DNA from: Thermanaeromonas sp. C210
Lineage (GTDB): Bacteria; Bacillota; DSM-521; Neomoorellales; Neomoorellaceae
DNA: 64,000 nucleotides
Direction: 5' to 3'
NCBI RefSeq assembly: GCF_013167955.1
Contig: NZ_BLWF01000003.1
Span: 62,001 to 126,000, forward strand
In this document: positions 1 through 64,000 of the stretch, in pieces
Layout of the letters: each line of letters starts with the position of its first letter
Numbering within the stretch: position 1 is the first letter of the stretch
Notes under the pieces: model-generated
Told to the model about the DNA's origin: nothing
Databases searched by the model: none
The model's input: only the letters and a program-made list of their open reading frames with translations
Translations under genes and position numbers: made by a program

Positions 1-696
1 ATTATAGAGGGGGATGGAATCCGCTCTCCCATTGCCAAGTTCTTCGACCCCGGCGAACTGCAGTCCGTCAGGGAACGGATGGAGGCACGGCCAGGGGATC
101 TTCTCCTTTTCGTAGCCGATCAAGAGGAGACGGCCGCCTGCGCCCTGGGAGCCCTGCGCCTGGAAATGGGGCGGCGTCTGGGCCTGGTAGACGACGGGCG
201 GCTGGCCTTCGCCTGGGTCATCGATTTCCCCCTCCTGGAATACGACGAAGAAGAGGGACGGTATAAGGCCGTCCACCATCCCTTTACCTCGCCCCGGGAA
301 GAAGACTTGCCCCTTCTGGACCGCGAGCCGTTAAAGGCCAAGGCGCTGGCTTACGACGTCATATTGAACGGCGTAGAACTGGGCGGTGGGAGCATCCGTA
401 TTCACCGCCGGGATGTGCAGGAGAAGATGTTCGAACTCCTGGGGTTGAGGGCCGAGGAAGCGCGGGAGAAATTCGGCTTTCTCCTGGAAGCCTTTGAATA
501 CGGCGCCCCTCCCCACGGCGGCATTGCCTTTGGCCTCGACCGCATGGTTATGCTCATGGGGAGAAGGGAAACCATCCGGGACGTTATTCCCTTCCCCAAA
601 ACCCAGAGCGCTAGCTGCCTTATGACGGGTGCCCCGGGTCCCGTGGCCCCCGAGCAGCTAAAGGAGTTACACCTTACTATACGGCCGTCGAGGTAG
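1..696 (+). CDS. aspS: Aspartyl-tRNA synthetase, C-terminal part
   Basis: This is the 3' end of a class II aminoacyl-tRNA synthetase that charges tRNA-Asp (or tRNA-Asp/Asn) in the cytoplasm. The reading frame is open from base 1, so the 5' part lies outside the window. The visible 231 residues begin inside the bacterial GAD insertion (SPIAKFF) and run through the catalytic core: [16 protein letters not shown], the HHPFTSP segment, [10 protein letters not shown], and the class II motif 3 [13 protein letters not shown] with its ATP-binding arginine. The C-terminus [19 protein letters not shown] is typical of the family. It is followed by 6S RNA and tcdA, as in Bacillus subtilis, which supports the assignment. 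Whether it is discriminating or non-discriminating cannot be judged from this part. Confidence 0.96.
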
Positions 697-739
697 CTGC
701 GTTAGGAATACTCCGTTCCGGGTGTCAGGCCGCAGGACG

Positions 740-1194
740 TCCCCCTGGCCTTAATGCCGCCAGGGTTAGTCCGGCCTTCTCCCCAGGCCTTCGAGGGGAA
801 GCCCAGGGCAGGCTTCCCCTCCTTCCGGGGTGGGGGCCGGAGAGTTGTTGGCCGGACTTCGGAGCGGTTTTGGCCGGCCGGGACCGCCTTTTTCCCGGGA
901 AGTTAGCAACTACACGAGGGCGGCAGCTAAACCTGGGAGGTTTAGCGTGGCGGGCCGGGGAGGGAGGCCGGGGTAGGCCCGGTAGCGGAGGGAAATCCGG
1001 CGCCGAGAGCCCAGACGGAGGTGGAAGGTGGGGCCGGGACCGGGTATTTCCAGAGGGGCGGAAGCCCGGAGGGCCGGGCCTCCCCGGGAGTGTCCTAGAA
1101 TTGAGCACCAGTGTCGGTGGGCGAGGCTCACCGTGGGACCCGGAGCCAAGTCCCATCTGGCCCAAAACTGGGGCTGACTAAGCTGACTTAGCGC
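740..1194 (+). repeat. GC-rich structured intergenic element, copy A
   Basis: No convincing gene lies between aspS and the 6S promoter. The stretch is very GC-rich and full of short complementary arms. Its last 75 bp (GCGAGGCTCAC at 1121, GGAGCC at 1142, TGGCCCAAAA near 1158) match copy B (26612 onward) almost without gaps. Further upstream, TGTTGGCCGG (846) and CAGCTAAA (924) recur in the same order in copy C (minus strand, 11322 and 11262). In all three copies GCGAGG lies 74-75 bp before the -35 box of a sigma-A-type promoter. GGCTC (1125) and GAGCC (1143) can pair. The left boundary is approximate and the function is unknown. Confidence 0.5.
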
Positions 1195-1223
1195 TTGCAC
1201 TAAAGGACAGTTTGTGCTAATAT
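1195..1223 (+). promoter_or_regulatory. Sigma-A promoter of the 6S RNA gene
   Basis: TTGCAC (1195-1200) and TAATAT (1218-1223) are separated by exactly 17 bp. This predicts a transcription start near 1230, just before the 5' strand of the 6S RNA closing stem. Confidence 0.75.
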
Positions 1224-1230
1224 AGAATAC

Positions 1231-1436
1231 GCAAAGAGGATTTTGAAGTGACACCCTGCAATGCCCGTGTTAGGGCCGCATGTTGTGAGCCAACACCAAC
1301 ACTTAGGGAGCCCGGACTCTGGGCGTGGCTTGTAAGCCCCCGAGGAGGGGAAACAAAAAGCGTCCAGGAGGGCACCCACCTGCGGAGAGCGGGTTCATGA
1401 AACTGCGGCACGTCACGGCATTTGTGGGGTTTTGTA
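1231..1436 (+). ncRNA. ssrS: 6S RNA (RNA polymerase-binding regulatory RNA)
   Basis: 6S RNA binds the sigma-A RNA polymerase holoenzyme and mimics an open promoter. Three facts support it here. The position between aspS and tcdA is that of 6S-1 RNA in B. subtilis. A good promoter lies directly upstream. The two ends form a long closing stem: CCC/GGG, AATGCC (1260-1265) with GGCATT (1417-1422) and GTG/CAC. Inside it GCCGCATG (1275-1282) faces CATG...TGCGGC (1396-1409), flanking an asymmetric bubble. The length of about 200 nt fits the family, and GGGGTTTT at the end could help termination. Both ends are approximate. No covariance-model search could be run. Confidence 0.78.
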
Positions 1437-1460
1437 TTTATATGAGGTGTTTCTCAGTCT

Positions 1461-2165
1461 ATGGAAGAAACCTTCACCGCTCGAACAGAACTCTTGATAG
1501 GCATGGAAGGCCTGGCCAAGCTCTCGCGGGCCCGGGTGGCGGTGATAGGCCTGGGCGGCGTAGGCTCCTTTGCCGCCGAAGCCCTGGCCCGGGCCGGGGT
1601 GGGATACTTGGAACTGGTGGACTACGACTACATAGTACCCAGCAACATCAACCGGCAACTTCATGCCCTCCATTCCACCCTAGGGCAGCCCAAAGTCCTG
1701 GTCATGGCCCGCCGCCTGAAGGATATCAACCCCCGCCTGACGGTGGTACCCCGGCAGGAGCGCTACGCCCCGGACACAGGCCACCTCTTCGTCCGCCGGG
1801 ACCTAGACTACCTGGTGGATGCCATTGACACCGTGCGGGATAAAGTGGATCTACTGGCCCGGGCCTACAGCAGTGGAATGCGGATCGTTTCCAGTATGGG
1901 TGCGGGCAACCGCCTCGACCCGACGGCCTTGGAAGTGGCGGATATTTCCGCTACTAGGGGCTGCCCTTTAGCCAGGGTCGTTCGCCGACAGCTCCGCCGG
2001 CGAGGCATCGAAGGCGGGATAAAGGTGGTGTATTCCCAAGAAGCGCCCCGGAGGACTTCCGGCGGCGCCTCTCAAGGTAGTCGGCCGCCGGGCAGCATAT
2101 CCTTTGTACCCTCGGTGGCCGGTCTGATCTTGGCCAGCATTGTAGTGCGGGAACTGCTGGAGTAA
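1461..2165 (+). CDS. tcdA: tRNA threonylcarbamoyladenosine dehydratase
   Basis: This E1/MoeB/ThiF-like enzyme uses ATP to cyclise t6A37 of tRNA to the ct6A hydantoin form. The 234 residues carry the nucleotide-binding loop VIGLGGVGSFAAEALARAG (about 28-46), the acidic LVDYDYIVPSNINRQ segment that holds the adenylating arginine, the DAIDTVRDKVDLL region and a C-terminal SFVPSVAGLILAS helix. GAGGTG at 1444-1449 is the ribosome site. The position behind 6S RNA matches yrvM of B. subtilis. The activating-site cysteine typical of ubiquitin E1 enzymes is not needed in this family. Confidence is high from sequence and synteny together. Confidence 0.93.
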   Translation: MEETFTARTELLIGMEGLAKLSRARVAVIGLGGVGSFAAEALARAGVGYLELVDYDYIVPSNINRQLHALHSTLGQPKVLVMARRLKDINPRLTVVPRQERYAPDTGHLFVRRDLDYLVDAIDTVRDKVDLLARAYSSGMRIVSSMGAGNRLDPTALEVADISATRGCPLARVVRRQLRRRGIEGGIKVVYSQEAPRRTSGGASQGSRPPGSISFVPSVAGLILASIVVRELLE

Positions 2166-2184
2166 AGGGGAAAGGGGAAGGGTC

Positions 2185-2457
2185 GTGAGCTCCTATGCGG
2201 TGGTGAAAGACGATATTCTTCTGCGGCTGCGCAAGGTCGAGGGTCAGGTCAAGGGATTGCAGCGCATGGTGGAAGAGAATAAATACTGCGTAGATGTTTT
2301 GGTGCAGATCGCAGCCGCCCGGGCAGCCTTGAAGACGGTGGGGACCATGATCATCGAGCAGCACGTGCGCGGATGCGTGCGCAATGCCCTCGCCCGGGAG
2401 AGGGGAGACGAAATAATAGACGAATTGATTGACGTCCTCAACCGGTTTATGGCCTAG
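2185..2457 (+). CDS. csoR: CsoR/RcnR-family metal-sensing repressor
   Basis: This is an all-helical DUF156 repressor of 90 residues with a GTG start. The family hallmark RLRKVEGQVKGLQRMVEE lies near the N-terminus. The copper-binding triad of CsoR is present as Cys35, His60 and Cys64 (KYC and EQHVRGC), which favours a Cu(I) sensor over the persulfide sensor CstR, which lacks the histidine. No copper exporter or chaperone gene is adjacent, so the target is unknown. The stop codon overlaps the end of the convergent rarA gene by 4 bp. A role in sensing sulfur species cannot be excluded from sequence alone. Confidence 0.85.
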   Translation: MSSYAVVKDDILLRLRKVEGQVKGLQRMVEENKYCVDVLVQIAAARAALKTVGTMIIEQHVRGCVRNALARERGDEIIDELIDVLNRFMA

Positions 2458-3788
2458 CCGTCCTTTAGCTTTCCCCTGCACCGCTGTTGCCAGGCGCGGC
2501 TGAGCTCTCCCTCCTTACCGTACGGAGAGGGTACATAAAAGGTTCTGCCTTCTAAAGAGGTCGGCAGGTAGCGCTGTTCCACCCAGCCGTTGGGATAATT
2601 ATGGGGGTACTTATACCCCCGGCCGTGACCCAGAGCGGCTGCCCCTGGATAACTGGCGTCCCGCAGGTGCCGGGGTACGGGGGAAGCCTCTTCTTTTTCT
2701 ACGGCGTCCAGGGCTGCGTCGATGGCCTTAATGACGGAATTACTCTTGGGCGCCAGGGCTAAGTAAAGGGTGGCCTCGGCCAGGATGAGGCGTCCTTCGG
2801 GCAATCCTACCCGCTCCACGGCCTGGGCGGCGGAGGTGGCCACCAACAGGGCCATGGGATCGGCCAGGCCTATATCTTCAGCCGCATGGACCATGAGCCG
2901 GCGGGCTAGGAAGGCAGGATCCTCGCCGGCATAGATCATGCGGGCCAGCCAGTAGATGGCAGCGTCCGGGTCGGAACCGCGGATGCTTTTGATCCAGGCC
3001 GATACTACATCGTAGTGCTGGTCGCCGTCGCGATCGTATAGGAGGGCTTTTTTCTGGGCGGCTTCTTCGGCTACGGCCAGGGTAACCCGGCGCCGGCCGT
3101 CGTCCGAGGGCGGAGTAGTTAGGGCGGCGAATTCAAGGGCGTTCAGGGCGACGCGGGCGTCGCCGTTGGCCAGCCGGGCAAAGTGCCTGAGGGCGGCCTC
3201 CTCGACCTCCAGGTTCATGGATCCCAGCCCCCGTTCCCCGTCCTCCAGGGCCCGCCGTAAAAGCTTCAGTATATCCTCCTCCCGCAGGGGCTCCAAACGG
3301 ACGATGCGGGACCGGGAGCGCAGGGCCGGGTTGACGGTGAACATGGGGTTTTCCACTGTAGCGCCGATAAGGGTTATAAGGCCCTCCTCCACGTGGGGGA
3401 GCAGGGCGTCCTGAATGTTTTTGGCCCAGCGGTGTATCTCGTCTACGAAAATAAGGGTCCTTTGGCGGTAATAAACATGTCTCTCTTTAGCCGCGGCAAC
3501 CACCCGGCGGATGTCGCTTATGCCGTCCAGGGCCCCGTGGAGGGATTCAAAATGGGCCCTGGTCATATCGGCTATGATGTGGGCCAGGGTGGTTTTGCCG
3601 GTGCCCGGAGGTCCCCAGAGGATAAGGGAGGTCAGGCTGTCGTTTTCAATGGCCCGGCGGAGCAGGGTGCCGGGGCCGATGACCGCTTCCTGGCCTACGA
3701 ATTCGTCCAGGGTTCGGGGCCGCATCCGGACGGCCAGCGGGGCCTTCGCCCGTAGTTCGTCCCTGGCGGCCTGTTCGAAGAGATTCAT
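2454..3788 (-). CDS. rarA: Replication-associated AAA+ ATPase RarA/MgsA
   Basis: This 444-residue clamp-loader-like ATPase acts on stalled replication forks and single-stranded DNA gaps. Visible motifs are RPRTLDEFVGQE, Walker A GPPGTGKTT, Walker B LIFVDEIHRW, sensor 1 GATVENPMF and the family C-terminal region with DAAIYWLARMIYAGEDP and YPHNYPNGWVEQRYLP. It equals yrvN of B. subtilis, which occupies the same place in the backbone. It is transcribed against its neighbours, and the region 3790-3970 separates it from the divergent iscR promoter. Length and motifs are complete. Confidence 0.93.
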   Translation of the reverse strand: MNLFEQAARDELRAKAPLAVRMRPRTLDEFVGQEAVIGPGTLLRRAIENDSLTSLILWGPPGTGKTTLAHIIADMTRAHFESLHGALDGISDIRRVVAAAKERHVYYRQRTLIFVDEIHRWAKNIQDALLPHVEEGLITLIGATVENPMFTVNPALRSRSRIVRLEPLREEDILKLLRRALEDGERGLGSMNLEVEEAALRHFARLANGDARVALNALEFAALTTPPSDDGRRRVTLAVAEEAAQKKALLYDRDGDQHYDVVSAWIKSIRGSDPDAAIYWLARMIYAGEDPAFLARRLMVHAAEDIGLADPMALLVATSAAQAVERVGLPEGRLILAEATLYLALAPKSNSVIKAIDAALDAVEKEEASPVPRHLRDASYPGAAALGHGRGYKYPHNYPNGWVEQRYLPTSLEGRTFYVPSPYGKEGELSRAWQQRCRGKLKDG

Positions 3789-3941
3789 AGCGAGTCCCTC
3801 GGAAGCTATAAGTTTGGCTTATTTTATTATATCACGGGCCATACCGAAGACCAATGTTGCTCCCGCCTGAGTTTACCCTGCATCTCGGCGGACGCATAAA
3901 AGGGCAGGATTCATGGAAATTTAATAAAGTATAGTATATCG

Positions 3942-3982
3942 CTCGGTTTTACCTTGACAATATCCGAGTAGATTGCTAAGAT
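3942..3982 (+). promoter_or_regulatory. iscR promoter with overlapping inverted repeat
   Basis: TTGACA (3954-3959) and TAAGAT (3977-3982) are 17 bp apart. CTCGG (3942-3946) and CCGAG (3964-3968) form an inverted repeat that brackets the -35 box. This is the expected layout for autorepression by the Rrf2/IscR product of the first gene. The operator role is an inference. Confidence 0.55.
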
Positions 3983-4026
3983 ATAAACTACGGAAGCAAA
4001 GAAAAAGACAGGGGGGTGAGGGCATC

Positions 4027-4476
4027 GTGAAATTCTCCACCAGAGGGGAATACGGCCTGCGGGCCATGTTCGACCTAGCCCAGCGTTACGGCGAAGGGCC
4101 CATCTCCCTGAAAAGTGTAGCGGAACGCCAGGATATCTCCGAACACTACCTGGAACAGCTCATTGCCGCTTTGCGTAAAGCGGGGTTGGTGCGCAGCGTC
4201 CGCGGCGCCCAGGGAGGATACACCCTGTCCAAGGACCCCTCGGAAATTAAGGTGGGGGACATTATCCGCGTATTGGAAGGGCCTATTGCTCCCATGGATT
4301 GCGTTAAAGAAGAGGGGGAATGCTGTTCCCGGGCCGAAAGCTGCGTAGCCCGTACCATATGGGAAAAGGTGCGGGATAGCGTGAGCGGTGTCTTAGATTC
4401 CATTACGTTGGAAGACATGGTCATAGAGGCCAACAAGTTGCAGGAGAGTAATAACAATTACATGTACTATATCTAA
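4027..4476 (+). CDS. iscR: Rrf2-family Fe-S regulator IscR
   Basis: This winged-helix regulator of iron-sulfur cluster synthesis has 149 residues from the GTG at 4027, which is preceded by the site GGGGGGTGAG. A longer frame exists upstream, but the family begins at KFSTRGEYGLRAMFDLA. The HTH segment is ISEHYLEQLIAALRKAGLVRSVRG. Cysteines in CVKEEGECC and SRAESCV resemble the three [2Fe-2S] ligands of IscR, with spacings of 6 and 5 residues. CymR of Bacillus, the gene in the equivalent position, lacks such cysteines, and here iscS and iscU follow directly. This favours an Fe-S sensor over a cysteine-metabolism sensor. Autoregulation is likely from the palindrome over its promoter. Confidence 0.85.
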   Translation: MKFSTRGEYGLRAMFDLAQRYGEGPISLKSVAERQDISEHYLEQLIAALRKAGLVRSVRGAQGGYTLSKDPSEIKVGDIIRVLEGPIAPMDCVKEEGECCSRAESCVARTIWEKVRDSVSGVLDSITLEDMVIEANKLQESNNNYMYYI

Positions 4477-4499
4477 ATTTCGGGGAAACAGGTGAGACC

Positions 4500-5666
4500 A
4501 TGCGACGGGTTTACCTTGACCACAGTGCTACGACGCCGGTGCGGCCGGAGGTACTGGAGGAAATGCTTCCCTTTCTGAAGGAGGAATTCGGCAACCCCTC
4601 CACCATTTACGGTTGGGGCCGCCAGGCCAAAAAGGCCCTTGAAGAGGCCCGGGCCCGGGTAGCGGCCCTTATCGGAGCCCAGCCGGAGGAAATCATCTTT
4701 ACCAGCGGGGGTACCGAGGCCGATAATATGGCCCTCATCGGCGCTGCCTACGCCAATCAAAAGAAGGGGAAGCATATCATTACTTCCAGCATTGAACACC
4801 ATGCCGTTTTGGATACGGCCCAGTATTTGATGCGCCAGGGCTTCAAAGTGACCTTTCTACCCGTAACACCGGAAGGGCTGGTGCGGGTAGAAGACGTTCT
4901 CCAGGCCATTACCGACGAGACTATTCTGATCAGTATCATGCACGTTAACAACGAAGTGGGCACCATTCAGCCCATCCGGGAAATCGGCAGGGTGGCGCGG
5001 GAAAAGGGTATTATTTTCCACACCGATGCCGTGCAGAGCGTGGGCAAAATACCGGTCAATGTTCAGGATTTAAATGTCGATCTTTTAACCGCCTCGGCCC
5101 ATAAGATTTACGGTCCTAAAGGGGTAGGGTGCCTTTACGTCCGCAAAGGAACCCGCATCCAGCCCCTGTTGCACGGTGGCGGGCAGGAGCGCAAGCGCAG
5201 GGCGGGGACGGAGAATGTGCCCGGCATCGTGGGTTTCGGCAAGGCGGCCGAATTGGCCGGGAAGGAACTGGAGAGCGAAGGGCGCAGGTTAAGGGCGTTG
5301 CGGGATAAACTAATTGACGGCGTACTGGCTAGTATCGAGGAAACCCGGCTGAACGGTGACCGGGAGCAAAGATCCCCCATCAATGCCAACTTCAGCTTCC
5401 GTTACGTGGAAGGAGAATCCATCCTTCTCAGCCTGGATATGAAGGGAATAGCCGCCTCCAGCGGTTCGGCCTGTACTTCGGGGTCCCTGGACCCATCCCA
5501 TGTTCTCCTGGCCATGGGTATCCCCCATGAAATCGCCCATGGTTCGGTGCGCATGACTCTGGGTCGGGATAATACGGAAGAGGATATCGACTATGTCCTG
5601 GAAGTGCTCCCGGAGATCATCGAGCGTCTGCGCTCCATGTCTCCTTTGTACAACAAGGGGAAGTAG
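4500..5666 (+). CDS. iscS: Cysteine desulfurase IscS
   Basis: This PLP enzyme takes sulfur from L-cysteine as a persulfide for Fe-S clusters and thiolated tRNA. The 388 residues contain the substrate region YLDHSATTPVRPEVLEEM, the PLP contact TSGGTEADNMA and HTDAVQSVGK, the Schiff-base lysine in SAHKIYGPKG and the mobile loop with the catalytic cysteine in SSGSACTSG. It lies 23 bp after iscR and is followed by iscU and mnmA, so it can feed both the scaffold protein and tRNA 2-thiouridylation. Length and all key residues are intact. Confidence 0.96.
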   Translation: MRRVYLDHSATTPVRPEVLEEMLPFLKEEFGNPSTIYGWGRQAKKALEEARARVAALIGAQPEEIIFTSGGTEADNMALIGAAYANQKKGKHIITSSIEHHAVLDTAQYLMRQGFKVTFLPVTPEGLVRVEDVLQAITDETILISIMHVNNEVGTIQPIREIGRVAREKGIIFHTDAVQSVGKIPVNVQDLNVDLLTASAHKIYGPKGVGCLYVRKGTRIQPLLHGGGQERKRRAGTENVPGIVGFGKAAELAGKELESEGRRLRALRDKLIDGVLASIEETRLNGDREQRSPINANFSFRYVEGESILLSLDMKGIAASSGSACTSGSLDPSHVLLAMGIPHEIAHGSVRMTLGRDNTEEDIDYVLEVLPEIIERLRSMSPLYNKGK

Positions 5667-5705
5667 GCCGGGAGGTTATTTGAGGTCGGTAAGGAGTGAG
5701 TGGAA

Positions 5706-6095
5706 ATGTACAGCGAAAAAGTGATGGAACATTTCACCAATCCCCGCAACGTAGGGGAGATCCCGGACGCCGATGGTGTCGGGCAGGTAGGCAATCCCGT
5801 ATGCGGAGACATCATGCGCCTTTTCATTAAAGTAGAAAACGGTGTAATAAAAGATGCCAAGTTCAAGACCTTCGGCTGCGGGGCGGCCATTGCCACCAGC
5901 AGCATGCTCACCGAGATGGTCAAGGGCAAGACGCTGGAGGAGGCCATGCGAATAACCAATAAAGACGTGGCCGAGGCCCTCCACGGCCTGCCCACCCAGA
6001 AGATGCATTGTTCGAATTTGGCTGCCGATGCCCTGCATAAGGCCATAGAAGATTACGAGAAGAGGAACCACAAGGGCGGTGACGTAACTGGCTAA
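5706..6095 (+). CDS. iscU: Iron-sulfur cluster scaffold IscU
   Basis: This cytoplasmic scaffold protein assembles Fe-S clusters from sulfur supplied by IscS. The three ligand cysteines are visible in [20 protein letters not shown] and [12 protein letters not shown], with the aspartate of the first motif conserved. I start it at ATG 5706, with AAGGAG (5691-5696) at normal distance; a GTG at 5700 is too close to the site. The product has about 129 residues. The pair iscS-iscU behind iscR is the minimal ISC system common in Clostridia. Confidence 0.94.
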
Positions 6096-6105
6096 AGGCA
6101 AGGTT

Positions 6106-7188
6106 ATGGTGGCCATGAGCGGCGGGGTGGACAGTTCTACGGCCGCCGCCTTACTTAAGGACCAGGGTTACGAGGTCATCGGAGTTACCATGCAGATCTG
6201 GCCTGCGGATGCCCCTCCACCACCGGGGGAAACGGGATGTTGTTCTTTAAGTGCCGTAGAGGATGCCCGGCGGGTAGCTGCCCTTCTGGGCATTCCTCAT
6301 TATGTGCTTAATTTCCGCGATATGTTTGGAGAAAAGGTCATTGATTACTTCGTGGAAGATTACCTTCACGGGCGCACCCCTAACCCCTGCGTGGCCTGCA
6401 ACCGGTTCATTAAATTCGATGGGCTTCTGCGCAAGGCCCTGGCTCTGGGTATGGATTATGTAGCTACGGGCCATTATGCCCGCGTATGGTACGACGAGAA
6501 GCGGGGGCGTTATCTCCTGGCCAAAGGTCGCGACGCCACCAAGGATCAAAGCTACTTTTTGTACACCTTTACCCAGGAACAGCTGGCCCACACCCTGCTA
6601 CCCCTGGGAGACTACACCAAGGCTGAGGTGCGGGCCATGGCGGAACGTTATGGCTTGCCCGTGGCCCACAAGCCCGAGTCCCAGGAAATCTGTTTTGTTA
6701 CTACCGGTGACTACCGGCAGTTCATCCGCCAGAGGGCCCGGGTACCCATCCGGCCGGGCCCCATTCTGGATACGGGGGGACGAGTTATAGGCCGGCACCG
6801 GGGCCTGCCCTATTATACCGTAGGCCAGCGGCGGGGCCTGGGCCTGGCGGCGGGGCGGCCCCTGTTTGTGGTGGCCCTGGATCCCAGACGTAATGCCGTA
6901 ATCGTGGGGGAGGAAGAAGAACTTTTTAAACCCGCTCTAACGTCGGGAGACAATAACTATATTCTATGGGCTGAACCGCCGCCGGAGGCGGAGGTTACCG
7001 TTAAAATCCGCTACCGGGCCCCCGAGGTACCGGCCCTCCTCCAGGCCGGTGGTGGGGGGCGGGCCCGGATAGTATTTAAGGAACCGCAGCGAGCGGTAAC
7101 TCCTGGACAGGCGGTGGTTTATTACGTGGGTGAGCTGGTAGCAGGGGGAGGAACCATCCTGGCCCCGTGGGAGGAGGATGCGTCCTGA
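6106..7188 (+). CDS. mnmA: tRNA-specific 2-thiouridylase MnmA
   Basis: MnmA adenylates and thiolates U34 of tRNA-Glu, -Gln and -Lys, with sulfur coming from IscS. The 360 residues show the PP-loop [14 protein letters not shown], the catalytic cysteine in [12 protein letters not shown], the second cysteine in ESQEICFV, and [12 protein letters not shown]. The start is uncertain. ATG 6106 leaves an unusually short leader before the PP-loop. Six codons upstream in frame a CTG (6088), inside the end of iscU, would restore the usual K-V-MVAMSGG beginning. The gene therefore probably overlaps or touches iscU and is translationally coupled to it. Confidence 0.94.
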
Positions 7189-7247
7189 AGCGGGCGCATT
7201 TTTCACGCCCGCCCGGGCAATAATATCGGTTGAGCGAGGGGATTTTC

Positions 7248-7724
7248 TTGCCCAGAGGGAGAGAGTTGGTGGGTCTGCCCGTAGTCAGCCTGGAGGCCGG
7301 CGAAGAGCTGGGACGGGTACACGACCTGGTTTGGGATGTCGCCACTTACGGCCTGTCGGGCGTCGTCCTTACCTCCAACGGGCTTCGGAAGGGCCCCCGG
7401 TTCCTCAAGGCCAAAAAAATAAGGAATCCGGGACCCCAGGCCTTGACGGTGGACAGCAGCGCTTGCTTGGAGGACACCGTACCCGGGGAGAGCCTGCGCT
7501 GGAGGGAGTTTAAAGGGAGGAGGGTCCTCGATGCCGGGGGACGCGAACTCGGACTCTTGGAAGATGTGGAGGTGGAATGGCCCTCCGGCCGCATTGTGGC
7601 CCTGGAACTATCCCAGGGCTTGGTGAACGATCTCCTCGAGGGCCGTCGAACAATAGATGCCGCGGGCTGTTCCATTACATGGGGACCCGATGTGGTCATC
7701 CTTCATACGGGAGGTGGAGTGTAA
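7248..7724 (+). CDS. PRC-barrel domain protein
   Basis: The product has about 158 residues and two PRC-barrel-like halves: GRELVGLPVVSLEAGEELGRV at the start and GRRVLDAGGRELGLLEDVEV in the middle. Such barrels occur in RNA-processing and photosynthetic proteins. The Firmicute YrrD family, found at this place in the backbone, has no settled function. I take TTG 7248 as start because GCGAGGGG lies 6-13 bases before it; a TTG at 7230 has no ribosome site. The gene is followed after one base by a zinc-ribbon gene, so they are probably cotranslated. Confidence 0.75.
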   Translation: MPRGRELVGLPVVSLEAGEELGRVHDLVWDVATYGLSGVVLTSNGLRKGPRFLKAKKIRNPGPQALTVDSSACLEDTVPGESLRWREFKGRRVLDAGGRELGLLEDVEVEWPSGRIVALELSQGLVNDLLEGRRTIDAAGCSITWGPDVVILHTGGGV

Positions 7725-7725
7725 T

Positions 7726-7884
7726 TTGCCTACTTGTCCTGTCTGCGGCGGTAAAGCCGTGGGGCGCGTGGGGGTGGACCAGTACTACTGCTGGGACTGT
7801 CTCCTGGAATTCAACGGTCGCAATGAAGTCTTCGCCATTGCCGAAGACGGTACCCTAGTTGCCTACGACCACCGGGGGGGCTAA
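7726..7884 (+). CDS. Small zinc-ribbon protein
   Basis: This protein of 52 residues starts at TTG 7726, behind the site GGGAGGTGG. It contains CPVCGGK and YYCWDCLLEF, a four-cysteine zinc ribbon, followed by a short beta-rich tail. It starts one base after the stop of the PRC-barrel gene. Its function is unknown; such ribbons bind nucleic acid or proteins. The cysteine pairs and the good ribosome site make it a real gene. Confidence 0.7.
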   Translation: MPTCPVCGGKAVGRVGVDQYYCWDCLLEFNGRNEVFAIAEDGTLVAYDHRGG

Positions 7885-7890
7885 AAACCT

Positions 7891-8073
7891 ATGCTGCGGC
7901 GAGGATTCTGGGGAGGGCTGCTAGCAGGGGCGGTAGTAGGTTTTTTTGTAGGGTTGATGTCCCACCCGGCTCAATCCGCCGAAGAGCCCCGGCCGCCTGC
8001 CGATGCAGCCAGCGGAACCGAGGATGGTCGTCCTAGGCGGTTGGGCGGTGTCGTTCGTTATCGTAGGAACTGA
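7891..8073 (+). CDS. Small membrane-anchored protein
   Basis: This short frame of 60 residues starts 7 bases after the zinc-ribbon gene. The N-terminus GFWGGLLAGAVVGFFVGLM is a glycine-rich transmembrane helix of the YtxH type, followed by a polar, proline- and arginine-rich tail. I recognise no family with certainty. The location directly ahead of the AI-2E permease and the clear membrane helix support it. The low-complexity tail leaves room for doubt. Confidence 0.5.
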   Translation: MLRRGFWGGLLAGAVVGFFVGLMSHPAQSAEEPRPPADAASGTEDGRPRRLGGVVRYRRN

Positions 8074-8103
8074 ACTCGGGACCTGCTGGGTGAAGATTTT
8101 GCC

Positions 8104-9141
8104 ATGTTTTCCCTGCACCGCAGTAAATTATGGCGCCTGGCCTTGGGGGGTATTTTTTTGGCCGGGGCTTTATTTTTTCTATATATGGTGCGGCCGATCT
8201 TTACCCCGCTGTTGGGCGCCGCCCTCCTCGCCTACTTTCTTAAGCCGGCCGTTTTAGCCCTGGAAAAGCGGGGGTGGTCCCGGGGGACGGCTATCCTGCT
8301 TTTATACTTCCTGGGTCTGGCCATCTTAGCCCTAACCCTGCTTTACGTCTTGCCCCGGCTCCTGCGGGAACTGAACAAGTTTTTGGACCAGCTCCCCGCC
8401 TTTACCGGTCAGGTTCAGGGGTGGCTACAGTATTTCTACGACCGGTACCAGCGGCCGGGCATGCCGGCGGGACTAAGGCGCCTGGTAGACGAGAGCCTGG
8501 CCATGTTACAGGGACGGATAGAGGTGGGCATCCGGCAGGCAGCCGGCCTCCTGGCCGGGGTTTTTTCGGGTCTGACCAGCATCCTTTTGGCTCCGGTCCT
8601 GGCCTATTATCTCCTCAAGGACAGCGAGGTCTTGGGCCGGAACGCCCTCCGCCTTTTACCGGCTGCCTGGCGGGAAGACTTGCTGGGGCTATGGACGGAG
8701 ATCGACCGCATCCTCACCGGTTTTGTGCGGGGCCACTTGTTGATTTCTTTGCTGGTGGGACTGCTCACCGGCCTGGGTCTTTTTCTGGCCGGAAGCCCGT
8801 ACGCAGTTGCTATGGGTATCATTATGGGCCTGGCGGACCTCATTCCCTATTTTGGTCCCCTCATCGGGGCCATACCCGTGGTCGCCTTAAGCTGGATGGA
8901 GTCTCCCCGCCTCGCCCTTTATGCCGTAGGGGTGATCGTGGCTGTACAACAGATCGAAACCGCGATCCTGGCCCCGCGCATCCTGGGCCAGAGCGTGGAG
9001 TTATCTCCCCTGGCCGTTATCCTGGCCGTCCTGGCGGGGGGCGAGCTTTTCGGCGTAGCCGGTCTTTTGGTGGCCGTACCTGTGGCAGCCATAGGCCGCG
9101 TAGTTTTGGGCTTCCTCTGGTCTAAATTGGTAAGCCATTAG
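8104..9141 (+). CDS. AI-2E family transporter / permease (YrrI-type)
   Basis: This polytopic membrane protein of 345 residues has about eight hydrophobic segments. It shows the family features: an N-terminal pair of helices with YMVRPIFTPLLGAALLAYFLKP, a soluble middle part of about 100 residues, and the C-terminal ADLIPYFGPLIGAIP segment. Members are transporters of varied or unknown substrate; export of autoinducer-2 is known only for some. In B. subtilis yrrI lies shortly before alaS. Here about 11 kb of respiratory genes and an insertion sequence separate the two. Its stop lies 3 bases from that of the convergent ccsA. Confidence 0.88.
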   Translation: MFSLHRSKLWRLALGGIFLAGALFFLYMVRPIFTPLLGAALLAYFLKPAVLALEKRGWSRGTAILLLYFLGLAILALTLLYVLPRLLRELNKFLDQLPAFTGQVQGWLQYFYDRYQRPGMPAGLRRLVDESLAMLQGRIEVGIRQAAGLLAGVFSGLTSILLAPVLAYYLLKDSEVLGRNALRLLPAAWREDLLGLWTEIDRILTGFVRGHLLISLLVGLLTGLGLFLAGSPYAVAMGIIMGLADLIPYFGPLIGAIPVVALSWMESPRLALYAVGVIVAVQQIETAILAPRILGQSVELSPLAVILAVLAGGELFGVAGLLVAVPVAAIGRVVLGFLWSKLVSH

Positions 9142-9144
9142 TGT

Positions 9145-9948
9145 TCATATATAGCTGTGCAGACCCGGAAGCAGCAAAGATACCCCGAACAGGGTAAAGA
9201 GTACCGCTACGAACCCTGCTACCGCTATGACGGCCGCCCTTTTTCCCTGCCAACCGTAGGTCTTGCGGGCATGGAGGAAGCCGGCATAGATGAGCCAGGT
9301 GATTAAAGCCCAGGTTTCCTTGGGGTCCCATCCCCACCACCGGCCCCAAACTTCTTCCGCCCATACGGCTCCGGTGATGAGCACCAAGGTCATAAAGGCA
9401 AAACCCACGGCTGTGCACCAGTACATCAGGTTGTCCAATTTAGCCGGGGAGGGCAGGGAGAGGGAAACTTCCCTGTCCCGGGCCCTCTCTTGGAGCAAAT
9501 AAATGATTCCCAGGCAAAAGGAAAGGCCGAAGGCCCCGTAGGCTATAATGGCCGTCAGTACATGAAGCTGCAGCCAGACGCTCTGCAGGGCGGGCATCAG
9601 AGGCCGGCTCTCCGACGGAAGGGTGTTGCTAAAAGAAAGGATCAGCACTCCCAGCAGGGCCACCAGAACGGTCAACAAATCGCCGGGAACATGTTTCCTG
9701 ATAAAGAAGAACAGGAGGAGGAGCCCCCAGACCAAAAGGAGACTGAATTCGTATAACGTAGCCACGGGGAGGTGGCCGCTGTTAAGGGTGCGCTGGCCCA
9801 GGGCCAGGAAAAGGAGGAAAAAGGCCACAGCAATGGAGGCCAGGGACGCCCGGCCCAGCTGCCGATGGGGCTGCCACAGGAGTATTAAACTGAGGAAAAG
9901 GGCTGCCAGCAACAAAAGATAAGCCGCCAAAACATATCTTGCTTCCAT
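9145..9948 (-). CDS. ccsA: System II cytochrome c maturation protein CcsA/ResC
   Basis: This membrane protein carries haem across the membrane and presents it for attachment to apocytochromes c. The 267 residues have about eight transmembrane helices and the haem-handling tryptophan-rich WWD motif WWGWDPKETWALITW (about 211-225), with flanking histidines. The gene is 4 bases behind resB in the same minus-strand operon. The only c-type cytochrome coded nearby is DsrJ, transcribed divergently, and this gives the pair an obvious client. A thiol-supplying CcdA/ResA is not in the window. Confidence 0.93.
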   Translation of the reverse strand: MEARYVLAAYLLLLAALFLSLILLWQPHRQLGRASLASIAVAFFLLFLALGQRTLNSGHLPVATLYEFSLLLVWGLLLLFFFIRKHVPGDLLTVLVALLGVLILSFSNTLPSESRPLMPALQSVWLQLHVLTAIIAYGAFGLSFCLGIIYLLQERARDREVSLSLPSPAKLDNLMYWCTAVGFAFMTLVLITGAVWAEEVWGRWWGWDPKETWALITWLIYAGFLHARKTYGWQGKRAAVIAVAGFVAVLFTLFGVSLLLPGLHSYI

Positions 9949-9952
9949 GACT

Positions 9953-10951
9953 TCAACTTTCGCCTCCGGCTAATTTCCTTTTATCGGGTACGAGGTACCG
10001 CATAACTAGACCCAGGAGGAGGAGGGCAAAGCCCCCATAGGTAACTCCTACGCCCGGATCTTTTTTAATTTCCAGGCCGGTGTAATGGCGGTAACCGGCG
10101 AAGGTCACGGTATAGTCGCCAAGGGCCCGGCTTTCTCCCTGCCCAATGTTCTCGGCGGCGAGGATGGCCGTATCCCGGAGGAGAAGACAGGCCAATCGGG
10201 GGTTAGGAGGAAGGGGTGAAGATGGGGGCATGGCGGGGGCTCCTCCACTATCGGGGAGGAAGAAAAACCTCAGGCGCAATTTTTGGGCCTCGTCCAGGAG
10301 AAGCTCCTCGCCATGGGCCAGCTCAAAGGGGGAAACCCCGGTGTCGGCGGAGACTTGTCCCTTAACCAGCCATCCATAACTTTTTTGATAAATTTTTAAT
10401 CCCTCAAATTTTAAGGGATGATTTACCTTTACCTCCTCTTCCTTGGTCGATCCCCAGCCGGTTTCTAGCCGGAGAAGGCTGATATATTGCCGGGGTTCCA
10501 GGGTGGGGTAGTATTCAATGCGGAAATCCCTGACGAATAAAGTAAAGCCGGGGAACCCGTAGGGCGCTAAGTCTACTTTGTCGCCCACTCCCAGCTCTAC
10601 ATAAGCGGTACGGCCCAGGTAAGCGGAGAGGACTGCTCCGGCCAAGATGAGAAGGAGGCTCAGGTGAAGGAGGACGGAGCCCCGGCCCTTCCAGCCCGTG
10701 AGTTTCTTCCACCGCCGAAGGGAGCATAGTAAAAGGCTCAGGCCCAGGAGCGAAACCAGGGTGAGGAACCACCAGCTTCGATACACATGATCAAGGGACA
10801 GGAGCAGAATGAAACTTCCCCCGGCCTCGCCGTAGTGGGCGCGGTAGAATAACGGAGGTTGACCCTGGGGGATAAGGGTGCCCAGGGAAGCCGCGGCCCC
10901 CAGGAAAAGCAAGAGGGAAAGGGCCGATTTCATGGAAGAAAGGAAGCGCAA
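9953..10951 (-). CDS. resB: System II cytochrome c maturation protein ResB
   Basis: ResB forms the haem-lyase complex with CcsA. The 332 residues begin RFLSSMKSALSLLLFLGAAASLGTLIPQG, the usual first helix. Then come two more helices, a large extracytoplasmic region (about 115-290) with YVELGVGDKVDL and NHPLKFEGLKIYQKSYGW, and a last helix GFALLLLGLVMRYLVP. It is the first gene of the minus-strand operon resB-ccsA. The promoter TTGACC-18-TATACT lies at 11016 to 10987. A GC-rich repeat element lies upstream of that promoter. Confidence 0.9.
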   Translation of the reverse strand: MRFLSSMKSALSLLLFLGAAASLGTLIPQGQPPLFYRAHYGEAGGSFILLLSLDHVYRSWWFLTLVSLLGLSLLLCSLRRWKKLTGWKGRGSVLLHLSLLLILAGAVLSAYLGRTAYVELGVGDKVDLAPYGFPGFTLFVRDFRIEYYPTLEPRQYISLLRLETGWGSTKEEEVKVNHPLKFEGLKIYQKSYGWLVKGQVSADTGVSPFELAHGEELLLDEAQKLRLRFFFLPDSGGAPAMPPSSPLPPNPRLACLLLRDTAILAAENIGQGESRALGDYTVTFAGYRHYTGLEIKKDPGVGVTYGGFALLLLGLVMRYLVPDKRKLAGGES

Positions 10952-10986
10952 ATCCCATCACCCATTAGGCAGAGTATTCAAGACAG

Positions 10987-11016
10987 AGTATATACCTTAC
11001 CGGGACCTCCGGTCAA
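10987..11016 (-). promoter_or_regulatory. Promoter of resB-ccsA
   Basis: Read on the minus strand, TTGACC (11016-11011) and TATACT (10992-10987) are 18 bp apart, about 36 bp before the resB start. The GCGAGG of repeat copy C is 75 bp before the -35 box. Confidence 0.65.
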
Positions 11017-11365
11017 ACCGTTTCCCACCTGACGTATCACCACTTTCCAGCTTAGGCCTGCTTGGCTTTCGCTCGCTCCAAAAACCCTCGCGGGCCAAAC
11101 TATCCCTTCACTTAGTCTCAGAGCTTAAGGCTGAGGCGGACTACCCGGCAGAATTTAAGCATCCTGTCTCAGCTGCCGGCCTCGGCCGTCCGTGGCCTCG
11201 GGTCCGCCTCTGCTTTGCCACCTGGCGCACCCCGTACTTTTTGGCCGGGCATGATTTAGCTGCCCTTCCCGCCGGCGCAAGCACCGGCCAGGGCAGTAGC
11301 GGTCTACGGGTACCGGCCAACAGCTATCAGGCGTGCCCCCGGGCTCTACGGCCGCCCCAGGGCCG
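11017..11365 (-). repeat. GC-rich structured intergenic element, copy C
   Basis: This region between resB and the divergent dsr operon holds no gene I can support. On the minus strand it shares ordered blocks with the element before the 6S gene: TGTTGGCCGG (from 11322), CAGCTAAA (from 11262) and GCGAGG (from 11091). With copy B it shares GAGCCCGGG and TTTGGCCCGCGAGG. After GCGAGG, copies A and B have GGCTC...GAGCC where this copy has GGTTTTT...GAAAGCC; pairing is kept although the bases change. The outer boundary is uncertain. Confidence 0.5.
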
Positions 11366-11593
11366 CCTTCGGGCGGCGCCACCTTCCGCGGCCGTGGCCC
11401 GATATCGTTCTGGTGCCGTCCCCTTCTTTGAATATAACAAAAAAATTAGGGAACTACAGCAGGAATTCCCCCGGAAATAGCGAATAAAATTTTATAAATA
11501 ACAGAAGTAGTTCTAGGAAGAACGAAAATGGCGGCTCAGTCATTGTGAAAGAAGGCATGAATCTGTTTATTCGGAGCTAAAGGATGGGTATCG
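11366..11593. other. Intergenic region before the dsrKJOPM operon
   Basis: About 230 bp containing an AT-rich part (11436-11540) that probably carries the operon promoter. I see no convincing -35/-10 pair. No gene or clear terminator was found here. Confidence 0.4.
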
Positions 11594-12109
11594 GTGAATC
11601 TCCATAGTATTTTAACCGGTAAAAGAGATGCGATTCTAAATAAATGGTATGAGCGGGTCTTGCAGACCTATCCTGCGGAAACCGCCCGGTTTTTAAAAGA
11701 AGAAAAGGACCGGTTTGCCAATCCCGTAGGACACGCTATCTACGAGGGACTGGAGGGCCTCTATGGAGAACTGCTCCGGGGTCTGCAAGCGGAGCGGGTC
11801 TACCCCTGGCTGGATAAGATCCTTCGAATACGGGCGGTACAGGATTTTGCCCCTTCCCAGGCCGTAGCCTTCGCCTTCCTTTTGAAGCAGGTGGTCCGGG
11901 AGGAAATGGCGGCCGAACTGGGAGAAGGAGAACTGCCCTGGAGGGAACTGCTGGAATTCGAGTCCCGGGTCGATGAGCTGGCGGCCCTGGCCTTTGACGG
12001 GTACATGAAGTGCCGCGAGGAGCTCTTTGCCATCAGGGTCAAGGAGATAAAAAACCGGACGTCCCGCCTGTTGCAGAGGGCCAATTTAGGTGTAAATCTT
12101 TTTGAGTAA
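11594..12109 (+). CDS. RsbRD_N-type protein preceding the dsr operon
   Basis: This soluble, mostly helical protein of 171 residues has a GTG start. It begins LHSILTGKRDAILNKWYERVLQTYP and contains FANPVGHAIYEGLEGLYGELL, which fits the RsbRD N-terminal domain family (non-haem globin-like fold). Small proteins of this family stand at the head of dsrMKJOP operons in many sulfate reducers, where their role is unknown; a sensory or regulatory role is assumed. It is 12 bp ahead of dsrK and surely in the same transcript. Confidence 0.75.
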   Translation: MNLHSILTGKRDAILNKWYERVLQTYPAETARFLKEEKDRFANPVGHAIYEGLEGLYGELLRGLQAERVYPWLDKILRIRAVQDFAPSQAVAFAFLLKQVVREEMAAELGEGELPWRELLEFESRVDELAALAFDGYMKCREELFAIRVKEIKNRTSRLLQRANLGVNLFE

Positions 12110-12121
12110 GAGGGTGTGAAT

Positions 12122-13738
12122 ATGGCTTCGCTCCCCGAACCGGAGGAACTGGTCAGGATTAATTATAATCCTCCCCGAAGGGGTTGGATGGACAGTCCTG
12201 TGGAATTCAAGCGGGGCACCTGGCTCTATGCCGCCAAGCCCCGTCACCTGGAAGCGTTGGGACTGCCCAACCCGAGGGAGTGGTCCCCGGAGGAGGAGGA
12301 CTGGAAGCTACCGCCAAATTGGCGGGAGATTGTTCTAGAAGGCTTTAAGGAGCGCCTGGAGAAATTCCGGTCCCTGAAGCTGTTCATGGATATATGCAGT
12401 CGGTGTGGCGCGTGCGCCGATAAGTGTCATTTCTTTATCGGTACCGGGGATCCGCGAAACATGCCCGTCCTGAGGGCGGAGCTCCTGCGGAGCGTTTACC
12501 GGCGCTATTTCACCTGGAGCGGCAGGATGACGGGTAAGTTGGTGGGGGCCCGGGACCTGACGGAAGGGGTTATAAAAGAGTGGTTCTACTATTTTTACCA
12601 GTGCACGGAGTGCCGCCGCTGTTCCCTCTTCTGCCCCTTCGGCATCGACACGGCCGAGATCACCATGATAGGCAGGGAGCTCCTGGGCCTGCTGGGCATT
12701 TACCCCGACTGGATAATCGCACCCGTGGCCAATTGCTACCGGGTGGGCAACCACGTGGGTATTGAGCCCCATGCCTTCCGGGATATGGTCGACTTCTGTG
12801 TGGACGAGATAGAAAACGTGACGGGCATTCGGGTAGAGCCTACTTTCAACCGCAAGGGAGCCGAGATCCTCTTCATAGCTCCTTCGGGCGACGTTTTTGC
12901 CGATCCCGGGATTTACACCTTTATGGGCTATCTTATGCTCTTCCACGAAATCGGCCTGGATTATACCCTGAGCACTTATGCCTCTGAAGGAGGCAACTTC
13001 GGTCTTTTCACTTCCCATGAGGTAATGAAGAGGCTCAATGCCAAAATGTACGACGAAGCCCGGAGACTGGGGGTGAAATGGATCCTTGGCGGGGAATGCG
13101 GCCACATGTGGCGGGTCATTCACCAGTATATGGATACCATGAACGGTCCGGCGGACTTCCTGGAGGAACCCGTCTCTCCTATAACGGGGACCAGGTTTGA
13201 GAACGCCCGCTCTACCAAGATGGTCCATATATGTGAGTTCACCGCCGACCTGATCCGCCACGGCAAGATTCAACTGGATCCCAGCCGTAACGATGGGTTC
13301 AAAGTTACTTTCCACGATTCCTGCAACCCGGCGCGGGCCATGGGCTTCTTTGAGGAGCCGCGGTATATCCTGCGGAAGGTCTGCAACCATTTCTATGAAA
13401 TGCCGGAAAACACCATCCGGGAACAGACCTTCTGCTGCGGCAGCGGAGGGGGCTTGAACGCCGATGAGAATATGGAAATGCGCATGCGCGGAGGGTTCCC
13501 GCGGGCCAATGCCGTGAGCTACGTCCGGGAAAAGCACGGGGTAAATCTCCTGGCCTGCATATGCGCCATTGACCGGGCCGTATTGCCGGCCTTGATGGAT
13601 TACTGGGTCCCGGGGGTCGGCGTTGCCGGCGTCCATGAGCTCGTGGGGAACGCCCTGGTCATGAAGGGTGAGGCCGAGCGAACAACCACTCTGCGGGGAG
13701 AACCTTTAAAGGGAAGTGCGGAGGATGAAAATACCTGA
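12122..13738 (+). CDS. dsrK: DsrK, catalytic HdrD-like subunit of DsrMKJOP
   Basis: DsrK is the cytoplasmic iron-sulfur subunit thought to reduce the DsrC trisulfide with electrons from the membrane. I start it at ATG 12122 (LPEPEELVRINYNPPRRGWMDSP is the family N-terminus) because AAGAGGG lies 6 bp before it; a GTG at 12116 is too close. Two [4Fe-4S] sites are CSRCGACADKC and CTECRRCSLFCP. CCG-type cysteine motifs for the special catalytic cluster are at HDSCNPAR, FCCGSGGGLNAD and the cysteines near LLACICAID. The length of about 538 residues is normal for a full DsrK and longer than the second copy at 34205. Its stop overlaps dsrJ. Confidence 0.94.
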   Translation: MASLPEPEELVRINYNPPRRGWMDSPVEFKRGTWLYAAKPRHLEALGLPNPREWSPEEEDWKLPPNWREIVLEGFKERLEKFRSLKLFMDICSRCGACADKCHFFIGTGDPRNMPVLRAELLRSVYRRYFTWSGRMTGKLVGARDLTEGVIKEWFYYFYQCTECRRCSLFCPFGIDTAEITMIGRELLGLLGIYPDWIIAPVANCYRVGNHVGIEPHAFRDMVDFCVDEIENVTGIRVEPTFNRKGAEILFIAPSGDVFADPGIYTFMGYLMLFHEIGLDYTLSTYASEGGNFGLFTSHEVMKRLNAKMYDEARRLGVKWILGGECGHMWRVIHQYMDTMNGPADFLEEPVSPITGTRFENARSTKMVHICEFTADLIRHGKIQLDPSRNDGFKVTFHDSCNPARAMGFFEEPRYILRKVCNHFYEMPENTIREQTFCCGSGGGLNADENMEMRMRGGFPRANAVSYVREKHGVNLLACICAIDRAVLPALMDYWVPGVGVAGVHELVGNALVMKGEAERTTTLRGEPLKGSAEDENT

Positions 13739-14129
13739 TATCCGTTACATCGTCACCGGCGCGGTTGTCTTCCTGGTGGTAATGACCTTCCCCTTCTGGT
13801 ACAACATAGGGAAGGCGGCTTCCGCGCCGGAGGTCAGCCTGGATACTCCCAGAATCCGGCAGATGGCCGAGCCGCAGTGTGTTGAACCCGCTTCTTATAT
13901 GAGGGCCAACCACATGCGGCTCCTGGAAGAATGGCGCGAACGGGTAGTCCGCCAGGGTGAGAGGATCTATGTGGCGGGCGACGGGAAGGAGTACTTAATG
14001 AGCCTGCAGAACACCTGCCTGGACTGCCATTCCAACTATGACGAGTTCTGCGCCCGGTGCCATGACTATGCCGGGGTAGCCCCCGATTGCTGGACGTGCC
14101 ATCTTGATTTTCCAAGGGAGAGTAAATAA
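13716..14129 (+). CDS. dsrJ: DsrJ, periplasmic triheme cytochrome c
   Basis: This membrane-anchored cytochrome belongs to the DsrMKJOP complex. A single N-terminal helix (IVTGAVVFLVVMTFPFWY) is followed by three CxxCH haem sites: CLDCH, CARCH and CWTCH. The conserved PQCVEPASYMRANHM segment carries the cysteine that serves as an unusual axial haem ligand in studied DsrJ proteins. The start may be GTG 13716 or ATG 13725; either overlaps the end of dsrK. The stop TAA overlaps the start of dsrO by one base. CcsA/ResB, coded divergently nearby, would attach the haems. Confidence 0.93.
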   Translation: MRRMKIPDIRYIVTGAVVFLVVMTFPFWYNIGKAASAPEVSLDTPRIRQMAEPQCVEPASYMRANHMRLLEEWRERVVRQGERIYVAGDGKEYLMSLQNTCLDCHSNYDEFCARCHDYAGVAPDCWTCHLDFPRESK

Positions 14130-14935
14130 TGAGGACCGGCAGGCGGAGCTTTTTGAAAATCGGCGCGGTGGGTGGATTAGGCCTGGTACTGCTCCCGGCC
14201 GTTAAAGGGTTCGCCGGTAGCGGGGAACCCCGGGATTCGGCGAGGGCCGGATCTACGGCGGGTAGGAAATGGGCCATGGTCGTTGACATGCAGAAGTGCT
14301 GGGAGCGGGGGAAGGGATGCCGGGACTGCATTCTGGCGTGCCACCGCACCCACAACGTGCCGGAGATTCCTGACCCCGAGGAAGAGGTCAAGTGGGTGTG
14401 GACCGAAAGGTTTGAACATGCCTTTCCAGAGCAGGCCCACGAGTACCTTGCTGAACACCTGAGGGATAACCCCTTCCTGGTTCTGTGCAACCATTGCGAA
14501 AACCCGCCCTGCGTGAGGGTGTGTCCCACTAAGGCCACCTTCAAGCGCGACGACGGACTGGTTATGATGGACTACCACCGGTGCCTGGGCTGCCGGTATT
14601 GCATGGCGGCCTGCCCGTATGGCGCCCGAAGCTTCAACTTTCGCGACCCACGCCCGTATCTCCGGGAATTGAATCCGGCCTTTCCTACCAGGGAAAAGGG
14701 TGTGGTGGAGAAATGCAATTTCTGTGCCGAAAGGCTGGAAGAGGGCCTGCTGCCTGCCTGTGTGGAAGGGTGCCCGGCGAAGGCCCTGGTCTTCGGCGAC
14801 CTGGACGATCCGGGCTCTGAAGTGAGGCGGATACTCGCCGGCAGCTATACCATAGTGCGGAAACCCGAACTGGGTACGAGGCCTAAAGTCTACTATGTGA
14901 TTAATCCCGGTGCAGGGAACAGCGGAGGACGATAA
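14129..14935 (+). CDS. dsrO: DsrO, Tat-exported ferredoxin-like subunit
   Basis: This periplasmic iron-sulfur protein carries electrons between DsrJ and DsrP. The N-terminus has a twin-arginine signal (GRRSFLKIGAVGGLGLVLLP). The mature part of about 240 residues has four ferredoxin-type cysteine groups, among them CWERGKGCRDCILAC, CNHCENPPCVRVCP, CLGCRYCMAACP and CNFCAERLEEGLLPAC. This is the fold of the NrfC/DmsB/PsrB electron-transfer subunits. It is translationally coupled to dsrJ and lies 2 bp before dsrP. Confidence 0.93.
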   Translation: MRTGRRSFLKIGAVGGLGLVLLPAVKGFAGSGEPRDSARAGSTAGRKWAMVVDMQKCWERGKGCRDCILACHRTHNVPEIPDPEEEVKWVWTERFEHAFPEQAHEYLAEHLRDNPFLVLCNHCENPPCVRVCPTKATFKRDDGLVMMDYHRCLGCRYCMAACPYGARSFNFRDPRPYLRELNPAFPTREKGVVEKCNFCAERLEEGLLPACVEGCPAKALVFGDLDDPGSEVRRILAGSYTIVRKPELGTRPKVYYVINPGAGNSGGR

Positions 14936-14937
14936 GC

Positions 14938-16110
14938 ATGCTGGCCAAGGCTCTTACGGGCAGCAACCGCTATTGGGGATGGATAGCTCTACTACTGGTC
15001 GTAATGGGTGTAGGGTTCCTCTGCTATTTTTGGCAGCTCAGGGAGGGCCTCACCGTTACGGGCATGAGCAGGGATGTTTCTTGGGGCCTGTATATCGGGC
15101 AGTTTACTTTCCTGGTGGGGGTAGCGGCTTCCGCCGTAATGCTGGTGCTGCCCTACTACCTTCACAACGTAAAAGAATTCGGCCGGATCACCGTTTTGGG
15201 AGAATTCCTGGCCGTGGCAGCCATCATTATGTGCCTGCTCTTTGTCATAGTGGACCTCGGGAAGCCCATGAGACTTTTAAACATGATATTGTATCCCACA
15301 CCCAATTCCCTTCTTTTCTGGGACATGGTGGTGCTGAACGGATATCTTCTTCTCAATATTATAATTGGCTGGCATGTTTTAGAAGCCGAATACAAGGCAG
15401 TGCCTCCCCCTGGATGGTTGAAGCCCCTGATTTATCTTTCCATACCCTGGGCGGTGAGCATCCATACGGTGACGGCCTTCCTCTATGCCGGTCTTCCCGG
15501 AAGGCATTACTGGCTTACCGCCCTGATGGCGGCGCGCTTCCTGGCTTCGGCTTTTGCTTCCGGGCCGGCCCTTCTTATCCTCCTGTGTTACATCCTGAAA
15601 AAGTATGCCGGGTTCGACCCGGGTAGGGCTGCCGTGCAGAAACTGGCGGGCATCGTTACTTACGCCATGATCGTTACCGTATTTTTTGTGGGATTGGAGT
15701 TTTTCACGGCCTTTTACAGTCAGGTGCCCGGCCACGGTGTACAGAGTCTGCGGTATTTATATACCGGGCTTGAGGGGCACGGGGGAATGGTCCCCTTTAT
15801 GTGGGTATTTGTCCTCCTTTCGGCCCTGGCCCTTGTTCTCCTTATAAACCCCGCTACCCGCGCCCGGGAAAAGACCCTGCTGGTGGCCTGTGCGGCCGTC
15901 TTCGGAGCTCTGTGGATTGAGAAGGGCTTGGGCCTCGTCATAGCCGGCTTTATCCCCAATCCCTTTGAGCGGGTCAGCGAATACGTGCCGACCCTGCCGG
16001 AGGTGCTAATCGCCCTGGGGGTATGGGCCACCGGATTGCTGGTCCTCACCGTCCTTTACCGGATAGTTGTGGCCGTCAAGAAAGAAACAGCCTTAGGAAA
16101 CGAGGGGTAA
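14938..16110 (+). CDS. dsrP: DsrP, NrfD-like membrane subunit
   Basis: This integral membrane subunit of 390 residues with about ten helices is of the NrfD/PsrC type and exchanges electrons with menaquinone on the periplasmic side. Recognisable stretches are SWGLYIGQFTFLVGVAASAVM, the family DLGKPMRLLNMILYP and SLLFWDMVVLNGYLLLN, and the C-terminal GLGLVIAGFIPNPFERVSEYVPT. Together with DsrM, it gives the complex two separate quinone-interacting modules. It lies between dsrO and dsrM with gaps of a few bases. Confidence 0.92.
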   Translation: MLAKALTGSNRYWGWIALLLVVMGVGFLCYFWQLREGLTVTGMSRDVSWGLYIGQFTFLVGVAASAVMLVLPYYLHNVKEFGRITVLGEFLAVAAIIMCLLFVIVDLGKPMRLLNMILYPTPNSLLFWDMVVLNGYLLLNIIIGWHVLEAEYKAVPPPGWLKPLIYLSIPWAVSIHTVTAFLYAGLPGRHYWLTALMAARFLASAFASGPALLILLCYILKKYAGFDPGRAAVQKLAGIVTYAMIVTVFFVGLEFFTAFYSQVPGHGVQSLRYLYTGLEGHGGMVPFMWVFVLLSALALVLLINPATRAREKTLLVACAAVFGALWIEKGLGLVIAGFIPNPFERVSEYVPTLPEVLIALGVWATGLLVLTVLYRIVVAVKKETALGNEG

Positions 16111-16116
16111 GTTGCC

Positions 16117-17109
16117 ATGGGAGTAGCCTTTTCGCTGGGGGTCGTTGCGGTTTTAATTCTGGCCATCACCCTGGCCGTGAAAGTACTGGGCCTCCAATTC
16201 TTGGTGGGCGCAGTGCTCCCATACGTTGCTGCGGCCGTCTTTCTTGGCGGGATGGCTTATCGCTTGCTGGGGTGGGGGCGGTCGCCCGTTCCCTTCCGGA
16301 TACCTACCACCGGCGGGCAGCAGCGCTCCCTTCCCTGGATTAAGCCCAGCAGCCTGGATAATCCCTCCAGTACCGCCGGGGTTATAGGCCGCATGGCCCT
16401 GGAGATCCTGCTCTTTCGCTCCCTCTTTCGCAACACCAAGGCCGAGCTCCATGAGGGGCCGCATCTGGCCTACCACTGGGAGAAGTGGCTGTGGGTGGGC
16501 GCCCTGGTTTTTCACTGGTCCATGCTTTTGGTAGTCATCCGGCACCTGCGGTTCTTTACCGATCCCGTTCCCTCCTTCGTCTACTGGGTGGACGGGATCG
16601 ATGGGTTCCTCCGGGTGGGACTACGCGCCCTTTATCTTACGGACATAACCTTTCTTTTGGGCGCTACTTACCTCTTGCTCCGCCGCTTCTTCATACCCCA
16701 GGTACGGTATATTTCCCTGCCGGGGGATTATGTACCCCTGCTTCTTCTTCTGGGCATTGGTATTTCCGGCGTTATCATGCGCTATTTCGTGGGGGTGGAT
16801 GTGGCGGCCGTCAAGGAGCTGGCCATGGGAGTGCTGACCTTCCGGCCCCGCATTCCGGAAGGGATCGGGGTTCTCTTCTACGTCCACTGGGGGCTGGCGT
16901 GTGCGCTGCTGGCTTACTTTCCCTTCAGCAAGCTGGTGCACATGGGCGGCATTTTCCTCATGCCTACCCGCAACCTGCCTAACGACAGCCGGGCCAGGAG
17001 GCACGTGAACCCGTGGAATTATCCCGTGAAGGTCCACACCTATAAAGAGTATGAAGAAGAGTTCCGGGAAAAGATGAAATTGGCGGGCATCCCGGTGGAA
17101 AAAGAGTGA
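16117..17109 (+). CDS. dsrM: DsrM, dihaem cytochrome b subunit
   Basis: This NarI-like quinol-oxidising subunit of 330 residues passes electrons to DsrK. The two haem-b ligand pairs expected from NarI are present with exact spacing: His133 and His143 (10 apart, FHW...IRH) and His257 and His275 (18 apart, VHW...LVH). This gives one proximal and one distal haem. It is the last gene of the operon and is followed by a rho-independent terminator. Here dsrM follows dsrP, while in most sulfate reducers it comes first (dsrMKJOP), so the order is K-J-O-P-M. Confidence 0.92.
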   Translation: MGVAFSLGVVAVLILAITLAVKVLGLQFLVGAVLPYVAAAVFLGGMAYRLLGWGRSPVPFRIPTTGGQQRSLPWIKPSSLDNPSSTAGVIGRMALEILLFRSLFRNTKAELHEGPHLAYHWEKWLWVGALVFHWSMLLVVIRHLRFFTDPVPSFVYWVDGIDGFLRVGLRALYLTDITFLLGATYLLLRRFFIPQVRYISLPGDYVPLLLLLGIGISGVIMRYFVGVDVAAVKELAMGVLTFRPRIPEGIGVLFYVHWGLACALLAYFPFSKLVHMGGIFLMPTRNLPNDSRARRHVNPWNYPVKVHTYKEYEEEFREKMKLAGIPVEKE

Positions 17110-17130
17110 CCGGGAGGAACGAACTCCTAG

Positions 17131-17153
17131 CCGGCCCCAGGAGGGCCGGTTTT
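17131..17153 (+). terminator. Terminator of the dsrKJOPM operon
   Basis: CCGGCCC (17131-17137) pairs with GGGCCGG (17143-17149) across a 5-base loop, followed by TTTT. It lies 21 bp after the dsrM stop. Confidence 0.8.
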
Positions 17154-17305
17154 AATTTGGACGCCGAAAGACATGCTTGGAAGGGATTTTTCCGGCCCCT
17201 TTCTTCCACGGCCGGCTTTTGTCTATTATACCCCCTCAGTAGGATAATTAGGGCTACTGGAGAATAAAATTCCTTTAAAAAGCAAAGTAGGGGAAGGGGA
17301 AAGGT

Positions 17306-18535
17306 TTGGTCAAAGCCCAGTTCGTGTGGGGAATCTTGTTGGGAGCGGTGTTAATACTGTCGGCCCTCTATCTTTTATTTCTCTTTTTACCGGCGCCCGT
17401 GCCGGCCCTGGTGGGTCAATATTTCAGTCCGGCCGAACTGGAGCGGGCCCGCCGGTACCAGCAGACGGTGCGCCTCCTCGGCCTGGCCGCCTATCTAACC
17501 AAGGCCGGGCTGCTATGGTGGCTCTGGTGGAGCGGCCAGGGGGCCTCCATGGCGCGGCTCGTGTTAAAGTGGTCCGGCCACCGGTACTGCCTGGCCCTCG
17601 CCCTCTTCTTTGGGGGGATTTGGCTTTTACTCAGGCTGGCCGAACTCCCCTTTACCTTCAGCAGCGGTTTTGTGGTGCAGCACCGGTGGGGCTTTTCCAC
17701 GCAAGGGCTTCTTTCCTGGTGGCTGGACTATCTCAAGGGATCTGGGCTGGACTTGCTTTTCTCCGGCATAGGAACTCTCCTATTGTTCTGGTCCACCGCG
17801 CGCTGGCCGACGGGCTGGTGGGCGGCTGCGGGACTCTTTCTGGCCGCCTGGATGGTAATCGAAACCATGCTCTGGCCCGTTTTTGTGGCCCCCCTCTTTA
17901 ACCGCTTTGAACCGGTGGCCGACGGGCCCATCAAAGATATGGTGGTTCGCCTGGCCGGCCGGGCGGGAATGGAGGTGGAGGAGGTGCTGGTGATGGACGC
18001 CAGCCGCCGGACTACCAAGGCCAACGCCTATTTTGCCGGCCTGGGCGGAACAAAGCGCATCGTCCTGTACGATACCCTATTAAAGAATTATCCCCCCGAA
18101 GAAATCGAGGCCGTGGTGGCCCATGAAATAGCCCACTGGGCGCGGGGTCACATCGTCCGGAGCCTGGTGTGGGGTATTGCGGGCGGTTTTGCTCTGTTTG
18201 GGGCTTTATACGCCGTACTGCGGATTTCGGCGCCGGGGGAAGCACTTCGCGGAGGGCCCTATGCCCCCCATATCCTGATTATCATATGGCTTTTCTTCCA
18301 CCTCCTTTCCTTCCTCGCACTGCCGGTGCAAAATTCCCTTTCCCGACAGCTTGAGAGGGAGGCCGACCGGGTAGCCTTAGAGCTAACCGGTAACATCCCC
18401 GCCATGGTTCAACTTCACGTGGACCTGGCCCGCTGTAATCTGCAGGATGTGGCTCCGGCACCCTTTGTGGAGTGGTTGACCTATTCCCATCCCGCCCCCT
18501 GGCGCCGTATCGAGGCGGCTCTAAAGGCGTGGTAA
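17306..18535 (+). CDS. M48 (Ste24-like) membrane metalloprotease
   Basis: This zinc endopeptidase of the CAAX-protease-1/Ste24 class has 409 residues and a TTG start. There are about seven membrane helices, the zinc motif HEIAHWARGH (about 273-282), and a downstream glutamate in QLEREADRVALELTG. The segment FVAPLFNRFEPVADGPIKDMVVRLA is typical for Ste24 rather than the shorter HtpX. Such enzymes take part in membrane protein quality control. The gene stands alone between the dsr terminator and the insertion sequence. Confidence 0.88.
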   Translation: MVKAQFVWGILLGAVLILSALYLLFLFLPAPVPALVGQYFSPAELERARRYQQTVRLLGLAAYLTKAGLLWWLWWSGQGASMARLVLKWSGHRYCLALALFFGGIWLLLRLAELPFTFSSGFVVQHRWGFSTQGLLSWWLDYLKGSGLDLLFSGIGTLLLFWSTARWPTGWWAAAGLFLAAWMVIETMLWPVFVAPLFNRFEPVADGPIKDMVVRLAGRAGMEVEEVLVMDASRRTTKANAYFAGLGGTKRIVLYDTLLKNYPPEEIEAVVAHEIAHWARGHIVRSLVWGIAGGFALFGALYAVLRISAPGEALRGGPYAPHILIIIWLFFHLLSFLALPVQNSLSRQLEREADRVALELTGNIPAMVQLHVDLARCNLQDVAPAPFVEWLTYSHPAPWRRIEAALKAW

Positions 18536-18560
18536 GTACCGCAATACTTCTAGCCTGGAG

Positions 18561-19968
18561 TGCTAATTAGGCTCTATGTCAATAGTTGTGGGATTAGATT
18601 TTGGGGGCAGCATCCCAGAAACATTTTCTTGATGAAATGGGTACGATTGCCAAAGCCAAAACTTAAGCGTTTTAACATTTTAATTAAGGTGTTTTTACCT
18701 TCAATATAGCCATTAGTATACCGCCGACCTTGTTGAGTATATGTTACCAAATTTAATATTTCTGACCTCCAAGACTTGATAGTACGCGCCCATACCCGTC
18801 CTTCTGCATCTTCGGCGCATTCGGCATTTATGAGCCAACGGCTTAAGGCAGCTTGAGCCTCCTCTACCCGGTCCATCTTTAGGATCTGGCGCAAATCTTC
18901 CTTTAGCTGGTATAGTTCATAGAGGGACGGGTATTTATTTCTAATTTTTTCTAACGTCTCTCGTTGTCTGGGAGTAAGTCTCTCCTTAGCCTTAATCAAA
19001 GGTAGGCGAGGTATGTTCTCCTTGCTTGCTTCTTGTTCTACTTTCCGGGCTTCATTTAGGCGACGGTTGGCGTCCTGAATTACATGGAAGGGGTCTACTA
19101 TTATCTTGGCTGAAGGAAAAACCGTTTTGATTAACTTCCGCCAAGAGTCTTTCATATCAATTACTACCGCCTCTACTTTCACCCCGGCTTCTTTGAGCCC
19201 CTCTAGATAAGCCCTTATAGTAGCCGTTCTCACGTCCTCTAAAATACTCAAAGGTCTCTTGTCCGGTGCTAACCTCCCTACTACGCATACAAAATCCTTC
19301 CCGCTAAAGGATAGCTCATCTAAGGTTAACACTACGGGCCCTTGAGTATCATCCCCGCGAAGACCGGGCTGGATATACTTGTCCACTATTCTTATAACCC
19401 TACCAGGAGTGAGGTTTAATATTTGGGCAGCACCGGTAAAGCTCATCCTCTGGGCATAATAAACTACTATCTGCACCCCTAATTTTGTAAATCTGGCCCA
19501 GGCGTTGGTACCCGGAGGACGAAGGGTATAAGTCTTCTTACAACGATAACACTTATACCGTACCGGCACCCAAGAGAGAATAACCCACCTCCCGTATAAA
19601 AAAGCATGACGAACTTTCCTTTCTTTGGGCTTCTTCTCCCTTCCCTTTAAAAAGCCATGTCTATGTAATTTGCCTTCGTTGCATGCCGGACATACGGCTG
19701 GAGGGTCTATGGTCACCCTTAACACAATATCTCCCTGGTCGCGAGGTGCTTCTAAAATAGTCTGTAGTATTTTCCCAAAATTCTCTTGTCCTTCAAGAGT
19801 GAACGTGTTAATCTTATGCATGGGGGCACTCCTTTCTTCTAGGGGCTTCTGGTTACTAACTTTAATTGGATGTGCCCCCGTCCTTTTCCTCCTTTTCTTC
19901 TAACTCACCCCCTCTTCCCCCTCTACTTAACCCTTTCCCACACTTTTTATTATAGAGCCTGCTAATTA
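18561..19968. mobile_element. ISL3-family insertion sequence with target duplication
   Basis: The element spans 18570-19959 (1390 bp). Its ends are imperfect inverted repeats beginning GGCTCTAT (18570) and ATAGAGCC (ends 19959). Both sides are flanked by the identical 9-mer TGCTAATTA (18561-18569 and 19960-19968). ISL3 elements normally make 8-bp duplications, and one of the nine bases could belong to an end. The intact transposase and perfect duplication suggest a fairly recent insertion. It sits one base before the -35 box of alaS. Confidence 0.9.
18574..19821 (-). CDS. ISL3-family transposase
   Basis: This DDE transposase of 415 residues is coded inside the insertion sequence, and its stop codon lies in the terminal repeat. 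The N-terminus has zinc-finger cysteines (CPACNEGKLHRHG and CYRCKKTY). The catalytic acidic residues are probably in LTLDELSF, VVIDMKDSW, IVDPFHVIQDANRR and YIEGKNTLIKMLKR, which together are characteristic of ISL3. No frameshift or internal stop is seen, so it may still be active. Confidence 0.93.
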   Translation of the reverse strand: MHKINTFTLEGQENFGKILQTILEAPRDQGDIVLRVTIDPPAVCPACNEGKLHRHGFLKGREKKPKERKVRHAFLYGRWVILSWVPVRYKCYRCKKTYTLRPPGTNAWARFTKLGVQIVVYYAQRMSFTGAAQILNLTPGRVIRIVDKYIQPGLRGDDTQGPVVLTLDELSFSGKDFVCVVGRLAPDKRPLSILEDVRTATIRAYLEGLKEAGVKVEAVVIDMKDSWRKLIKTVFPSAKIIVDPFHVIQDANRRLNEARKVEQEASKENIPRLPLIKAKERLTPRQRETLEKIRNKYPSLYELYQLKEDLRQILKMDRVEEAQAALSRWLINAECAEDAEGRVWARTIKSWRSEILNLVTYTQQGRRYTNGYIEGKNTLIKMLKRLSFGFGNRTHFIKKMFLGCCPQNLIPQLLT

Positions 19969-19998
19969 TTGACAAGGGAGCGCAAGTCAAGGTATAAT
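19969..19998 (+). promoter_or_regulatory. Sigma-A promoter of alaS
   Basis: TTGACA (19969-19974) and TATAAT (19993-19998) are perfect consensus boxes 18 bp apart. The TGCTAATTA target duplication ends at 19968, so the insertion sequence removed nothing from the core promoter but replaced whatever lay upstream. Confidence 0.85.
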
Positions 19999-20012
19999 GA
20001 AGGCAAATTTAG

Positions 20013-22745
<2,733 letters not shown>

Positions 22746-22749
22746 TGAT

Positions 22750-22995
22750 ATGCAGGAAACCATGATGTTTAAAATGGAAAAAGAGGAAAAAATAAGAGTA
22801 AGGGATGTGTTAAGGGAAGTTAAGGCGGCCCTCGAGGAAAGGGGATATAACCCCATTAATCAGCTGGTCGGGTATCTTTTATCTGGCGACCCTGCTTACA
22901 TTACCAGCCATAGGGGCGCCCGTAATTTGATTCGCAGGGTTGAGCGGGATGAAATCTTGGAGGAATTGCTCAATCATTATTTAAAGGAGGAATAG
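22750..22995 (+). CDS. ireB: IreB family regulatory phosphoprotein
   Basis: This small protein (81 residues, UPF0297) follows alaS in most Firmicutes and matches yrzL of B. subtilis. In Enterococcus, IreB is a substrate of the IreK kinase and affects cell-wall stress resistance. The core [28 protein letters not shown] and [29 protein letters not shown] is well conserved. AAGGAG lies 8 bp before the start, inside the end of alaS. Confidence 0.93.
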
Positions 22996-22999
22996 CCCC

Positions 23000-23314
23000 T
23001 TGGCTCTCTCCGACGTGGAGCTCACGGTGAACTTGTATGCGGAGGGGGAAAAGTTCTTCGACCTCCTTAAGGCTGCCATCCGTGATTGGCGGAGCTCCCC
23101 ATGGGGGCATGAACGGGAACGGGCCGGCTATGCCCTGGAGCTGTACCGGCGGGGATTGGACGTCTTGCGGGCCCATTTAGAAGAGGCGCGCGCCAGGGCC
23201 GAAGTGGGTTACTTTACCGCGGAGGACGAAAGGCTTCTTTCGCGGGCGGAAGGGCGCCTCCTGTACTGGGAAAAAAAATTGGCGGAATTGACGGAGGGAG
23301 TCGTCGAAAAGTAG
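23000..23314 (+). CDS. Hypothetical small helical protein
   Basis: This frame of 104 residues starts at TTG 23000, 4 bp after ireB and preceded by AAAGGAGG within its end. The product is soluble, predicted mostly helical and rich in charged residues (RRGLDVLRAHLEEARARAEVGYF and RAEGRLLYWEKKLAEL look like two antiparallel helices). I do not recognise the family. Codon use and the ribosome site agree with the neighbours, so it is probably real and cotranscribed with ireB. Confidence 0.65.
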   Translation: MALSDVELTVNLYAEGEKFFDLLKAAIRDWRSSPWGHERERAGYALELYRRGLDVLRAHLEEARARAEVGYFTAEDERLLSRAEGRLLYWEKKLAELTEGVVEK

Positions 23315-23383
23315 GGAACAGGACGGATCGCAGGTAAGGGAGAGGTAAGTTCCTTCCGTCCTGGAGGAGAGGGAAATCGGTCT

Positions 23384-24331
23384 TTGCGTTATGTTAAGCT
23401 GGGTAGGACGGATCTTTACGTTTCGCGCCTGTGCCTGGGAACCTTGCCCCTGGGACCCCTCCAGGCCGGGCTGGAATTGGCCGCCGGGGCATCGCTAATT
23501 AGAGCGGCCCTGGAGCAGGGGATAAACTTTATAGACACGGCCGAGAGCTACGGCACTTACCCCTATATTCGGGCAGCCCTGCGCGGGTGGACAAAGCCGG
23601 TAGTAGTGGCCACCAAGTCTTATGCCTACACCCGGGAGGGAATGGCTGCAAGCCTGGAAAAGGCTCGCCGGGAATTGGACCGCGATGTCATCGAAGTTTT
23701 CCTCTTACATGAGCAGGAGTCGGCCCTTACCATTGCCGGGCACCGGGAGGCCCTCGAGTACCTCTTAGAGGCCAGGGCCCGTGGACTGGTCCGGGCGGTA
23801 GGCCTCTCCACCCATGCCGTGGCGGCGGTTAGGGCGGCTGCCCAACTCCCTGAAATTGATGTAATTCATCCCCTCCTCAACGTCGAAGGTATCGGTATTT
23901 TGGACGGCACTATTCAGGACATGCTGGAGGCGGTGGAAGGGGCGGCCCGGGCAGGTAAGGGCATCTATGCCATGAAGGCTCTGGGGGGCGGGCACCTAAT
24001 TAAAAAGGCCCGGGAGGCCCTGGACTTCGTGTATCAACTGCCCTTCGTACATTCGGTGGCAGTGGGTATGCAGTCGGAAGCCGAGGTATTGGTAAACGTG
24101 GCCTGGAGTCGGGGGGAAGAGCCGCCTTTTGATGTATTGCAGGTGACCCGGCAAAAGGAGCGGCGGCTCCATATTGAAGAGTGGTGTACCGGCTGCGGCC
24201 GGTGTACCGGCTACTGCCCGCAAGGAGCCCTGCGGGTGAACGGGTGGCGGGTGGTGGTAGATCGCAATAAGTGCCTTTTGTGCGGCTACTGCGCCCCGGC
24301 CTGCCGCGATTTTTGTTTAAAGGTGATTTGA
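23384..24331 (+). CDS. Aldo/keto reductase with C-terminal ferredoxin domain
   Basis: This fused protein has 315 residues and a TTG start. The N-terminal TIM-barrel (about 1-255) has the aldo/keto reductase residues Asp and Tyr in FIDTAESYGTYP, Lys in VVATKSYAY and His in VFLLHEQES. The C-terminus (about 260-315) carries two [4Fe-4S] motifs, CTGCGRCTGYCP and CLLCGYCAPAC. Such fusions are common in anaerobes and probably couple ferredoxin to reduction of an unknown carbonyl compound. It lies 3 bp before ruvX in the backbone operon. Confidence 0.87.
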   Translation: MRYVKLGRTDLYVSRLCLGTLPLGPLQAGLELAAGASLIRAALEQGINFIDTAESYGTYPYIRAALRGWTKPVVVATKSYAYTREGMAASLEKARRELDRDVIEVFLLHEQESALTIAGHREALEYLLEARARGLVRAVGLSTHAVAAVRAAAQLPEIDVIHPLLNVEGIGILDGTIQDMLEAVEGAARAGKGIYAMKALGGGHLIKKAREALDFVYQLPFVHSVAVGMQSEAEVLVNVAWSRGEEPPFDVLQVTRQKERRLHIEEWCTGCGRCTGYCPQGALRVNGWRVVVDRNKCLLCGYCAPACRDFCLKVI

Positions 24332-24334
24332 CCT

Positions 24335-24760
24335 TTGCGGGTAATGGGACTGGACGTAGGGGAGAAAACCATCGGCGTGGCCGTAAGCGATCCCCTGGGC
24401 TGGACGGCCCAGGGCGTGACAACCCTGAAGCGCGGCGAGAGGCTGGAGGAGGATCTCAGGGCTTTAGAGGCCCTGGCTAAGGAGTACGGGGTAGATCAAG
24501 TGGTGGTAGGTTTACCCCGGAATATGAACGGAAGCCTGGGGCCCCAGGCGGAGAAGGTTCTGGCCTTTATCCGGGCGGCGAGGGAATTCCTGGGGCTGCC
24601 GGTAGTTCCCTGGGATGAGCGATTGACTACGGTGGAGGCCGAAAGGCTTCTGGTGGAGGCGGACCTTTCCCGCCGCCGGCGAAAAAGGATCGTGGATCGC
24701 CTGGCAGCCGTGCTGATCCTCCAAAGTTATCTTGACTGCCACCCGTCCGATAGGGTATGA
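24335..24760 (+). CDS. ruvX: YqgF/RuvX family nuclease
   Basis: This RNase H-fold protein of 141 residues is linked to 16S rRNA 5' processing and proposed as a Holliday junction resolvase. The acidic residues sit in VMGLDVGEKTIGVAVSD, VVGLPRNMNGSLGPQ, and WDERLTTVEAERLL; the C-terminus has IVDRLAAVLILQSYLD. TTG is the start. The gene order alaS-ireB-ruvX-DUF1292-mltG is the Firmicute norm. Confidence 0.92.
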   Translation: MRVMGLDVGEKTIGVAVSDPLGWTAQGVTTLKRGERLEEDLRALEALAKEYGVDQVVVGLPRNMNGSLGPQAEKVLAFIRAAREFLGLPVVPWDERLTTVEAERLLVEADLSRRRRKRIVDRLAAVLILQSYLDCHPSDRV

Positions 24761-24794
24761 TGGGTCCAACCCTAATATAAATTGAGGTGAGGAA

Positions 24795-25055
24795 ATGGCC
24801 TGCCAGGAAAACACCATTCTGTTACGCGACGAAGAAGGGCAGGAACACGAATTTTTAGTGGTGGATATCTTGGAGGTAGACGATGAGGAATACGCCGTCC
24901 TGTTACCCGTGGTAGACAGCGCCGACGAAGCCATCGTCTTAAAGATAGGCAGGGACGAAGAGGGTCGAGAAGTGCTCTACGCAATCGAGGATGAAGAGGA
25001 GTGGGAACGGGTAGTAGAAGCCTGGGACGAGCTGGTGGACGAAGAGGAAAACTAA
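24795..25055 (+). CDS. DUF1292 family protein (YrzB-like)
   Basis: This very acidic protein of 86 residues (many Glu and Asp, DEEGQEHEFLVVDILEVDDEEYAVLLP) matches DUF1292, a family of unknown function that follows ruvX across Firmicutes. GAGGTGAGGAA before ATG 24795 is the ribosome site. A rho-independent terminator 4 bases after the stop ends the alaS operon. Confidence 0.88.
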   Translation: MACQENTILLRDEEGQEHEFLVVDILEVDDEEYAVLLPVVDSADEAIVLKIGRDEEGREVLYAIEDEEEWERVVEAWDELVDEEEN

Positions 25056-25058
25056 TTG

Positions 25059-25087
25059 AGAACCCGCAGTTGCGGGTTCTTTCTATT
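25059..25087 (+). terminator. Terminator after the alaS-ruvX operon
   Basis: AGAACCCGCA (25059-25068) pairs with TGCGGGTTCT (25071-25080), followed by TTCTATTT. The stem is perfect over ten pairs (the innermost may open, since the drawn loop is only two bases). Confidence 0.85.
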
Positions 25088-25142
25088 TAACGGGGCGGCC
25101 GGCGGGGCATATTATGTATAAGATAACCCGCCGGGGGAAGGG

Positions 25143-26453
25143 ATGGGCGTGAAAAAGTATGTTTGGGTCCTGTTGCTGGTCGGGAGCCTGCCGGCCTTGC
25201 TGGGAGGGAGCTCCTTATTGGGCCAACGTATTTGGCCTGCTGTATACGTGGGAGACACGTACCTGGGAGGTATGAAGGCCGAAGAAGGGCGCCGCGCTTT
25301 GGTGGATTTAGCCCTGCGGGAAGCGGCCAGGCCGGTGCAGCTTCGGTGGGAGGACCGGGTGTTGACCACGACCCCGGGGGCCCTGGGGCTAACGGTAGAT
25401 GTGGAGGCCACTTTGGCCCGGGCCTTGGCTGTTGGGCGCACCGGCCCGTGGTGGGAGAGGCTTTCGTACTTGTGGCCCGCCAGGAAGTACTACCTTGATC
25501 CCGTCTACCGCTATGAAAAGGATAAGGCCCATTCCGAACTTGAGGGGCTCATAGGCCCCTTACGCGTTGATCCCCAGGATGCCCGGCTGGAACTGGATGC
25601 CGGGGGTCGGCCGCGGGTGGTTCCCGGCCGGGAAGGCAGAGCCGTGGTGATCGAAGACCTGTGGGTGGCCCTTCAGGCGAGCTTAAATCAAGGTTCCGGG
25701 CAACCGGTGGAGATACCGACCCGCGGGCTGGCCCCCAATGTGTCAACGGAAGAGATAGCCGGGCGCCGCATTACTAACGCGGTGAGCAGTTTTACCACTT
25801 ATTTCAACCCGTCCGATGAAAACCGCACCCATAACATCCTTCTGGCGGCCCAGGCCCTGGACGGGAAATGGCTTAAACCGGGGGAGGAAATTTCCTTTAA
25901 CGAACTGGTGGGCCCCAGGACGGTGGAGCGGGGATACCGGGAGGCCCTGGTCATTGAAGCTGCCGAATTCATTCCGGGCGTGGGAGGAGGCGTCTGTCAG
26001 GTTTCCAGTACCCTCTACAATGCGGCCCTGCAGGCAGGAATGACGATAGTGGAGAGGCAGCCCCACGCCCTAAAGGTGGACTACGTCCCCCCGGGCCTCG
26101 ACGCCACCGTGGCCTACGGCCTCATCGACCTCCGTTTGCGAAACGACACCCCTTACTGGTATTGGCTCAAGGCCCAGGTGAAGGGCAACAGCCTGACCTT
26201 TACCTTTTACGGCCCGCCCGAAGCGCCCCGCATGGAAGTAGTTTCCGAAATAATCGAGAAAATTCCACCGCCCCTCCGGATCAAAGAAGAAGTATCGCTG
26301 CCGGCCGGCAAGACCCTAGTAGAAAGGGAAGGTAAGCCGGGATACCGGGTTCGGGTCATGCGCCGGGGGTTCATTAACGGAAGCTGGACGGAAGAAAGGG
26401 TTTCCCTGGACTACTATTTTCCCCTTCCCCGGGTAGTCGTCCGGGGACCGTGA
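25143..26453 (+). CDS. VanW/YoaR-like cell-wall protein with G5 domain
   Basis: This membrane-anchored extracellular protein has 436 residues. Residues 7-28 form one N-terminal helix. Two peptidoglycan-binding-4-like segments follow (about 35-200, AVYVGDTYLGGMKAEEGRRAL). The VanW domain (about 210-345) has TYFNPSDENRTHNILLAAQALDG, EEISFNELVGPRT and GGGVCQVSSTLYNAAL. A G5 domain ends the protein (EEVSLPAGKTLVEREGKPGYRV). The family is linked to cell-wall functions without a defined reaction; vancomycin resistance should not be inferred. It precedes mltG, another wall enzyme. Confidence 0.87.
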   Translation: MGVKKYVWVLLLVGSLPALLGGSSLLGQRIWPAVYVGDTYLGGMKAEEGRRALVDLALREAARPVQLRWEDRVLTTTPGALGLTVDVEATLARALAVGRTGPWWERLSYLWPARKYYLDPVYRYEKDKAHSELEGLIGPLRVDPQDARLELDAGGRPRVVPGREGRAVVIEDLWVALQASLNQGSGQPVEIPTRGLAPNVSTEEIAGRRITNAVSSFTTYFNPSDENRTHNILLAAQALDGKWLKPGEEISFNELVGPRTVERGYREALVIEAAEFIPGVGGGVCQVSSTLYNAALQAGMTIVERQPHALKVDYVPPGLDATVAYGLIDLRLRNDTPYWYWLKAQVKGNSLTFTFYGPPEAPRMEVVSEIIEKIPPPLRIKEEVSLPAGKTLVEREGKPGYRVRVMRRGFINGSWTEERVSLDYYFPLPRVVVRGP

Positions 26454-26479
26454 TTCCCTGTGCTAGGGTCCTCCTTTCC

Positions 26480-26686
26480 GGTGGGCCTGGTCGCCACACC
26501 CCGTTGCGGGCACTCGAGCCCGGGCGGCTGTTAGCTTCGGGTGCCCCTGGGTTGAGGGGCTTCTTTCCGAGGCTGAGGACCCCTCCTAAATCCACCGGCT
26601 GAGTTTGGCCCGCGAGGCTCACGGAGTGAGGAGGAGCCTAAATCTCATGTGGCCAAAAGGTGGAGATGGCTCAGGGTTGAGACGAG
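26480..26686 (+). repeat. GC-rich structured intergenic element, copy B
   Basis: No gene lies here. CTGAGTTTGGCC (26600-26611) pairs in two steps with GGCCAAA (26651-26657) and CTCAG (26670-26674). Inside them GGCTC (26616) and GAGCC (26634) form a hairpin. ATCTC and GAGAT across that stem could make a pseudoknot. A longer-range CCGGTGG/CCACCGG pair (about 26479 and 26592) encloses the left part. The last 75 bp match copy A closely, and the left part shares GAGCCCGGG with copy C. It ends exactly at the mltG -35 box. Confidence 0.5.
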
Positions 26687-26716
26687 GTGACAAGCCTGTT
26701 TCCCTCTTGCTATAAT
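26687..26716 (+). promoter_or_regulatory. Promoter of mltG
   Basis: GTGACA (26687-26692) and TATAAT (26711-26716) are 18 bp apart. A GTG start at 26687 would place the promoter inside the gene, so the mltG start must lie downstream. Confidence 0.7.
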
Positions 26717-26743
26717 GAAATAAAAAGCTGGAGGGAGAGATTG

Positions 26744-27808
26744 GTGGGACAACCGCCAGGGTTGTTAGGTAAAATTGGAAGGTGGAAAGGGCGGCGCCTG
26801 GGGCTGGGCGCATCCCTCCTGGCCGCGGCTTTAATCCTCGCCTTAACCGTAAGCTGGGCCTGGTGGCAAAGCCTTATGGCCCCGGCAGGAGCAGAAGGTG
26901 CGCCGCCGGTTAAAGTGACCATTCCCGCCGGTGCCACGGCCGCAGAGATCGGCCGCTTGCTGGAAGACCACGGCATAATCCGCAGCGCCCGGGCCTTCGG
27001 CTTTTATGCTGCCCGGCAGAAGGCCGACCAGAAGCTAAAGCCCGGGATATACCTCCTAAGCCCAGGGGAAAACCTGTCACAAATCCTGGAGCATCTGGTA
27101 GCAGGCCGTGTAATGGAAGAAGAATTCACCATCCCCGAAGGCTTTACCCTTAAGCAGATTGCCCGCGTCCTGGCCGAGAAGGGTTTGGTGACGGAGGACG
27201 AATTCTGGCAGGCAGCGGCCAAACCCTATAACTACCCGTTCCTAGAAGGGATATCGCCGGGTACCCATTACCTGGAAGGTTTCTTGTTCCCCGATACATA
27301 TCGGGTACCGGCGGGGACTACGGCGGAAGCCATTATTCGGCTGATGCTGGACCGCTTCCAGCAAGTTTATAACGAAATTGAGGAGGAACGTGCCCCCGGC
27401 CTGGAACTCGATACCCTCGAAATCGTTACCCTGGCCTCCATAGTAGAGAAGGAAGCCAAATTAGATAGAGAGCGCCCCCTTGTAGCAGGGGTGTTCTTGA
27501 ACCGGCTGCGACGGGGGATGAAGCTGGAATCCTGTGCCACGGTAGAGTATTTACTGGAGACTCCCAAGCCGGTTCTGACCTATGAGGATTTACAGATCGA
27601 GTCCCCTTACAACACCTACCAAGTCATGGGCCTACCCCCAGGGCCTATTGGCTCTCCAGGTCGAGCTTCCCTTCTGGCCGCCCTTAATCCCGCCCGTACT
27701 GATTACCTCTATTTTGCGGCCCGGCCCGACGGTTCCCACGAGTTCAGCCGGAGCTTGCGAGAGCACTTGGCAGCCGTGAGTCGTTATCAAATTAAACCGT
27801 CGCGCTAG
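26744..27808 (+). CDS. mltG: Endolytic murein transglycosylase MltG
   Basis: This membrane-bound lytic transglycosylase ends nascent peptidoglycan strands. The start at GTG 26744 has GGAGGGAG 6 bp before it. The 354 residues have one N-terminal membrane helix (LGASLLAAALILALTVSWAWW), a LysM-like region (VTIPAGATAAEIGRLLEDHGII) and the YceG catalytic domain with the active-site Glu in ASIVEKEAKLDRERPLVAGVFLNRL and the YNTYQVMGLPPGPIGSPG motif. It closes the alaS-to-mltG backbone, as in B. subtilis (yrrL). Confidence 0.93.
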   Translation: MGQPPGLLGKIGRWKGRRLGLGASLLAAALILALTVSWAWWQSLMAPAGAEGAPPVKVTIPAGATAAEIGRLLEDHGIIRSARAFGFYAARQKADQKLKPGIYLLSPGENLSQILEHLVAGRVMEEEFTIPEGFTLKQIARVLAEKGLVTEDEFWQAAAKPYNYPFLEGISPGTHYLEGFLFPDTYRVPAGTTAEAIIRLMLDRFQQVYNEIEEERAPGLELDTLEIVTLASIVEKEAKLDRERPLVAGVFLNRLRRGMKLESCATVEYLLETPKPVLTYEDLQIESPYNTYQVMGLPPGPIGSPGRASLLAALNPARTDYLYFAARPDGSHEFSRSLREHLAAVSRYQIKPSR

Positions 27809-28140
27809 CATATAATATTTTGGGACCGATCTACTGGTCAGGCGCTATCAGGTATTTCTAATGCCGACAAAATTTTTGCCCATGGGTTTTATTTATAGCA
27901 GGAATCTGGTTATATATATCGAAATATAATATACAAAAGTAGAGACCTAATGGTTGTTCTTGTAACCACAAAATAAATTGGAGCTCTGTATTTTAAGAAA
28001 GGGATATTTCCTCCTCTTGCCTTAGGTCAAAATAGAGGAAATAAAGACATAGTTAACAGTACGTCCGGCAGCGGTACCCGTGAATGATTCAGAAATCACA
28101 TGCTGCGTTTGAGGTACGCTGGACGGACGTTTAAAGGGGG
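27809..28140 (+). promoter_or_regulatory. Leader region with two hairpins before the YeiH gene
   Basis: This AT-rich stretch has no large gene. ATTTCCTC (28006-28013) pairs with GAGGAAAT (28035-28042). A larger imperfect stem follows: ACGTCCGGCAGCGGTAC (28061-28077) against GTACGCTGGACGGACGT (28114-28130), with GTGA/TCAC nested in the loop. I recognise no known riboswitch class. The folds could regulate the exporter gene, but this is only an inference from position. Confidence 0.4.
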
Positions 28141-28278
28141 GTGATAGGAGAAAAGGAGCGCAAGCACAAAGGAATGCCAGGAGGTGGTGCGGGCGAGACA
28201 GTAATATGGAGGGGCGGTTATATAGCCTGTGGTTGTTGTCAAGAGGAGGAGCAAGAAGGGGATGACACTCCAAAGTAA
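28141..28278 (+). CDS. Possible 45-residue cysteine-containing protein
   Basis: A short open frame from GTG 28141 to TAA 28278 lies 15 bp before the YeiH gene. It encodes a charged N-terminus (GEKERKHKGMPGGGAGE) and a compact YIACGCCQEEEQEGDD segment with three close cysteines. A purine-rich AAAGGGGG directly abuts the GTG, which is closer than ideal. The CGCC group next to sulfur genes could bind a metal or sulfane sulfur. I know no family, and it may be spurious. Confidence 0.4.
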   Translation: MIGEKERKHKGMPGGGAGETVIWRGGYIACGCCQEEEQEGDDTPK

Positions 28279-28293
28279 AATGGAGGTGGAATA

Positions 28294-29613
28294 ATGTCCT
28301 ATCAGCCTCAACCGCAGGTTAAAAGGGGGATAGATTGGTCTCCCCTATGGAAACAAGAGGATTGGTGGTCCGTATGGTTTGGGTTTATTCTCATCATTCT
28401 TGCTATTGCAGGAGTTATTACTAAGTTACCCAGCTTCGGCAAGTGGACCAGCCTAGGGCAGGCCGTTCCCCCCGAAGCGTGGATACGGCTCATTGCCTTG
28501 CTAATAGGTCTGGGCATCCTCAACGCTATCGGAGTCGCAGCCATGGGGCAGAGTGCCGCCAGGTTTTTAGTGGCTTTTCCGGTATTATTTATTTTGGCGA
28601 TCATTGCACAGATTTTGGGAAATCATGTTATAGCCAAGGACTACAACCTGGAAGTTCCTCTGTGGGCCCTGGTGGTGGGGTTACTTATAAGCAATACTGT
28701 AAGGACGCCCGAATGGCTTAAACCTGCCGTTAGAACGGAGATGTACATCAAGACGGGCCTCGTGTTGTTGGGCTGTGAAATCCTCTTCGGTCGCATTGTG
28801 GCCCTGGGCCTCCCGGGAATAATGGTGGGGTGGATCGTACCTCCGCTAGTAATCATTTTCATGTACTGGTTCGGCGTTAAAGTCCTCAAAATGGAGCCCG
28901 AATTTGCCCTTACCTTAGGCACAGCAACTTCGGTCTGCGGCGTGTCGGCAGCCATCGCCACCGGTGCCGCCTGCGGTGCCAAGAAAGAAGAGGTAAGTGT
29001 GGCCATTACCATATCCCTGCTCTTTACGGTGCTAATGTTGGTGCTCATGCCCGCCTTTATTATGGTCGCCAAAATGGACATCGACGTGGGGGCGGCATGG
29101 ATAGGCGGGACCATCGATAGCACGGGAGCCGTGGTGGCGGCCGGTGCCCTCTTGGGGCAGAGGGGAATGGAAATAGCTTCCGTCGTGAAAATGATCCAGA
29201 ACGTCCTCATCGGCGTGGTGGCTTTTGTGACGGCCCTTATTTGGGTGTATCGCAAGGGGGGAGCCACCGAGGGCGTAGAGGCGGCCAGTGCCAAGGAAAT
29301 CTGGGTGCGCTTCCCGAAATTCGTTCTGGGTTTCGTGGGTGCGTCCCTGCTGTTCTCCTTTATTCTGATACCCAGCATGGGAGAAGAGGCTGTTAACGGC
29401 TTCACCAAGATTACTTCCGGCCTGCGGGGATGGTTCTTCGCCCTGGCCTTTATAAGTATCGGGCTGGAGTCCAACATAAGGGATTTGGCCCGCCAGGTCA
29501 AGGGCGGCAAGCCCGTGGTGCATTACATCGTGGGGCAGACTGCCAATCTCGTCCTCACCCTAATAATGGCGTGGCTGGCCTTCGGAGGAATTTTGTTCCC
29601 CAAGACCTTCTAA
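28294..29613 (+). CDS. YeiH/UPF0324 family putative sulfur-compound exporter
   Basis: This polytopic membrane protein of 439 residues has about eleven helices. The family core is visible: MYIKTGLVLLGCEILFGRIVALG, the TATSVCGVSAAIATGAA motif, IGGTIDSTGAVVAAGALLG and FALAFISIGLESNIRDLARQ. YeiH-type proteins are predicted to export sulfate or other small sulfur acids and are often regulated with sulfur metabolism. The terminator directly behind it shows that it is transcribed separately from the dsr genes, though its place at the head of the sulfur block fits a role in sulfite or sulfate exchange. The substrate is unproven. Confidence 0.85.
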   Translation: MSYQPQPQVKRGIDWSPLWKQEDWWSVWFGFILIILAIAGVITKLPSFGKWTSLGQAVPPEAWIRLIALLIGLGILNAIGVAAMGQSAARFLVAFPVLFILAIIAQILGNHVIAKDYNLEVPLWALVVGLLISNTVRTPEWLKPAVRTEMYIKTGLVLLGCEILFGRIVALGLPGIMVGWIVPPLVIIFMYWFGVKVLKMEPEFALTLGTATSVCGVSAAIATGAACGAKKEEVSVAITISLLFTVLMLVLMPAFIMVAKMDIDVGAAWIGGTIDSTGAVVAAGALLGQRGMEIASVVKMIQNVLIGVVAFVTALIWVYRKGGATEGVEAASAKEIWVRFPKFVLGFVGASLLFSFILIPSMGEEAVNGFTKITSGLRGWFFALAFISIGLESNIRDLARQVKGGKPVVHYIVGQTANLVLTLIMAWLAFGGILFPKTF

Positions 29614-29632
29614 CAGAGAGGGCTACCTTTGC

Positions 29633-29679
29633 GCAACCCTGGCCGCAGGGCATAGTGGTTTGGTCAGGGTTGCCTTTTT
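29633..29679 (+). terminator. Terminator after the YeiH gene
   Basis: GCAACCCTGGCC (29633-29644) pairs with GGTCAGGGTTGC (29662-29673), 12 pairs with one G-U, then CTTTTT. Confidence 0.8.
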
Positions 29680-29710
29680 CTATCTTAAACTAAGAGATGG
29701 ATGTGGGCGC

Positions 29711-30751
29711 ATGGGGGAAAGGAGTAGCAACAAGGGAACATGGTTGGTGGCTATCGCCCTGGGCTTGGTACTGATAGTCGATATCGTTATCTTGGTCTGG
29801 GCAACGGACAGGCCCTTGGGCCTGGAACCGGCCAGGTTTACCGACAGCCCTAAACTCGCCATCGGCGGCCAGGCAGGTCCGGCGGCCGCTGACGCCCTTC
29901 CGGGCTTGAAGAGTGGGGAAATAATTCCGGCGCTAACCTGGGAAGGTGCGATCTCTGAGGGTTCGGCCAAGTACGACGTCCTGGCCTTCGGCCGCCGCGA
30001 CGGAGCGTTATACCTCAAGGTGCGCCTGTACGAGGGCATGGATTTCAGCCAACGCAAGGGATGGGGCAGGACCTTTGCCCTCGTGGACGACCGAGGCAAG
30101 AAATACGTCTTCAGTTCCCGGCGCCTCCCCAATGCGGTAAACCTTTATGACATGCTTCTTACGGAGCTTCCGGACGACCTTTATTGCCGGCAAACGGTGT
30201 TAGAGGGGGGATACCGAGATCTGTACTTGGTATTCCCCCAATTTCCGGCCTCCCGCGTACCTTCACGCCTTCTGGTCATAGAAGAGTTCGAGGGCGGAAG
30301 CCCGGTAAATCCGGGTATCGTTTTTGAAGAAGAGAGGATTGAGAGGACCGGTGAGAGACGGCCGGGAGAAGCTGTCATGGCCATGGGTCCGGGCGAGTGG
30401 GTCTGGGAGGGCGGGGCCGTGGAAGTGTCGGGTCTCTCGGGAACCACCGTCCGCGTCACCAAAGTGGCGGTAGACCCCTCGTACTTAGTACATGTCGCTC
30501 TGGAAGTATATTCCGGGGAAACAAGGGACCTCAAAGTGTTGAATGCCGTGCTGGTCAGCCCGGACGGTCATAACTACAACCGGTTGGAGTTGGAAAGGGA
30601 ACCCGTAGTCAGGGTTACGGCCGGCGACCCTTCGGAGTTTACCCTGGTATTTGAGAAATTGCCCGCCGGCCTGGAACTTCCCGCCTGTAGCCTGTGGCTT
30701 CAATTGGCGGAGGAGGACGGCACTCCGCTGGCCGTCACCTTAAGCCTGTAG
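29711..30751 (+). CDS. Unknown membrane-anchored extracytoplasmic protein
   Basis: The product has 346 residues from ATG 29711 (an upstream TTG at 29660 lies in the preceding terminator). One N-terminal helix (TWLVAIALGLVLIVDIVILVW) is followed by a beta-rich exterior part with no cysteine motif or enzyme signature that I recognise. Two similar halves are possible: both contain a stretch of the form SAKYDVLAFGRRDGALYLKVRLYEG or VSGLSGTTVRVTKVAVDPSYLVHVALEVYSG, as in DUF4352/immunoglobulin-like lipoprotein domains. It lies between YeiH and the dsr ferredoxin. A function in sulfur respiration is only suggested by location. Confidence 0.6.
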   Translation: MGERSSNKGTWLVAIALGLVLIVDIVILVWATDRPLGLEPARFTDSPKLAIGGQAGPAAADALPGLKSGEIIPALTWEGAISEGSAKYDVLAFGRRDGALYLKVRLYEGMDFSQRKGWGRTFALVDDRGKKYVFSSRRLPNAVNLYDMLLTELPDDLYCRQTVLEGGYRDLYLVFPQFPASRVPSRLLVIEEFEGGSPVNPGIVFEEERIERTGERRPGEAVMAMGPGEWVWEGGAVEVSGLSGTTVRVTKVAVDPSYLVHVALEVYSGETRDLKVLNAVLVSPDGHNYNRLELEREPVVRVTAGDPSEFTLVFEKLPAGLELPACSLWLQLAEEDGTPLAVTLSL

Positions 30752-30948
30752 AACGGAGTGTTCTCTTCAAAGATCCCGGCTTGGGTTTCGATACTTTAAA
30801 TTATACCGTAATTTATTTTATTCATAGCAGGATTTTCTGGCCGGAGTGTCGAATATGTATGGTGAGTTAAGAGGGCGTTCGGTAGTAGAGGCAAACGTAC
30901 TTGCTATAACAAAAACATAAAAACAAGAAACGAAAGAGGTGGCGGGAG

Positions 30949-31137
30949 ATGTACATCGTTTCGGTGGATCCTGATAAGTGCAGCGGTTGTGGAGAGTGTG
31001 CGGCCGCTTGTCCTGCTCAGATTCTTTCCATGGAGGGGGATAAAGCAGAGGTAACAGGAGATGCCTCGGAGTGCCTGGGGTGCGAAAGCTGTACCACCGT
31101 TTGTTCGACGGGTGCAGTTACCGTACAAGAATATTAA
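30949..31137 (+). CDS. Two-[4Fe-4S] ferredoxin
   Basis: This small electron carrier has 62 residues with motifs CSGCGECAAACP and CLGCESCTTVCS, each giving one cluster. It begins MYIVSVDPDKCSGC, as do the small ferredoxins found in dsr operons of Firmicutes. It lies 109 bp before dsrA, probably in the same transcript, and could deliver electrons to DsrAB. The usual third partner DsrD, common behind dsrAB in sulfate reducers, is not present here. Confidence 0.9.
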   Translation: MYIVSVDPDKCSGCGECAAACPAQILSMEGDKAEVTGDASECLGCESCTTVCSTGAVTVQEY

Positions 31138-31246
31138 ATTTAGCTCGAGAAGTATGGAAGTTGAAAGGAGGTGTGGTCCGAGAGCTTGGGGCTGAATAGC
31201 ACCAGGTATAACAAATTTTCCTAAGCTAAAGTGGAGGTGAAGCATC

Positions 31247-32440
31247 TTGGTCGAATCCCGAACTCCCCGGGTAGATGAGCTGGAAAAGGGGCCGTGGCCG
31301 AGTTTCGTTAAAGAAATGAAAAGGGCCGCGGAGAAAAAACCGGCGGCGGGGGATTTATTGCGGCAGCTGGATCTCTCTTATGAGGAAAAAGTGGGTCACT
31401 GGAAACACGGGGGTATTGTAGGAGTAAGGGGTTACGGTGGGGGCGTAATAGGCCGCTACTCCAACAAACCAGAGGAGTTTCCCCACATTAGGGAATTCCA
31501 CACCATAAGGGTAAACCAGCCCAGCGGTTGGTTTTACACCACCAAGGCCTTGAGGTCCCTATGTGATATTTGGGACAAATACGGTAGTGGGTTGACCAAT
31601 TTCCACGGGTCTACGGGGGACATCATCCTCCTGGGTACCACCACGGAAAACCTGCAGCCCTGCTTTGACGAGCTGAGCGATGCCGGTTTCGATCTGGGCG
31701 GCTCGGGCGGCGGTCTTCGAACCCCCAGCGCCTGCGTAGGGCCGGCACGCTGTGAGTATTCGTGTATCGATACCTTGGATGTTTGCCACAGCCTCACCCT
31801 GGAGTTTCAAGATTTCCTCCACCGGCCCCAGTGGCCCTACAAGTTCAAGATCAAGGTTTCGGGCTGCGGCAACGACTGTGTAGCTGCCATCGCCAGGGCC
31901 GACCTGGCCATCATCGGTACTTGGAAGGGCCCCCTACAGATAAACCAGGCGGCGGTGGCCGAGTACGTCAAGAACGGCCTTGATATTGAGGCGGAAGTTG
32001 TAGAGAGGTGCCCCACGGGGGCTCTAGCCTGGGACGCCGCCAACGAGGAACTGAAGCTAAGCGTTGAGGAATGCGTCCGCTGCATGCACTGCATTAACCG
32101 GATGCCCAAGGCCCTAAAGCCCGGTACGGAAAGGGGCGCTACCCTTCTGGTGGGAGGCAAGGCCACCATCCTGAAATCGGCCTTCCTCGGGTGGGTTATC
32201 GTACCCTTTATGAGCTTAACTCCTCCCTATACCGAGCTCAAGGACCTCCTGGGCAGGATTTTCGACTGGTGGGACGAAAACGCCAAGAACAGGGAGCGCA
32301 TAGGCGAACTTATTTACCGGCTCGGCATGCGCACCTTCCTTAAGGCAGTAGGTTTGCCGCCGGTACCCCAAATGGTATTCCGGCCCCGGGCCAATCCCTA
32401 CGTGTTCTGGTGGCCGGAGGAGGTGAAACGAAATGCCTAG
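31247..32440 (+). CDS. dsrA: Dissimilatory sulfite reductase alpha subunit DsrA
   Basis: DsrA is half of the cytoplasmic alpha2beta2 sirohaem enzyme that reduces sulfite and loads sulfur on DsrC. The 397 residues start at TTG 31247, with GGAGGTGA 7 bp before. Sirohaem-[4Fe-4S] cysteines are C163-x5-C169 ([12 protein letters not shown]) and C207-x3-C211 (SGCGNDC). The inserted ferredoxin domain uses C255 and C276/C279/C282. The substrate-side segment [16 protein letters not shown] is conserved. The stop overlaps dsrB by 8 bp, so translation is coupled. This is the canonical copy, in contrast to the one at 36323. Confidence 0.96.
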
Positions 32441-33491
32441 GACCGATTTCGGACCTCCCTATTACGGGGATATGCTTCCGCCCGTCATTAAGAGGAATTA
32501 CGGGAAATGGGCCTACCATGAAATACTTAGGCCCGGCGTACTAAAGCATGTGGCCGAGAGCGGTGAGGAGGTCTACACCGTACGGGTGGGCTCGGCGCGG
32601 CTGCTCAGCACCGACACCATCCGGGATATCTGCGACCTGGCAGACAAGTATTGTGACGGCTATGTGCGCTTTACCAGCCGCCACAATATCGAGTTCATCC
32701 TTTCCAAGAAGGAGAATATCGAGCCCCTAATTGCCGAAGTCAAGGCTAAGGGGTGGCCGGTGGGCGGAACGGGAAGCTGCCTGAGCAATATGGTCCATAC
32801 CCAGGGCTGGATTCACTGCCATACGCCGGCTACGGATGCCTCCGGCATCGTCAAGGCGGTGATGGATGAGCTCTATAGCTATTTTGAAGAAGACAAACTA
32901 CCGGCCAAGTTGCGCATCGCCCTGGCCTGTTGTTTGAATATGTGTGGGGCCGTCCACTGCTCGGACATCGCCATCCTGGGCATCCACCGGACGCCGCCGC
33001 GGGTCAACCATGAAATGCTGGCCAAGGTGAGCGAGATTCCCACGGTAGTGGCCAGTTGTCCCACAGGCGCCATCCGGCCCAACCCGAAGCTCAAGAGCGT
33101 GGACGTAATTGAAGAAAGGTGCATGTACTGCGGTAACTGCTATACCATGTCCCCGGCCATGGAGATTATGGATCCGGAAAACGACGGCATTTCCCTCTGG
33201 GTAGGCGGCAAAGTGTCCAATGCGCGGTCGGCTCCCATGTTCTCGCGCCTGGCCATCCCCTACCTGCCCAACAATCCTCCCCGCTGGCCGGAAGTGGTCG
33301 AGGCGGTGAAACACCTGGTGGAGGTTTGGGCCACCCATGCCCGCAAAGGCGAGAGGATGGGCGAGTGGATCGAGCGGATAGGTTGGGAAACCTTCTTTAA
33401 ACTTACGGGCATCCCCTTTACGGATAAACATATCGACGATTTCGTTTTCAGCGTCCCGACCTTCCGGACCACGGTCCAATTCCGCTGGTAG
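32433..33491 (+). CDS. dsrB: Dissimilatory sulfite reductase beta subunit DsrB
   Basis: DsrB carries the catalytic sirohaem. The 352 residues show the DsrB-specific cysteine pattern: a lone C129 ([15 protein letters not shown]) and C166-C167-x3-C171 ([12 protein letters not shown]). This is the spacing of Desulfovibrio DsrB (151, 188, 189, 193). The ferredoxin domain has SCPTGAIRP and CMYCGNC. The arginines in [12 protein letters not shown] fit the anion-binding pocket. A strong hairpin lies just after the stop and may set the ratio of dsrAB to the following genes. Confidence 0.96.
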
Positions 33492-33498
33492 GCACAGG

Positions 33499-33522
33499 GC
33501 CCGTCCTGGTGACAGGACGGGC
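33499..33522 (+). promoter_or_regulatory. Intercistronic hairpin after dsrB
   Basis: GCCCGTCCTG (33499-33508) and CAGGACGGGC (33513-33522) form a perfect 10-bp stem with loop GTGA. No T-run follows (TCATGAAATAAAAA), so it is more likely an mRNA-stabilising or partial-termination site than a full terminator. Confidence 0.65.
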
Positions 33523-33548
33523 TCATGAAATAAAAAGGGGGGCGGAAC

Positions 33549-34208
33549 ATGGGTTGGCTGGCGTACTTGGTAGGGATATTTCTGCCGTACGTGGCCTTAG
33601 CCGTCTTTGTGGCAGGATTTATCTATCGGGTTGTATGCTGGAGTCGGGCGCCCCGGCACCTGCCCTGGGAGCTATTCCCCTACCCGCGCACGGCAGGGGA
33701 ACGGGTGGGAGAAATGGTAATGGAGGTTGTGTCACTCCGGAGCCTAAAGTTGCACAATAAGAATATATGGCTGCCCTCCCTTCTTATGCATTGGGGCATT
33801 TACCTGGTGGCCGGGTGGTTGTTCCTCGTCCTGGTGGGATGCCCGGTGGGGCTCCTGGGATACTTGGGCGGACTTGCGGCGGCCGGCGGCTCCTTGTGGA
33901 TGTTTGCCAAGCGGCTGTGCCGGGGCCTGAAAATATTATCCACACCGGTGGAATACCTCAACCTGCTCCTGGTGTTTCTAATTTCCGCGGGAGGCATAAT
34001 CAGCGGCTTCTTCGGTGAAGGCCCTGCGGTCAGGGAATATGCGGTAGGCCTCCTAAGCCTAGCGCCCCGTTTGCCCTCCCGTCCGTCCCTTTTGTGGGAG
34101 ATTTTTTTCCTGGAAATATTCCTGCTGTACTTGCCCTTCGGCCGCATGATCCATTTTGCGGCCAAGTATTTCACCTACCACCGGGTAAAATGGGGTGAAA
34201 GCCATTGA
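33549..34208 (+). CDS. Short DsrM-like cytochrome b, one haem site lost
   Basis: This NarI/DsrM-type membrane subunit has 219 residues and five helices, against 330 in the DsrM coded at 16117. It begins WLAYLVGIFLPYVALAVFVAGFIYRVVCW, like DsrM. The first helix-pair ligand His81 (LMHWGIY) is present, but the residue 10 positions later is Leu91. The last His202 (RMIHF) is present, but the residue 18 positions before it is Glu184. By NarI numbering the proximal-haem pair is kept and the distal pair is gone. It overlaps the following dsrK-like gene by 4 bp and so forms a two-subunit DsrMK module. Confidence 0.87.
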   Translation: MGWLAYLVGIFLPYVALAVFVAGFIYRVVCWSRAPRHLPWELFPYPRTAGERVGEMVMEVVSLRSLKLHNKNIWLPSLLMHWGIYLVAGWLFLVLVGCPVGLLGYLGGLAAAGGSLWMFAKRLCRGLKILSTPVEYLNLLLVFLISAGGIISGFFGEGPAVREYAVGLLSLAPRLPSRPSLLWEIFFLEIFLLYLPFGRMIHFAAKYFTYHRVKWGESH

Positions 34209-35581
34209 GAAAAGTCCTGGATGAGTACCGCGCCCTTTCCGATGAAGTGCTCAAGCCCCATGAAAACCGCGTACCCCGGTTTTTGGAGGCCATGAAAAAG
34301 TCCCTGGACAGCCGGGCCAACTGGACTTTTTGGCTTCCCTATGTTCTTTCCCTGGACACCTGCATGAAGTGCGGCACCTGTGCCGAGGTGTGCCCGCTCT
34401 ATTTGGGAAGCGGCCGCCGGGAAATCTACCACCCTGCCGTGCGGGCTGACATGCTCCGCAGGATATACCGCCGGTACTTCACCCTGGCAGGCAGGCTGTT
34501 TCCCCGGTTGGTAGGGGCAGAGGACTTAACGGAGGAAAAGCTGGATGCTCTGGCCGAGGGTTCTTACCGCTGCACGGTCTGTCGACGGTGTGCCTACGTT
34601 TGCCCCGTGGCCATTGATAACGGATTGATAATCAGGGAGGCCAGGAAAATACTAGAGGCCATAGACATTGCCCCGGATGAGCTGAGGGAAAAAGGGACCC
34701 GGAAGCAGTTGGAGATGGGCAATGCTACGGGAACGCCCACGGCCGCCTTCCTGGACATAGTAGACTTCCTCGTGGAAGAAATCCAGGATACCAAGGGATA
34801 CAAAATAGAGATACCGGTGGACAAAAAGGGCGCCGAGTATTTAGTAATGCATAATGCCGGAGATTACCTGGCCTTTGCGGAAACGGTGATGGGGGCGGCT
34901 GAAATCTTTCACGCGGCCGGGGTGGATTGGACTCTCAATTCTCCCGCTACGGGCATCAACGATGTTGTCAATTACGGGGTATTTTTCAGTGATGTAGAGC
35001 TGGAGAAGGTGCTGCGGGCCCAGATTAAGACCTGTATTGATTTAAAGATAAAAACCCTGGTGGTGGGCGAGTGTGGCCACGCCTTTGAGGCCTTCAAGTA
35101 CATTATGATGCGGCTGGTACCGGAGGAGGAAAGGCCCTTTGAGGTTAAGAGTATACTGGAACTAATAGACCAGTGGATCGGGGAGGGGCGCATCAAGGTA
35201 GATCCACGGAAGAATCCGGAACCGGTGACCTATCATGATTCCTGCAAGCTGGGACGCCTGGGAGGCCTTTACGAAGAGCCGCGCCGTATTCTTCAGGCGT
35301 GCTGCACGGATTTCCGCGAGATGCATCCTAACCGAGAAATGAGTTATTGTTGCGGCGGCGGGAGCGGTTTTGCCATAATGACCAAGGGGGATTTCTTGAA
35401 GTTTAGGATGGAGACCTACGGGAAGATCAAGGCCCGCCAGATGGAGGAAACGGGCGCTAGTATTGTGGCCTTGGCGTGCTCCAACTGCAAGGGACAGTTC
35501 CGCGAAATCATAAATTACTATAAGCTCCCGGTACGCTTTGCCGGTATCAGCGAGCTGGTAGCCAATGCCCTAGTGCTGTAA
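34205..35581 (+). CDS. Second DsrK-like HdrD-type iron-sulfur protein
   Basis: This cytoplasmic partner of the short DsrM has 458 residues and a TTG start overlapping the previous gene. Two ferredoxin motifs, CMKCGTCAEVCP and CTVCRRCAYVCP, are followed by CCG-domain cysteines: HDSCKLGRLGG, SYCCGGGSGF and ALACSNCKGQF. It lacks about 80 residues found at the N-terminus and elsewhere in the DsrK at 12122. Sitting directly before dsrC, it is a good candidate for a DsrC-trisulfide or other heterodisulfide reductase using one-haem electron supply. Annotation as HdrD-like is equally valid. Confidence 0.88.
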   Translation: MRKVLDEYRALSDEVLKPHENRVPRFLEAMKKSLDSRANWTFWLPYVLSLDTCMKCGTCAEVCPLYLGSGRREIYHPAVRADMLRRIYRRYFTLAGRLFPRLVGAEDLTEEKLDALAEGSYRCTVCRRCAYVCPVAIDNGLIIREARKILEAIDIAPDELREKGTRKQLEMGNATGTPTAAFLDIVDFLVEEIQDTKGYKIEIPVDKKGAEYLVMHNAGDYLAFAETVMGAAEIFHAAGVDWTLNSPATGINDVVNYGVFFSDVELEKVLRAQIKTCIDLKIKTLVVGECGHAFEAFKYIMMRLVPEEERPFEVKSILELIDQWIGEGRIKVDPRKNPEPVTYHDSCKLGRLGGLYEEPRRILQACCTDFREMHPNREMSYCCGGGSGFAIMTKGDFLKFRMETYGKIKARQMEETGASIVALACSNCKGQFREIINYYKLPVRFAGISELVANALVL

Positions 35582-35644
35582 AGTCCTGGCAGCCTAGGGG
35601 CTATGAAGGATATATAAAAAACCTAACGGAGGGGGTAAAAGGCT

Positions 35645-35962
35645 ATGCCTAAAATGGTGCTGGCAGGTATTGAAATTGAAGTGGACGAAGACGGGTTCAT
35701 CCAGGACCCAGACAAGTGGAATGAGGCCGTAGCCAAGGCCTTGGCCGAGACGGAGGGAGTTACCGAGCTGACGGAGGATCACTGGAAGGTCATTAATTAC
35801 CTACGCCAGTATTACCTCCAGTTCGGCATTGCTCCCATGATACGGAAGCTCTGCAAAGAGACGGGCTTTACCCTGAAGCAGATTTACGATCTCTTTCCCA
35901 GCGGGCCCGCCAAGGGTGCCTGTAAGATTGCCGGGCTACCCAAGCCTACGGGATGCGTGTAA
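35645..35962 (+). CDS. dsrC: DsrC sulfur-carrier protein
   Basis: DsrC is the co-substrate of DsrAB: sulfite sulfur leaves as a trisulfide between its two C-terminal cysteines. The 105 residues end GACKIAGLPKPTGCV with Cys93 and Cys104, the canonical C-x10-C arm. The middle contains ELTEDHWKVINYLRQYYLQFGIAPMIRKL, conserved in the family. GGAGGGGG before the ATG is a strong ribosome site. Its place between dsrK and the second dsr set suggests that one DsrC may serve both reductases. Confidence 0.95.
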   Translation: MPKMVLAGIEIEVDEDGFIQDPDKWNEAVAKALAETEGVTELTEDHWKVINYLRQYYLQFGIAPMIRKLCKETGFTLKQIYDLFPSGPAKGACKIAGLPKPTGCV

Positions 35963-35994
35963 GCCCGGGCTGGGGACAGGAAGCTCCACGCGGT

Positions 35995-36022
35995 GGGGCC
36001 GGCCAGAAAATAGGCTGGCCCC
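35995..36022 (+). promoter_or_regulatory. Hairpin between dsrC and its paralogue
   Basis: GGGGCC (35995) and GGCCCC (ends 36022), or alternatively GGCCAG (36001-36006) and CTGGCC (36015-36020), form stable stems. AATTGTTGATTCTTG follows, which is not a clean T-run. A partial terminator or processing site is possible. Confidence 0.45.
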
Positions 36023-36066
36023 AATTGTTGATTCTTGTGCTAAAATTGATTCAAGGAGGGATGGAG

Positions 36067-36321
36067 ATGAGCCTTTCTAATGCTCAGAGGGAAAGGATTG
36101 CCGCCAGGGCATTAGAACGGGGTATCCATCTCACCAAGGAACACTGGCACATCCTGGAATTAAGCTATAACTATTATTCTCAACACGAGACACTGTGTAC
36201 CTTGCGCACTTTAATTAAACTGAGCGGCTGGGAAAAGAAGAAGATTTATAAGCTTTTCCCGGGAAATCCCATTGGAGAAATCAGCAAGATAACCGGATTA
36301 CCCATGCCTAAGGAGTGTTAA
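36067..36321 (+). CDS. DsrC/TusE-like paralogue with a single cysteine arm
   Basis: This short DsrC-family protein has 84 residues from ATG 36067 (AAGGAGGG 6 bp before; the ATG at 36061 is too close). HLTKEHWHILELSYNYYSQHETLCTLRTLIKLSG matches the DsrC core. The C-terminal arm is GEISKITGLPMPKEC: the last cysteine is kept, but the partner eleven residues earlier is serine. It can carry a persulfide as TusE does, yet cannot form the intramolecular trisulfide of DsrC. The second dsrA-like gene starts one base after its stop, so the two are coupled. Confidence 0.85.
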   Translation: MSLSNAQRERIAARALERGIHLTKEHWHILELSYNYYSQHETLCTLRTLIKLSGWEKKKIYKLFPGNPIGEISKITGLPMPKEC

Positions 36322-36322
36322 C

Positions 36323-37423
36323 ATGGCTAAGCCTGCCGACGGAACGGCCCTTTGCCGGCTGCTGTTGGAGGGGAAGTACCCCAGCCACGTCAGAGAGCTG
36401 GCCGCCACCGGCTACCCTTTGGCCCTCTATGAAGCAGGACTTAAAGATGGCCTTCCAGCCTTTGAGGGCGGCGGTTACGTCTCCATTCCTGAAATACCTG
36501 CCGGGGCTTCGACCCGCTCCAGCCGCTACCCCGATTTGCTGGAGGAATCGCCCTTTCTCCGGATTCTCTGCCCCGCCGGAGGCTGGGTGAGCGCAGCCAC
36601 CTTAGAGGCCCTGGCCGACCTGGCCGAGGATTACGGCCTGGGTTTGATACACTTCACCACGGGTGGCACCCTGGAGATTTATACCCCACGGGAAAATATG
36701 GTTCCCCTGGTGCGTGAACTGAACAGGCTCGGCCTGGACGTTGGGTCTACGGGAGACGATCTGCGGTGCGTCATAGCATGCTGCGGTCCGGCGCGGTGTG
36801 ACGCTGCCCTGATCGACGCACCGGCCCTAGCCACTTATTTGGGGGAACGCTTCATGGAGGACCAGCAGTACCCGGGCTTTCCCCATAAATGCAAGAGCGG
36901 GGTGGGGGGCTGCCCTAACGACTGTATTCGGGCCATGATGCAGCGGGACAATTCTTTTGTAGGCGTCTACCGGGATCTCCCCCTGGTGGACGAACAAAAG
37001 TTCGGCGAGTGGGTGGCGAGGGGCGGCCCTTGGCGGGAACTGGCCGAGGCTTGCCCGGGAACAGCATTAAAAATTCATGAGGGTTCTCGTGGCCTGCGGG
37101 TGGAGATAGAGGGTGAGAAATGTCTTCGATGCATGACCTGTATCAACTTCTGTCCAGCCATAGAGCCGGGCCGGGAGCGGGGAGTGGCCTGGGTAGTGGG
37201 GGGAAAATACGGCCGCCGGGGAGGGCAGGGTCCCATGGTCGGACATGTCCTGGTACCCTTCATACCGGTGCGGGGCCCAGAAGATTACCCCCTGCTGGGC
37301 GATCTCTTCGGTGCCCTTCTGGAGCTCTGGACAGAACATGGCAAGACCAAGGAGCGAATGGGTGATTTCGTGAGCCGGTGGGGGCTCGAGCGCATTCGGA
37401 GGGAACTAGGTCTCGAGCCGTAG
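36323..37423 (+). CDS. Divergent second DsrA-like sulfite reductase subunit
   Basis: The product has 366 residues and is shorter at the N-terminus than DsrA. Sirohaem cysteines are C153-x5-C159 (ACCGPARC) and C197-x3-C201 (GGCPNDC). The ferredoxin insert has EACPGTALKI and CLRCMTCINFCP with one cysteine more than DsrA. The substrate-side stretch differs strongly (LIHFTTGGTLEIYTPREN against [14 protein letters not shown]). C-terminal features (GHVLVPFIPV, TKERMGDFVSRWGLERI) are DsrA-like. With the gene at 37485 it forms a second reductase. Its substrate may be sulfite or another oxyanion or sulfur compound; the sequence does not decide. Confidence 0.88.
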   Translation: MAKPADGTALCRLLLEGKYPSHVRELAATGYPLALYEAGLKDGLPAFEGGGYVSIPEIPAGASTRSSRYPDLLEESPFLRILCPAGGWVSAATLEALADLAEDYGLGLIHFTTGGTLEIYTPRENMVPLVRELNRLGLDVGSTGDDLRCVIACCGPARCDAALIDAPALATYLGERFMEDQQYPGFPHKCKSGVGGCPNDCIRAMMQRDNSFVGVYRDLPLVDEQKFGEWVARGGPWRELAEACPGTALKIHEGSRGLRVEIEGEKCLRCMTCINFCPAIEPGRERGVAWVVGGKYGRRGGQGPMVGHVLVPFIPVRGPEDYPLLGDLFGALLELWTEHGKTKERMGDFVSRWGLERIRRELGLEP

Positions 37424-37484
37424 GCGCAATTATTCAGAAAAGCGTCGTACAATCTTCTGCTCCTTAATTCAAGGAGGGAAGCCG

Positions 37485-38543
37485 GTGACCGAAGCAGGCG
37501 AACTTCCAGCGGGTATTATGCCCGATTTCCGGCGCGAATTGCCGCCTTACCTTAAGGAGAAGGCGGGAAGCTGGGTCTGGCATGAAGAAGTCGGGCCGGG
37601 CATAATCAAACACACGGCCCGGGACGGTAGTGAGCTATGGAGTGTTAGAATCCTCCTGCCTCCCAACGGCCTTCTGGCCGCGGCCTCCCTGCGTAAATTG
37701 GCGGGTTTTATCAAGAGATATGCCCTAACCGGGCGGCGTACCTTTCGGCAAGGATTTGAGTTGGTAGGGGTGGATCCTTCCAAGTTGGATATCCTGCTGA
37801 AGGAGCTGGCCGCGGCCGGCTTCCCCGTGGGGGGGACGGGCCGGACTTTGCACCAGATCAAGTGCTGTACTTCCTTTGTGCATTGCCAAAATGCAGCCGT
37901 GGATGCCCCCAGTATAGCCAAGGTCTTGGGAGATTACCTATACCGGTACTTTACGGTCTCCGGCCTCCCGGCGCAGCTGAAGGTATCCATCAGCGGTTGC
38001 CCCAACAGCTGTGGCGGCAGCGTAGAGGCGGACATCGGGATTGTCGGAGTCTTCGCGGACGTTCCCGAGGTAAACGATAGAGAGCTGATTGCTGCCAATG
38101 AGGATATCGGTCTTCTCGTATCCTGGTGCCCGGCAGGGGCCATCCGGCCTAAACGGACACCGGAGGGAACTTCCGTCACTATAAATAAGGAGCGTTGCGT
38201 GCTGTGTACGTCCTGTGCCCAGGCAGCTCCCCGGGGTATCAAAATGGGCCCTAACCGCGGAGCGGCCATACTGGTGGGAGGTAGGGGAGGTGCCCGGCCT
38301 TCCCTGGGACAAGTTGTTTTTCCCTTTGTACCGGCCAAACCCGTGGACTACGGGGAGATTTGCCGCCGAATCCGTCTTATTCTGGATTTCTGGATAAGGG
38401 AAGGCAAACCCGGCGAGAGGTTGGCCACCTTTGTTCAACGAGTGGGGGGAGACCATTTCCGCAACCTCTTGGGCGTTGAAGAGGTGAGCTCCTTGCCCGG
38501 CGAGAAAGGGAGAAACCATGACTTCCGGCCGAGACATACCTAG
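37485..38543 (+). CDS. Divergent second DsrB-like sulfite reductase subunit
   Basis: The product has 352 residues, with a GTG start behind AAGGAGGG. It aligns over its whole length with DsrB, but the sirohaem ligands follow the general sulfite/nitrite reductase pattern: C128-x5-C134 (CTSFVHC) and C172-x3-C176 (SGCPNSC). In DsrB the position of C128 is threonine and the glycine before C172 is the extra cysteine C166. The ferredoxin domain has SWCPAGAIRP and CVLCTSC. Basic residues in GRRTFRQGFELVG replace [11 protein letters not shown]. Its end overlaps dsrN by 26 bp. Confidence 0.88.
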   Translation: MTEAGELPAGIMPDFRRELPPYLKEKAGSWVWHEEVGPGIIKHTARDGSELWSVRILLPPNGLLAAASLRKLAGFIKRYALTGRRTFRQGFELVGVDPSKLDILLKELAAAGFPVGGTGRTLHQIKCCTSFVHCQNAAVDAPSIAKVLGDYLYRYFTVSGLPAQLKVSISGCPNSCGGSVEADIGIVGVFADVPEVNDRELIAANEDIGLLVSWCPAGAIRPKRTPEGTSVTINKERCVLCTSCAQAAPRGIKMGPNRGAAILVGGRGGARPSLGQVVFPFVPAKPVDYGEICRRIRLILDFWIREGKPGERLATFVQRVGGDHFRNLLGVEEVSSLPGEKGRNHDFRPRHT

Positions 38544-39921
38544 AGTGGTTTTAGCCGCGCCCCATGGACGTTCCGGCAAGACAATTTTGACCCTGGGTCT
38601 TGTTGCCGCCCTGGTTAAAAGGGGATTAAGGGTGCAACCCTTTAAAAAGGGCCCCGATTTCATCGATCCCAGCTGGCTCTCCCTGGCAGCCGGACGACCG
38701 TGCCGTAACCTGGACTTGTATTTTGTGAGCCCCCAGGAGCTCAGGCGTCTGTTTGTATGGGGCTGCCGCGAGGCAGATGTAGCGGTAATTGAGGGGGCAA
38801 TGGGTCTTTTCGACGGCCTGGATATGAAGGGTAGCGGCAGTACGGCAGAGATTGCCCTGGCCCTGGAGGCGCCGGTGCTTCTGGTGGTGGATACCACGCG
38901 CATGACCCGGAGCGTTGCAGCACTGGTAAGGGGCTTCCAGGATTTTGATTCCCGGCTGAGGCTCTCCGGCGTCATCCTTAACCGGGTGGCCCGACCCCGC
39001 CATGAAAATATGCTGCGGCGGGCTATAGAAGAATATACCGACCTGCCCGTCCTGGGGGCCTTACCTAAGGACGACGCCTACCTCATACCCGACCGGCACC
39101 TGGGCCTTATACCGGCGGCGGAAAGGGAAGACCTGCACCGGGCCCTGGAGGCCACCAGGGCGGCCGTGGAGGGAGCCGTGGACGTGGATCGGATTTGGGA
39201 TATAGCCAGAACGGCGCGGCCCGTGCCGGGTGAGGGGGTTCCCGGCTACTCTGCTCCTCAGAGGGGCGTCAGTCTTGGCGTAATCAAGGACCGGGTTTTT
39301 CATTTTTATTACCCGGAAAACCTAGAAGCTTTGGTCGGGGCCGGTGCGAGGCTGGTGCTGGTGGACAGCCTGAAAGATAGTTGTTTGCCGGCCGTCGACG
39401 GGCTGTACATCGGGGGAGGCTTCCCTGAAGTCTTCGCCGCGGAGCTGGAGGCCAATGCCGCCCTGCGGAGGTCCATCCGCCGGGCGGCGGAGGAAGGCCT
39501 GCCCATTTATGCCGAATGCGGGGGGCTAATATACCTGGCCCGCCGGCTGTACCTGGACGGCAAGGTCTTCGAAATGGTAGGCGCGCTGCCCCTGGATGTT
39601 CAATTGGAAAAGAAACCCCAGGGTCACGGCTATACCCTGCTGGAGGCCCGGCCCGGCAATCCCTTTTTCAGTCCGGGGAGCCGGGTGAAGGGCCACGAAT
39701 TCCACCATTCGCGAGTTATCAATCTGGAGAGGGAAAAGATCGGTTTTGCCTACCGCGTGCTGCGGGGTAACGGAGTCGAGGACGGCTTTGACGGGATCCT
39801 TTACCGGCAAATTCTGGCCAGCTACAACCACCTCTATGCCCCTGCCCACCACGAGTGGATTCCGCGTTTTGTTGCCAGAATGAGCGGTGAAGTAAGGGTC
39901 ACGGCAAACCTGGGAAGTTAG
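38518..39921 (+). CDS. dsrN: DsrN, cobyrinate a,c-diamide synthase-like sirohaem amidase
   Basis: This glutamine-dependent amidotransferase has 467 residues. The N-terminal P-loop domain has APHGRSGKTILTLGL and KKGPDFIDPSWL. The C-terminal GATase domain has the nucleophile cysteine in IYAECGGLIYLARRL and the histidine segment VKGHEFHHSRV. CbiA/CobB enzymes act in cobalamin synthesis. Inside dsr operons the homologue DsrN is taken to convert sirohaem to the amide form used by DsrAB. The overlap with the second dsrB gene and the absence of other cobalamin genes favour DsrN. A role in corrinoid synthesis cannot be excluded. Confidence 0.88.
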   Translation: MTSGRDIPRVVLAAPHGRSGKTILTLGLVAALVKRGLRVQPFKKGPDFIDPSWLSLAAGRPCRNLDLYFVSPQELRRLFVWGCREADVAVIEGAMGLFDGLDMKGSGSTAEIALALEAPVLLVVDTTRMTRSVAALVRGFQDFDSRLRLSGVILNRVARPRHENMLRRAIEEYTDLPVLGALPKDDAYLIPDRHLGLIPAAEREDLHRALEATRAAVEGAVDVDRIWDIARTARPVPGEGVPGYSAPQRGVSLGVIKDRVFHFYYPENLEALVGAGARLVLVDSLKDSCLPAVDGLYIGGGFPEVFAAELEANAALRRSIRRAAEEGLPIYAECGGLIYLARRLYLDGKVFEMVGALPLDVQLEKKPQGHGYTLLEARPGNPFFSPGSRVKGHEFHHSRVINLEREKIGFAYRVLRGNGVEDGFDGILYRQILASYNHLYAPAHHEWIPRFVARMSGEVRVTANLGS

Positions 39922-39945
39922 CAAGGAAAAAGTAGGTGAAGGTTG

Positions 39946-40833
39946 ATGAGTGCATCCATAGGCCCGAAGCTGAGACAGCTCAGGATGGAGCGCGGGATAT
40001 CCTTGGAAGCTCTGGCCGATATGCTGGACATTGCCCCCGACTGCATGAGAGAGGTGGAGGAAGGTACGCGGCGCCTTTCGGCGGCCACCCTGGCCGAAGT
40101 GGCTAGCATCCTGGGGGTGGACGCGAGTTACTTCCAGGAAGAAAACGGTAGCCCACCCGGAGGGGACAACAACCAGCTCGGCGCCAAGCTCCGCAGGCTG
40201 CGGGAGCAAAAAGGTCTTACCTTAAACGAATTGAGCCGCAAATCGGGAGTCTCCCTGGCCCACATTAGCGAAATAGAGAGGGGTCGGTCCACGGCCTCCT
40301 TGAAGACCCTGGAGAAACTGGCCGCTGCCCTGGAAGTGAGCACCAGTTCCCTTTTACAGGCGGAACGAGGGGAAAGCCTGGGCAGCAAATTAAGGCGATT
40401 GCGGGAAAAGATGGGACTCACCCAGAAGGAACTAGCCGATCAGGTAGGGATTTCCCACAGCCTTATCGGCCAAATCGAAACCGACCGCATTCTGCCCTCC
40501 CTGACCACTTTGCACCGCCTATCGGAGGCTTTAGGGGTTTCCAGCTGTTACTTCCTGATGGAAGACGAGGTGCCCCTGCCTTCCAGCCTGCAGCGCAGCG
40601 CCGTGCAAGAACTGGTGAATCTTTTGCGCTCATGGGGAGATGAAGAAATCCGGGGACTGATTCAGTTCGTAAGGATTATTAACCAGTACCGCCCCGCCGC
40701 TGTCGAGGGCCACGGCGGTGAAAAGGAAGAGATAGTTTCTTTCCTGGATACTTGCCTTCCGGAGGAGCGGGAACTTTTGCGGGATTTGGTACGCACCCTG
40801 CGGCGCAAAAGGTCTCATAACGACGGGTTATAA
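39946..40833 (+). CDS. XRE-family regulator with three tandem HTH domains
   Basis: This cytoplasmic DNA-binding protein of about 295 residues has three Cro/C1-type domains in a row: about 4-65 (IGPKLRQLRMERGISLEALADML), 77-138 (LGAKLRRLREQKGLTLNELSRKSGVSLAHISEIERGR) and 145-206 (LGSKLRRLREKMGLTQKELADQVGISHSLIGQIETDR). An acidic helical tail without a sensor motif follows. Most XRE regulators have one such domain. It lies 24 bp after dsrN, probably in the dsr transcript, and is a candidate regulator of the sulfur block. Its ligand is unknown. Confidence 0.8.
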   Translation: MSASIGPKLRQLRMERGISLEALADMLDIAPDCMREVEEGTRRLSAATLAEVASILGVDASYFQEENGSPPGGDNNQLGAKLRRLREQKGLTLNELSRKSGVSLAHISEIERGRSTASLKTLEKLAAALEVSTSSLLQAERGESLGSKLRRLREKMGLTQKELADQVGISHSLIGQIETDRILPSLTTLHRLSEALGVSSCYFLMEDEVPLPSSLQRSAVQELVNLLRSWGDEEIRGLIQFVRIINQYRPAAVEGHGGEKEEIVSFLDTCLPEERELLRDLVRTLRRKRSHNDGL

Positions 40834-40917
40834 TTAACTTAACCCCTTTGTGGTAAAATGAAGGCGGTGGTAAAGGGAACGAAGACCGTTTCCGGAAGGC
40901 AAGGGAGGTAAGTACGA

Positions 40918-41967
40918 GTGGCCCAGGAGAGAATTCGATTAACGCAGCTGTCCTGCAGTGCCGGGTGAGCGGCTAAAGTGGGTCCGGGGACCCTTAGCCA
41001 GTTGTTGCGAGTCCTGCCGATGCAGGCCCTCCAGAGCCCTGAGCTCCTCGTGGGGATAGAAACCATTGATGACGCCGGCGTCTACCGCCTGACGGACGAT
41101 ATAGCCCTGATTCAAACCCTGGATTTCTTTACGCCCATAGTAGACGATCCTTATCTTTTCGGGCAGATTGCCGCGGCCAACGCCCTGAGCGATATTTACG
41201 CCATGGGCGGGAGGCCCTTGACGGCCATGAACGTGGTATGCTTCCCCACCAAGAAGGTGGACTCCGGCGTTTTGGGAGAGATCCTGCGGGGCGGGGCCGA
41301 GAAAATCATGGAAGCCGGAGCCGTGTTGGTAGGGGGGCACAGTATAGAGGACGAGGAACCCAAATACGGTCTGGCCGTTACGGGAATAGCCCATCCGGAC
41401 AAAATCGTTACCAACTCGGGGGCCCGGCCGGGTGACAAACTCATTCTCACCAAGCCCCTGGGTACCGGCATCCTGGCCACCGCCCTTAAGGCGGATATGG
41501 CAAGTCGGGAAACTGAAGAAGAGATGGGACGCTGGATGGCCATGCTCAACCGGGACGCGGCCGCGGCCATGACGGAGGTAGGCGTCCATGCATGTACGGA
41601 CATTACAGGCTTCGGCCTTCTGGGTCACTGTTTGGAGCTGGCCCAAGGCAGCGGAGTGGATGTGGTGCTGGAAAGTCGCGAAATACCCCTGTTGCCCGGG
41701 GTTTTGGATTTTGCGGCCATGGGATTAGTTCCCGGCGGGGCTTATAATAACCGGCGTTATATGGAGGGGAAAGTGCATTTTGACGGCCACGTGAAGGAGG
41801 CCTTACAAGACGTCCTTTACGACCCCCAAACCTCGGGAGGGCTTTTGATGGCCGTGGCTCCCGAGAAAGTTTCCCCCTTGCTGTCGGAGCTGCACCGGCG
41901 AGGAGTAAAGACGGCGCGGGTAATCGGCGAAGCCATCCCGGGTAAGGGCTTCATTCATGTCCGCTGA
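40918..41967 (+). CDS. selD: Selenophosphate synthetase with selenocysteine (UGA recoded)
   Basis: SelD makes selenophosphate from selenide and ATP. Reading from GTG 40918 (site AGGGAGG upstream) gives VAQERIRLTQLSCSAG, then TGA (40966-40968) at codon 17, then AAKVGPGTLSQLL in the same frame. Codon 17 is exactly the catalytic Cys/Sec position of SelD, so the TGA encodes selenocysteine. A hairpin follows at once. The rest is complete: GIETIDDAGVYRLTDD, LDFFTPIVDDPYLFG, AANALSDIYAMGG, GGHSIEDEEPKYGL, TDITGFGLLGH and DPQTSGGLLMA. The product has 349 residues. Its presence predicts selA, selB and selC elsewhere in the genome. A gene call starting at 40978 would lose the active site. Confidence 0.92.
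40969..41001 (+). promoter_or_regulatory. Bacterial SECIS-like hairpin in selD
   Basis: Directly behind the UGA, GGCTAA (40971-40976) pairs with TTAGCC (40993-40998). Inside it GGGTC pairs with GACCC around the loop CGGG. Position and size fit the bacterial selenocysteine insertion element read by SelB. Confidence 0.7.
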
Positions 41968-42126
41968 CCTATTGCCCAAAAGTAAGGAGACCGGGGGAAT
42001 GACCGGGGCCCGGTCCTTTCCCTCCCCGGGAGGCTCCTCCCGCCGAAAGGGGTCCTTGCCTCCGAGCGGCAGCTCTGCTAAATTATTTTTGGGATACCAG
42101 GTGCCACCCCAGCAAGGAGGGAGAAA

Positions 42127-42819
42127 GTGGACAGAGTTTTGAAACCCTTGGATCTGACCTCTTACCAACCGGTTCGCCGTGAGGTTTATCACATATTGCG
42201 GGAGGCGATTCTGACCGGCAAATTCCAGCCGGGAGAAAGAATGGTGGAGCGGCACCTGGCGCGGCAGCTCGGCGTAAGCCGTACTCCGGTGCGGGAGGCC
42301 ATCCGCAAGCTGGAGCTGGAGGGGCTGGTGGAACACGTTCCCCGGCGGGGAGTGGTTGTAGCCCGCATTTCCAAACGGGAAGCATGGGAAATCTATAACA
42401 TCCGAGCGGTTCTGGAGGGCCTGGCCGCAAGGCTCGCGGCGGAAAACATTACGGCCCGGCAGCTGGAACGCCTGGAGGAGCTGGTAAAGGCCATGGAGGA
42501 AGCCAGGGCGGGCAGGGATATGGAGTTGCTCCAGAAGCTCCACAGTGAATATAATCTGCTTATTTACCGGGCGGCAGAAAGCCCGCGCCTGGAACAGATG
42601 ATCACCAACCTGGCGGAGTATATCGTCGGGTTTACCAAAGTGGGCTATGCCGTACCCGGGAGGATGGCCACGGCCACCAGGGAGCACCGGGAGATCCTGG
42701 AGGCCCTCAAGGCGCGGGATGCCGATCGGGCGGAGAAGCTGGCCCGGCAACATATTGAGAATTCCCGGGAGGCCTATTTCGCCCAGCTGGCCCTGGAAGA
42801 GGAAAAGGAAACTCTATAA
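42127..42819 (+). CDS. GntR/FadR-type regulator with FCD domain
   Basis: This metabolite-sensing transcription factor has 230 residues and a GTG start behind AAGGAGGGAG. The winged helix covers about 15-80 (REAILTGKFQPGERMVERHLARQLGVSRTPVREAIRKLELEGLV). The FCD ligand domain follows (about 90-220), with metal-binding Asp/His positions in RAVLEGLAA, HSEYNLLIYRAA and TREHREILEALKARD. FCD members usually sense small organic acids. A perfect palindrome TTGGTATACCAA, of the type bound by this family, lies 77 bp after the gene. The likely former target downstream is degraded. Confidence 0.87.
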   Translation: MDRVLKPLDLTSYQPVRREVYHILREAILTGKFQPGERMVERHLARQLGVSRTPVREAIRKLELEGLVEHVPRRGVVVARISKREAWEIYNIRAVLEGLAARLAAENITARQLERLEELVKAMEEARAGRDMELLQKLHSEYNLLIYRAAESPRLEQMITNLAEYIVGFTKVGYAVPGRMATATREHREILEALKARDADRAEKLARQHIENSREAYFAQLALEEEKETL

Positions 42820-43409
42820 ATCTTGCGAAAAAATTTTAATGACAGGGAGGATTCCCGCCGCGGGCGGGAAGGGCGGCAAATATAATATCCCAACATTGGT
42901 ATACCAAACAACTGCGCACGGTATGCAGACTTTCCTGGGGCCCTTCAGCGCGAGAGGGCCCGGTCTCCCCGGGTGGCAGCAACCCCTGGATGGGGCATTT
43001 CGCGGATACTAGTAACCGGTCCCAGTGGTTTTCAGCCTGTACCTTGAAGCCGGGGAAGGGAGGTGGAGGGCCGGCCACTATGAGGGGAAATATAGGCGGT
43101 CCGGTTGGTATACCGTTTTTACCGATTTCCCGGCTCCCGACAGCTTTGGTAACTGCCCGTGCCTTCCCAGGGGAACCTCTTTCAGTCCACGCCGCCGCCT
43201 TTATCCTGGTGTGGCTCGACTTTCCCCTGCTTTATAGCAGTATTACCCGCAACAACACCTTCTTAATGGCGGTGGGATTCCTGGTCCTGGTGGGAGCGGG
43301 GATTGAAACTTATTACTTCAGCTGAGGGATGAGCGAAAAACAGAGCCAGGCTGGCGATGGGTTATTTTTATTCCCGGCCCGCCTTACTTTAAGGGAATGA
43401 TAAGGTAAG
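42820..43409. other. Intergenic region with decayed sequence
   Basis: About 590 bp with no intact gene. It contains a GC hairpin (CCCGCCGCGGGCGGG near 42855), TATAAT-like TATAATATCC, two TGGTATACC sites and a short hydrophobic coding remnant before 43322 (FLMAVGFLVLVGAGIETYYF). It probably derives from a degraded membrane-protein gene, but I cannot name it. Confidence 0.4.
42896..42907. promoter_or_regulatory. GntR-type operator palindrome
   Basis: TTGGTATACCAA is a perfect 12-bp palindrome matching the TGGTnnACCA consensus of FadR/FCD regulators. A near copy, TTGGTATACCG, lies at 43105-43115. AAATATAATATCC just upstream could be a -10 region, so binding here would repress. Confidence 0.55.
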
Positions 43410-43813
43410 GCGCGGATTTTGGTAGCTAGCGGTGCAGGCGATGTGGGAAGCTTATTGATGAAACATTTCTCCCGCCAGGGTTACCGGGTGGGAGTACTAG
43501 ATAAGGCCGAGAGAGGGATTTAACGAGGGGCCTGCAAGACCCTGCGGCGAAGCAGGCTCCAGGGGATAGGACGGCGGTTATCGAAGTGGTGGTAGAAAGC
43601 GGTTCCCCGGCCAGCGGATGCCGGGTGAAAGATTTACCTCTGCCCTCTGACTGTCTGTTAGTATCCGTCAGCAGGGGAACAAGGGAAATAATTCCCCGGG
43701 GCTCGACCAGATTGTTAGAGGGGGACCACCTGCATATTATCGCTCCCGAAGATAGAGCAGGAGAGATTATGGAAGAAATAAACAGACTAACCTGTTATTG
43801 CCTTAGAGGGTAG
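43410..43813 (+). pseudogene. Remnant of a TrkA/RCK potassium-channel regulator gene
   Basis: Two coding pieces remain. The first (about 43414-43522) reads ILVASGAGDVGSLLMKH then FSRQGYRVGVLDKA, a Rossmann NAD-binding start as in TrkA/RCK_N, and ends at a stop. The second (about 43572-43813) reads IEVVVESGSPASGCRVKDLP and RGSTRLLEGDHLHIIAP, a typical TrkA_C domain. The part between is missing, so the gene suffered an internal deletion with frame loss. The TrkA_C domain alone also occurs at the end of other ion transporters. Confidence 0.55.
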
Positions 43814-43944
43814 CGGTATCCCTCAAAGGAGCCGTGTTACTTCCAGGGTGATATTTTTGCCGAAAAATGTTCCTCGGCAGGAAAAATAAAGAAGAACCTC
43901 GAATATACCCGAGGGAAGTCTTAACATTTGGAGGGAAGAAAAGG

Positions 43945-46900
43945 TTGTTAAGGCGGAACTCGGGTATTGTTTTCGTCTCGTTCCTTCTTTGGTCGGCCTG
44001 CCTCCTAGCGGCCCAGGATGGCGGGGACGCCGCTGCGGAGGTGGTATATGCGGTATACAACGAAAGCCGGGGCACTTATTTCAGCGACTTGCAGGCGGCC
44101 CTGGATGCGGCGCAAAAGGGCGATGCCCTGCGGGTGGTGGCCGGTGGGGCTACCTTTAATGTGGGTCTTTCTTGGAGGACGGACGGGATAACCCTCGACT
44201 TGAACGGCGCCACCGTTACGGCACCGCAGGAACAGAACGCCATTACCGTAGCGGAGACGGTTACAAACCTCGAACTGCGCAACGGGATTCTCAAGACCAG
44301 CGACCTGGCCACGAACGGCATCGAAGTTCTGGGGGGCGCAAGTTCTCCTTTGGAGATCAAGCTTGAGAACATGGAAATCTATGGTAAGCAGGCCGTGTAT
44401 ATAAAGCGGAATGCACAGCTGGAATGTTCCGGTGGTAAGGTTTCGGGCAGCAGCTATGGGGTCTTGGTTGATCCCTCCGTAGAAGATTTCAAGGCCTTAT
44501 TTAAGGGGGTAACCTTTGAAAGAAGTAGCACGGGTGCCCTTTACTTCAGCGGCAGCAGCAACAACCGCCCGGTTACCGAGTTCAGCCTGGAAGCATGTCG
44601 TTTTGGGAAAGAGGGGAACCCCCTGGCAGGGTCCGTTCTATGGGTGGAGGCGGGCACAACGACGGTGGAAATGAATGCTTGTACCGTTGAGGCAGGGGGG
44701 AATACACGAGACTTGGTCCACGTAAAGGCTGCGGGCGGCGTGACCGTTGCCCATAGCCGTTTTTACCGGGCTCGGGGCTCAGCCGTGAGCCTCACGGGGG
44801 TCACCGAAGGCTTGCTGGCCGGAAATGAAATTATAACCCGGGCAGGATACCAGGACGAGGACACCTCCTATAGCCCCGCCCTTAGAATAGAATCATCCCA
44901 GTGTGTAATACGGGCCAATAGATTGACGGGGCCGGGGGTGCAGGGGATAAGGGTTATCAGGGGAAGGGTTGAACTCGAAGGGAATTATATTGCCGGCTTC
45001 GCCGACGGTGCCTACTTGGAGCAAGGCGAACTGGAGGCGATTAGCAATATTATTACTGCTTACGAAAGGGGTATCGCCCTGCGGGATACGGTGGGCGGCC
45101 GGCTCCAGGGCAACGAATTGACCGGTCCGCAGGATTCGGAGCGTGGGACGGGGGTATTTATCCAAGGCGGCGCTTCCCTCGACCTGGTAGATAATGTGTT
45201 TCAGGGCTGGTCAACAGGGCTTCTGGTCGACGGTAATGGGGGAATAAGAGTGGCCGGAAACGCCTTTCGGGACAACGGAGTGGGAGCCCGCCTGAGCGCA
45301 GCCACGGGGGCCGTCCTAGAAAGTTCGCTTTGGGAAGGCAACGACACCGGCCTGGTGGTGAGCGGTGAGGTGGAGGCCGATATTCACGATAATGTCATCA
45401 CGGCCAACGGAATCGGTGTGGACCTGGGCTGCGTGACAGGGGACCGGCTTCAATTCAGCCGTAACGACCTGTACGGAAACACTGTAGGCGTGCAGGCTCC
45501 CTCTGTTATAACGGTGGAGGCTCCCCACAATTACTGGGGTAGCAGCAGCGGCCCCCGCCATGAACTCTTAAACCCGCAGGGCCGCGGGGAAAAGGTTACG
45601 GGAAATCTCAACTTTACACCCTGGTCTCCTTACGCCCACGGAGAAGACGACCTACCACCCCGGGTGGATCTCTTCCTCCCGGCCGGATTATGGCGTGAAA
45701 ACGCATCCGTCCCCCTGGAGATCTCCGTAGAGGAAGAGACTCTCTTGGACAGGGTGAACTTGTGGGTCTATGGCCCGCAGGGGGAGGAGAACGATGGCCG
45801 GTCCTGGTGGGCCGACGAGTGGGGTGCTCAGGCTCGGCCTATAGCGTGGGATACCGGCGACCTGGAGGATGGGTCCTACTGTTTCGAGGTTTCGGCCGTA
45901 GACGGGAAGGGCAACGTAGGGAGGGCTGAGGGATGTTTGCTCCTGGACCGCCACCCGCCTTCCCACCCCTGGATTTATATTAACGGCGGTCAGGAAGAGA
46001 CCCCTAGTTTAACAGTACAACTGACATTGGGAGCCGAGGACGCCGGCGGGATAGCGGAAATGATGTTGCGCAACGAGGGCGACACCCTAGGAGAGTGGGA
46101 GCCTTACCGGCCGGTAAGAGTGTGGGAACTGTCTCCAGGACCGGCGGGGTTACGGCAGGTTATAGCTCGCTTCCGCGACAGGGCCGGGTGGGTAAGCGAG
46201 GAGGTAATGGCAAGCATTTTATTTAACCCCGGGGTCGCCGGCTCTGAGGAGCCGGGTCAAAAGGAGGAAATGGACCGGCCCGAAGAAGTGGATCTATCCG
46301 AGGACCACGAGAAAGGGAAGGGATCCCTCCCGGGACGAGACGCCTCGCCCAGAGATACTTTAGAAGAGGGCGACGTGGAGGACCGGGAAGGTGAGGTTGT
46401 AGGCGAGGGTCGGGATGCCATGGACCTGGACTTTTCCGATGTGCCTGAAGGCCACTGGGCCCGATTGGACATCTTGGCTTTAACGTCTCGAGGATTATTC
46501 CAGGAGGTCGAAAGAGGAAGATTCTTCCCGGAAAAGCCCCTGGCCCGCGGCGAGCTGGCTGCCCTTTTGGACCGGGTCCTTATGTTGCCGCCAGGTCCCC
46601 AGGGGGATTGGCGGGATGTGCCTCCGGACTCTCCCTATGAGGGTGCCGTGGCACGGGTCGCCGGTTCAGGACTCATGGTGGGCTACGAAGATGGCAGTTT
46701 CCGGCCCGGAAGCCCGGTTAGCCGCCAGGAAGCGGTGGCAGTTCTGGTACGGACGGCGAGAAAAATCGGGATTAACCCAGGGGGTAGCCAGGGGGCGAAA
46801 GCATTTATGGATCTGGAGGAGGTGGCCCCCTGGGCTTACCGTGACGTCTTCTGGGCCACAACAGCGGGACTGTTGCGGGGTTATCCCGATGGAAGCTTCA

Positions 46901-47025
46901 GGCCCCGGCGTCCCCTCACCAGGGCCGAGGCGGCGGCGCTGCTCAGGCGCTTTCTGGATCTAACTTTTCCGGCCGAGCAAGGCTTTGATATGGGGAAGGT
47001 GCCGGGCCGCCTCTTGGGCCCCTAA
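43945..47025 (+). CDS. Secreted beta-helix protein with three SLH domains
   Basis: This cell-surface protein has about 1026 residues. I start it at TTG 43945 (GGAGGG 9 bp before), which gives a clean signal peptide NSGIVFVSFLLWSACLLAAQ; an upstream ATG at 43867 adds a charged leader. Residues about 30-560 form a parallel beta-helix with many short turns (ITANGIGVDLGCV, LYGNTVGVQAPS, NYWGSSSGPR). Ig-like segments and a highly acidic linker (about 770-850) follow. Three SLH domains end the protein (FSDVPEGHWARLDI, WRDVPPDSPYEGA, DLEEVAPWAYRDVFWAT, each with a YxDGSFRP-type motif in two of them) and anchor it to the wall. It may bind or cleave polysaccharide; no catalytic residues are evident. 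Confidence 0.82.
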   Translation: MLRRNSGIVFVSFLLWSACLLAAQDGGDAAAEVVYAVYNESRGTYFSDLQAALDAAQKGDALRVVAGGATFNVGLSWRTDGITLDLNGATVTAPQEQNAITVAETVTNLELRNGILKTSDLATNGIEVLGGASSPLEIKLENMEIYGKQAVYIKRNAQLECSGGKVSGSSYGVLVDPSVEDFKALFKGVTFERSSTGALYFSGSSNNRPVTEFSLEACRFGKEGNPLAGSVLWVEAGTTTVEMNACTVEAGGNTRDLVHVKAAGGVTVAHSRFYRARGSAVSLTGVTEGLLAGNEIITRAGYQDEDTSYSPALRIESSQCVIRANRLTGPGVQGIRVIRGRVELEGNYIAGFADGAYLEQGELEAISNIITAYERGIALRDTVGGRLQGNELTGPQDSERGTGVFIQGGASLDLVDNVFQGWSTGLLVDGNGGIRVAGNAFRDNGVGARLSAATGAVLESSLWEGNDTGLVVSGEVEADIHDNVITANGIGVDLGCVTGDRLQFSRNDLYGNTVGVQAPSVITVEAPHNYWGSSSGPRHELLNPQGRGEKVTGNLNFTPWSPYAHGEDDLPPRVDLFLPAGLWRENASVPLEISVEEETLLDRVNLWVYGPQGEENDGRSWWADEWGAQARPIAWDTGDLEDGSYCFEVSAVDGKGNVGRAEGCLLLDRHPPSHPWIYINGGQEETPSLTVQLTLGAEDAGGIAEMMLRNEGDTLGEWEPYRPVRVWELSPGPAGLRQVIARFRDRAGWVSEEVMASILFNPGVAGSEEPGQKEEMDRPEEVDLSEDHEKGKGSLPGRDASPRDTLEEGDVEDREGEVVGEGRDAMDLDFSDVPEGHWARLDILALTSRGLFQEVERGRFFPEKPLARGELAALLDRVLMLPPGPQGDWRDVPPDSPYEGAVARVAGSGLMVGYEDGSFRPGSPVSRQEAVAVLVRTARKIGINPGGSQGAKAFMDLEEVAPWAYRDVFWATTAGLLRGYPDGSFRPRRPLTRAEAAALLRRFLDLTFPAEQGFDMGKVPGRLLGP

Positions 47026-47793
47026 ACCTACCAATTCCTTTATACGCCTTGCTTCCCAGAAGTTGGGAGGAGAATCTAAATCCTTTAGGGGAGACAGCAC
47101 AAAATCGGCGTGGATTCTCAGGTTGAGGTCAGTTAACCTCCGGGTCATAATATCGAGACTCCGCAAGAGAACATCGCCGGCGTTATTAAAGTTTTTCGGT
47201 GTGGCACGGGTCCCCAGCTCTACCGCAATAACGCGGGTCGCCCCGAGGAGGCGGGCGATGTCGGCAGGCACATTGGTGGTGATGCCCCCGTCTACCAGCA
47301 AGTGGGAACCGATGGGGAAGGGAGCAAAAATGGCCGGCAGGGAAATACTGGCCCGCACGGCCTGCCACACCGGCACGTTACCTCCCATGACGACTCCCTG
47401 CGGCAGGGGATGGGCAGGTGTTAAATGGGTGTAGACCACGGTGTTACCGGTATACAGGTCACAGGCCACCACGGCGGCAGGCACCTTTAATTGGCGAAAG
47501 GATTTTTCCCCCCAGATACGCCGGAACATCCCTTCGATTGACTTTCCGTCTAGAAGGCCCAGTGGCAGGCCTCCCACGCGGGGGATACCCCGGAACAGGA
47601 GCGGGGACGGCAATTTAAAAAGGGAACTGGCGGCCGGCAGTAGGCCGGCAGCATAAAGGGCAGCGGCGATGGCGCCAGCGCTGGTACCTACGACCAGTTG
47701 GGGTTCAAGGTCGTTGTCTGCCAGCACCTCTAAGACGCCGAGGTGGGCTGCCCCCTTAAGCCCCCCACCTCCCAGGGCGAGAGCAAAGCGCAT
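46960..47793 (-). CDS. Patatin-like phospholipase (RssA/YlbK type)
   Basis: This serine hydrolase of the patatin family has about 277 residues from ATG 47793. The oxyanion loop LGGGGLKGAAHLGVLEVL, nucleophile GTSAGAI and the catalytic aspartate in LLVDGGITTNVP are all present, so an active Ser-Asp dyad is likely. Substrates of the bacterial family are lipids or acyl esters; none is known for this group. Its 3' end overlaps that of the convergent S-layer gene by 66 bp, with both proteins intact. Confidence 0.88.
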   Translation of the reverse strand: MRFALALGGGGLKGAAHLGVLEVLADNDLEPQLVVGTSAGAIAAALYAAGLLPAASSLFKLPSPLLFRGIPRVGGLPLGLLDGKSIEGMFRRIWGEKSFRQLKVPAAVVACDLYTGNTVVYTHLTPAHPLPQGVVMGGNVPVWQAVRASISLPAIFAPFPIGSHLLVDGGITTNVPADIARLLGATRVIAVELGTRATPKNFNNAGDVLLRSLDIMTRRLTDLNLRIHADFVLSPLKDLDSPPNFWEARRIKELVGLGAQEAARHLPHIKALLGRKS

Positions 47794-48014
47794 GGCCAAA
47801 ACCATCCTTAATACCGCAGAGAATTCCTGGTAAAAGTATAATATGCAGGTCCCCGCCGGGGTGTACCCCACCGGGTGCACCGCTAGACAAAGGTTTTCCC
47901 GTGGCCGAAGCTAAATGTTGCCGCCATAAATTTGGCCTCACCTGGAGGAAAAAAGGCCCACCGAGGCGAATTATCTAGTTCTAATTCTAAAGACGAAGGG
48001 GAGCCGATACCCTT

Positions 48015-48764
48015 ATGAGCCGGACTAAGGCCGTGGACGTGGCTCTGCTAAACAGTTACAAAGAGCAGCTCCATTTCCTGAATATAACCGCCGAGGACTT
48101 GAGGCTCATGCATAGCCAGCGGGAAAATTTTATTAAGGAAGCAGACGGGGTGGTAAAGGAGTTCTATGAGTACCTTCAGCGTTACGCCTATCTGGACAAC
48201 CTAATTAAGAAACACAGCACCGTAGAAAGGCTGTCCAAGACCCAAAGGGAATATTTTATCAGCCTTACCGACGAAAAAATTGACGACGAATACATAGCCC
48301 GGCGCCTGGCGGTGGGAAAAAAACACCAGGAAATAGGGTTGTACCCCAAGTGGTATTTGGGCGCCTATCACCTTCATTGGGCGGCCATCAAGCGCATAGT
48401 CTGGCAGTACAATGAAGGAAGGGAGCTGTGTTTGCGCCTGCTGGAGGCTTTCAGCAAACGGATCATTTTCGACATGGAGCTGGCCATTGAAAGTTATATT
48501 ATAGAGCAACTGGATAAGCTCAATCAGTTCCATGAGGAAATTGCCGCCGTGGCCTCCATCATTAGCGATATAGCCGATCAAACTAAAATACTGTCTTTGA
48601 ACGCCTCCATCGAAGCGGCGCGGGCGGGGGAGCACGGCCGCAGTTTTGCCGTGGTGGCGCAGGCGGTACGGGACCTGGCAGCCCGCACCTCTAAGTCGGC
48701 CCAGGATATTGCCCAGAAAGTAAAGGAAAATTCCGGCATCCTGGAGAAAATGCGTCAGTCATAA
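48015..48764 (+). CDS. Soluble globin-coupled sensor with short chemoreceptor tail
   Basis: The product is a HemAT-like protein of 249 residues. The N-terminal globin domain (about 1-170) has the proximal haem ligand His104 in [21 protein letters not shown] helix links to the chemoreceptor signalling tip: [20 protein letters not shown] then [20 protein letters not shown]. HemAT of Bacillus is about 430 residues; here the methylation helices are missing, so only the kinase-contacting hairpin remains. It should sense oxygen or redox gas and signal through CheA/CheW or by an unknown route. No che gene is in the window. Confidence 0.87.
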
Positions 48765-48848
48765 CGACAGAGGAGATAGGGACAGGCACCACTGCCCTTG
48801 CAATTCCATATAAATAAAGGGTGACGTCACGTTACGGGAGGTATGCCG

Positions 48849-49361
48849 ATGGAGCCTACCCTGCTGGCGGTGGTGGCCCTATCCGTCCTTAAAGGCCTGG
48901 CTTTGCTGCTTTCTTACCTTTCCAATAACACCTTACCCCAGCCGTTAAGCGAACAGGAGGAACAGTATTACCTGGAGCGCATAAGGAAGGGCGACCGGGA
49001 AGCAAGAAACGTGCTGATCGAGCATAATTTGCGCCTGGTGGCCCACATCACCAAAAAGTTTGAAGGTACTGGAGAAGATATCGATGACTTGATTTCCATC
49101 GGGACCATTGGTTTAATCAAAGCCATTAATACCTTTAATTCCGATAAGGGAACCAAACTGGCTACTTACGCCGCCCGCTGCATTGAAAATGAAATCTCAC
49201 TGACAAAGCCTTTACAGGAGAAGCCTCCAAAGGTGGGAATAAAAGGTATGCTAATTGGGCTTACTGAGTTCTTCTACAACCCCGGGGCCAGACTACTCTC
49301 GCCATCAAGAAGTTTATTCCGGAAGGGGATTAACAAATGGCAAGTAAAACCTATCGGATAG
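48849..49361 (+). CDS. sigK: Pro-sigma-K, N-terminal half only (interrupted sigK)
   Basis: This is the mother-cell sporulation sigma factor. ATG 48849 has GGGAGG 7 bp before it. The hydrophobic pro-sequence [20 protein letters not shown] is followed by sigma region 1.2/2: [44 protein letters not shown] and [13 protein letters not shown]. Homology stops at 49196, after CIENEI, inside region 2. The remaining 55 residues are unrelated. The DNA-binding regions 3 and 4 are absent here. In B. subtilis and Clostridioides the skin element interrupts sigK at about this point, and excision restores the gene. A related recombinase lies 2.4 kb downstream. Confidence 0.87.
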
Positions 49362-50677
49362 TGCTGTTATTTTTGCTGGTTCTATTGACATCCGGTTGCG
49401 GGTTGAATAACACCGGGATTAAGCTAGCCCGCTCGCAGGCAGAGGTTCACCAATACCTGGCAGCGATGACCCCGGGCTTAACAAGGGCCGAAGAGTTGGG
49501 ACTGGTAACACCCCTTAACATAGAAATACCAGTGCCCGAAGCCAATACCGCCGTTCGCCTGGAAAAGATCTGGTACAACAGCAAAGAGGTGTTTTTATTC
49601 TATAGCCTGGCTAATTATCGCCGAGTGCCATATATGTATTTAGACTATGGTTCTCTGGAAGCCGCCGGAGGGGAAAAACTGTTTAACAATCCCGGATATA
49701 CCTCAAATTTTTCACCAGAAGAAGGGATCGTTTACCGGGGACGTTATTATGGCAGGATGACATATAACCCACTACAAAAGATGAACGGTGAAAAACTCAC
49801 GGCAGTAGACAAAGTAGTATGGAAGCAGGCCAAACTTATAATAGGCGATAAATCTTATCCTTTGCAGCCAGTAACACTGACGGTAAATTATGACCAAAGC
49901 CGTGAAATTGAACAGTCATACGCTATAAATTGCAGTCAGGAATTACTTGGACGCAAATTTGAGGTTAAAGAATTGCTTCTCGGTGTGGCAGAAAACAGGC
50001 TTCGTTTTGCATTTTCCACCCCCAAGAACGAAAGGGTTTATCGGATAGCAGTGGGAAAAATCCTTACGGATAAAAAAGAAGAATATTATATCACTCCCGC
50101 AGTTGAAGCCAGTAATAACCCCAATGAATACTGGTTGGTTTTTCCTGCCTTTAATCAAATACCAGAACTAATTACCCTTAAAATTGAAAAATTAATCTTG
50201 TGGGGAGATGATGAGCTGACCTTTAGTCTTGATCTAAACCCTTACAAACAATATCTGGCGGCTGATAATACCAAGATAATTGACCTCAACCAGGAAGTGG
50301 GCAATGTTCATAATACCAGAGTTTTTATTGAGAGAGTGGGTGTATGGAATAGAGGATTAAGTATCAATATGCTCTTGATACCTAATGACAATAAAGCTCC
50401 TTACGAAGCCCTGGAAGCAGACGACCTTAGGGACGGCCATAAAGCAGGTAACGCCGAATATCCCAACCTGATCTATATTACCAATGAAAGGGGTGAAGTC
50501 GAAACTATACGTGGGTATACCGTAGGACCGGGTAACCGCGAAGGTGTCACGATTAGTCCTGCCTTTATTCAACAATCGCAGCGCCTGAAGGTAAAAATAG
50601 CTAAATGGCCCTATGCCTTAAACGGGCCATGGTTGTTTGAAATGAAGCTTAATAGTTCGGAAGGGAAGCAACGGTAA
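49337..50677 (+). CDS. Unknown lipoprotein
   Basis: This exported lipoprotein has 446 residues with a signal peptide and lipobox LLTSGC ([17 protein letters not shown]). The rest is beta-rich and lacks any enzyme motif I recognise. Segments such as [21 protein letters not shown] and [15 protein letters not shown] suggest repeated sandwich domains. Base composition is clearly more AT-rich than the neighbourhood, and the start lies inside the non-homologous tail of the sigK fragment. Both facts suggest that it came with inserted DNA. Its function is unknown. Confidence 0.72.
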
Positions 50678-50849
50678 CCCACGTGCATTTTAAGAAGGAG
50701 AGAAAATGGGAAGCCTTGCTTATCTTATCCTACCATAGAAGAAGGGGATAATGTGTTCGCCGGTAACAATTGGCTCCTGTTAAACAGGATCCGTTTCTAT
50801 AGAGGAGTTTCTTAAGAATTCCGGACGGGAGATGCAGGGAGGCATCTTA

Positions 50850-51404
50850 ATGAAGAAAGGATTAATATTGCTGCTGATGTCTGTTTTGCCCCTGTTGTTG
50901 GTTGCCTGTAGTAAGGGAGAGGCAGTTCTGCCGGATAAAAATAATAATGAAGAGGATAATTTGCATAAAAATATTACCGGCGTATATGGCGGGCAAAAGG
51001 GTGAGAACGCAGTTGCAATTACTATTGATGAGGGCATACAGTTCCCCAGCAACACTAACCATGTTACCTTTGAATTATCCAGAGAAATAAAAGAGAGCGG
51101 TATCATACCCGCACTGGTCATCGGTGACAGGGTTAGCTTTGACTGCTCCTTTGCCAGGGGGAAGTGGGAAATTAAAAGGATAGCAAAGCTGGAAGCCCCT
51201 CGTCAGACTGTCAGCGCTGTTTTCGTTGGTTGGATCGATAATAATATGATCGAGGCAATGGTAGGGGGCCAACCTACTCCATTCTGGGTAGCCGAAGAAA
51301 TCAAGCCGGAGGTATGGAAGGCTCCGGAGGGCGCAGAAATGGAGTTTACCTACTATGAGGACGGTTACGGCCGCCTGGTGCTGACGGAGGTTAAGTTTAA
51401 ATGA
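50850..51404 (+). CDS. Unknown small lipoprotein
   Basis: The product has 184 residues from ATG 50850 (GGGAGG 6 bp before). The lipobox is LLLVACSKG. The mature part has two small beta domains: VTFELSREIKESGIIPALVIGDRVSF and TVSAVFVGWIDNNMIEAMVGGQ. These may be OB-like or YdeI-type. Composition is AT-rich like the preceding lipoprotein gene, and the pair lies between split sigK and the recombinase. No specific function can be given. Confidence 0.7.
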   Translation: MKKGLILLLMSVLPLLLVACSKGEAVLPDKNNNEEDNLHKNITGVYGGQKGENAVAITIDEGIQFPSNTNHVTFELSREIKESGIIPALVIGDRVSFDCSFARGKWEIKRIAKLEAPRQTVSAVFVGWIDNNMIEAMVGGQPTPFWVAEEIKPEVWKAPEGAEMEFTYYEDGYGRLVLTEVKFK

Positions 51405-51754
51405 GCTATACAGCCCCCCGGCCGGGGGCTGCTTTGGGTATAGAAGTAGCTCCAATGGTGTTTTGTGTGCCCGGTAATATAGTCAGAATAGATACACCCT
51501 CCAGGCTAACCGTTTTATTAAAGGCTGAAAGGGCCCCGTGAACTGGGGCCCTTTTCCTGTAGTAGGACAATCTAGAACCCTCGTAAGATGTAGGGGAGGG
51601 GGATGTGCCCGGTGTCTGGCGGTAACCCTAAAAGGAAAGCCGCGGCGAATTTTCTTGTTAACCTCAAGGTCGTTTATTCTTCCGATGATACTACTGGACT
51701 CCAGAATGCATACCGCCTGCTAGCCCCAAAGGTATGGGAGGCCGGTAAGATAAA
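51405..51754. other. Intergenic region between lipoprotein and recombinase genes
   Basis: About 350 bp. It holds a GC-rich hairpin right behind the lipoprotein stop (AGCCCCC and GGGGGCT, 51412-51430) and a second, better terminator at 51528. No gene is evident in the remaining 200 bp, where an attachment site could lie. Confidence 0.4.
51528..51556 (+). terminator. Rho-independent terminator
   Basis: AAAGGGCCCC (51528-51537) pairs with GGGGCCCTTT (51545-51554) over a 7-base loop, ending in TTTT. It separates the lipoprotein genes from the recombinase. Confidence 0.75.
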
Positions 51755-53248
51755 GTGCAGGCAGCAATCTATATAAGAGTTAGCACGGAAGACCAGGCAA
51801 AGCACGGTTATAGCCTGGCGGAGCAGCGGGAGGCCTGCTACCGCCGGGCTATTTCGTTAGGTGCTACCATGATATTAGAGTTTGCCGACGAAGGTGTGAG
51901 CGGGGCCACCCTAGACCGACCAGGTCTGAATGCTTTACGCGAAGCCGTCCGAGGAGGCCGCGTGGAGATTATAATCGTGCGGGATCCGGATCGGCTGTCC
52001 AGAAGGTTGGCCCACCAGCTACTCCTTACTGAAGAATTTGAAAGGGCCGGGGCGCGGCTGGATTTCCTGGACTTCACCTGGCAGGATACGCCAGAAGGGC
52101 GTATGTTTTATGCCATCCGGGGGGCAATTGCCGAGTTTGAGAAAGAGAAGATCCGGGAACGAATGATCCGGGGTAAACTCCAGAAGGCCAAGCAAGGAGG
52201 CATCCCCATAGGGTTTTATAACTACGGCTATACTTACGAACCGGAAACGGGCCAAGTGTCCCTGCTGGAAGAAGAGGCGGCAGTAGTGAAGCATATTTTT
52301 CACTGGTTTGTCCACGAAGATATAGGGGTTAACGGTGTGGCCAAGCGGTTAAACGATATGGGGATACCGACCCGGAAGCGCAAGGGACTTTGGCACCGGA
52401 TGGTAGTAAGGCAGATATTAACTAATCCCGTATACATAGGAAAGTGGAGATACAAAGATATCGATATCTCAGTTCCCCCCATTATTGATGCTGCCCTCTG
52501 GGCAAAAGCTCAGGAGAAGTTGAAGGAGGCCCGGCGCCTATGGGCCGGTAAAGGCCGGCACAACTACCTCTTAAGCGGGTTGATTACCTGCGGCGATTGC
52601 GGTAACAGCATGACCGGCGTGTACTCCCAGTGGTGGGGGATCAGAGAACGGCGGTATTCGTGTAGCCAAAAAAGCCAAGGGAGCAAGAAATCCGGGTGCA
52701 AGCCCAGCAAGATGCTTTTAGCGGAACCCTTGGAGAAGGCAGTTTGGCAACAGGTTTGTTCCTGGCTTAAAGACCCTGAAAAGCTGGTGGAGGCCGCTCT
52801 AACGTTTTCTCCCGGGGTGGCAGAGATACATAAGGAGCTAGAACGCCTTGGAAAGCATTTAAGAGAAATAGAGAGGGGAAGGGAAGCCCTCCTGGACGCG
52901 CTGGCTTCCGGCCTATTGGACCTGGACGCCTACACCAGAGATAAACTGGCCGAATTAAAATGGCGCAAGGAGAGGCTGGAGCAGCGACGGGTTGAGCTTA
53001 CAGCCGCCCTTCAAGATGCAGAAGGAGGGAACCAAAGGCCGCAGGATTTGCGGGCATTGGCGGCGGAGGTGTTGCACAGCCTTGATGAGCTGGATTTTGC
53101 GACCAAGAAGTCCCTGGTCAGGGCGCTGGTGGCAAGGATTATTGTCTCGGGTCGTGTCAGCCCCGGAAGACACGGCCCATCGGGAGTGGACATTACCATA
53201 GTGGCCAGGATACCCCACCCGGAGGCGGATGATCTTGGAAAGCCTTAA
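51755..53248 (+). CDS. Large serine recombinase (SpoIVCA-like)
   Basis: This site-specific recombinase of 497 residues has a GTG start. The resolvase domain (about 1-150) has the catalytic serine in YIRVSTEDQAKHGYSLAEQ and the arginines in IVRDPDRLSRRLAHQLL and GAIAEFEKEKIRERM. A recombinase domain (about 165-270, GVNGVAKRLNDMGIPTR and LWHRMVVRQILTNPVYIG), a zinc ribbon (CGDCGNSMTGVYS, YSCSQKSQGSKKSGC) and a coiled coil follow. Architecture and length equal SpoIVCA, which excises skin from sigK. The nearby 5' half of sigK suggests the same job, with temperate phage integrase as the alternative. Confidence 0.9.
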   Translation: MQAAIYIRVSTEDQAKHGYSLAEQREACYRRAISLGATMILEFADEGVSGATLDRPGLNALREAVRGGRVEIIIVRDPDRLSRRLAHQLLLTEEFERAGARLDFLDFTWQDTPEGRMFYAIRGAIAEFEKEKIRERMIRGKLQKAKQGGIPIGFYNYGYTYEPETGQVSLLEEEAAVVKHIFHWFVHEDIGVNGVAKRLNDMGIPTRKRKGLWHRMVVRQILTNPVYIGKWRYKDIDISVPPIIDAALWAKAQEKLKEARRLWAGKGRHNYLLSGLITCGDCGNSMTGVYSQWWGIRERRYSCSQKSQGSKKSGCKPSKMLLAEPLEKAVWQQVCSWLKDPEKLVEAALTFSPGVAEIHKELERLGKHLREIERGREALLDALASGLLDLDAYTRDKLAELKWRKERLEQRRVELTAALQDAEGGNQRPQDLRALAAEVLHSLDELDFATKKSLVRALVARIIVSGRVSPGRHGPSGVDITIVARIPHPEADDLGKP

Positions 53249-53270
53249 CAGTGACCAAGGGTAGCGAAGT

Positions 53271-53292
53271 AAAAGGCCGTCCGGCCTTTTTT
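53271..53292 (+). terminator. Terminator after the recombinase gene
   Basis: AAAAGGCC (53271-53278) pairs with GGCCTTTT (53283-53290) over the loop GTCC, continuing into TT. It is symmetric and could work for both strands. Confidence 0.75.
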
Positions 53293-53360
53293 CATAAAGG
53301 GCCGCAAGAAGGGCTCTGGACGCCACCATAGCCTTTAGCGGACCCCCTGTGAAATTGCGC

Positions 53361-53459
53361 ATTTGGCTCCAAATCAGGCCTCCTGCCGCCATGAGAACTT
53401 TGTCGGTTCCTCCCAAAAGGTGTTGGAAAAAGCCAAGATAAAACGTTTGGAATACCAAA
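53361..53459. promoter_or_regulatory. Two palindromic candidate operators before the DeoR gene
   Basis: ATTTGGCTCCAAAT (53361-53374) and TTTGGAATACCAAA (53446-53459) share the TTTGG...CCAAA arms and lie 85 bp apart, about 100-200 bp ahead of the regulator start. Paired sites of this kind would allow DNA looping. Their recognition by the DeoR product is an inference. Confidence 0.4.
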
Positions 53460-53561
53460 TAATCAGGCAGAAATTTTGTTAAACCAGAAGGAATCTGCTT
53501 TGATTTGGCGAATCATTATATTACAACGGAGGGACGTTGCGGGCAAGGAGGGATAGGTGTT

Positions 53562-54359
53562 GTGCGGGCCGAAGACCGGCGGAGAGAAATCATCAGGCGT
53601 TTGGATGACCAGGGAATTGTCAGGGTTAGCGAACTAAGCAGTGCCTTTGAAGTTACGGAAGAAACTATCCGCCGCGATTTAGAGCGCTTGGAAAAGGAGG
53701 GCTACTTACAGCGCACCCACGGAGGCGCCATAAAGATAGCGTCCACCCAGGAAGAAACGGCCTTCCACATTCGCAATATGCGCAACCGTTACGAAAAGCA
53801 GTTAATCGGTAGGAAGGCAGCCGAGTTGGTCCGGCCCGGAGATGTTATCGTTGTTGATGCCAGCACCACCGCCCTTCAATTCGTCAATTTTATTAAAGAC
53901 AAGAAGGATTTGGTGGTAATCACCCACGCCCTGAAGGTAGTCATGGCCTTGGTGGGCAATCCCGATATTACTGTTATATGTACAGGAGGTACGTTGCATT
54001 CCCGTACCTTTTCCTTTGTGGGCCCTCTGGTAGAGAAAGCCTTGGCGAGCTACAACATTAACAAGGCCTTTATTTCCTGCAAGGGTGTTACCCTCGAGGA
54101 AGGCATTACCGAATCTACTGAGGCGCAGGCCAGGGTAAAGGCCCAAATGGTTGAGGGTGCCAAAGAGGTAATTTTATTGGTGGATCACGATAAATTCGGT
54201 ACGGCCGCGCTGGCGACAGTGGCGCCGGTCAGGGCAGTAGATAAGTTGATTACCGATGCGGCTACGCCTGAGGAAGAGCTGGCAAAATTCCGCCGCGCCG
54301 GGATAGAAATAGTGGTAGCGGAGGGAGCCAAGGCGGCTCCCGGAGGCTGCTTGGCATAA
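53562..54359 (+). CDS. DeoR-family sugar-phosphate-sensing repressor
   Basis: This regulator has 265 residues from GTG 53562 (AAGGAGGG 7 bp before; a longer upstream frame lacks a site). The HTH is ERR-type DRRREIIRRLDDQGIVRVSELSSAFEVTEETIRRDLERLEKEG, followed by QRTHGGAI. The C-terminal sugar-phosphate-binding DeoRC domain has VIVVDASTTALQFV, VICTGGTLHSRTFSFVG and ILLVDHDKFG. It heads the transporter-isomerase-aldolase-BMC genes on the same strand and is the obvious local repressor, induced by a phosphorylated sugar such as a ketose 1-phosphate. Confidence 0.9.
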   Translation: MRAEDRRREIIRRLDDQGIVRVSELSSAFEVTEETIRRDLERLEKEGYLQRTHGGAIKIASTQEETAFHIRNMRNRYEKQLIGRKAAELVRPGDVIVVDASTTALQFVNFIKDKKDLVVITHALKVVMALVGNPDITVICTGGTLHSRTFSFVGPLVEKALASYNINKAFISCKGVTLEEGITESTEAQARVKAQMVEGAKEVILLVDHDKFGTAALATVAPVRAVDKLITDAATPEEELAKFRRAGIEIVVAEGAKAAPGGCLA

Positions 54360-54392
54360 GGATTCGGATGGTAAGGAAGGACGAAAGGCCAT

Positions 54393-55907
54393 ATGAGTGG
54401 AAAGCCCTTTTTGCAAATGAAAAACATAAGTAAAACCTTCCCGGGCGTTCGTGCATTGGACAAGGTCCAACTCGAGATTTTGCCCGGCGAAGTCCATGCC
54501 CTAGTGGGTGAAAACGGAGCTGGCAAATCCACGTTAATTAAGATTTTGTCCGGGGTCGAAAAACCCGACCCGGGAGCGGAAATTTTGATCGACGGCCATC
54601 CCGTCAATATCCGCCAACCCATTGATGCTAATCAACAAGGTATTGCTGTGATTTATCAGGATTTCAGTCTTTTTCCTAACCTTACGGTAGCGGAAAACAT
54701 AAGCTTTGGCAAGGAAATTAGCCAGGGCCGACGTCTGGTCAACTGGAATGAGATCAGAGACACGGCCAGGAAGACCCTGAAAGAATTAGGGATTGAGTTA
54801 GATCTTCATATGCCCCTGGAAAGATTGCCGGTGGCCAAACAACAGCTGGTGGCCATTGCCCGCGCCCTTGCCTTTAAGGCTAGGCTGATAATTATGGATG
54901 AACCGACTTCCTCTCTATCCCGGGGTGAAGTCGAGAACCTTTTTAAGATCATCCATGCCCTGACGGAGAAGGGAATTGCCATCCTTTTCGTCAGCCACAG
55001 GCTCCAGGAGTTATTCACCATTGCCGAACGGTTTACAGTTTTACGGGATGGGAAGTACATCGGTACGTACCCGAAGGAAGAATTAGACGAGGAGAAGCTG
55101 ATTTCTTTAATGGTAGGGCGGAAGGTAGAATTCGTCAAGCAGTCCGGCTCCTCCCGCGGGCCGGTCTTGCTGGAGGTTAAATCTATAACTAAGAAGGGCC
55201 ACTTTAAAGACATTTCCTTTACCCTGCACCGGGGCGAGATCCTGGGCCTTACCGGCTTGGTGGGTGCCGGCCGGACGGAGGTGGCCCAGGCGTTATTCGG
55301 TCTCAATGTACCGGAAAGCGGTGAAATTATCCTGGAGGGCGTTAAAGTAAATATACGCTCTCCGGAAGAAGCAATGGGCCTGGGCATCGCTTATATACCC
55401 GAAGGCAGGCAGCGTGAGGGCTTGATTTTGAGGCAACCGGTGGCCCAGAATATATCCCTCACTATGCTTAAGAAACTGCGTACTAAGTTTGGCCTGCTGA
55501 ATACCGAGCGTGAACGGCATGTGGTAGAGGAATATATGGAAGCCCTGGACATAAGGCCGCGTCTGCCCCACATGCTGGCCATGCAGCTTTCGGGGGGCAA
55601 CCAGCAGAAGGTGGTGCTAGCCAAATGGCTGGCCACTCGACCCAAAGTACTGATCATTGACGAACCTACCAACGGCATAGACGTCGGGGCTAAGGCCGAG
55701 ATTCACAAACTCCTTAAAGGGCTGGCCCGGGAAGGCATGGGTATTATCATGATCTCCTCGGAGCTCCCGGAAATTCTGGCCGTTAGCGACCGGATTTTGG
55801 TGATGCGGCGGGGACGCCTGGTGGGCGAGTTCACGGCGGAAGAAGCAACCCAGGAGAAAATTATGAACAGAGCCTTCATGGGGGCTCCCGGCAGGGCCAC
55901 GGCCTAA
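54393..55907 (+). CDS. Sugar ABC importer, fused ATPase (RbsA/RhaT type)
   Basis: This CUT2-class ATPase of 504 residues has two nucleotide-binding halves. The first has Walker A GENGAGKST, Walker B LIIMDEPTSSLS and its signature replaced by LPVAKQQL. The second has the degenerate P-loop GLVGAGRTEVAQ, signature LSGGNQQKV and Walker B VLIIDEPTNGID. This asymmetry is normal for RbsA-like proteins. It energises the two permeases and binding protein that follow. Family members import ribose, rhamnose, autoinducer-2 or similar sugars; the operon context favours a deoxysugar. Confidence 0.93.
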   Translation: MSGKPFLQMKNISKTFPGVRALDKVQLEILPGEVHALVGENGAGKSTLIKILSGVEKPDPGAEILIDGHPVNIRQPIDANQQGIAVIYQDFSLFPNLTVAENISFGKEISQGRRLVNWNEIRDTARKTLKELGIELDLHMPLERLPVAKQQLVAIARALAFKARLIIMDEPTSSLSRGEVENLFKIIHALTEKGIAILFVSHRLQELFTIAERFTVLRDGKYIGTYPKEELDEEKLISLMVGRKVEFVKQSGSSRGPVLLEVKSITKKGHFKDISFTLHRGEILGLTGLVGAGRTEVAQALFGLNVPESGEIILEGVKVNIRSPEEAMGLGIAYIPEGRQREGLILRQPVAQNISLTMLKKLRTKFGLLNTERERHVVEEYMEALDIRPRLPHMLAMQLSGGNQQKVVLAKWLATRPKVLIIDEPTNGIDVGAKAEIHKLLKGLAREGMGIIMISSELPEILAVSDRILVMRRGRLVGEFTAEEATQEKIMNRAFMGAPGRATA

Positions 55908-55933
55908 GGGTTGGTAGAAGGATAGGGGTTGAA

Positions 55934-56935
55934 ATGATGAGACAATTGACCAAATCTAAGGAGCTATGGATATTTATAATATTAATCGTTTTGTCGGCGT
56001 TAATCAGCGCCCGGAGCACCGTCTTTCTAAGACCTGATAACCTAATCGATTTACTTAAAAATAATGCTGTCCTGGGGATTATGGCCCTGGGCATGACCTT
56101 GGTAATCATAACGGGAGGCATAGACGTATCCGTAGGTGCGGTAGTGGCAGTCCTCACGGTGATCATAGGGGAATTCATGGTGAACGTGGGAGGAAACCTT
56201 CCCCTGGTTTTTCTCCTGGCCATTGGCAGCGGTGTCCTCCTGGGGCTTGTCAATGGTATCCTAATCGCCCTGGCTAATATACCGCCTATTGTAGTCACCT
56301 TGGGCACTATGAGCATTATAAACGGCCTGATGCTCTACTACACCAATGGCTCCTGGATTAGCGATTTGCCCTCATGGTTCATAGATTTTGGGAAGCTCAC
56401 CCTTTTTAAATTCACCGATGCCGGCGGGAATACGGTGGGGATACCGATTCAAATCCTCATCTTTCTGGCCATGGTCCTCTTGACCTGGGCGCTACTGAAA
56501 TACACCCTCATGGGCAGGGCGGTGTATGCCGTAGGAGGCAATCCTGTTTCGGCCCGGCGAGTCGGCATAAATATAGGCCGCACTTTAATATTCGTGTATG
56601 CTTACATGGGTTTCCTCGCCGGAGTGGCGGCTATCACCCACACCTCCATCATGCGCCAGGTAGACCCCAATGCCTTCTTAGGCTTTGAGCTTCAAGTGAT
56701 TGCCGCCGTAGTTCTGGGTGGGGCCAGCCTGACGGGGGGTACAGGTTCTATAATCGGCACGGTCTTAGGCGTGCTGTTCATGGCAGTCCTTAACAACGGT
56801 TTGATTCTCACCCACATCCCGACTTTCTGGCAGAAGATAATCGTAGGCCTGATTATTATTCTGGCCGTTAGCTTCGACGTGATTCAGAGGAAACGAACAG
56901 AGAAGAGTTTGCCCAAGATAGATGTTGAAAATTAA
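55934..56935 (+). CDS. Sugar ABC importer permease 1 (RbsC type)
   Basis: This membrane permease of 333 residues with about ten helices belongs to the BPD_transp_2 family. Typical parts are [44 protein letters not shown], and the cytoplasmic coupling region [19 protein letters not shown]. It starts 26 bp after the ATPase gene. A second, different permease follows after 5 bp. The use of two permeases resembles LsrC/LsrD and the rhamnose system RhaP/RhaQ rather than ribose transport. Confidence 0.92.
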
Positions 56936-56940
56936 AGAGG

Positions 56941-57960
56941 GTGGAAGCTTTGTCCAAAACGAGTAAAGAAATGATACTCTTATACGTCTTTGTAGGCCTC
57001 TTCGCCTTAATGTCGGTGATTTCTCCGGACAAGTTCTTGAGCTCCGGGAACCTCCAATCTATGGCCACCCAGCTCCCTGAATTGGGCTTAATATCCCTCG
57101 GGATGATGGTTGTTATCCTAACGGGTGGAATCGATCTTTCGATTACCTATACGGCGGCCCTATCCGGTATAGCCGGGGCCCTGGTGCTGTCGGCCGGCTA
57201 CGGCGGCGAATTGGAGGGTGCGGCCGTAGGGTTTCTGATCATCAAGGCCCTCCTGGCCGTCCTGGTTACGGCCGCCTTGTGCGGCTCTTTAAACGGCTTT
57301 CTAGTGTCTTATGTAGGAGTATCGCCTATCCTTGTTACCCTCGGAACCATGACCCTTTTTGAAGGCGTGAGCCTGTGGCTGACCAAGGGCGGCGCCGTAT
57401 CGGGGTTCCCCGAAGGATTTCAGTGGATTGGCAACGGCTATGTGGGATTCATCCCGGTTCCCATTTTGATATTCATCATTTTTGCCGTACTCACGGGCAT
57501 CCTTTTGGAGCGCACGGCATGGGGCAGAAGCGTTTACATGTTCGGCTGCAACCCCGTGGCCACTTACTTCTCGGGGGTCAATACGAGAAAAACAGTAATG
57601 TTAGTTTACCTGTATGCTGCCCTGCTGGCCGCCACCGCGGCGATTATTATGATTTCCCGCTACAATTCGGCCAAGGTTGATTACGGTTCCTCCTACTTGC
57701 TACAGAGCGTGGCCATTGTAGTGTTAGGCGGTACGGATATTGCGGGTGGTTACGGAAAGGTAATCGGAACGGTAATAGCCGTGGGCATCGTTCAGGTCCT
57801 GTCGAGCGGCTTAAACCTGATTGGGATAAACAGATTTATAGTTGACGTTACCATGGGTGCGCTGTTAATCGGTGTACTGTTGTTAAATTACTTCATCGGC
57901 AAGAGCAAACAGGGAAGGGGGGTAAGAAAGGACGCCGGGAAAGTGAGCACCACCGTCTAA
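56941..57960 (+). CDS. Sugar ABC importer permease 2 (RbsC type)
   Basis: This second permease has 339 residues and forms the heterodimer partner. LGMMVVILTGGIDLSITYTAALSG, YVGVSPILVTLGTMTLFEGVSLWL and FGCNPVATYFSGVNTRKTVMLV are family features. It may start at GTG 56941 or TTG 56950; the ribosome site AAAGAGGG suits the second better. The product has diverged well from permease 1, so this is an established heterodimer, not a fresh duplication. Confidence 0.91.
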   Translation: MEALSKTSKEMILLYVFVGLFALMSVISPDKFLSSGNLQSMATQLPELGLISLGMMVVILTGGIDLSITYTAALSGIAGALVLSAGYGGELEGAAVGFLIIKALLAVLVTAALCGSLNGFLVSYVGVSPILVTLGTMTLFEGVSLWLTKGGAVSGFPEGFQWIGNGYVGFIPVPILIFIIFAVLTGILLERTAWGRSVYMFGCNPVATYFSGVNTRKTVMLVYLYAALLAATAAIIMISRYNSAKVDYGSSYLLQSVAIVVLGGTDIAGGYGKVIGTVIAVGIVQVLSSGLNLIGINRFIVDVTMGALLIGVLLLNYFIGKSKQGRGVRKDAGKVSTTV

Positions 57961-58078
57961 AAATGGAGGGGAGTCCCCAGCGCCTTGGAGGAGGTGATGT
58001 GGCAGAGACGAAGTGTTGGAAGGGATTTGCTCAAGTTTCCTTAATTATCTTTGCCAGGCAAAAAGGAGGTTGGTGGAG

Positions 58079-59119
58079 ATGAAGCGAATTTTGATGGTTC
58101 TGGTATCCGCCCTGTTGATAGTCTCCCTTTTGGCGGGCTGCGGTAGCGGCGGCTCGGGTGCCCAGTCCCAGCAGCAGGGGGACCAGCAAGGTGCCTCGGG
58201 AGATGGAAAATACCGGATAGTCGTTATGCCCAAACTGGTGGGTATCCCCTACTTTAACGCCTCCGAAGAAGGGGCCAAGAAGGCTGGCCAGGACCTGGGT
58301 GTGGAAGTGATCTACACCGGTCCCACCAAAGCGGACGCGGCCGAGCAGGTGAAAATGATTGAGGATTTGATCAACCAAGGGGTAGACGCCATTGCCGTGG
58401 CGCCCAACGACCCGGCGGCTTTAACCCCGGTTCTAAAGAAGGCTAAAGAAAAGGGTATTTTAGTGGTGGACTGGGATACACCGGCCGACAAATCGGTAGT
58501 CGACCTGTCCATCCACCAGATCGACGATAAGGAGTACGGGGAGCATATTTGGGATCTCCTGGTTCAGAGCATGGGGACCGATGATGCCGAGTACGCCATT
58601 ATAACGGGCGGCCTTGCGGCGGCCAATCTAAATACGTGGATTAATTACGGGTTAGAGTATGCCAAGACTAAATACCCCAACCTGAAACTGGTCACCGATA
58701 AAATTCCCTCCGACGAAAAACAGCAGGTCGCCTACCAGAAGGCTCTGGAGTTAATTAAGGCCTATCCCAACCTGAAGGGTATAATCGGCATCAGCACACC
58801 GGCTCCTATTGGTGCCGCCCAGGCAGTTCAGGAGAAGGGCTTACAGGGTAAGATCAGTGTCGTGGGAACCGCCCTGCCCAACGATTCTAAGGCCTACTTA
58901 AAGGATGGTTCCCTGGATGTAGCTACTTTGTGGGATCCCGCCAAACTGGGCTACCTGACGGTTGCGCTGATTAAGGATATGTTGGAAGGCAAGAAGCCGG
59001 TGGACGGCCAGGAAGTGCCCAATGTAGGCAAGATTGAAGTTAAGCCCGATGGAAAGACGGTTATCATGGGACCACCGACCGATTTCACCAAGGACAATGT
59101 CGACCAGTTTAACTTCTAG
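58079..59119 (+). CDS. Sugar-binding lipoprotein (RhaS/LsrB-like)
   Basis: This extracytoplasmic substrate-binding protein of the importer has 346 residues from ATG 58079 (AAAAAGGAGG upstream). The lipobox is SLLAGCGSG, followed by a Gln/Gly-rich linker. The periplasmic-binding-protein-1 fold shows IVVMPKLVGIPYFNASEEGAKKAG, VIYTGPTKADAAEQVKMIEDL, GVDAIAVAPNDPAALTPVL and VVDWDTPADKS. YTGPT and the DxD/WD residues are shared with rhamnose-binding RhaS and autoinducer-2-binding LsrB. The isomerase and aldolase downstream make a deoxyhexose the likelier ligand. Confidence 0.9.
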   Translation: MKRILMVLVSALLIVSLLAGCGSGGSGAQSQQQGDQQGASGDGKYRIVVMPKLVGIPYFNASEEGAKKAGQDLGVEVIYTGPTKADAAEQVKMIEDLINQGVDAIAVAPNDPAALTPVLKKAKEKGILVVDWDTPADKSVVDLSIHQIDDKEYGEHIWDLLVQSMGTDDAEYAIITGGLAAANLNTWINYGLEYAKTKYPNLKLVTDKIPSDEKQQVAYQKALELIKAYPNLKGIIGISTPAPIGAAQAVQEKGLQGKISVVGTALPNDSKAYLKDGSLDVATLWDPAKLGYLTVALIKDMLEGKKPVDGQEVPNVGKIEVKPDGKTVIMGPPTDFTKDNVDQFNF

Positions 59120-59126
59120 CCTTTCG

Positions 59127-59157
59127 GGGGAGGGGGCGTTCCCGCCCTCTCCCCAGA
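59127..59157 (+). terminator. Hairpin after the binding-protein gene
   Basis: GGGGAGGGGGCG (59127-59138) pairs with CGCCCTCTCCCC (59143-59154), loop TTCC, then AGATTT. It is probably a partial terminator giving more transporter than enzyme transcript. Confidence 0.6.
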
Positions 59158-59187
59158 TTTAAATCTCAACCAGCAGGTGAGGTAAAA

Positions 59188-60165
59188 ATGCCTATTCGGT
59201 TTTCCGCCGGCGTGTGGGCCTTTGACGGATGCGGCGACCGCTTCATGCTAAAGGGCTACCGGGACGGCAAACCCGTGGCGGACCGGATCAAAGAGGCGGC
59301 GGGCATTCCCGGATTGAGCGGAGTGGAGCTGAACTATCCGGGCGACGTGACGGATGGCAACCTGGATGAAGTTGAAGAAGCCCTGAAGGAGAACGGCCTG
59401 CAGGCATCCATTATAGGTGTGGACCACACCGGCCAGCGCAAGTGGCAGTACGGCAGCCTTGCGGCACCCGACGACGGCATTCGCAGGGAGGCTGTCGACC
59501 TGGCCCGGCGGGCTATGGATATTGCCGCCAGGCTGGGGGCCGGTCAAATCAATATCTGGCTGGGGCAGGATGGGTTTGATTACTGCTTCCAGGTGGATTA
59601 CCCAAAGGCCTGGGGATGGTTGGTAGAAAGCCTGGGGGAAATAGCCGGATACCGGGGGGATGTCCGGGTTTGTGTGGAGTATAAGCCCAAGGAACCGCGG
59701 ACGCACTCCTATATAAACAGTGCGGCTAAAGCCCTTTTACTGGTTCAGGAGGTAGGACGGGACAACATCGGCGTCACCATAGACGTGGGACATTCCCTCA
59801 ATGCTGGGGAAAATGTGGCGGAAGCCCTGTGCTTGCTTGCGTCCCACGGCAAGATGTTTCACTTCCACTTTAACGACAACTACCGCAGCTGGGACGACGA
59901 CCTGCTGGTCGGGTCCGTCCACCTCATGGAATATATTGAGCTTGTTTATTGGCTCCAAAAGGTAGGCTATGACGGTTGGTATTCCCTGGATGTCTTTCCT
60001 TACCGGGAGGATCCCGTTAAGGTTTGCCGGGAGAGCATTGCGACCTTACAGGGTATTATCGGCCTGGTGAACCGGATGGGGGTCTCCAAACTCGACGACT
60101 TAATCGCCAAGGGCGATGTCATAAATACCCTGGCTTTTATCCGGCAGCACATTTTAACCGGTTAG
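59188..60165 (+). CDS. TIM-barrel sugar isomerase (rhamnose/xylose-isomerase-like)
   Basis: This metal-dependent sugar isomerase or epimerase has 325 residues. The metal ligands of the AP-endonuclease-2/xylose-isomerase fold are visible in CVEYKPKEPRTHSY, VTIDVGHSLNAG, FHFHFNDNYRSWDDD and YSLDVFPYRED. It begins RFSAGVWAFDGCGDRFMLKGYRDG, as do L-rhamnose-isomerase-like members without the long bacterial RhaA extension. Next to a class II aldolase, conversion of an aldose such as L-rhamnose or L-fucose to the ketose is expected. A kinase is still needed and is not in the window. Confidence 0.8.
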   Translation: MPIRFSAGVWAFDGCGDRFMLKGYRDGKPVADRIKEAAGIPGLSGVELNYPGDVTDGNLDEVEEALKENGLQASIIGVDHTGQRKWQYGSLAAPDDGIRREAVDLARRAMDIAARLGAGQINIWLGQDGFDYCFQVDYPKAWGWLVESLGEIAGYRGDVRVCVEYKPKEPRTHSYINSAAKALLLVQEVGRDNIGVTIDVGHSLNAGENVAEALCLLASHGKMFHFHFNDNYRSWDDDLLVGSVHLMEYIELVYWLQKVGYDGWYSLDVFPYREDPVKVCRESIATLQGIIGLVNRMGVSKLDDLIAKGDVINTLAFIRQHILTG

Positions 60166-60198
60166 AAAGGGTTCGGGATAAAGAGGGGAGTCCTTGTT

Positions 60199-60993
60199 GT
60201 GGCTTCGGAGTATCAAATCAGGCAGGATATTTGTGAAGTAGGCCGGCGTATCTACGCCAAAGGATTTGTGGCCTCCAACGACGGCAACATCAGCGTACGC
60301 ATAGGAGATAATGAGGTTTTGACCACCCCTACGGGGGTGAGCAAAGGATTTATGACGCCCGACATGATCGTCAAGGTCGACCTGGAGGGGCGAAAAATCG
60401 CTGGCAACCTCAAACCCTCTTCAGAGATAAAAATGCATCTGGAGGTATACCGGCACCGCCCCGACGTGCGGGCGGTAGTTCACGCGCATCCTCCCGTGGC
60501 CACGGCCTTTGCCGTGGCAGGTATTCCCCTTGATAAGCCGGTGCTTCCGGAAATCATCATAACCCTGGGGGCAGTTCCCATCGCCCGATACGGCACGCCA
60601 TCGACGGAAGAATTGCCCCAGGCGATCAGGGAGTACCTGGATAAGTACGATGCTGTCCTGCTGGAAAACCACGGCGCCCTTACCATGGGTACTGACGTCT
60701 ACAACGCCTTTTACAAAATGGAATCTATCGAGCACTTCGCGAAGATAAGCCTGGCAGCACGGCAGCTGGGTGGGGAGCGCGTACTCCCCTGTGAGGAAGT
60801 CGAGAAGCTGCTCCAGATCAGGGAAAAGCTCGGTGTTAGCGGGCGCCATCCCGGCTGTTCGGGGTGTGGTGCCTGTGCTGTAGCTTCCGCGGGGCAGGAC
60901 CGGCAATTGGAGGTTAAAGACTCCGAACTCCAGGAGATTATCGCGGCGGTTACCCGCCGGGTCCTGGCCTCTTTGGGAGAAGGACAAAAGTAA
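60199..60993 (+). CDS. Class II aldolase with BMC targeting tail
   Basis: This zinc-dependent fuculose/rhamnulose 1-phosphate-type aldolase has 264 residues and a GTG start. ASNDGNISVRIG, the acid residue in KPSSEIKMHLEVY, and zinc histidines in VVHAHPPVATAFA and LLENHGALTMG identify the AraD/FucA family. It yields dihydroxyacetone phosphate and lactaldehyde. After about residue 212 comes a linker with CSGCGAC and a short amphipathic helix SELQEIIAAVTRRVLASLGE. This is an encapsulation peptide, so the enzyme should lie in the microcompartment. The three-cysteine CSGCGAC group is unusual for the family. Confidence 0.9.
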   Translation: MASEYQIRQDICEVGRRIYAKGFVASNDGNISVRIGDNEVLTTPTGVSKGFMTPDMIVKVDLEGRKIAGNLKPSSEIKMHLEVYRHRPDVRAVVHAHPPVATAFAVAGIPLDKPVLPEIIITLGAVPIARYGTPSTEELPQAIREYLDKYDAVLLENHGALTMGTDVYNAFYKMESIEHFAKISLAARQLGGERVLPCEEVEKLLQIREKLGVSGRHPGCSGCGACAVASAGQDRQLEVKDSELQEIIAAVTRRVLASLGEGQK

Positions 60994-61031
60994 AGGACAA
61001 AAGTAGAGGAAGGGTAAGGTAGTCGGCAAAA

Positions 61032-61307
61032 ATGCGGAATCAGGCACTCGGTATCATAGAGGTTCGCGGCCTGGCGGCTGCGGTGGCCGCTGCCGATACC
61101 GCTGCGAAGACGGCGGCCGTAACCATCCTCGGGTACGAACCCACCAAGGGCAGCGGGCTGGTGGTTCTAACAATCAGCGGCGAGGTCAGCGCCGTGGAGA
61201 CGGCCCTTGAAGCTGCCAGGGAGCAGGCCGCCAAGGTCAGCACCGTTTTTGCCAGTCGGATCATTGCCAAGCCGCATGACGATTTGGGACGGTATTGCGG
61301 CCTTTAG
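61032..61307 (+). CDS. BMC-H shell protein 1
   Basis: This single-BMC-domain hexameric shell protein of the PduA class has 91 residues. The core [45 protein letters not shown] and [11 protein letters not shown] is complete. It differs clearly from the two following BMC-H proteins (PTKGSG instead of KIGSG), so it may line a different facet or pore. It lies 38 bp after the aldolase gene. Confidence 0.92.
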
Positions 61308-61368
61308 GCCGAATACGGCCTATTACACCCAAGGGAATAATGAAGAGGCTCAAGGAGGAAACCCGTCT

Positions 61369-61665
61369 ATGAGCGCTTTAGGCCTTATCGAAACTAAGGG
61401 TTTGGTGGCGGCCATAGAGGCGGCCGATGCTATGCTTAAGGCCGCCGGTGTGGAGCTGGTGGGCATGGAAAAGATCGGTTCGGGCCTGGTCACCGTTATG
61501 GTGTCCGGTGAGGTGGGTGCGGTCAAGGCTGCCACCGAGGCTGGCGGCGCAGCTGCCGCGCGGCTGGGGGAAGTCATCGCCGTCCACGTCATCCCGCGTC
61601 CCCACAGCGACGTGGCGCGCATACTGCCCGGGGAAAAGTCCCCTTCGGCCAAGGGGGTAGATTAG
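61369..61665 (+). CDS. BMC-H shell protein 2
   Basis: The product has 98 residues from ATG 61369, which is preceded by AAGGAGG; upstream in-frame codons have no site. The BMC domain is [41 protein letters not shown] and [15 protein letters not shown], with a short basic tail SPSAKGVD. The pore loop KIGSG is the PduA/EutM standard. It is nearly identical to the next gene, from which one base separates it. Confidence 0.93.
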
Positions 61666-61666
61666 G

Positions 61667-61939
61667 GTGGGGGGCGGAGCTTTAGGGCTCATCGAGACTA
61701 AGGGTTTGGTTGCGGCTATAGGGGCGGCGGATGCCATGCTGAAGGCCGCTGGTGTGGAGTTGATAGGCATGGAAAAGATAGGGTCCGGCCTCGTCACCGT
61801 GATGATCAGCGGTGACGTGGGCGCCGTTAAGGCCGCCACGGAGGCCGGGGCCGCCGCTGCCGGTAAACTCGGCGAGATAGTAGCCGTGCACGTGATCCCG
61901 CGTCCCCATAACGACCTGCAAAAGATTTTACCGGCTTAA
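61667..61939 (+). CDS. BMC-H shell protein 3
   Basis: The product has 90 residues with GTG start one base behind the previous stop. [41 protein letters not shown] and [16 protein letters not shown] show that it is a tandem duplicate of shell protein 2, with most differences being conservative. The N-terminus (GGGALGL) is shorter and the C-terminal tail is missing. The three shell genes give hexamers for the facets; a pentamer (BMC-P) gene must lie downstream of the window. Confidence 0.93.
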
Positions 61940-61953
61940 AGCGGTGAAGGGAA

Positions 61954-63426
61954 ATGGTCGACGAAAGAACCATAGCCACCATTGTAGCCGAAGTCTTAAA
62001 AAACCTCCAGCAAGGGACCTACAGTGAACCGCCCGAAGCTGCGGGAGCGGCAGCGGGCGGTCCGCCGGCGCCGGCAGGAGGCCGGTCTCCAACCATTCGC
62101 TCTTCCGGGGATCAGGGCGTATACAGCGATCTCAATGCAGCCATCCGCGCGGCCAAGGAGGCCCAGGGAGAACTGGTCAGGTTGGGCCTGGAGGCCAGGG
62201 GGAAAATTGTGGAGGCCATCCGCCGGGCGGCCATTGACAACGTGGCAACCATAGCCCAGCTGGCCCATGAAGAAACCGGATACGGCCGCGTAGAAGACAA
62301 AATCCGGAAGAAGCTTTACGCAGCGCGGCTGACCCCTGGCATTGAAGACTTAAAGACTGAAGCCATCAGCGGTGACAACGGCCTTATCCTTATTGAAAGG
62401 GCGCCCTTTGGTCTCATCGCCTCCATCGAACCGGCCACCCACCCCGGCTCCTGCGTCATCAACCACGCCATAAGCATGGTCGCCGCCGGGAACAGCATAA
62501 TCTTTCTCCCCCATCCCAAGGGCTTAAGGACCACCCAGTACCTGGTGCGCCTCTTCAATACGGCCATCCAGGAAGCCAGCGGGCCTAAGGATTTATTAGT
62601 GGTTGGCGACAGCGTAAGCCTGGAGAACCTGGATCTTGTCTTGAGCCACCCCGACGTGGACTTGGTCGTGGCCACCGGCGGTCCGGAGGTAGTCGGTCGT
62701 GCCTTACGGAGCGGCAAGAAGGCCATTGCCGCGGGCCCCGGCAATCCGCCGGTGGTAGTGGACGAAACCGTCGACGACCTGGACTACGCCGCCAGATGCA
62801 TCGTCGAAGGCGCGGCCTTTGATAACACGGTTCTCTGCATAGCGGAGAAAGTGATCATCGCCGTCGAAGCAATAGCCGATAAACTGCTCCTCCACCTGCA
62901 GAAGCACGGCGCCTATCTCGTGGAGGAGGAAGAGCAGAAAGAAAAACTTTTACGTACCATCCTGCCTGACGGCAGGCACTTTCACCCCGATCTCATCGGT
63001 CGGGACGCCACGGTTATTTTAAAGCGAGCCGGTATCAGCGCCCCGGAAAGCACCCGGATTGCCGTAATGGAATGCCCACCGGAGCACCCCCTGGTGCAGG
63101 AGGAACAGCTGTTGCCCGTCCTGCCCCTGGTGCGGGTTCCGGACTTTGATGCCGCCCTGGAACTGGCGGCCCAGGTCGAGCACGGCTTTAAGCATACGGC
63201 CATTATCCACAGCCGGGATGTCGGCCGGATCACCGCCTACGCCCGGAGGCTTCGTACCGACATCGTGGTGGTCAATGCGTCCTCGGCGGCCGGGTTAAAC
63301 ATCGGCGGTGAAGGGCATTTCAGCCACACCATTGCCAGCCCCACCGGGGAAGGGATATGTACGCCCCGTACCTACACCCGGGAACAGAGGACAGTCATTG
63401 CCGGGGCGCTGCGGACGGTAGACTAA
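61954..63426 (+). CDS. PduP-like CoA-acylating aldehyde dehydrogenase
   Basis: This enzyme of 490 residues oxidises an aldehyde to acyl-CoA inside the microcompartment. The N-terminus DERTIATIVAEVLKNLQQG is the amphipathic encapsulation peptide, followed by a Gly/Pro/Ala-rich linker (about 25-55). The dehydrogenase domain has APFGLIASIEPATHPGSCVIN, ATGGPEVVGRALRSGKKAIA and the catalytic cysteine in FDNTVLCIAEKVI. With the aldolase upstream, lactaldehyde to lactyl-CoA is the expected step. NADH and CoA recycling would involve the following PduS-like protein. Confidence 0.93.
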   Translation: MVDERTIATIVAEVLKNLQQGTYSEPPEAAGAAAGGPPAPAGGRSPTIRSSGDQGVYSDLNAAIRAAKEAQGELVRLGLEARGKIVEAIRRAAIDNVATIAQLAHEETGYGRVEDKIRKKLYAARLTPGIEDLKTEAISGDNGLILIERAPFGLIASIEPATHPGSCVINHAISMVAAGNSIIFLPHPKGLRTTQYLVRLFNTAIQEASGPKDLLVVGDSVSLENLDLVLSHPDVDLVVATGGPEVVGRALRSGKKAIAAGPGNPPVVVDETVDDLDYAARCIVEGAAFDNTVLCIAEKVIIAVEAIADKLLLHLQKHGAYLVEEEEQKEKLLRTILPDGRHFHPDLIGRDATVILKRAGISAPESTRIAVMECPPEHPLVQEEQLLPVLPLVRVPDFDAALELAAQVEHGFKHTAIIHSRDVGRITAYARRLRTDIVVVNASSAAGLNIGGEGHFSHTIASPTGEGICTPRTYTREQRTVIAGALRTVD

Positions 63427-63446
63427 GAAGGAGCAAATGGAGCGGA

Positions 63447-64000
63447 GTGAAGGCCGCCTTGAAGGAAGCAAGGGGTACTGACTTGGACTTTGTTATCAAC
63501 CGAATAGCCGCCGCAGGGGTTGTCGGCGCTGGCGGAGGCGGTTTCCCTACGGCCTTTAAATTGAAGACCGGAAGACCCATCCGGACCGTGATAATCAACG
63601 GGGCCGAGTGCGAACCCCTGCTCAGGGTGGACCAGGCGCTCATGACCCGATATCCGGCGGAACTCCTGGCCGCGTTGGCAACCATTGTCGAGGCTAGCAG
63701 CGCCGAATGGGGTGTTGTAGCCCTTAAAGAGAAATACCGGGAAGCCCACATCGCCCTGGAGGAAGAGATAAAGAATTACCCGCGGTTAAAGCTCCATATC
63801 CTTCCGGATGTCTACCCCATGGGTGACGAACATTTACTGACCTATAGCGTCACCGGCCAAACCATCCCGCCGGGAGGGTTGCCGTTACAGGCGGGAGCAG
63901 TAGTTATAAACGTCGAAACCCTGTACAACATACACGAGGCCCTGAAGGGAATACCCGTAACCCACAAGTACGTTACCGTCACCGGCGCCGTTCGCCGGCC
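63447..64000 (+). CDS. PduS/RnfC-like BMC electron-transfer protein, N-terminal part
   Basis: The open frame runs from GTG 63447 to the window end (184 codons) and is therefore partial. IAAAGVVGAGGGGFPTAFKL is the glycine-rich flavin/NADH loop of the RnfC/Complex-I 51-kDa fold. IINGAECEPLLRVDQALM, PDVYPMGDEHLLTYSVTG and VVINVETLYNIHEAL match PduS. In Pdu microcompartments PduS is a flavin and Fe-S protein linked to cofactor recycling. AAGGAG is at 63427; a TTG at 63483 is an alternative start. Confidence 0.88.
   Translation, partial: MKAALKEARGTDLDFVINRIAAAGVVGAGGGGFPTAFKLKTGRPIRTVIINGAECEPLLRVDQALMTRYPAELLAALATIVEASSAEWGVVALKEKYREAHIALEEEIKNYPRLKLHILPDVYPMGDEHLLTYSVTGQTIPPGGLPLQAGAVVINVETLYNIHEALKGIPVTHKYVTVTGAVRR

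Follow-up and report, generated by a model that had tools for sequence, protein, structure and literature searches.

Two dsrAB pairs in a single gene run

The window analysed here, a stretch of 64,000 nucleotides from Thermanaeromonas sp. C210, carries two complete dsrA-dsrB pairs 3 kb apart, all in intact open reading frames as a preliminary description of this DNA had reported. Both belong to one run ordered dsrA1-dsrB1-dsrM-dsrK-dsrC1-dsrC2-dsrA2-dsrB2-dsrN-xre, which is followed by selD and a GntR-family gene. Window positions of the run are as follows:

31247–32440, + strand: dsrA1, canonical (TIGR02064, 567 bits)
32433–33491, + strand: dsrB1, canonical, CXnCCX3C (TIGR02066, 526 bits; alignment)
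33549–34208, + strand: dsrM-like membrane subunit, short form (weak DsrM match, 58 bits; conserved neighbour)
34205–35581, + strand: dsrK-like [4Fe-4S]/CCG-domain subunit (NF045796, 333 bits, under the equivalog cut-off of 400)
35645–35962, + strand: dsrC1, canonical DsrC with both cysteines, C93 and C104 (TIGR03342)
36061–36321, + strand: dsrC2, 86-residue DsrC paralogue with Ser75 at Cys_B and Cys86 (= Cys_A) last (PF04358, E 9e-16; alignments, co-occurrence, model)
36323–37423, + strand: dsrA2, basal type I DsrA, 366 residues (translation, alignment; phmmer to solved DsrA chains)
37485–38543, + strand: dsrB2, basal type I DsrB, 352 residues, GTG start (alignment; phmmer to solved DsrB chains; model)
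38518–39921, + strand: dsrN/cobB-type amidase, likely for sirohaem amidation (CobB/CfbB-family models)
39943–40833, + strand: XRE-type regulator with three HTH domains, conserved neighbour (three HTH_3 stretches)

Both genes of the upstream pair score far above the NCBIfam dsrA and dsrB cut-offs; the downstream pair misses the equivalog cut-offs (212 against 393 bits for dsrA2, 249 against 342 for dsrB2). The xre gene adjoins dsrN in nearly all related loci.

The window DsrA2 ends approximately 20–40 residues short of its relatives (37400–37484). A frameshift at the dsrA2 C-terminus was considered and rejected, as the downstream frames contain no recognisable lost tail. The selD gene (40978–41967) lies 3' of the dsr run in Moorella-group loci and was not seen at the locus of a more distant family, f35; two Moorella genomes have a TusA-family gene between selD and xre. 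This neighbour may possibly denote a selenium link, or it may belong to an adjoining selenium cassette.

Distribution and polarity of the DsrB ligand sets

The cluster ligands of the second pair are:

DsrA2: C153, C159, C197, C201
DsrB2: C128, C134, C172, C176

In the corresponding region DsrB1 has T123/C129...C166-C167-x3-C171, and DsrB2 has C128-x5-C134...G171-C172-x3-C176, that is, CX5C...GCX3C in place of the CXnCCX3C of the canonical clade. These cysteine positions agree with the preliminary description, the alignment is gap-free between the motifs, and the two segments singled out there, LIHFTTGGTLEIY and GRRTFRQGFELVG, are both present. In other genomes, 12 relatives and two more distant ones carry the DsrB2 pattern without variation, so it reflects neither sequencing error nor chance.

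We aligned 301 proteins from fetched genomes, comprising DsrA, DsrB and Fsr/Dsr-LP-like sequences. Among the 147 DsrB sampled, CX5C...[GA]CX3C is found in all 50 non-canonical proteins (14/14 type I, 23/23 archaeal reductive and 13/13 other archaeal or basal), while T(or S)-x5-C...CCX3C (CXnCCX3C) is confined to the bacterial-type DsrB and occurs in 97/97 of them. The archaeal reductive-type sequences come from the class of genome G558, which we take to be Thermoproteia; DsrB of A. fulgidus has the bacterial-type Cys-Cys set in the alignment with PDB chains. CXnCCX3C has been given as the DsrB motif and contrasted with aSir/Fsr (PMC10229431), but in the present sample that definition is valid only for bacterial-type DsrB. 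One divergent DsrB in the Chloroflexi-phylum sample (L190:1462-2547) has Ser for Thr, and CTACC for CLNMC in the cluster motif.

Ligand states were mapped on an IQ-TREE phylogeny of 61 rows estimated under a C20 mixture. A single change was recovered, on the branch leading to bacterial-type DsrB (100/98), and the result was the same when the five motif columns were left out. Given that change counts alone give no direction, polarity was taken from the outgroup and from DsrA. All outgroup sequences (Fsr and Dsr-LP-like) have the CX3C pair and, with one exception, CX5C as well; the CX5C...CX3C set also occurs in DsrA. Both facts indicate that the Cys-Cys form is derived. With the outgroup root, the window pair retains the ancestral ligand set, as an old trait kept rather than one newly regained. 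The preliminary description had viewed this motif as reset, that is, restored; that direction, and convergence likewise, is contradicted by the occurrence of the set in every non-bacterial-type DsrB sampled and by a tree that needs only one change.

The ferredoxin domain of type I DsrA has an extra cysteine, giving CX2CX2CX3C in 14/14 sequences, at a position occupied mostly by Met in canonical DsrA and by Ala in archaeal DsrA. The same cysteine is absent from type I DsrB and mostly present in other DsrB, so that the residue has changed places between subunits.

Phylogenetic position of the second pair

The second pair belongs to a family already described, basal type I DsrAB; the earlier suggestion of an ancestral-type Dsr was in this respect well founded. 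The clade was named in PMC12948486 (mLife 2026), the same lineage appears in PMC10504309 (ISME J 2023) as the 'second copy of Moorella spp.', and PMC7174415 places it among the deepest DsrAB. PMC10504309 further describes a dsrN beside the second copy in Moorella and the detection of both copies by proteomics.

In our tree type I forms the first split within DsrB, mirrored by DsrA type I, and all other DsrB constitute one group (99/93). Grouping type I with canonical DsrB was rejected (AU p 4e-5), and with it both an ordinary DsrAB with drifted cysteines and a placement of the pair inside ordinary DsrAB with no long branch, the outcome that the preliminary description had named as one that would refute it. 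A grouping with the archaeal type was not rejected (AU p 0.10), so more than one order at the root would fit the data.

The window genome belongs to the same family as Moorella, and the same locus is present on contig 4 of the Moorella mulderi genome (G007). Among the matches listed, identity to M. mulderi (L070) is 61%, and 12 Moorella-group sequences fall in one clade with the window pair. Relatives of dsrB2 at 59–69% identity occur in 14 genomes out of the 22 in the class, a count that includes the window genome, and at 52–53% identity in two genomes of f35, another family of the phylum; every other DsrB in a sample of 398 phylum genomes is canonical and no more than 40% identical. PMC12948486 lists three Chloroflexota members of type I, and type I DsrAB was not found among the 400 genomes that we sampled from the phylum of a Chloroflexi locus.

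A conserved sulfite site in DsrA2

In the working sirohaem of DsrAB the cluster lies on DsrB and the anion-binding residues on the partner subunit (PMC10229431). R80, R148, K189 and K191 of DsrA2, the equivalents of Fsr R355, R423, K460 and K462, are invariant in 14/14 sequences of the clade. DsrB2 has His in place of R423 (14/14) and has lost the K460 equivalent, with Gln in the window protein; the second site consequently looks structural, as in known DsrAB. The pair thus has the broad DsrAB-type arrangement of Arg/Arg/Lys/Lys at the sulfite site of DsrA together with one degenerate site, and an AlphaFold2 model of DsrB2 (pLDDT 87) matches solved DsrB chains at TM 0.82–0.84. The preliminary description had also entertained a new substrate, which this invariance and the degenerate structural site of DsrB2 leave unsupported.

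Other markers are less typical. The DsrA marker Thr (T133 in A. fulgidus) is relaxed to S/T/A/N in the clade (T113 in the window), and the third Lys is G/A in type I DsrA; both observations count against the interpretation that we favour below. The aSir marker Arg, expected at the Fsr R388 position, is absent from DsrA2, type I DsrA having S/T/A/N there. By these markers DsrAB2 is neither classical DsrAB nor aSir, and nothing in them points away from sulfite; judged from its residues, the enzyme is most likely a sulfite reductase.

A short DsrC paralogue accompanies the pair

Between dsrC1 and dsrA2 lies dsrC2, which the preliminary description overlooked. Its 86-residue product ends in GLPMPKEC, with Cys_A at the last position as the sole tail cysteine; an invariant Cys46 is located in the body, outside the tail. 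The two C-terminal cysteines 11 residues apart that define the DsrC trisulfide are not both present in the window protein, where Ser75 stands at the Cys_B position. This position is Ser in 14/15 dsrC2 and Cys in genome G094, an exception that counts against the favoured interpretation. The G094 protein (L067:8976-9356) is the only one of the 15 to keep both tail cysteines, ICQLTGLPKPEEC, and is possibly an intermediate between DsrC and the single-cysteine form. For a model of DsrC2 the only confident matches were to DsrC chains (probability 1.00, TM 0.65–0.76, E-values 0.007–0.08).

A dsrC2 profile matched all 15 of the tested dsrB2 genomes at 134–161 bits, although these are related and do not represent 15 independent events, the two of family f35 being more independent. 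None of 23 genomes without the pair (canonical dsrAB only, or none) contained dsrC2, the best match being an ordinary DsrC at 63 bits. In family f35 dsrC1 is beside dsrA1B1, and dsrC2 remains in the group formed by xre, dsrN and dsrA2B2. The second tail cysteine is reported from organisms with DsrAB, and in those without DsrAB the position is mostly Ala, Ser or Thr (PMC3397948); a Ser-form DsrC fixed to a dsrAB pair is an exception to this rule.

We also considered whether dsrC2 is TusE, which needs TusBCD, of the DsrE family, and MnmA, and rejected this possibility given that the window genome yielded no DsrE-family protein. The MnmA of the window is near a NifS-type desulfurase and far from dsrC2, and TusA-family proteins, which are numerous, are uninformative on this point.

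Genomic context

A search of the window genome gave no true AprA (best E 8e-4), which makes APS reduction, and hence sulfate respiration, unlikely; the electron acceptor or sulfur source is likely to be sulfite or thiosulfate rather than sulfate. The lack of a DsrE-family protein in this genome argues against both a DsrEFH oxidative route and a TusBCD-TusE relay.

DsrK (540 residues), DsrP and DsrM of the full DsrMKJOP type are encoded at 12116–17109, apart from the small dsrM-dsrK pair at 33549–35581, and are followed by an ISL3-type transposase at 18574–19821 on the minus strand. A protein at 48015–48764 has a protoglobin domain fused to a chemotaxis-signalling domain and is likely a haem-based oxygen sensor. 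The window genome has two more sirohaem reductase-family genes (C1:587828-588406 and C2:421702-422103; L003, L006); the first has a TusA-family gene immediately after it (C1:588459), and the second has one approximately 4 kb away.

Discussion

One explanation for these results, to which we assign a probability of roughly 0.6, is that basal type I DsrAB reduces sulfite and hands the sulfur to the single-cysteine DsrC2. DsrA2 and DsrB2 would form an A2B2 enzyme in which each AB unit has one working sirohaem-[4Fe-4S] centre, with its cluster from DsrB2 and its anion pocket from DsrA2, and one structural centre, the sirohaem being amidated by the adjacent DsrN. Sulfite would be the substrate reduced, and in the putative hand-off the C-terminal Cys86 of DsrC2 would be inserted at the catalytic sirohaem and take the sulfur. 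Because DsrC2 has no second cysteine, intramolecular trisulfide closure is precluded, so the sulfur would leave as a persulfide, or else in a mixed trisulfide formed with DsrC1 or with a thiol, then to be reduced through DsrK/DsrM. Several observations count for this proposal: the pair belongs to the published clade; the ligand set is common to archaeal and other basal DsrB, DsrA and Fsr-type proteins and changes once on the tree; DsrA2 has the invariant sulfite-binding residues and DsrB2 the degenerate site; dsrC2 tracks the pair (15/15 with it, 0/23 without) even where dsrC1 lies elsewhere; a lone Cys_A suffices for sulfur binding in the A. vinosum protein (PMC3397948); and the AprA result favours sulfite or thiosulfate as the source. 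Besides the relaxed DsrA markers and the G094 exception, two points count against it. PMC12948486 states that there is so far no evidence for sulfite-reducing activity of basal type I, and the dsrC1 next door in the window could serve both pairs.

One may postulate an alternative scenario, of rather low probability, in which DsrAB2 forms sulfide by a single six-electron reduction, as assimilatory Sir or Fsr do, for sulfite detoxification or assimilation, and DsrC2 has a docking or regulatory role and is not the sulfur acceptor. The cluster ligands are indeed of the aSir/Fsr type, one of two aSir traits in PMC10229431, and G/A takes the place of the third Lys, a feature shared with Fsr-type proteins; however, the other trait, Arg at the R388 position, is missing, the same cluster ligands occur in dissimilatory-type archaeal DsrB, and the pair has a DsrC-family gene fixed next to it. 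Activity on another anion (nitrite, selenite or thiosulfate) seems less probable again. Such a role would accord with the reduction of nitrite, and the weak reduction of selenite, by Fsr (PMC10229431), and a selenite version would feed the product of the neighbouring selD, found 3' of the run in Moorella-group loci; yet the sulfite-binding residues are invariant and the f35 locus was not seen to include selD.

It is improbable that the pair runs oxidatively, with persulfide sulfur on DsrC2 converted to sulfite. In A. vinosum DsrC, Cys_A by itself binds sulfur (PMC3397948), and a single Cys_A can carry a persulfide, but the window genome is without a DsrE-family sulfur donor, AprA was not found in it, and its relatives appear to be strict anaerobes with reductive-type neighbouring genes. 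Least credible is a decaying or non-catalytic relic: the shortened tail of the window DsrA2 and the lack of support so far for activity in the clade (PMC12948486) would suit it, but ligands and pocket are invariant across 14 sequences, the cassette is conserved in two taxonomic groups and both Moorella copies were seen by proteomics (PMC10504309).

Basal type I DsrAB serves as the root of the DsrAB tree, and through it the origin of sulfite respiration is dated, and a fixed, mostly single-cysteine DsrC partner provides a concrete enzyme-carrier pair that makes activity testable. Since it arises from a single change limited to bacterial-type DsrB, the Cys-Cys ligand set is a clean shared derived trait of that group in this sample. 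We suggest, quite tentatively, that basal DsrAB with its own DsrC2 represents a sulfite reductase cycle without an intramolecular DsrC trisulfide, operating beside canonical DsrABC in the same cell, either as surviving chemistry that predates the two-cysteine carrier or as a lineage-specific departure. In the literature found, neither the phylogenetic boundary between the two ligand sets nor the strict dsrC2 partnership is reported, and as subscription papers for the most part and supplements fall outside that literature we claim no priority.

Comparison with known systems

The closest known system is basal type I DsrAB as published (PMC12948486, PMC10504309), with the same clade, the same host family and adjacent dsrC and dsrN. 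The window differs in having canonical dsrAB1 directly upstream in the same gene run, and neither dsrC2 nor the ligand set is mentioned in the accessible text of those papers. Like TusE, a single-cysteine member of the DsrC family, dsrC2 has Cys_A and Ser at Cys_B; unlike TusE, it has its cysteine as the last residue, a shortened N-terminus and a gene fixed beside dsrA2B2, in a genome without a DsrE-family (TusBCD-like) protein. Fsr and assimilatory sulfite reductase share CX5C...CX3C and the four Arg/Lys with the window pair, which in contrast is a heterodimer with a DsrC-family partner, no aSir marker Arg in DsrA2 and no F420 or flavin domain. Archaeal reductive-type DsrAB (Thermoproteia) has the same CX5C...CX3C in DsrB and the full sulfite-binding set in DsrA, but its DsrB is only 29–34% identical to that of the window and falls in a separate clade, and its structural site has W and K where the window pair has H and R. 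Canonical bacterial DsrAB (A. fulgidus 3mm5, D. vulgaris 2v4j) resembles the window pair in fold, DsrA pocket, ferredoxin domains and two-site asymmetry, and differs from it in the CXnCCX3C of DsrB, the two-cysteine DsrC and the strict marker Thr of DsrA.
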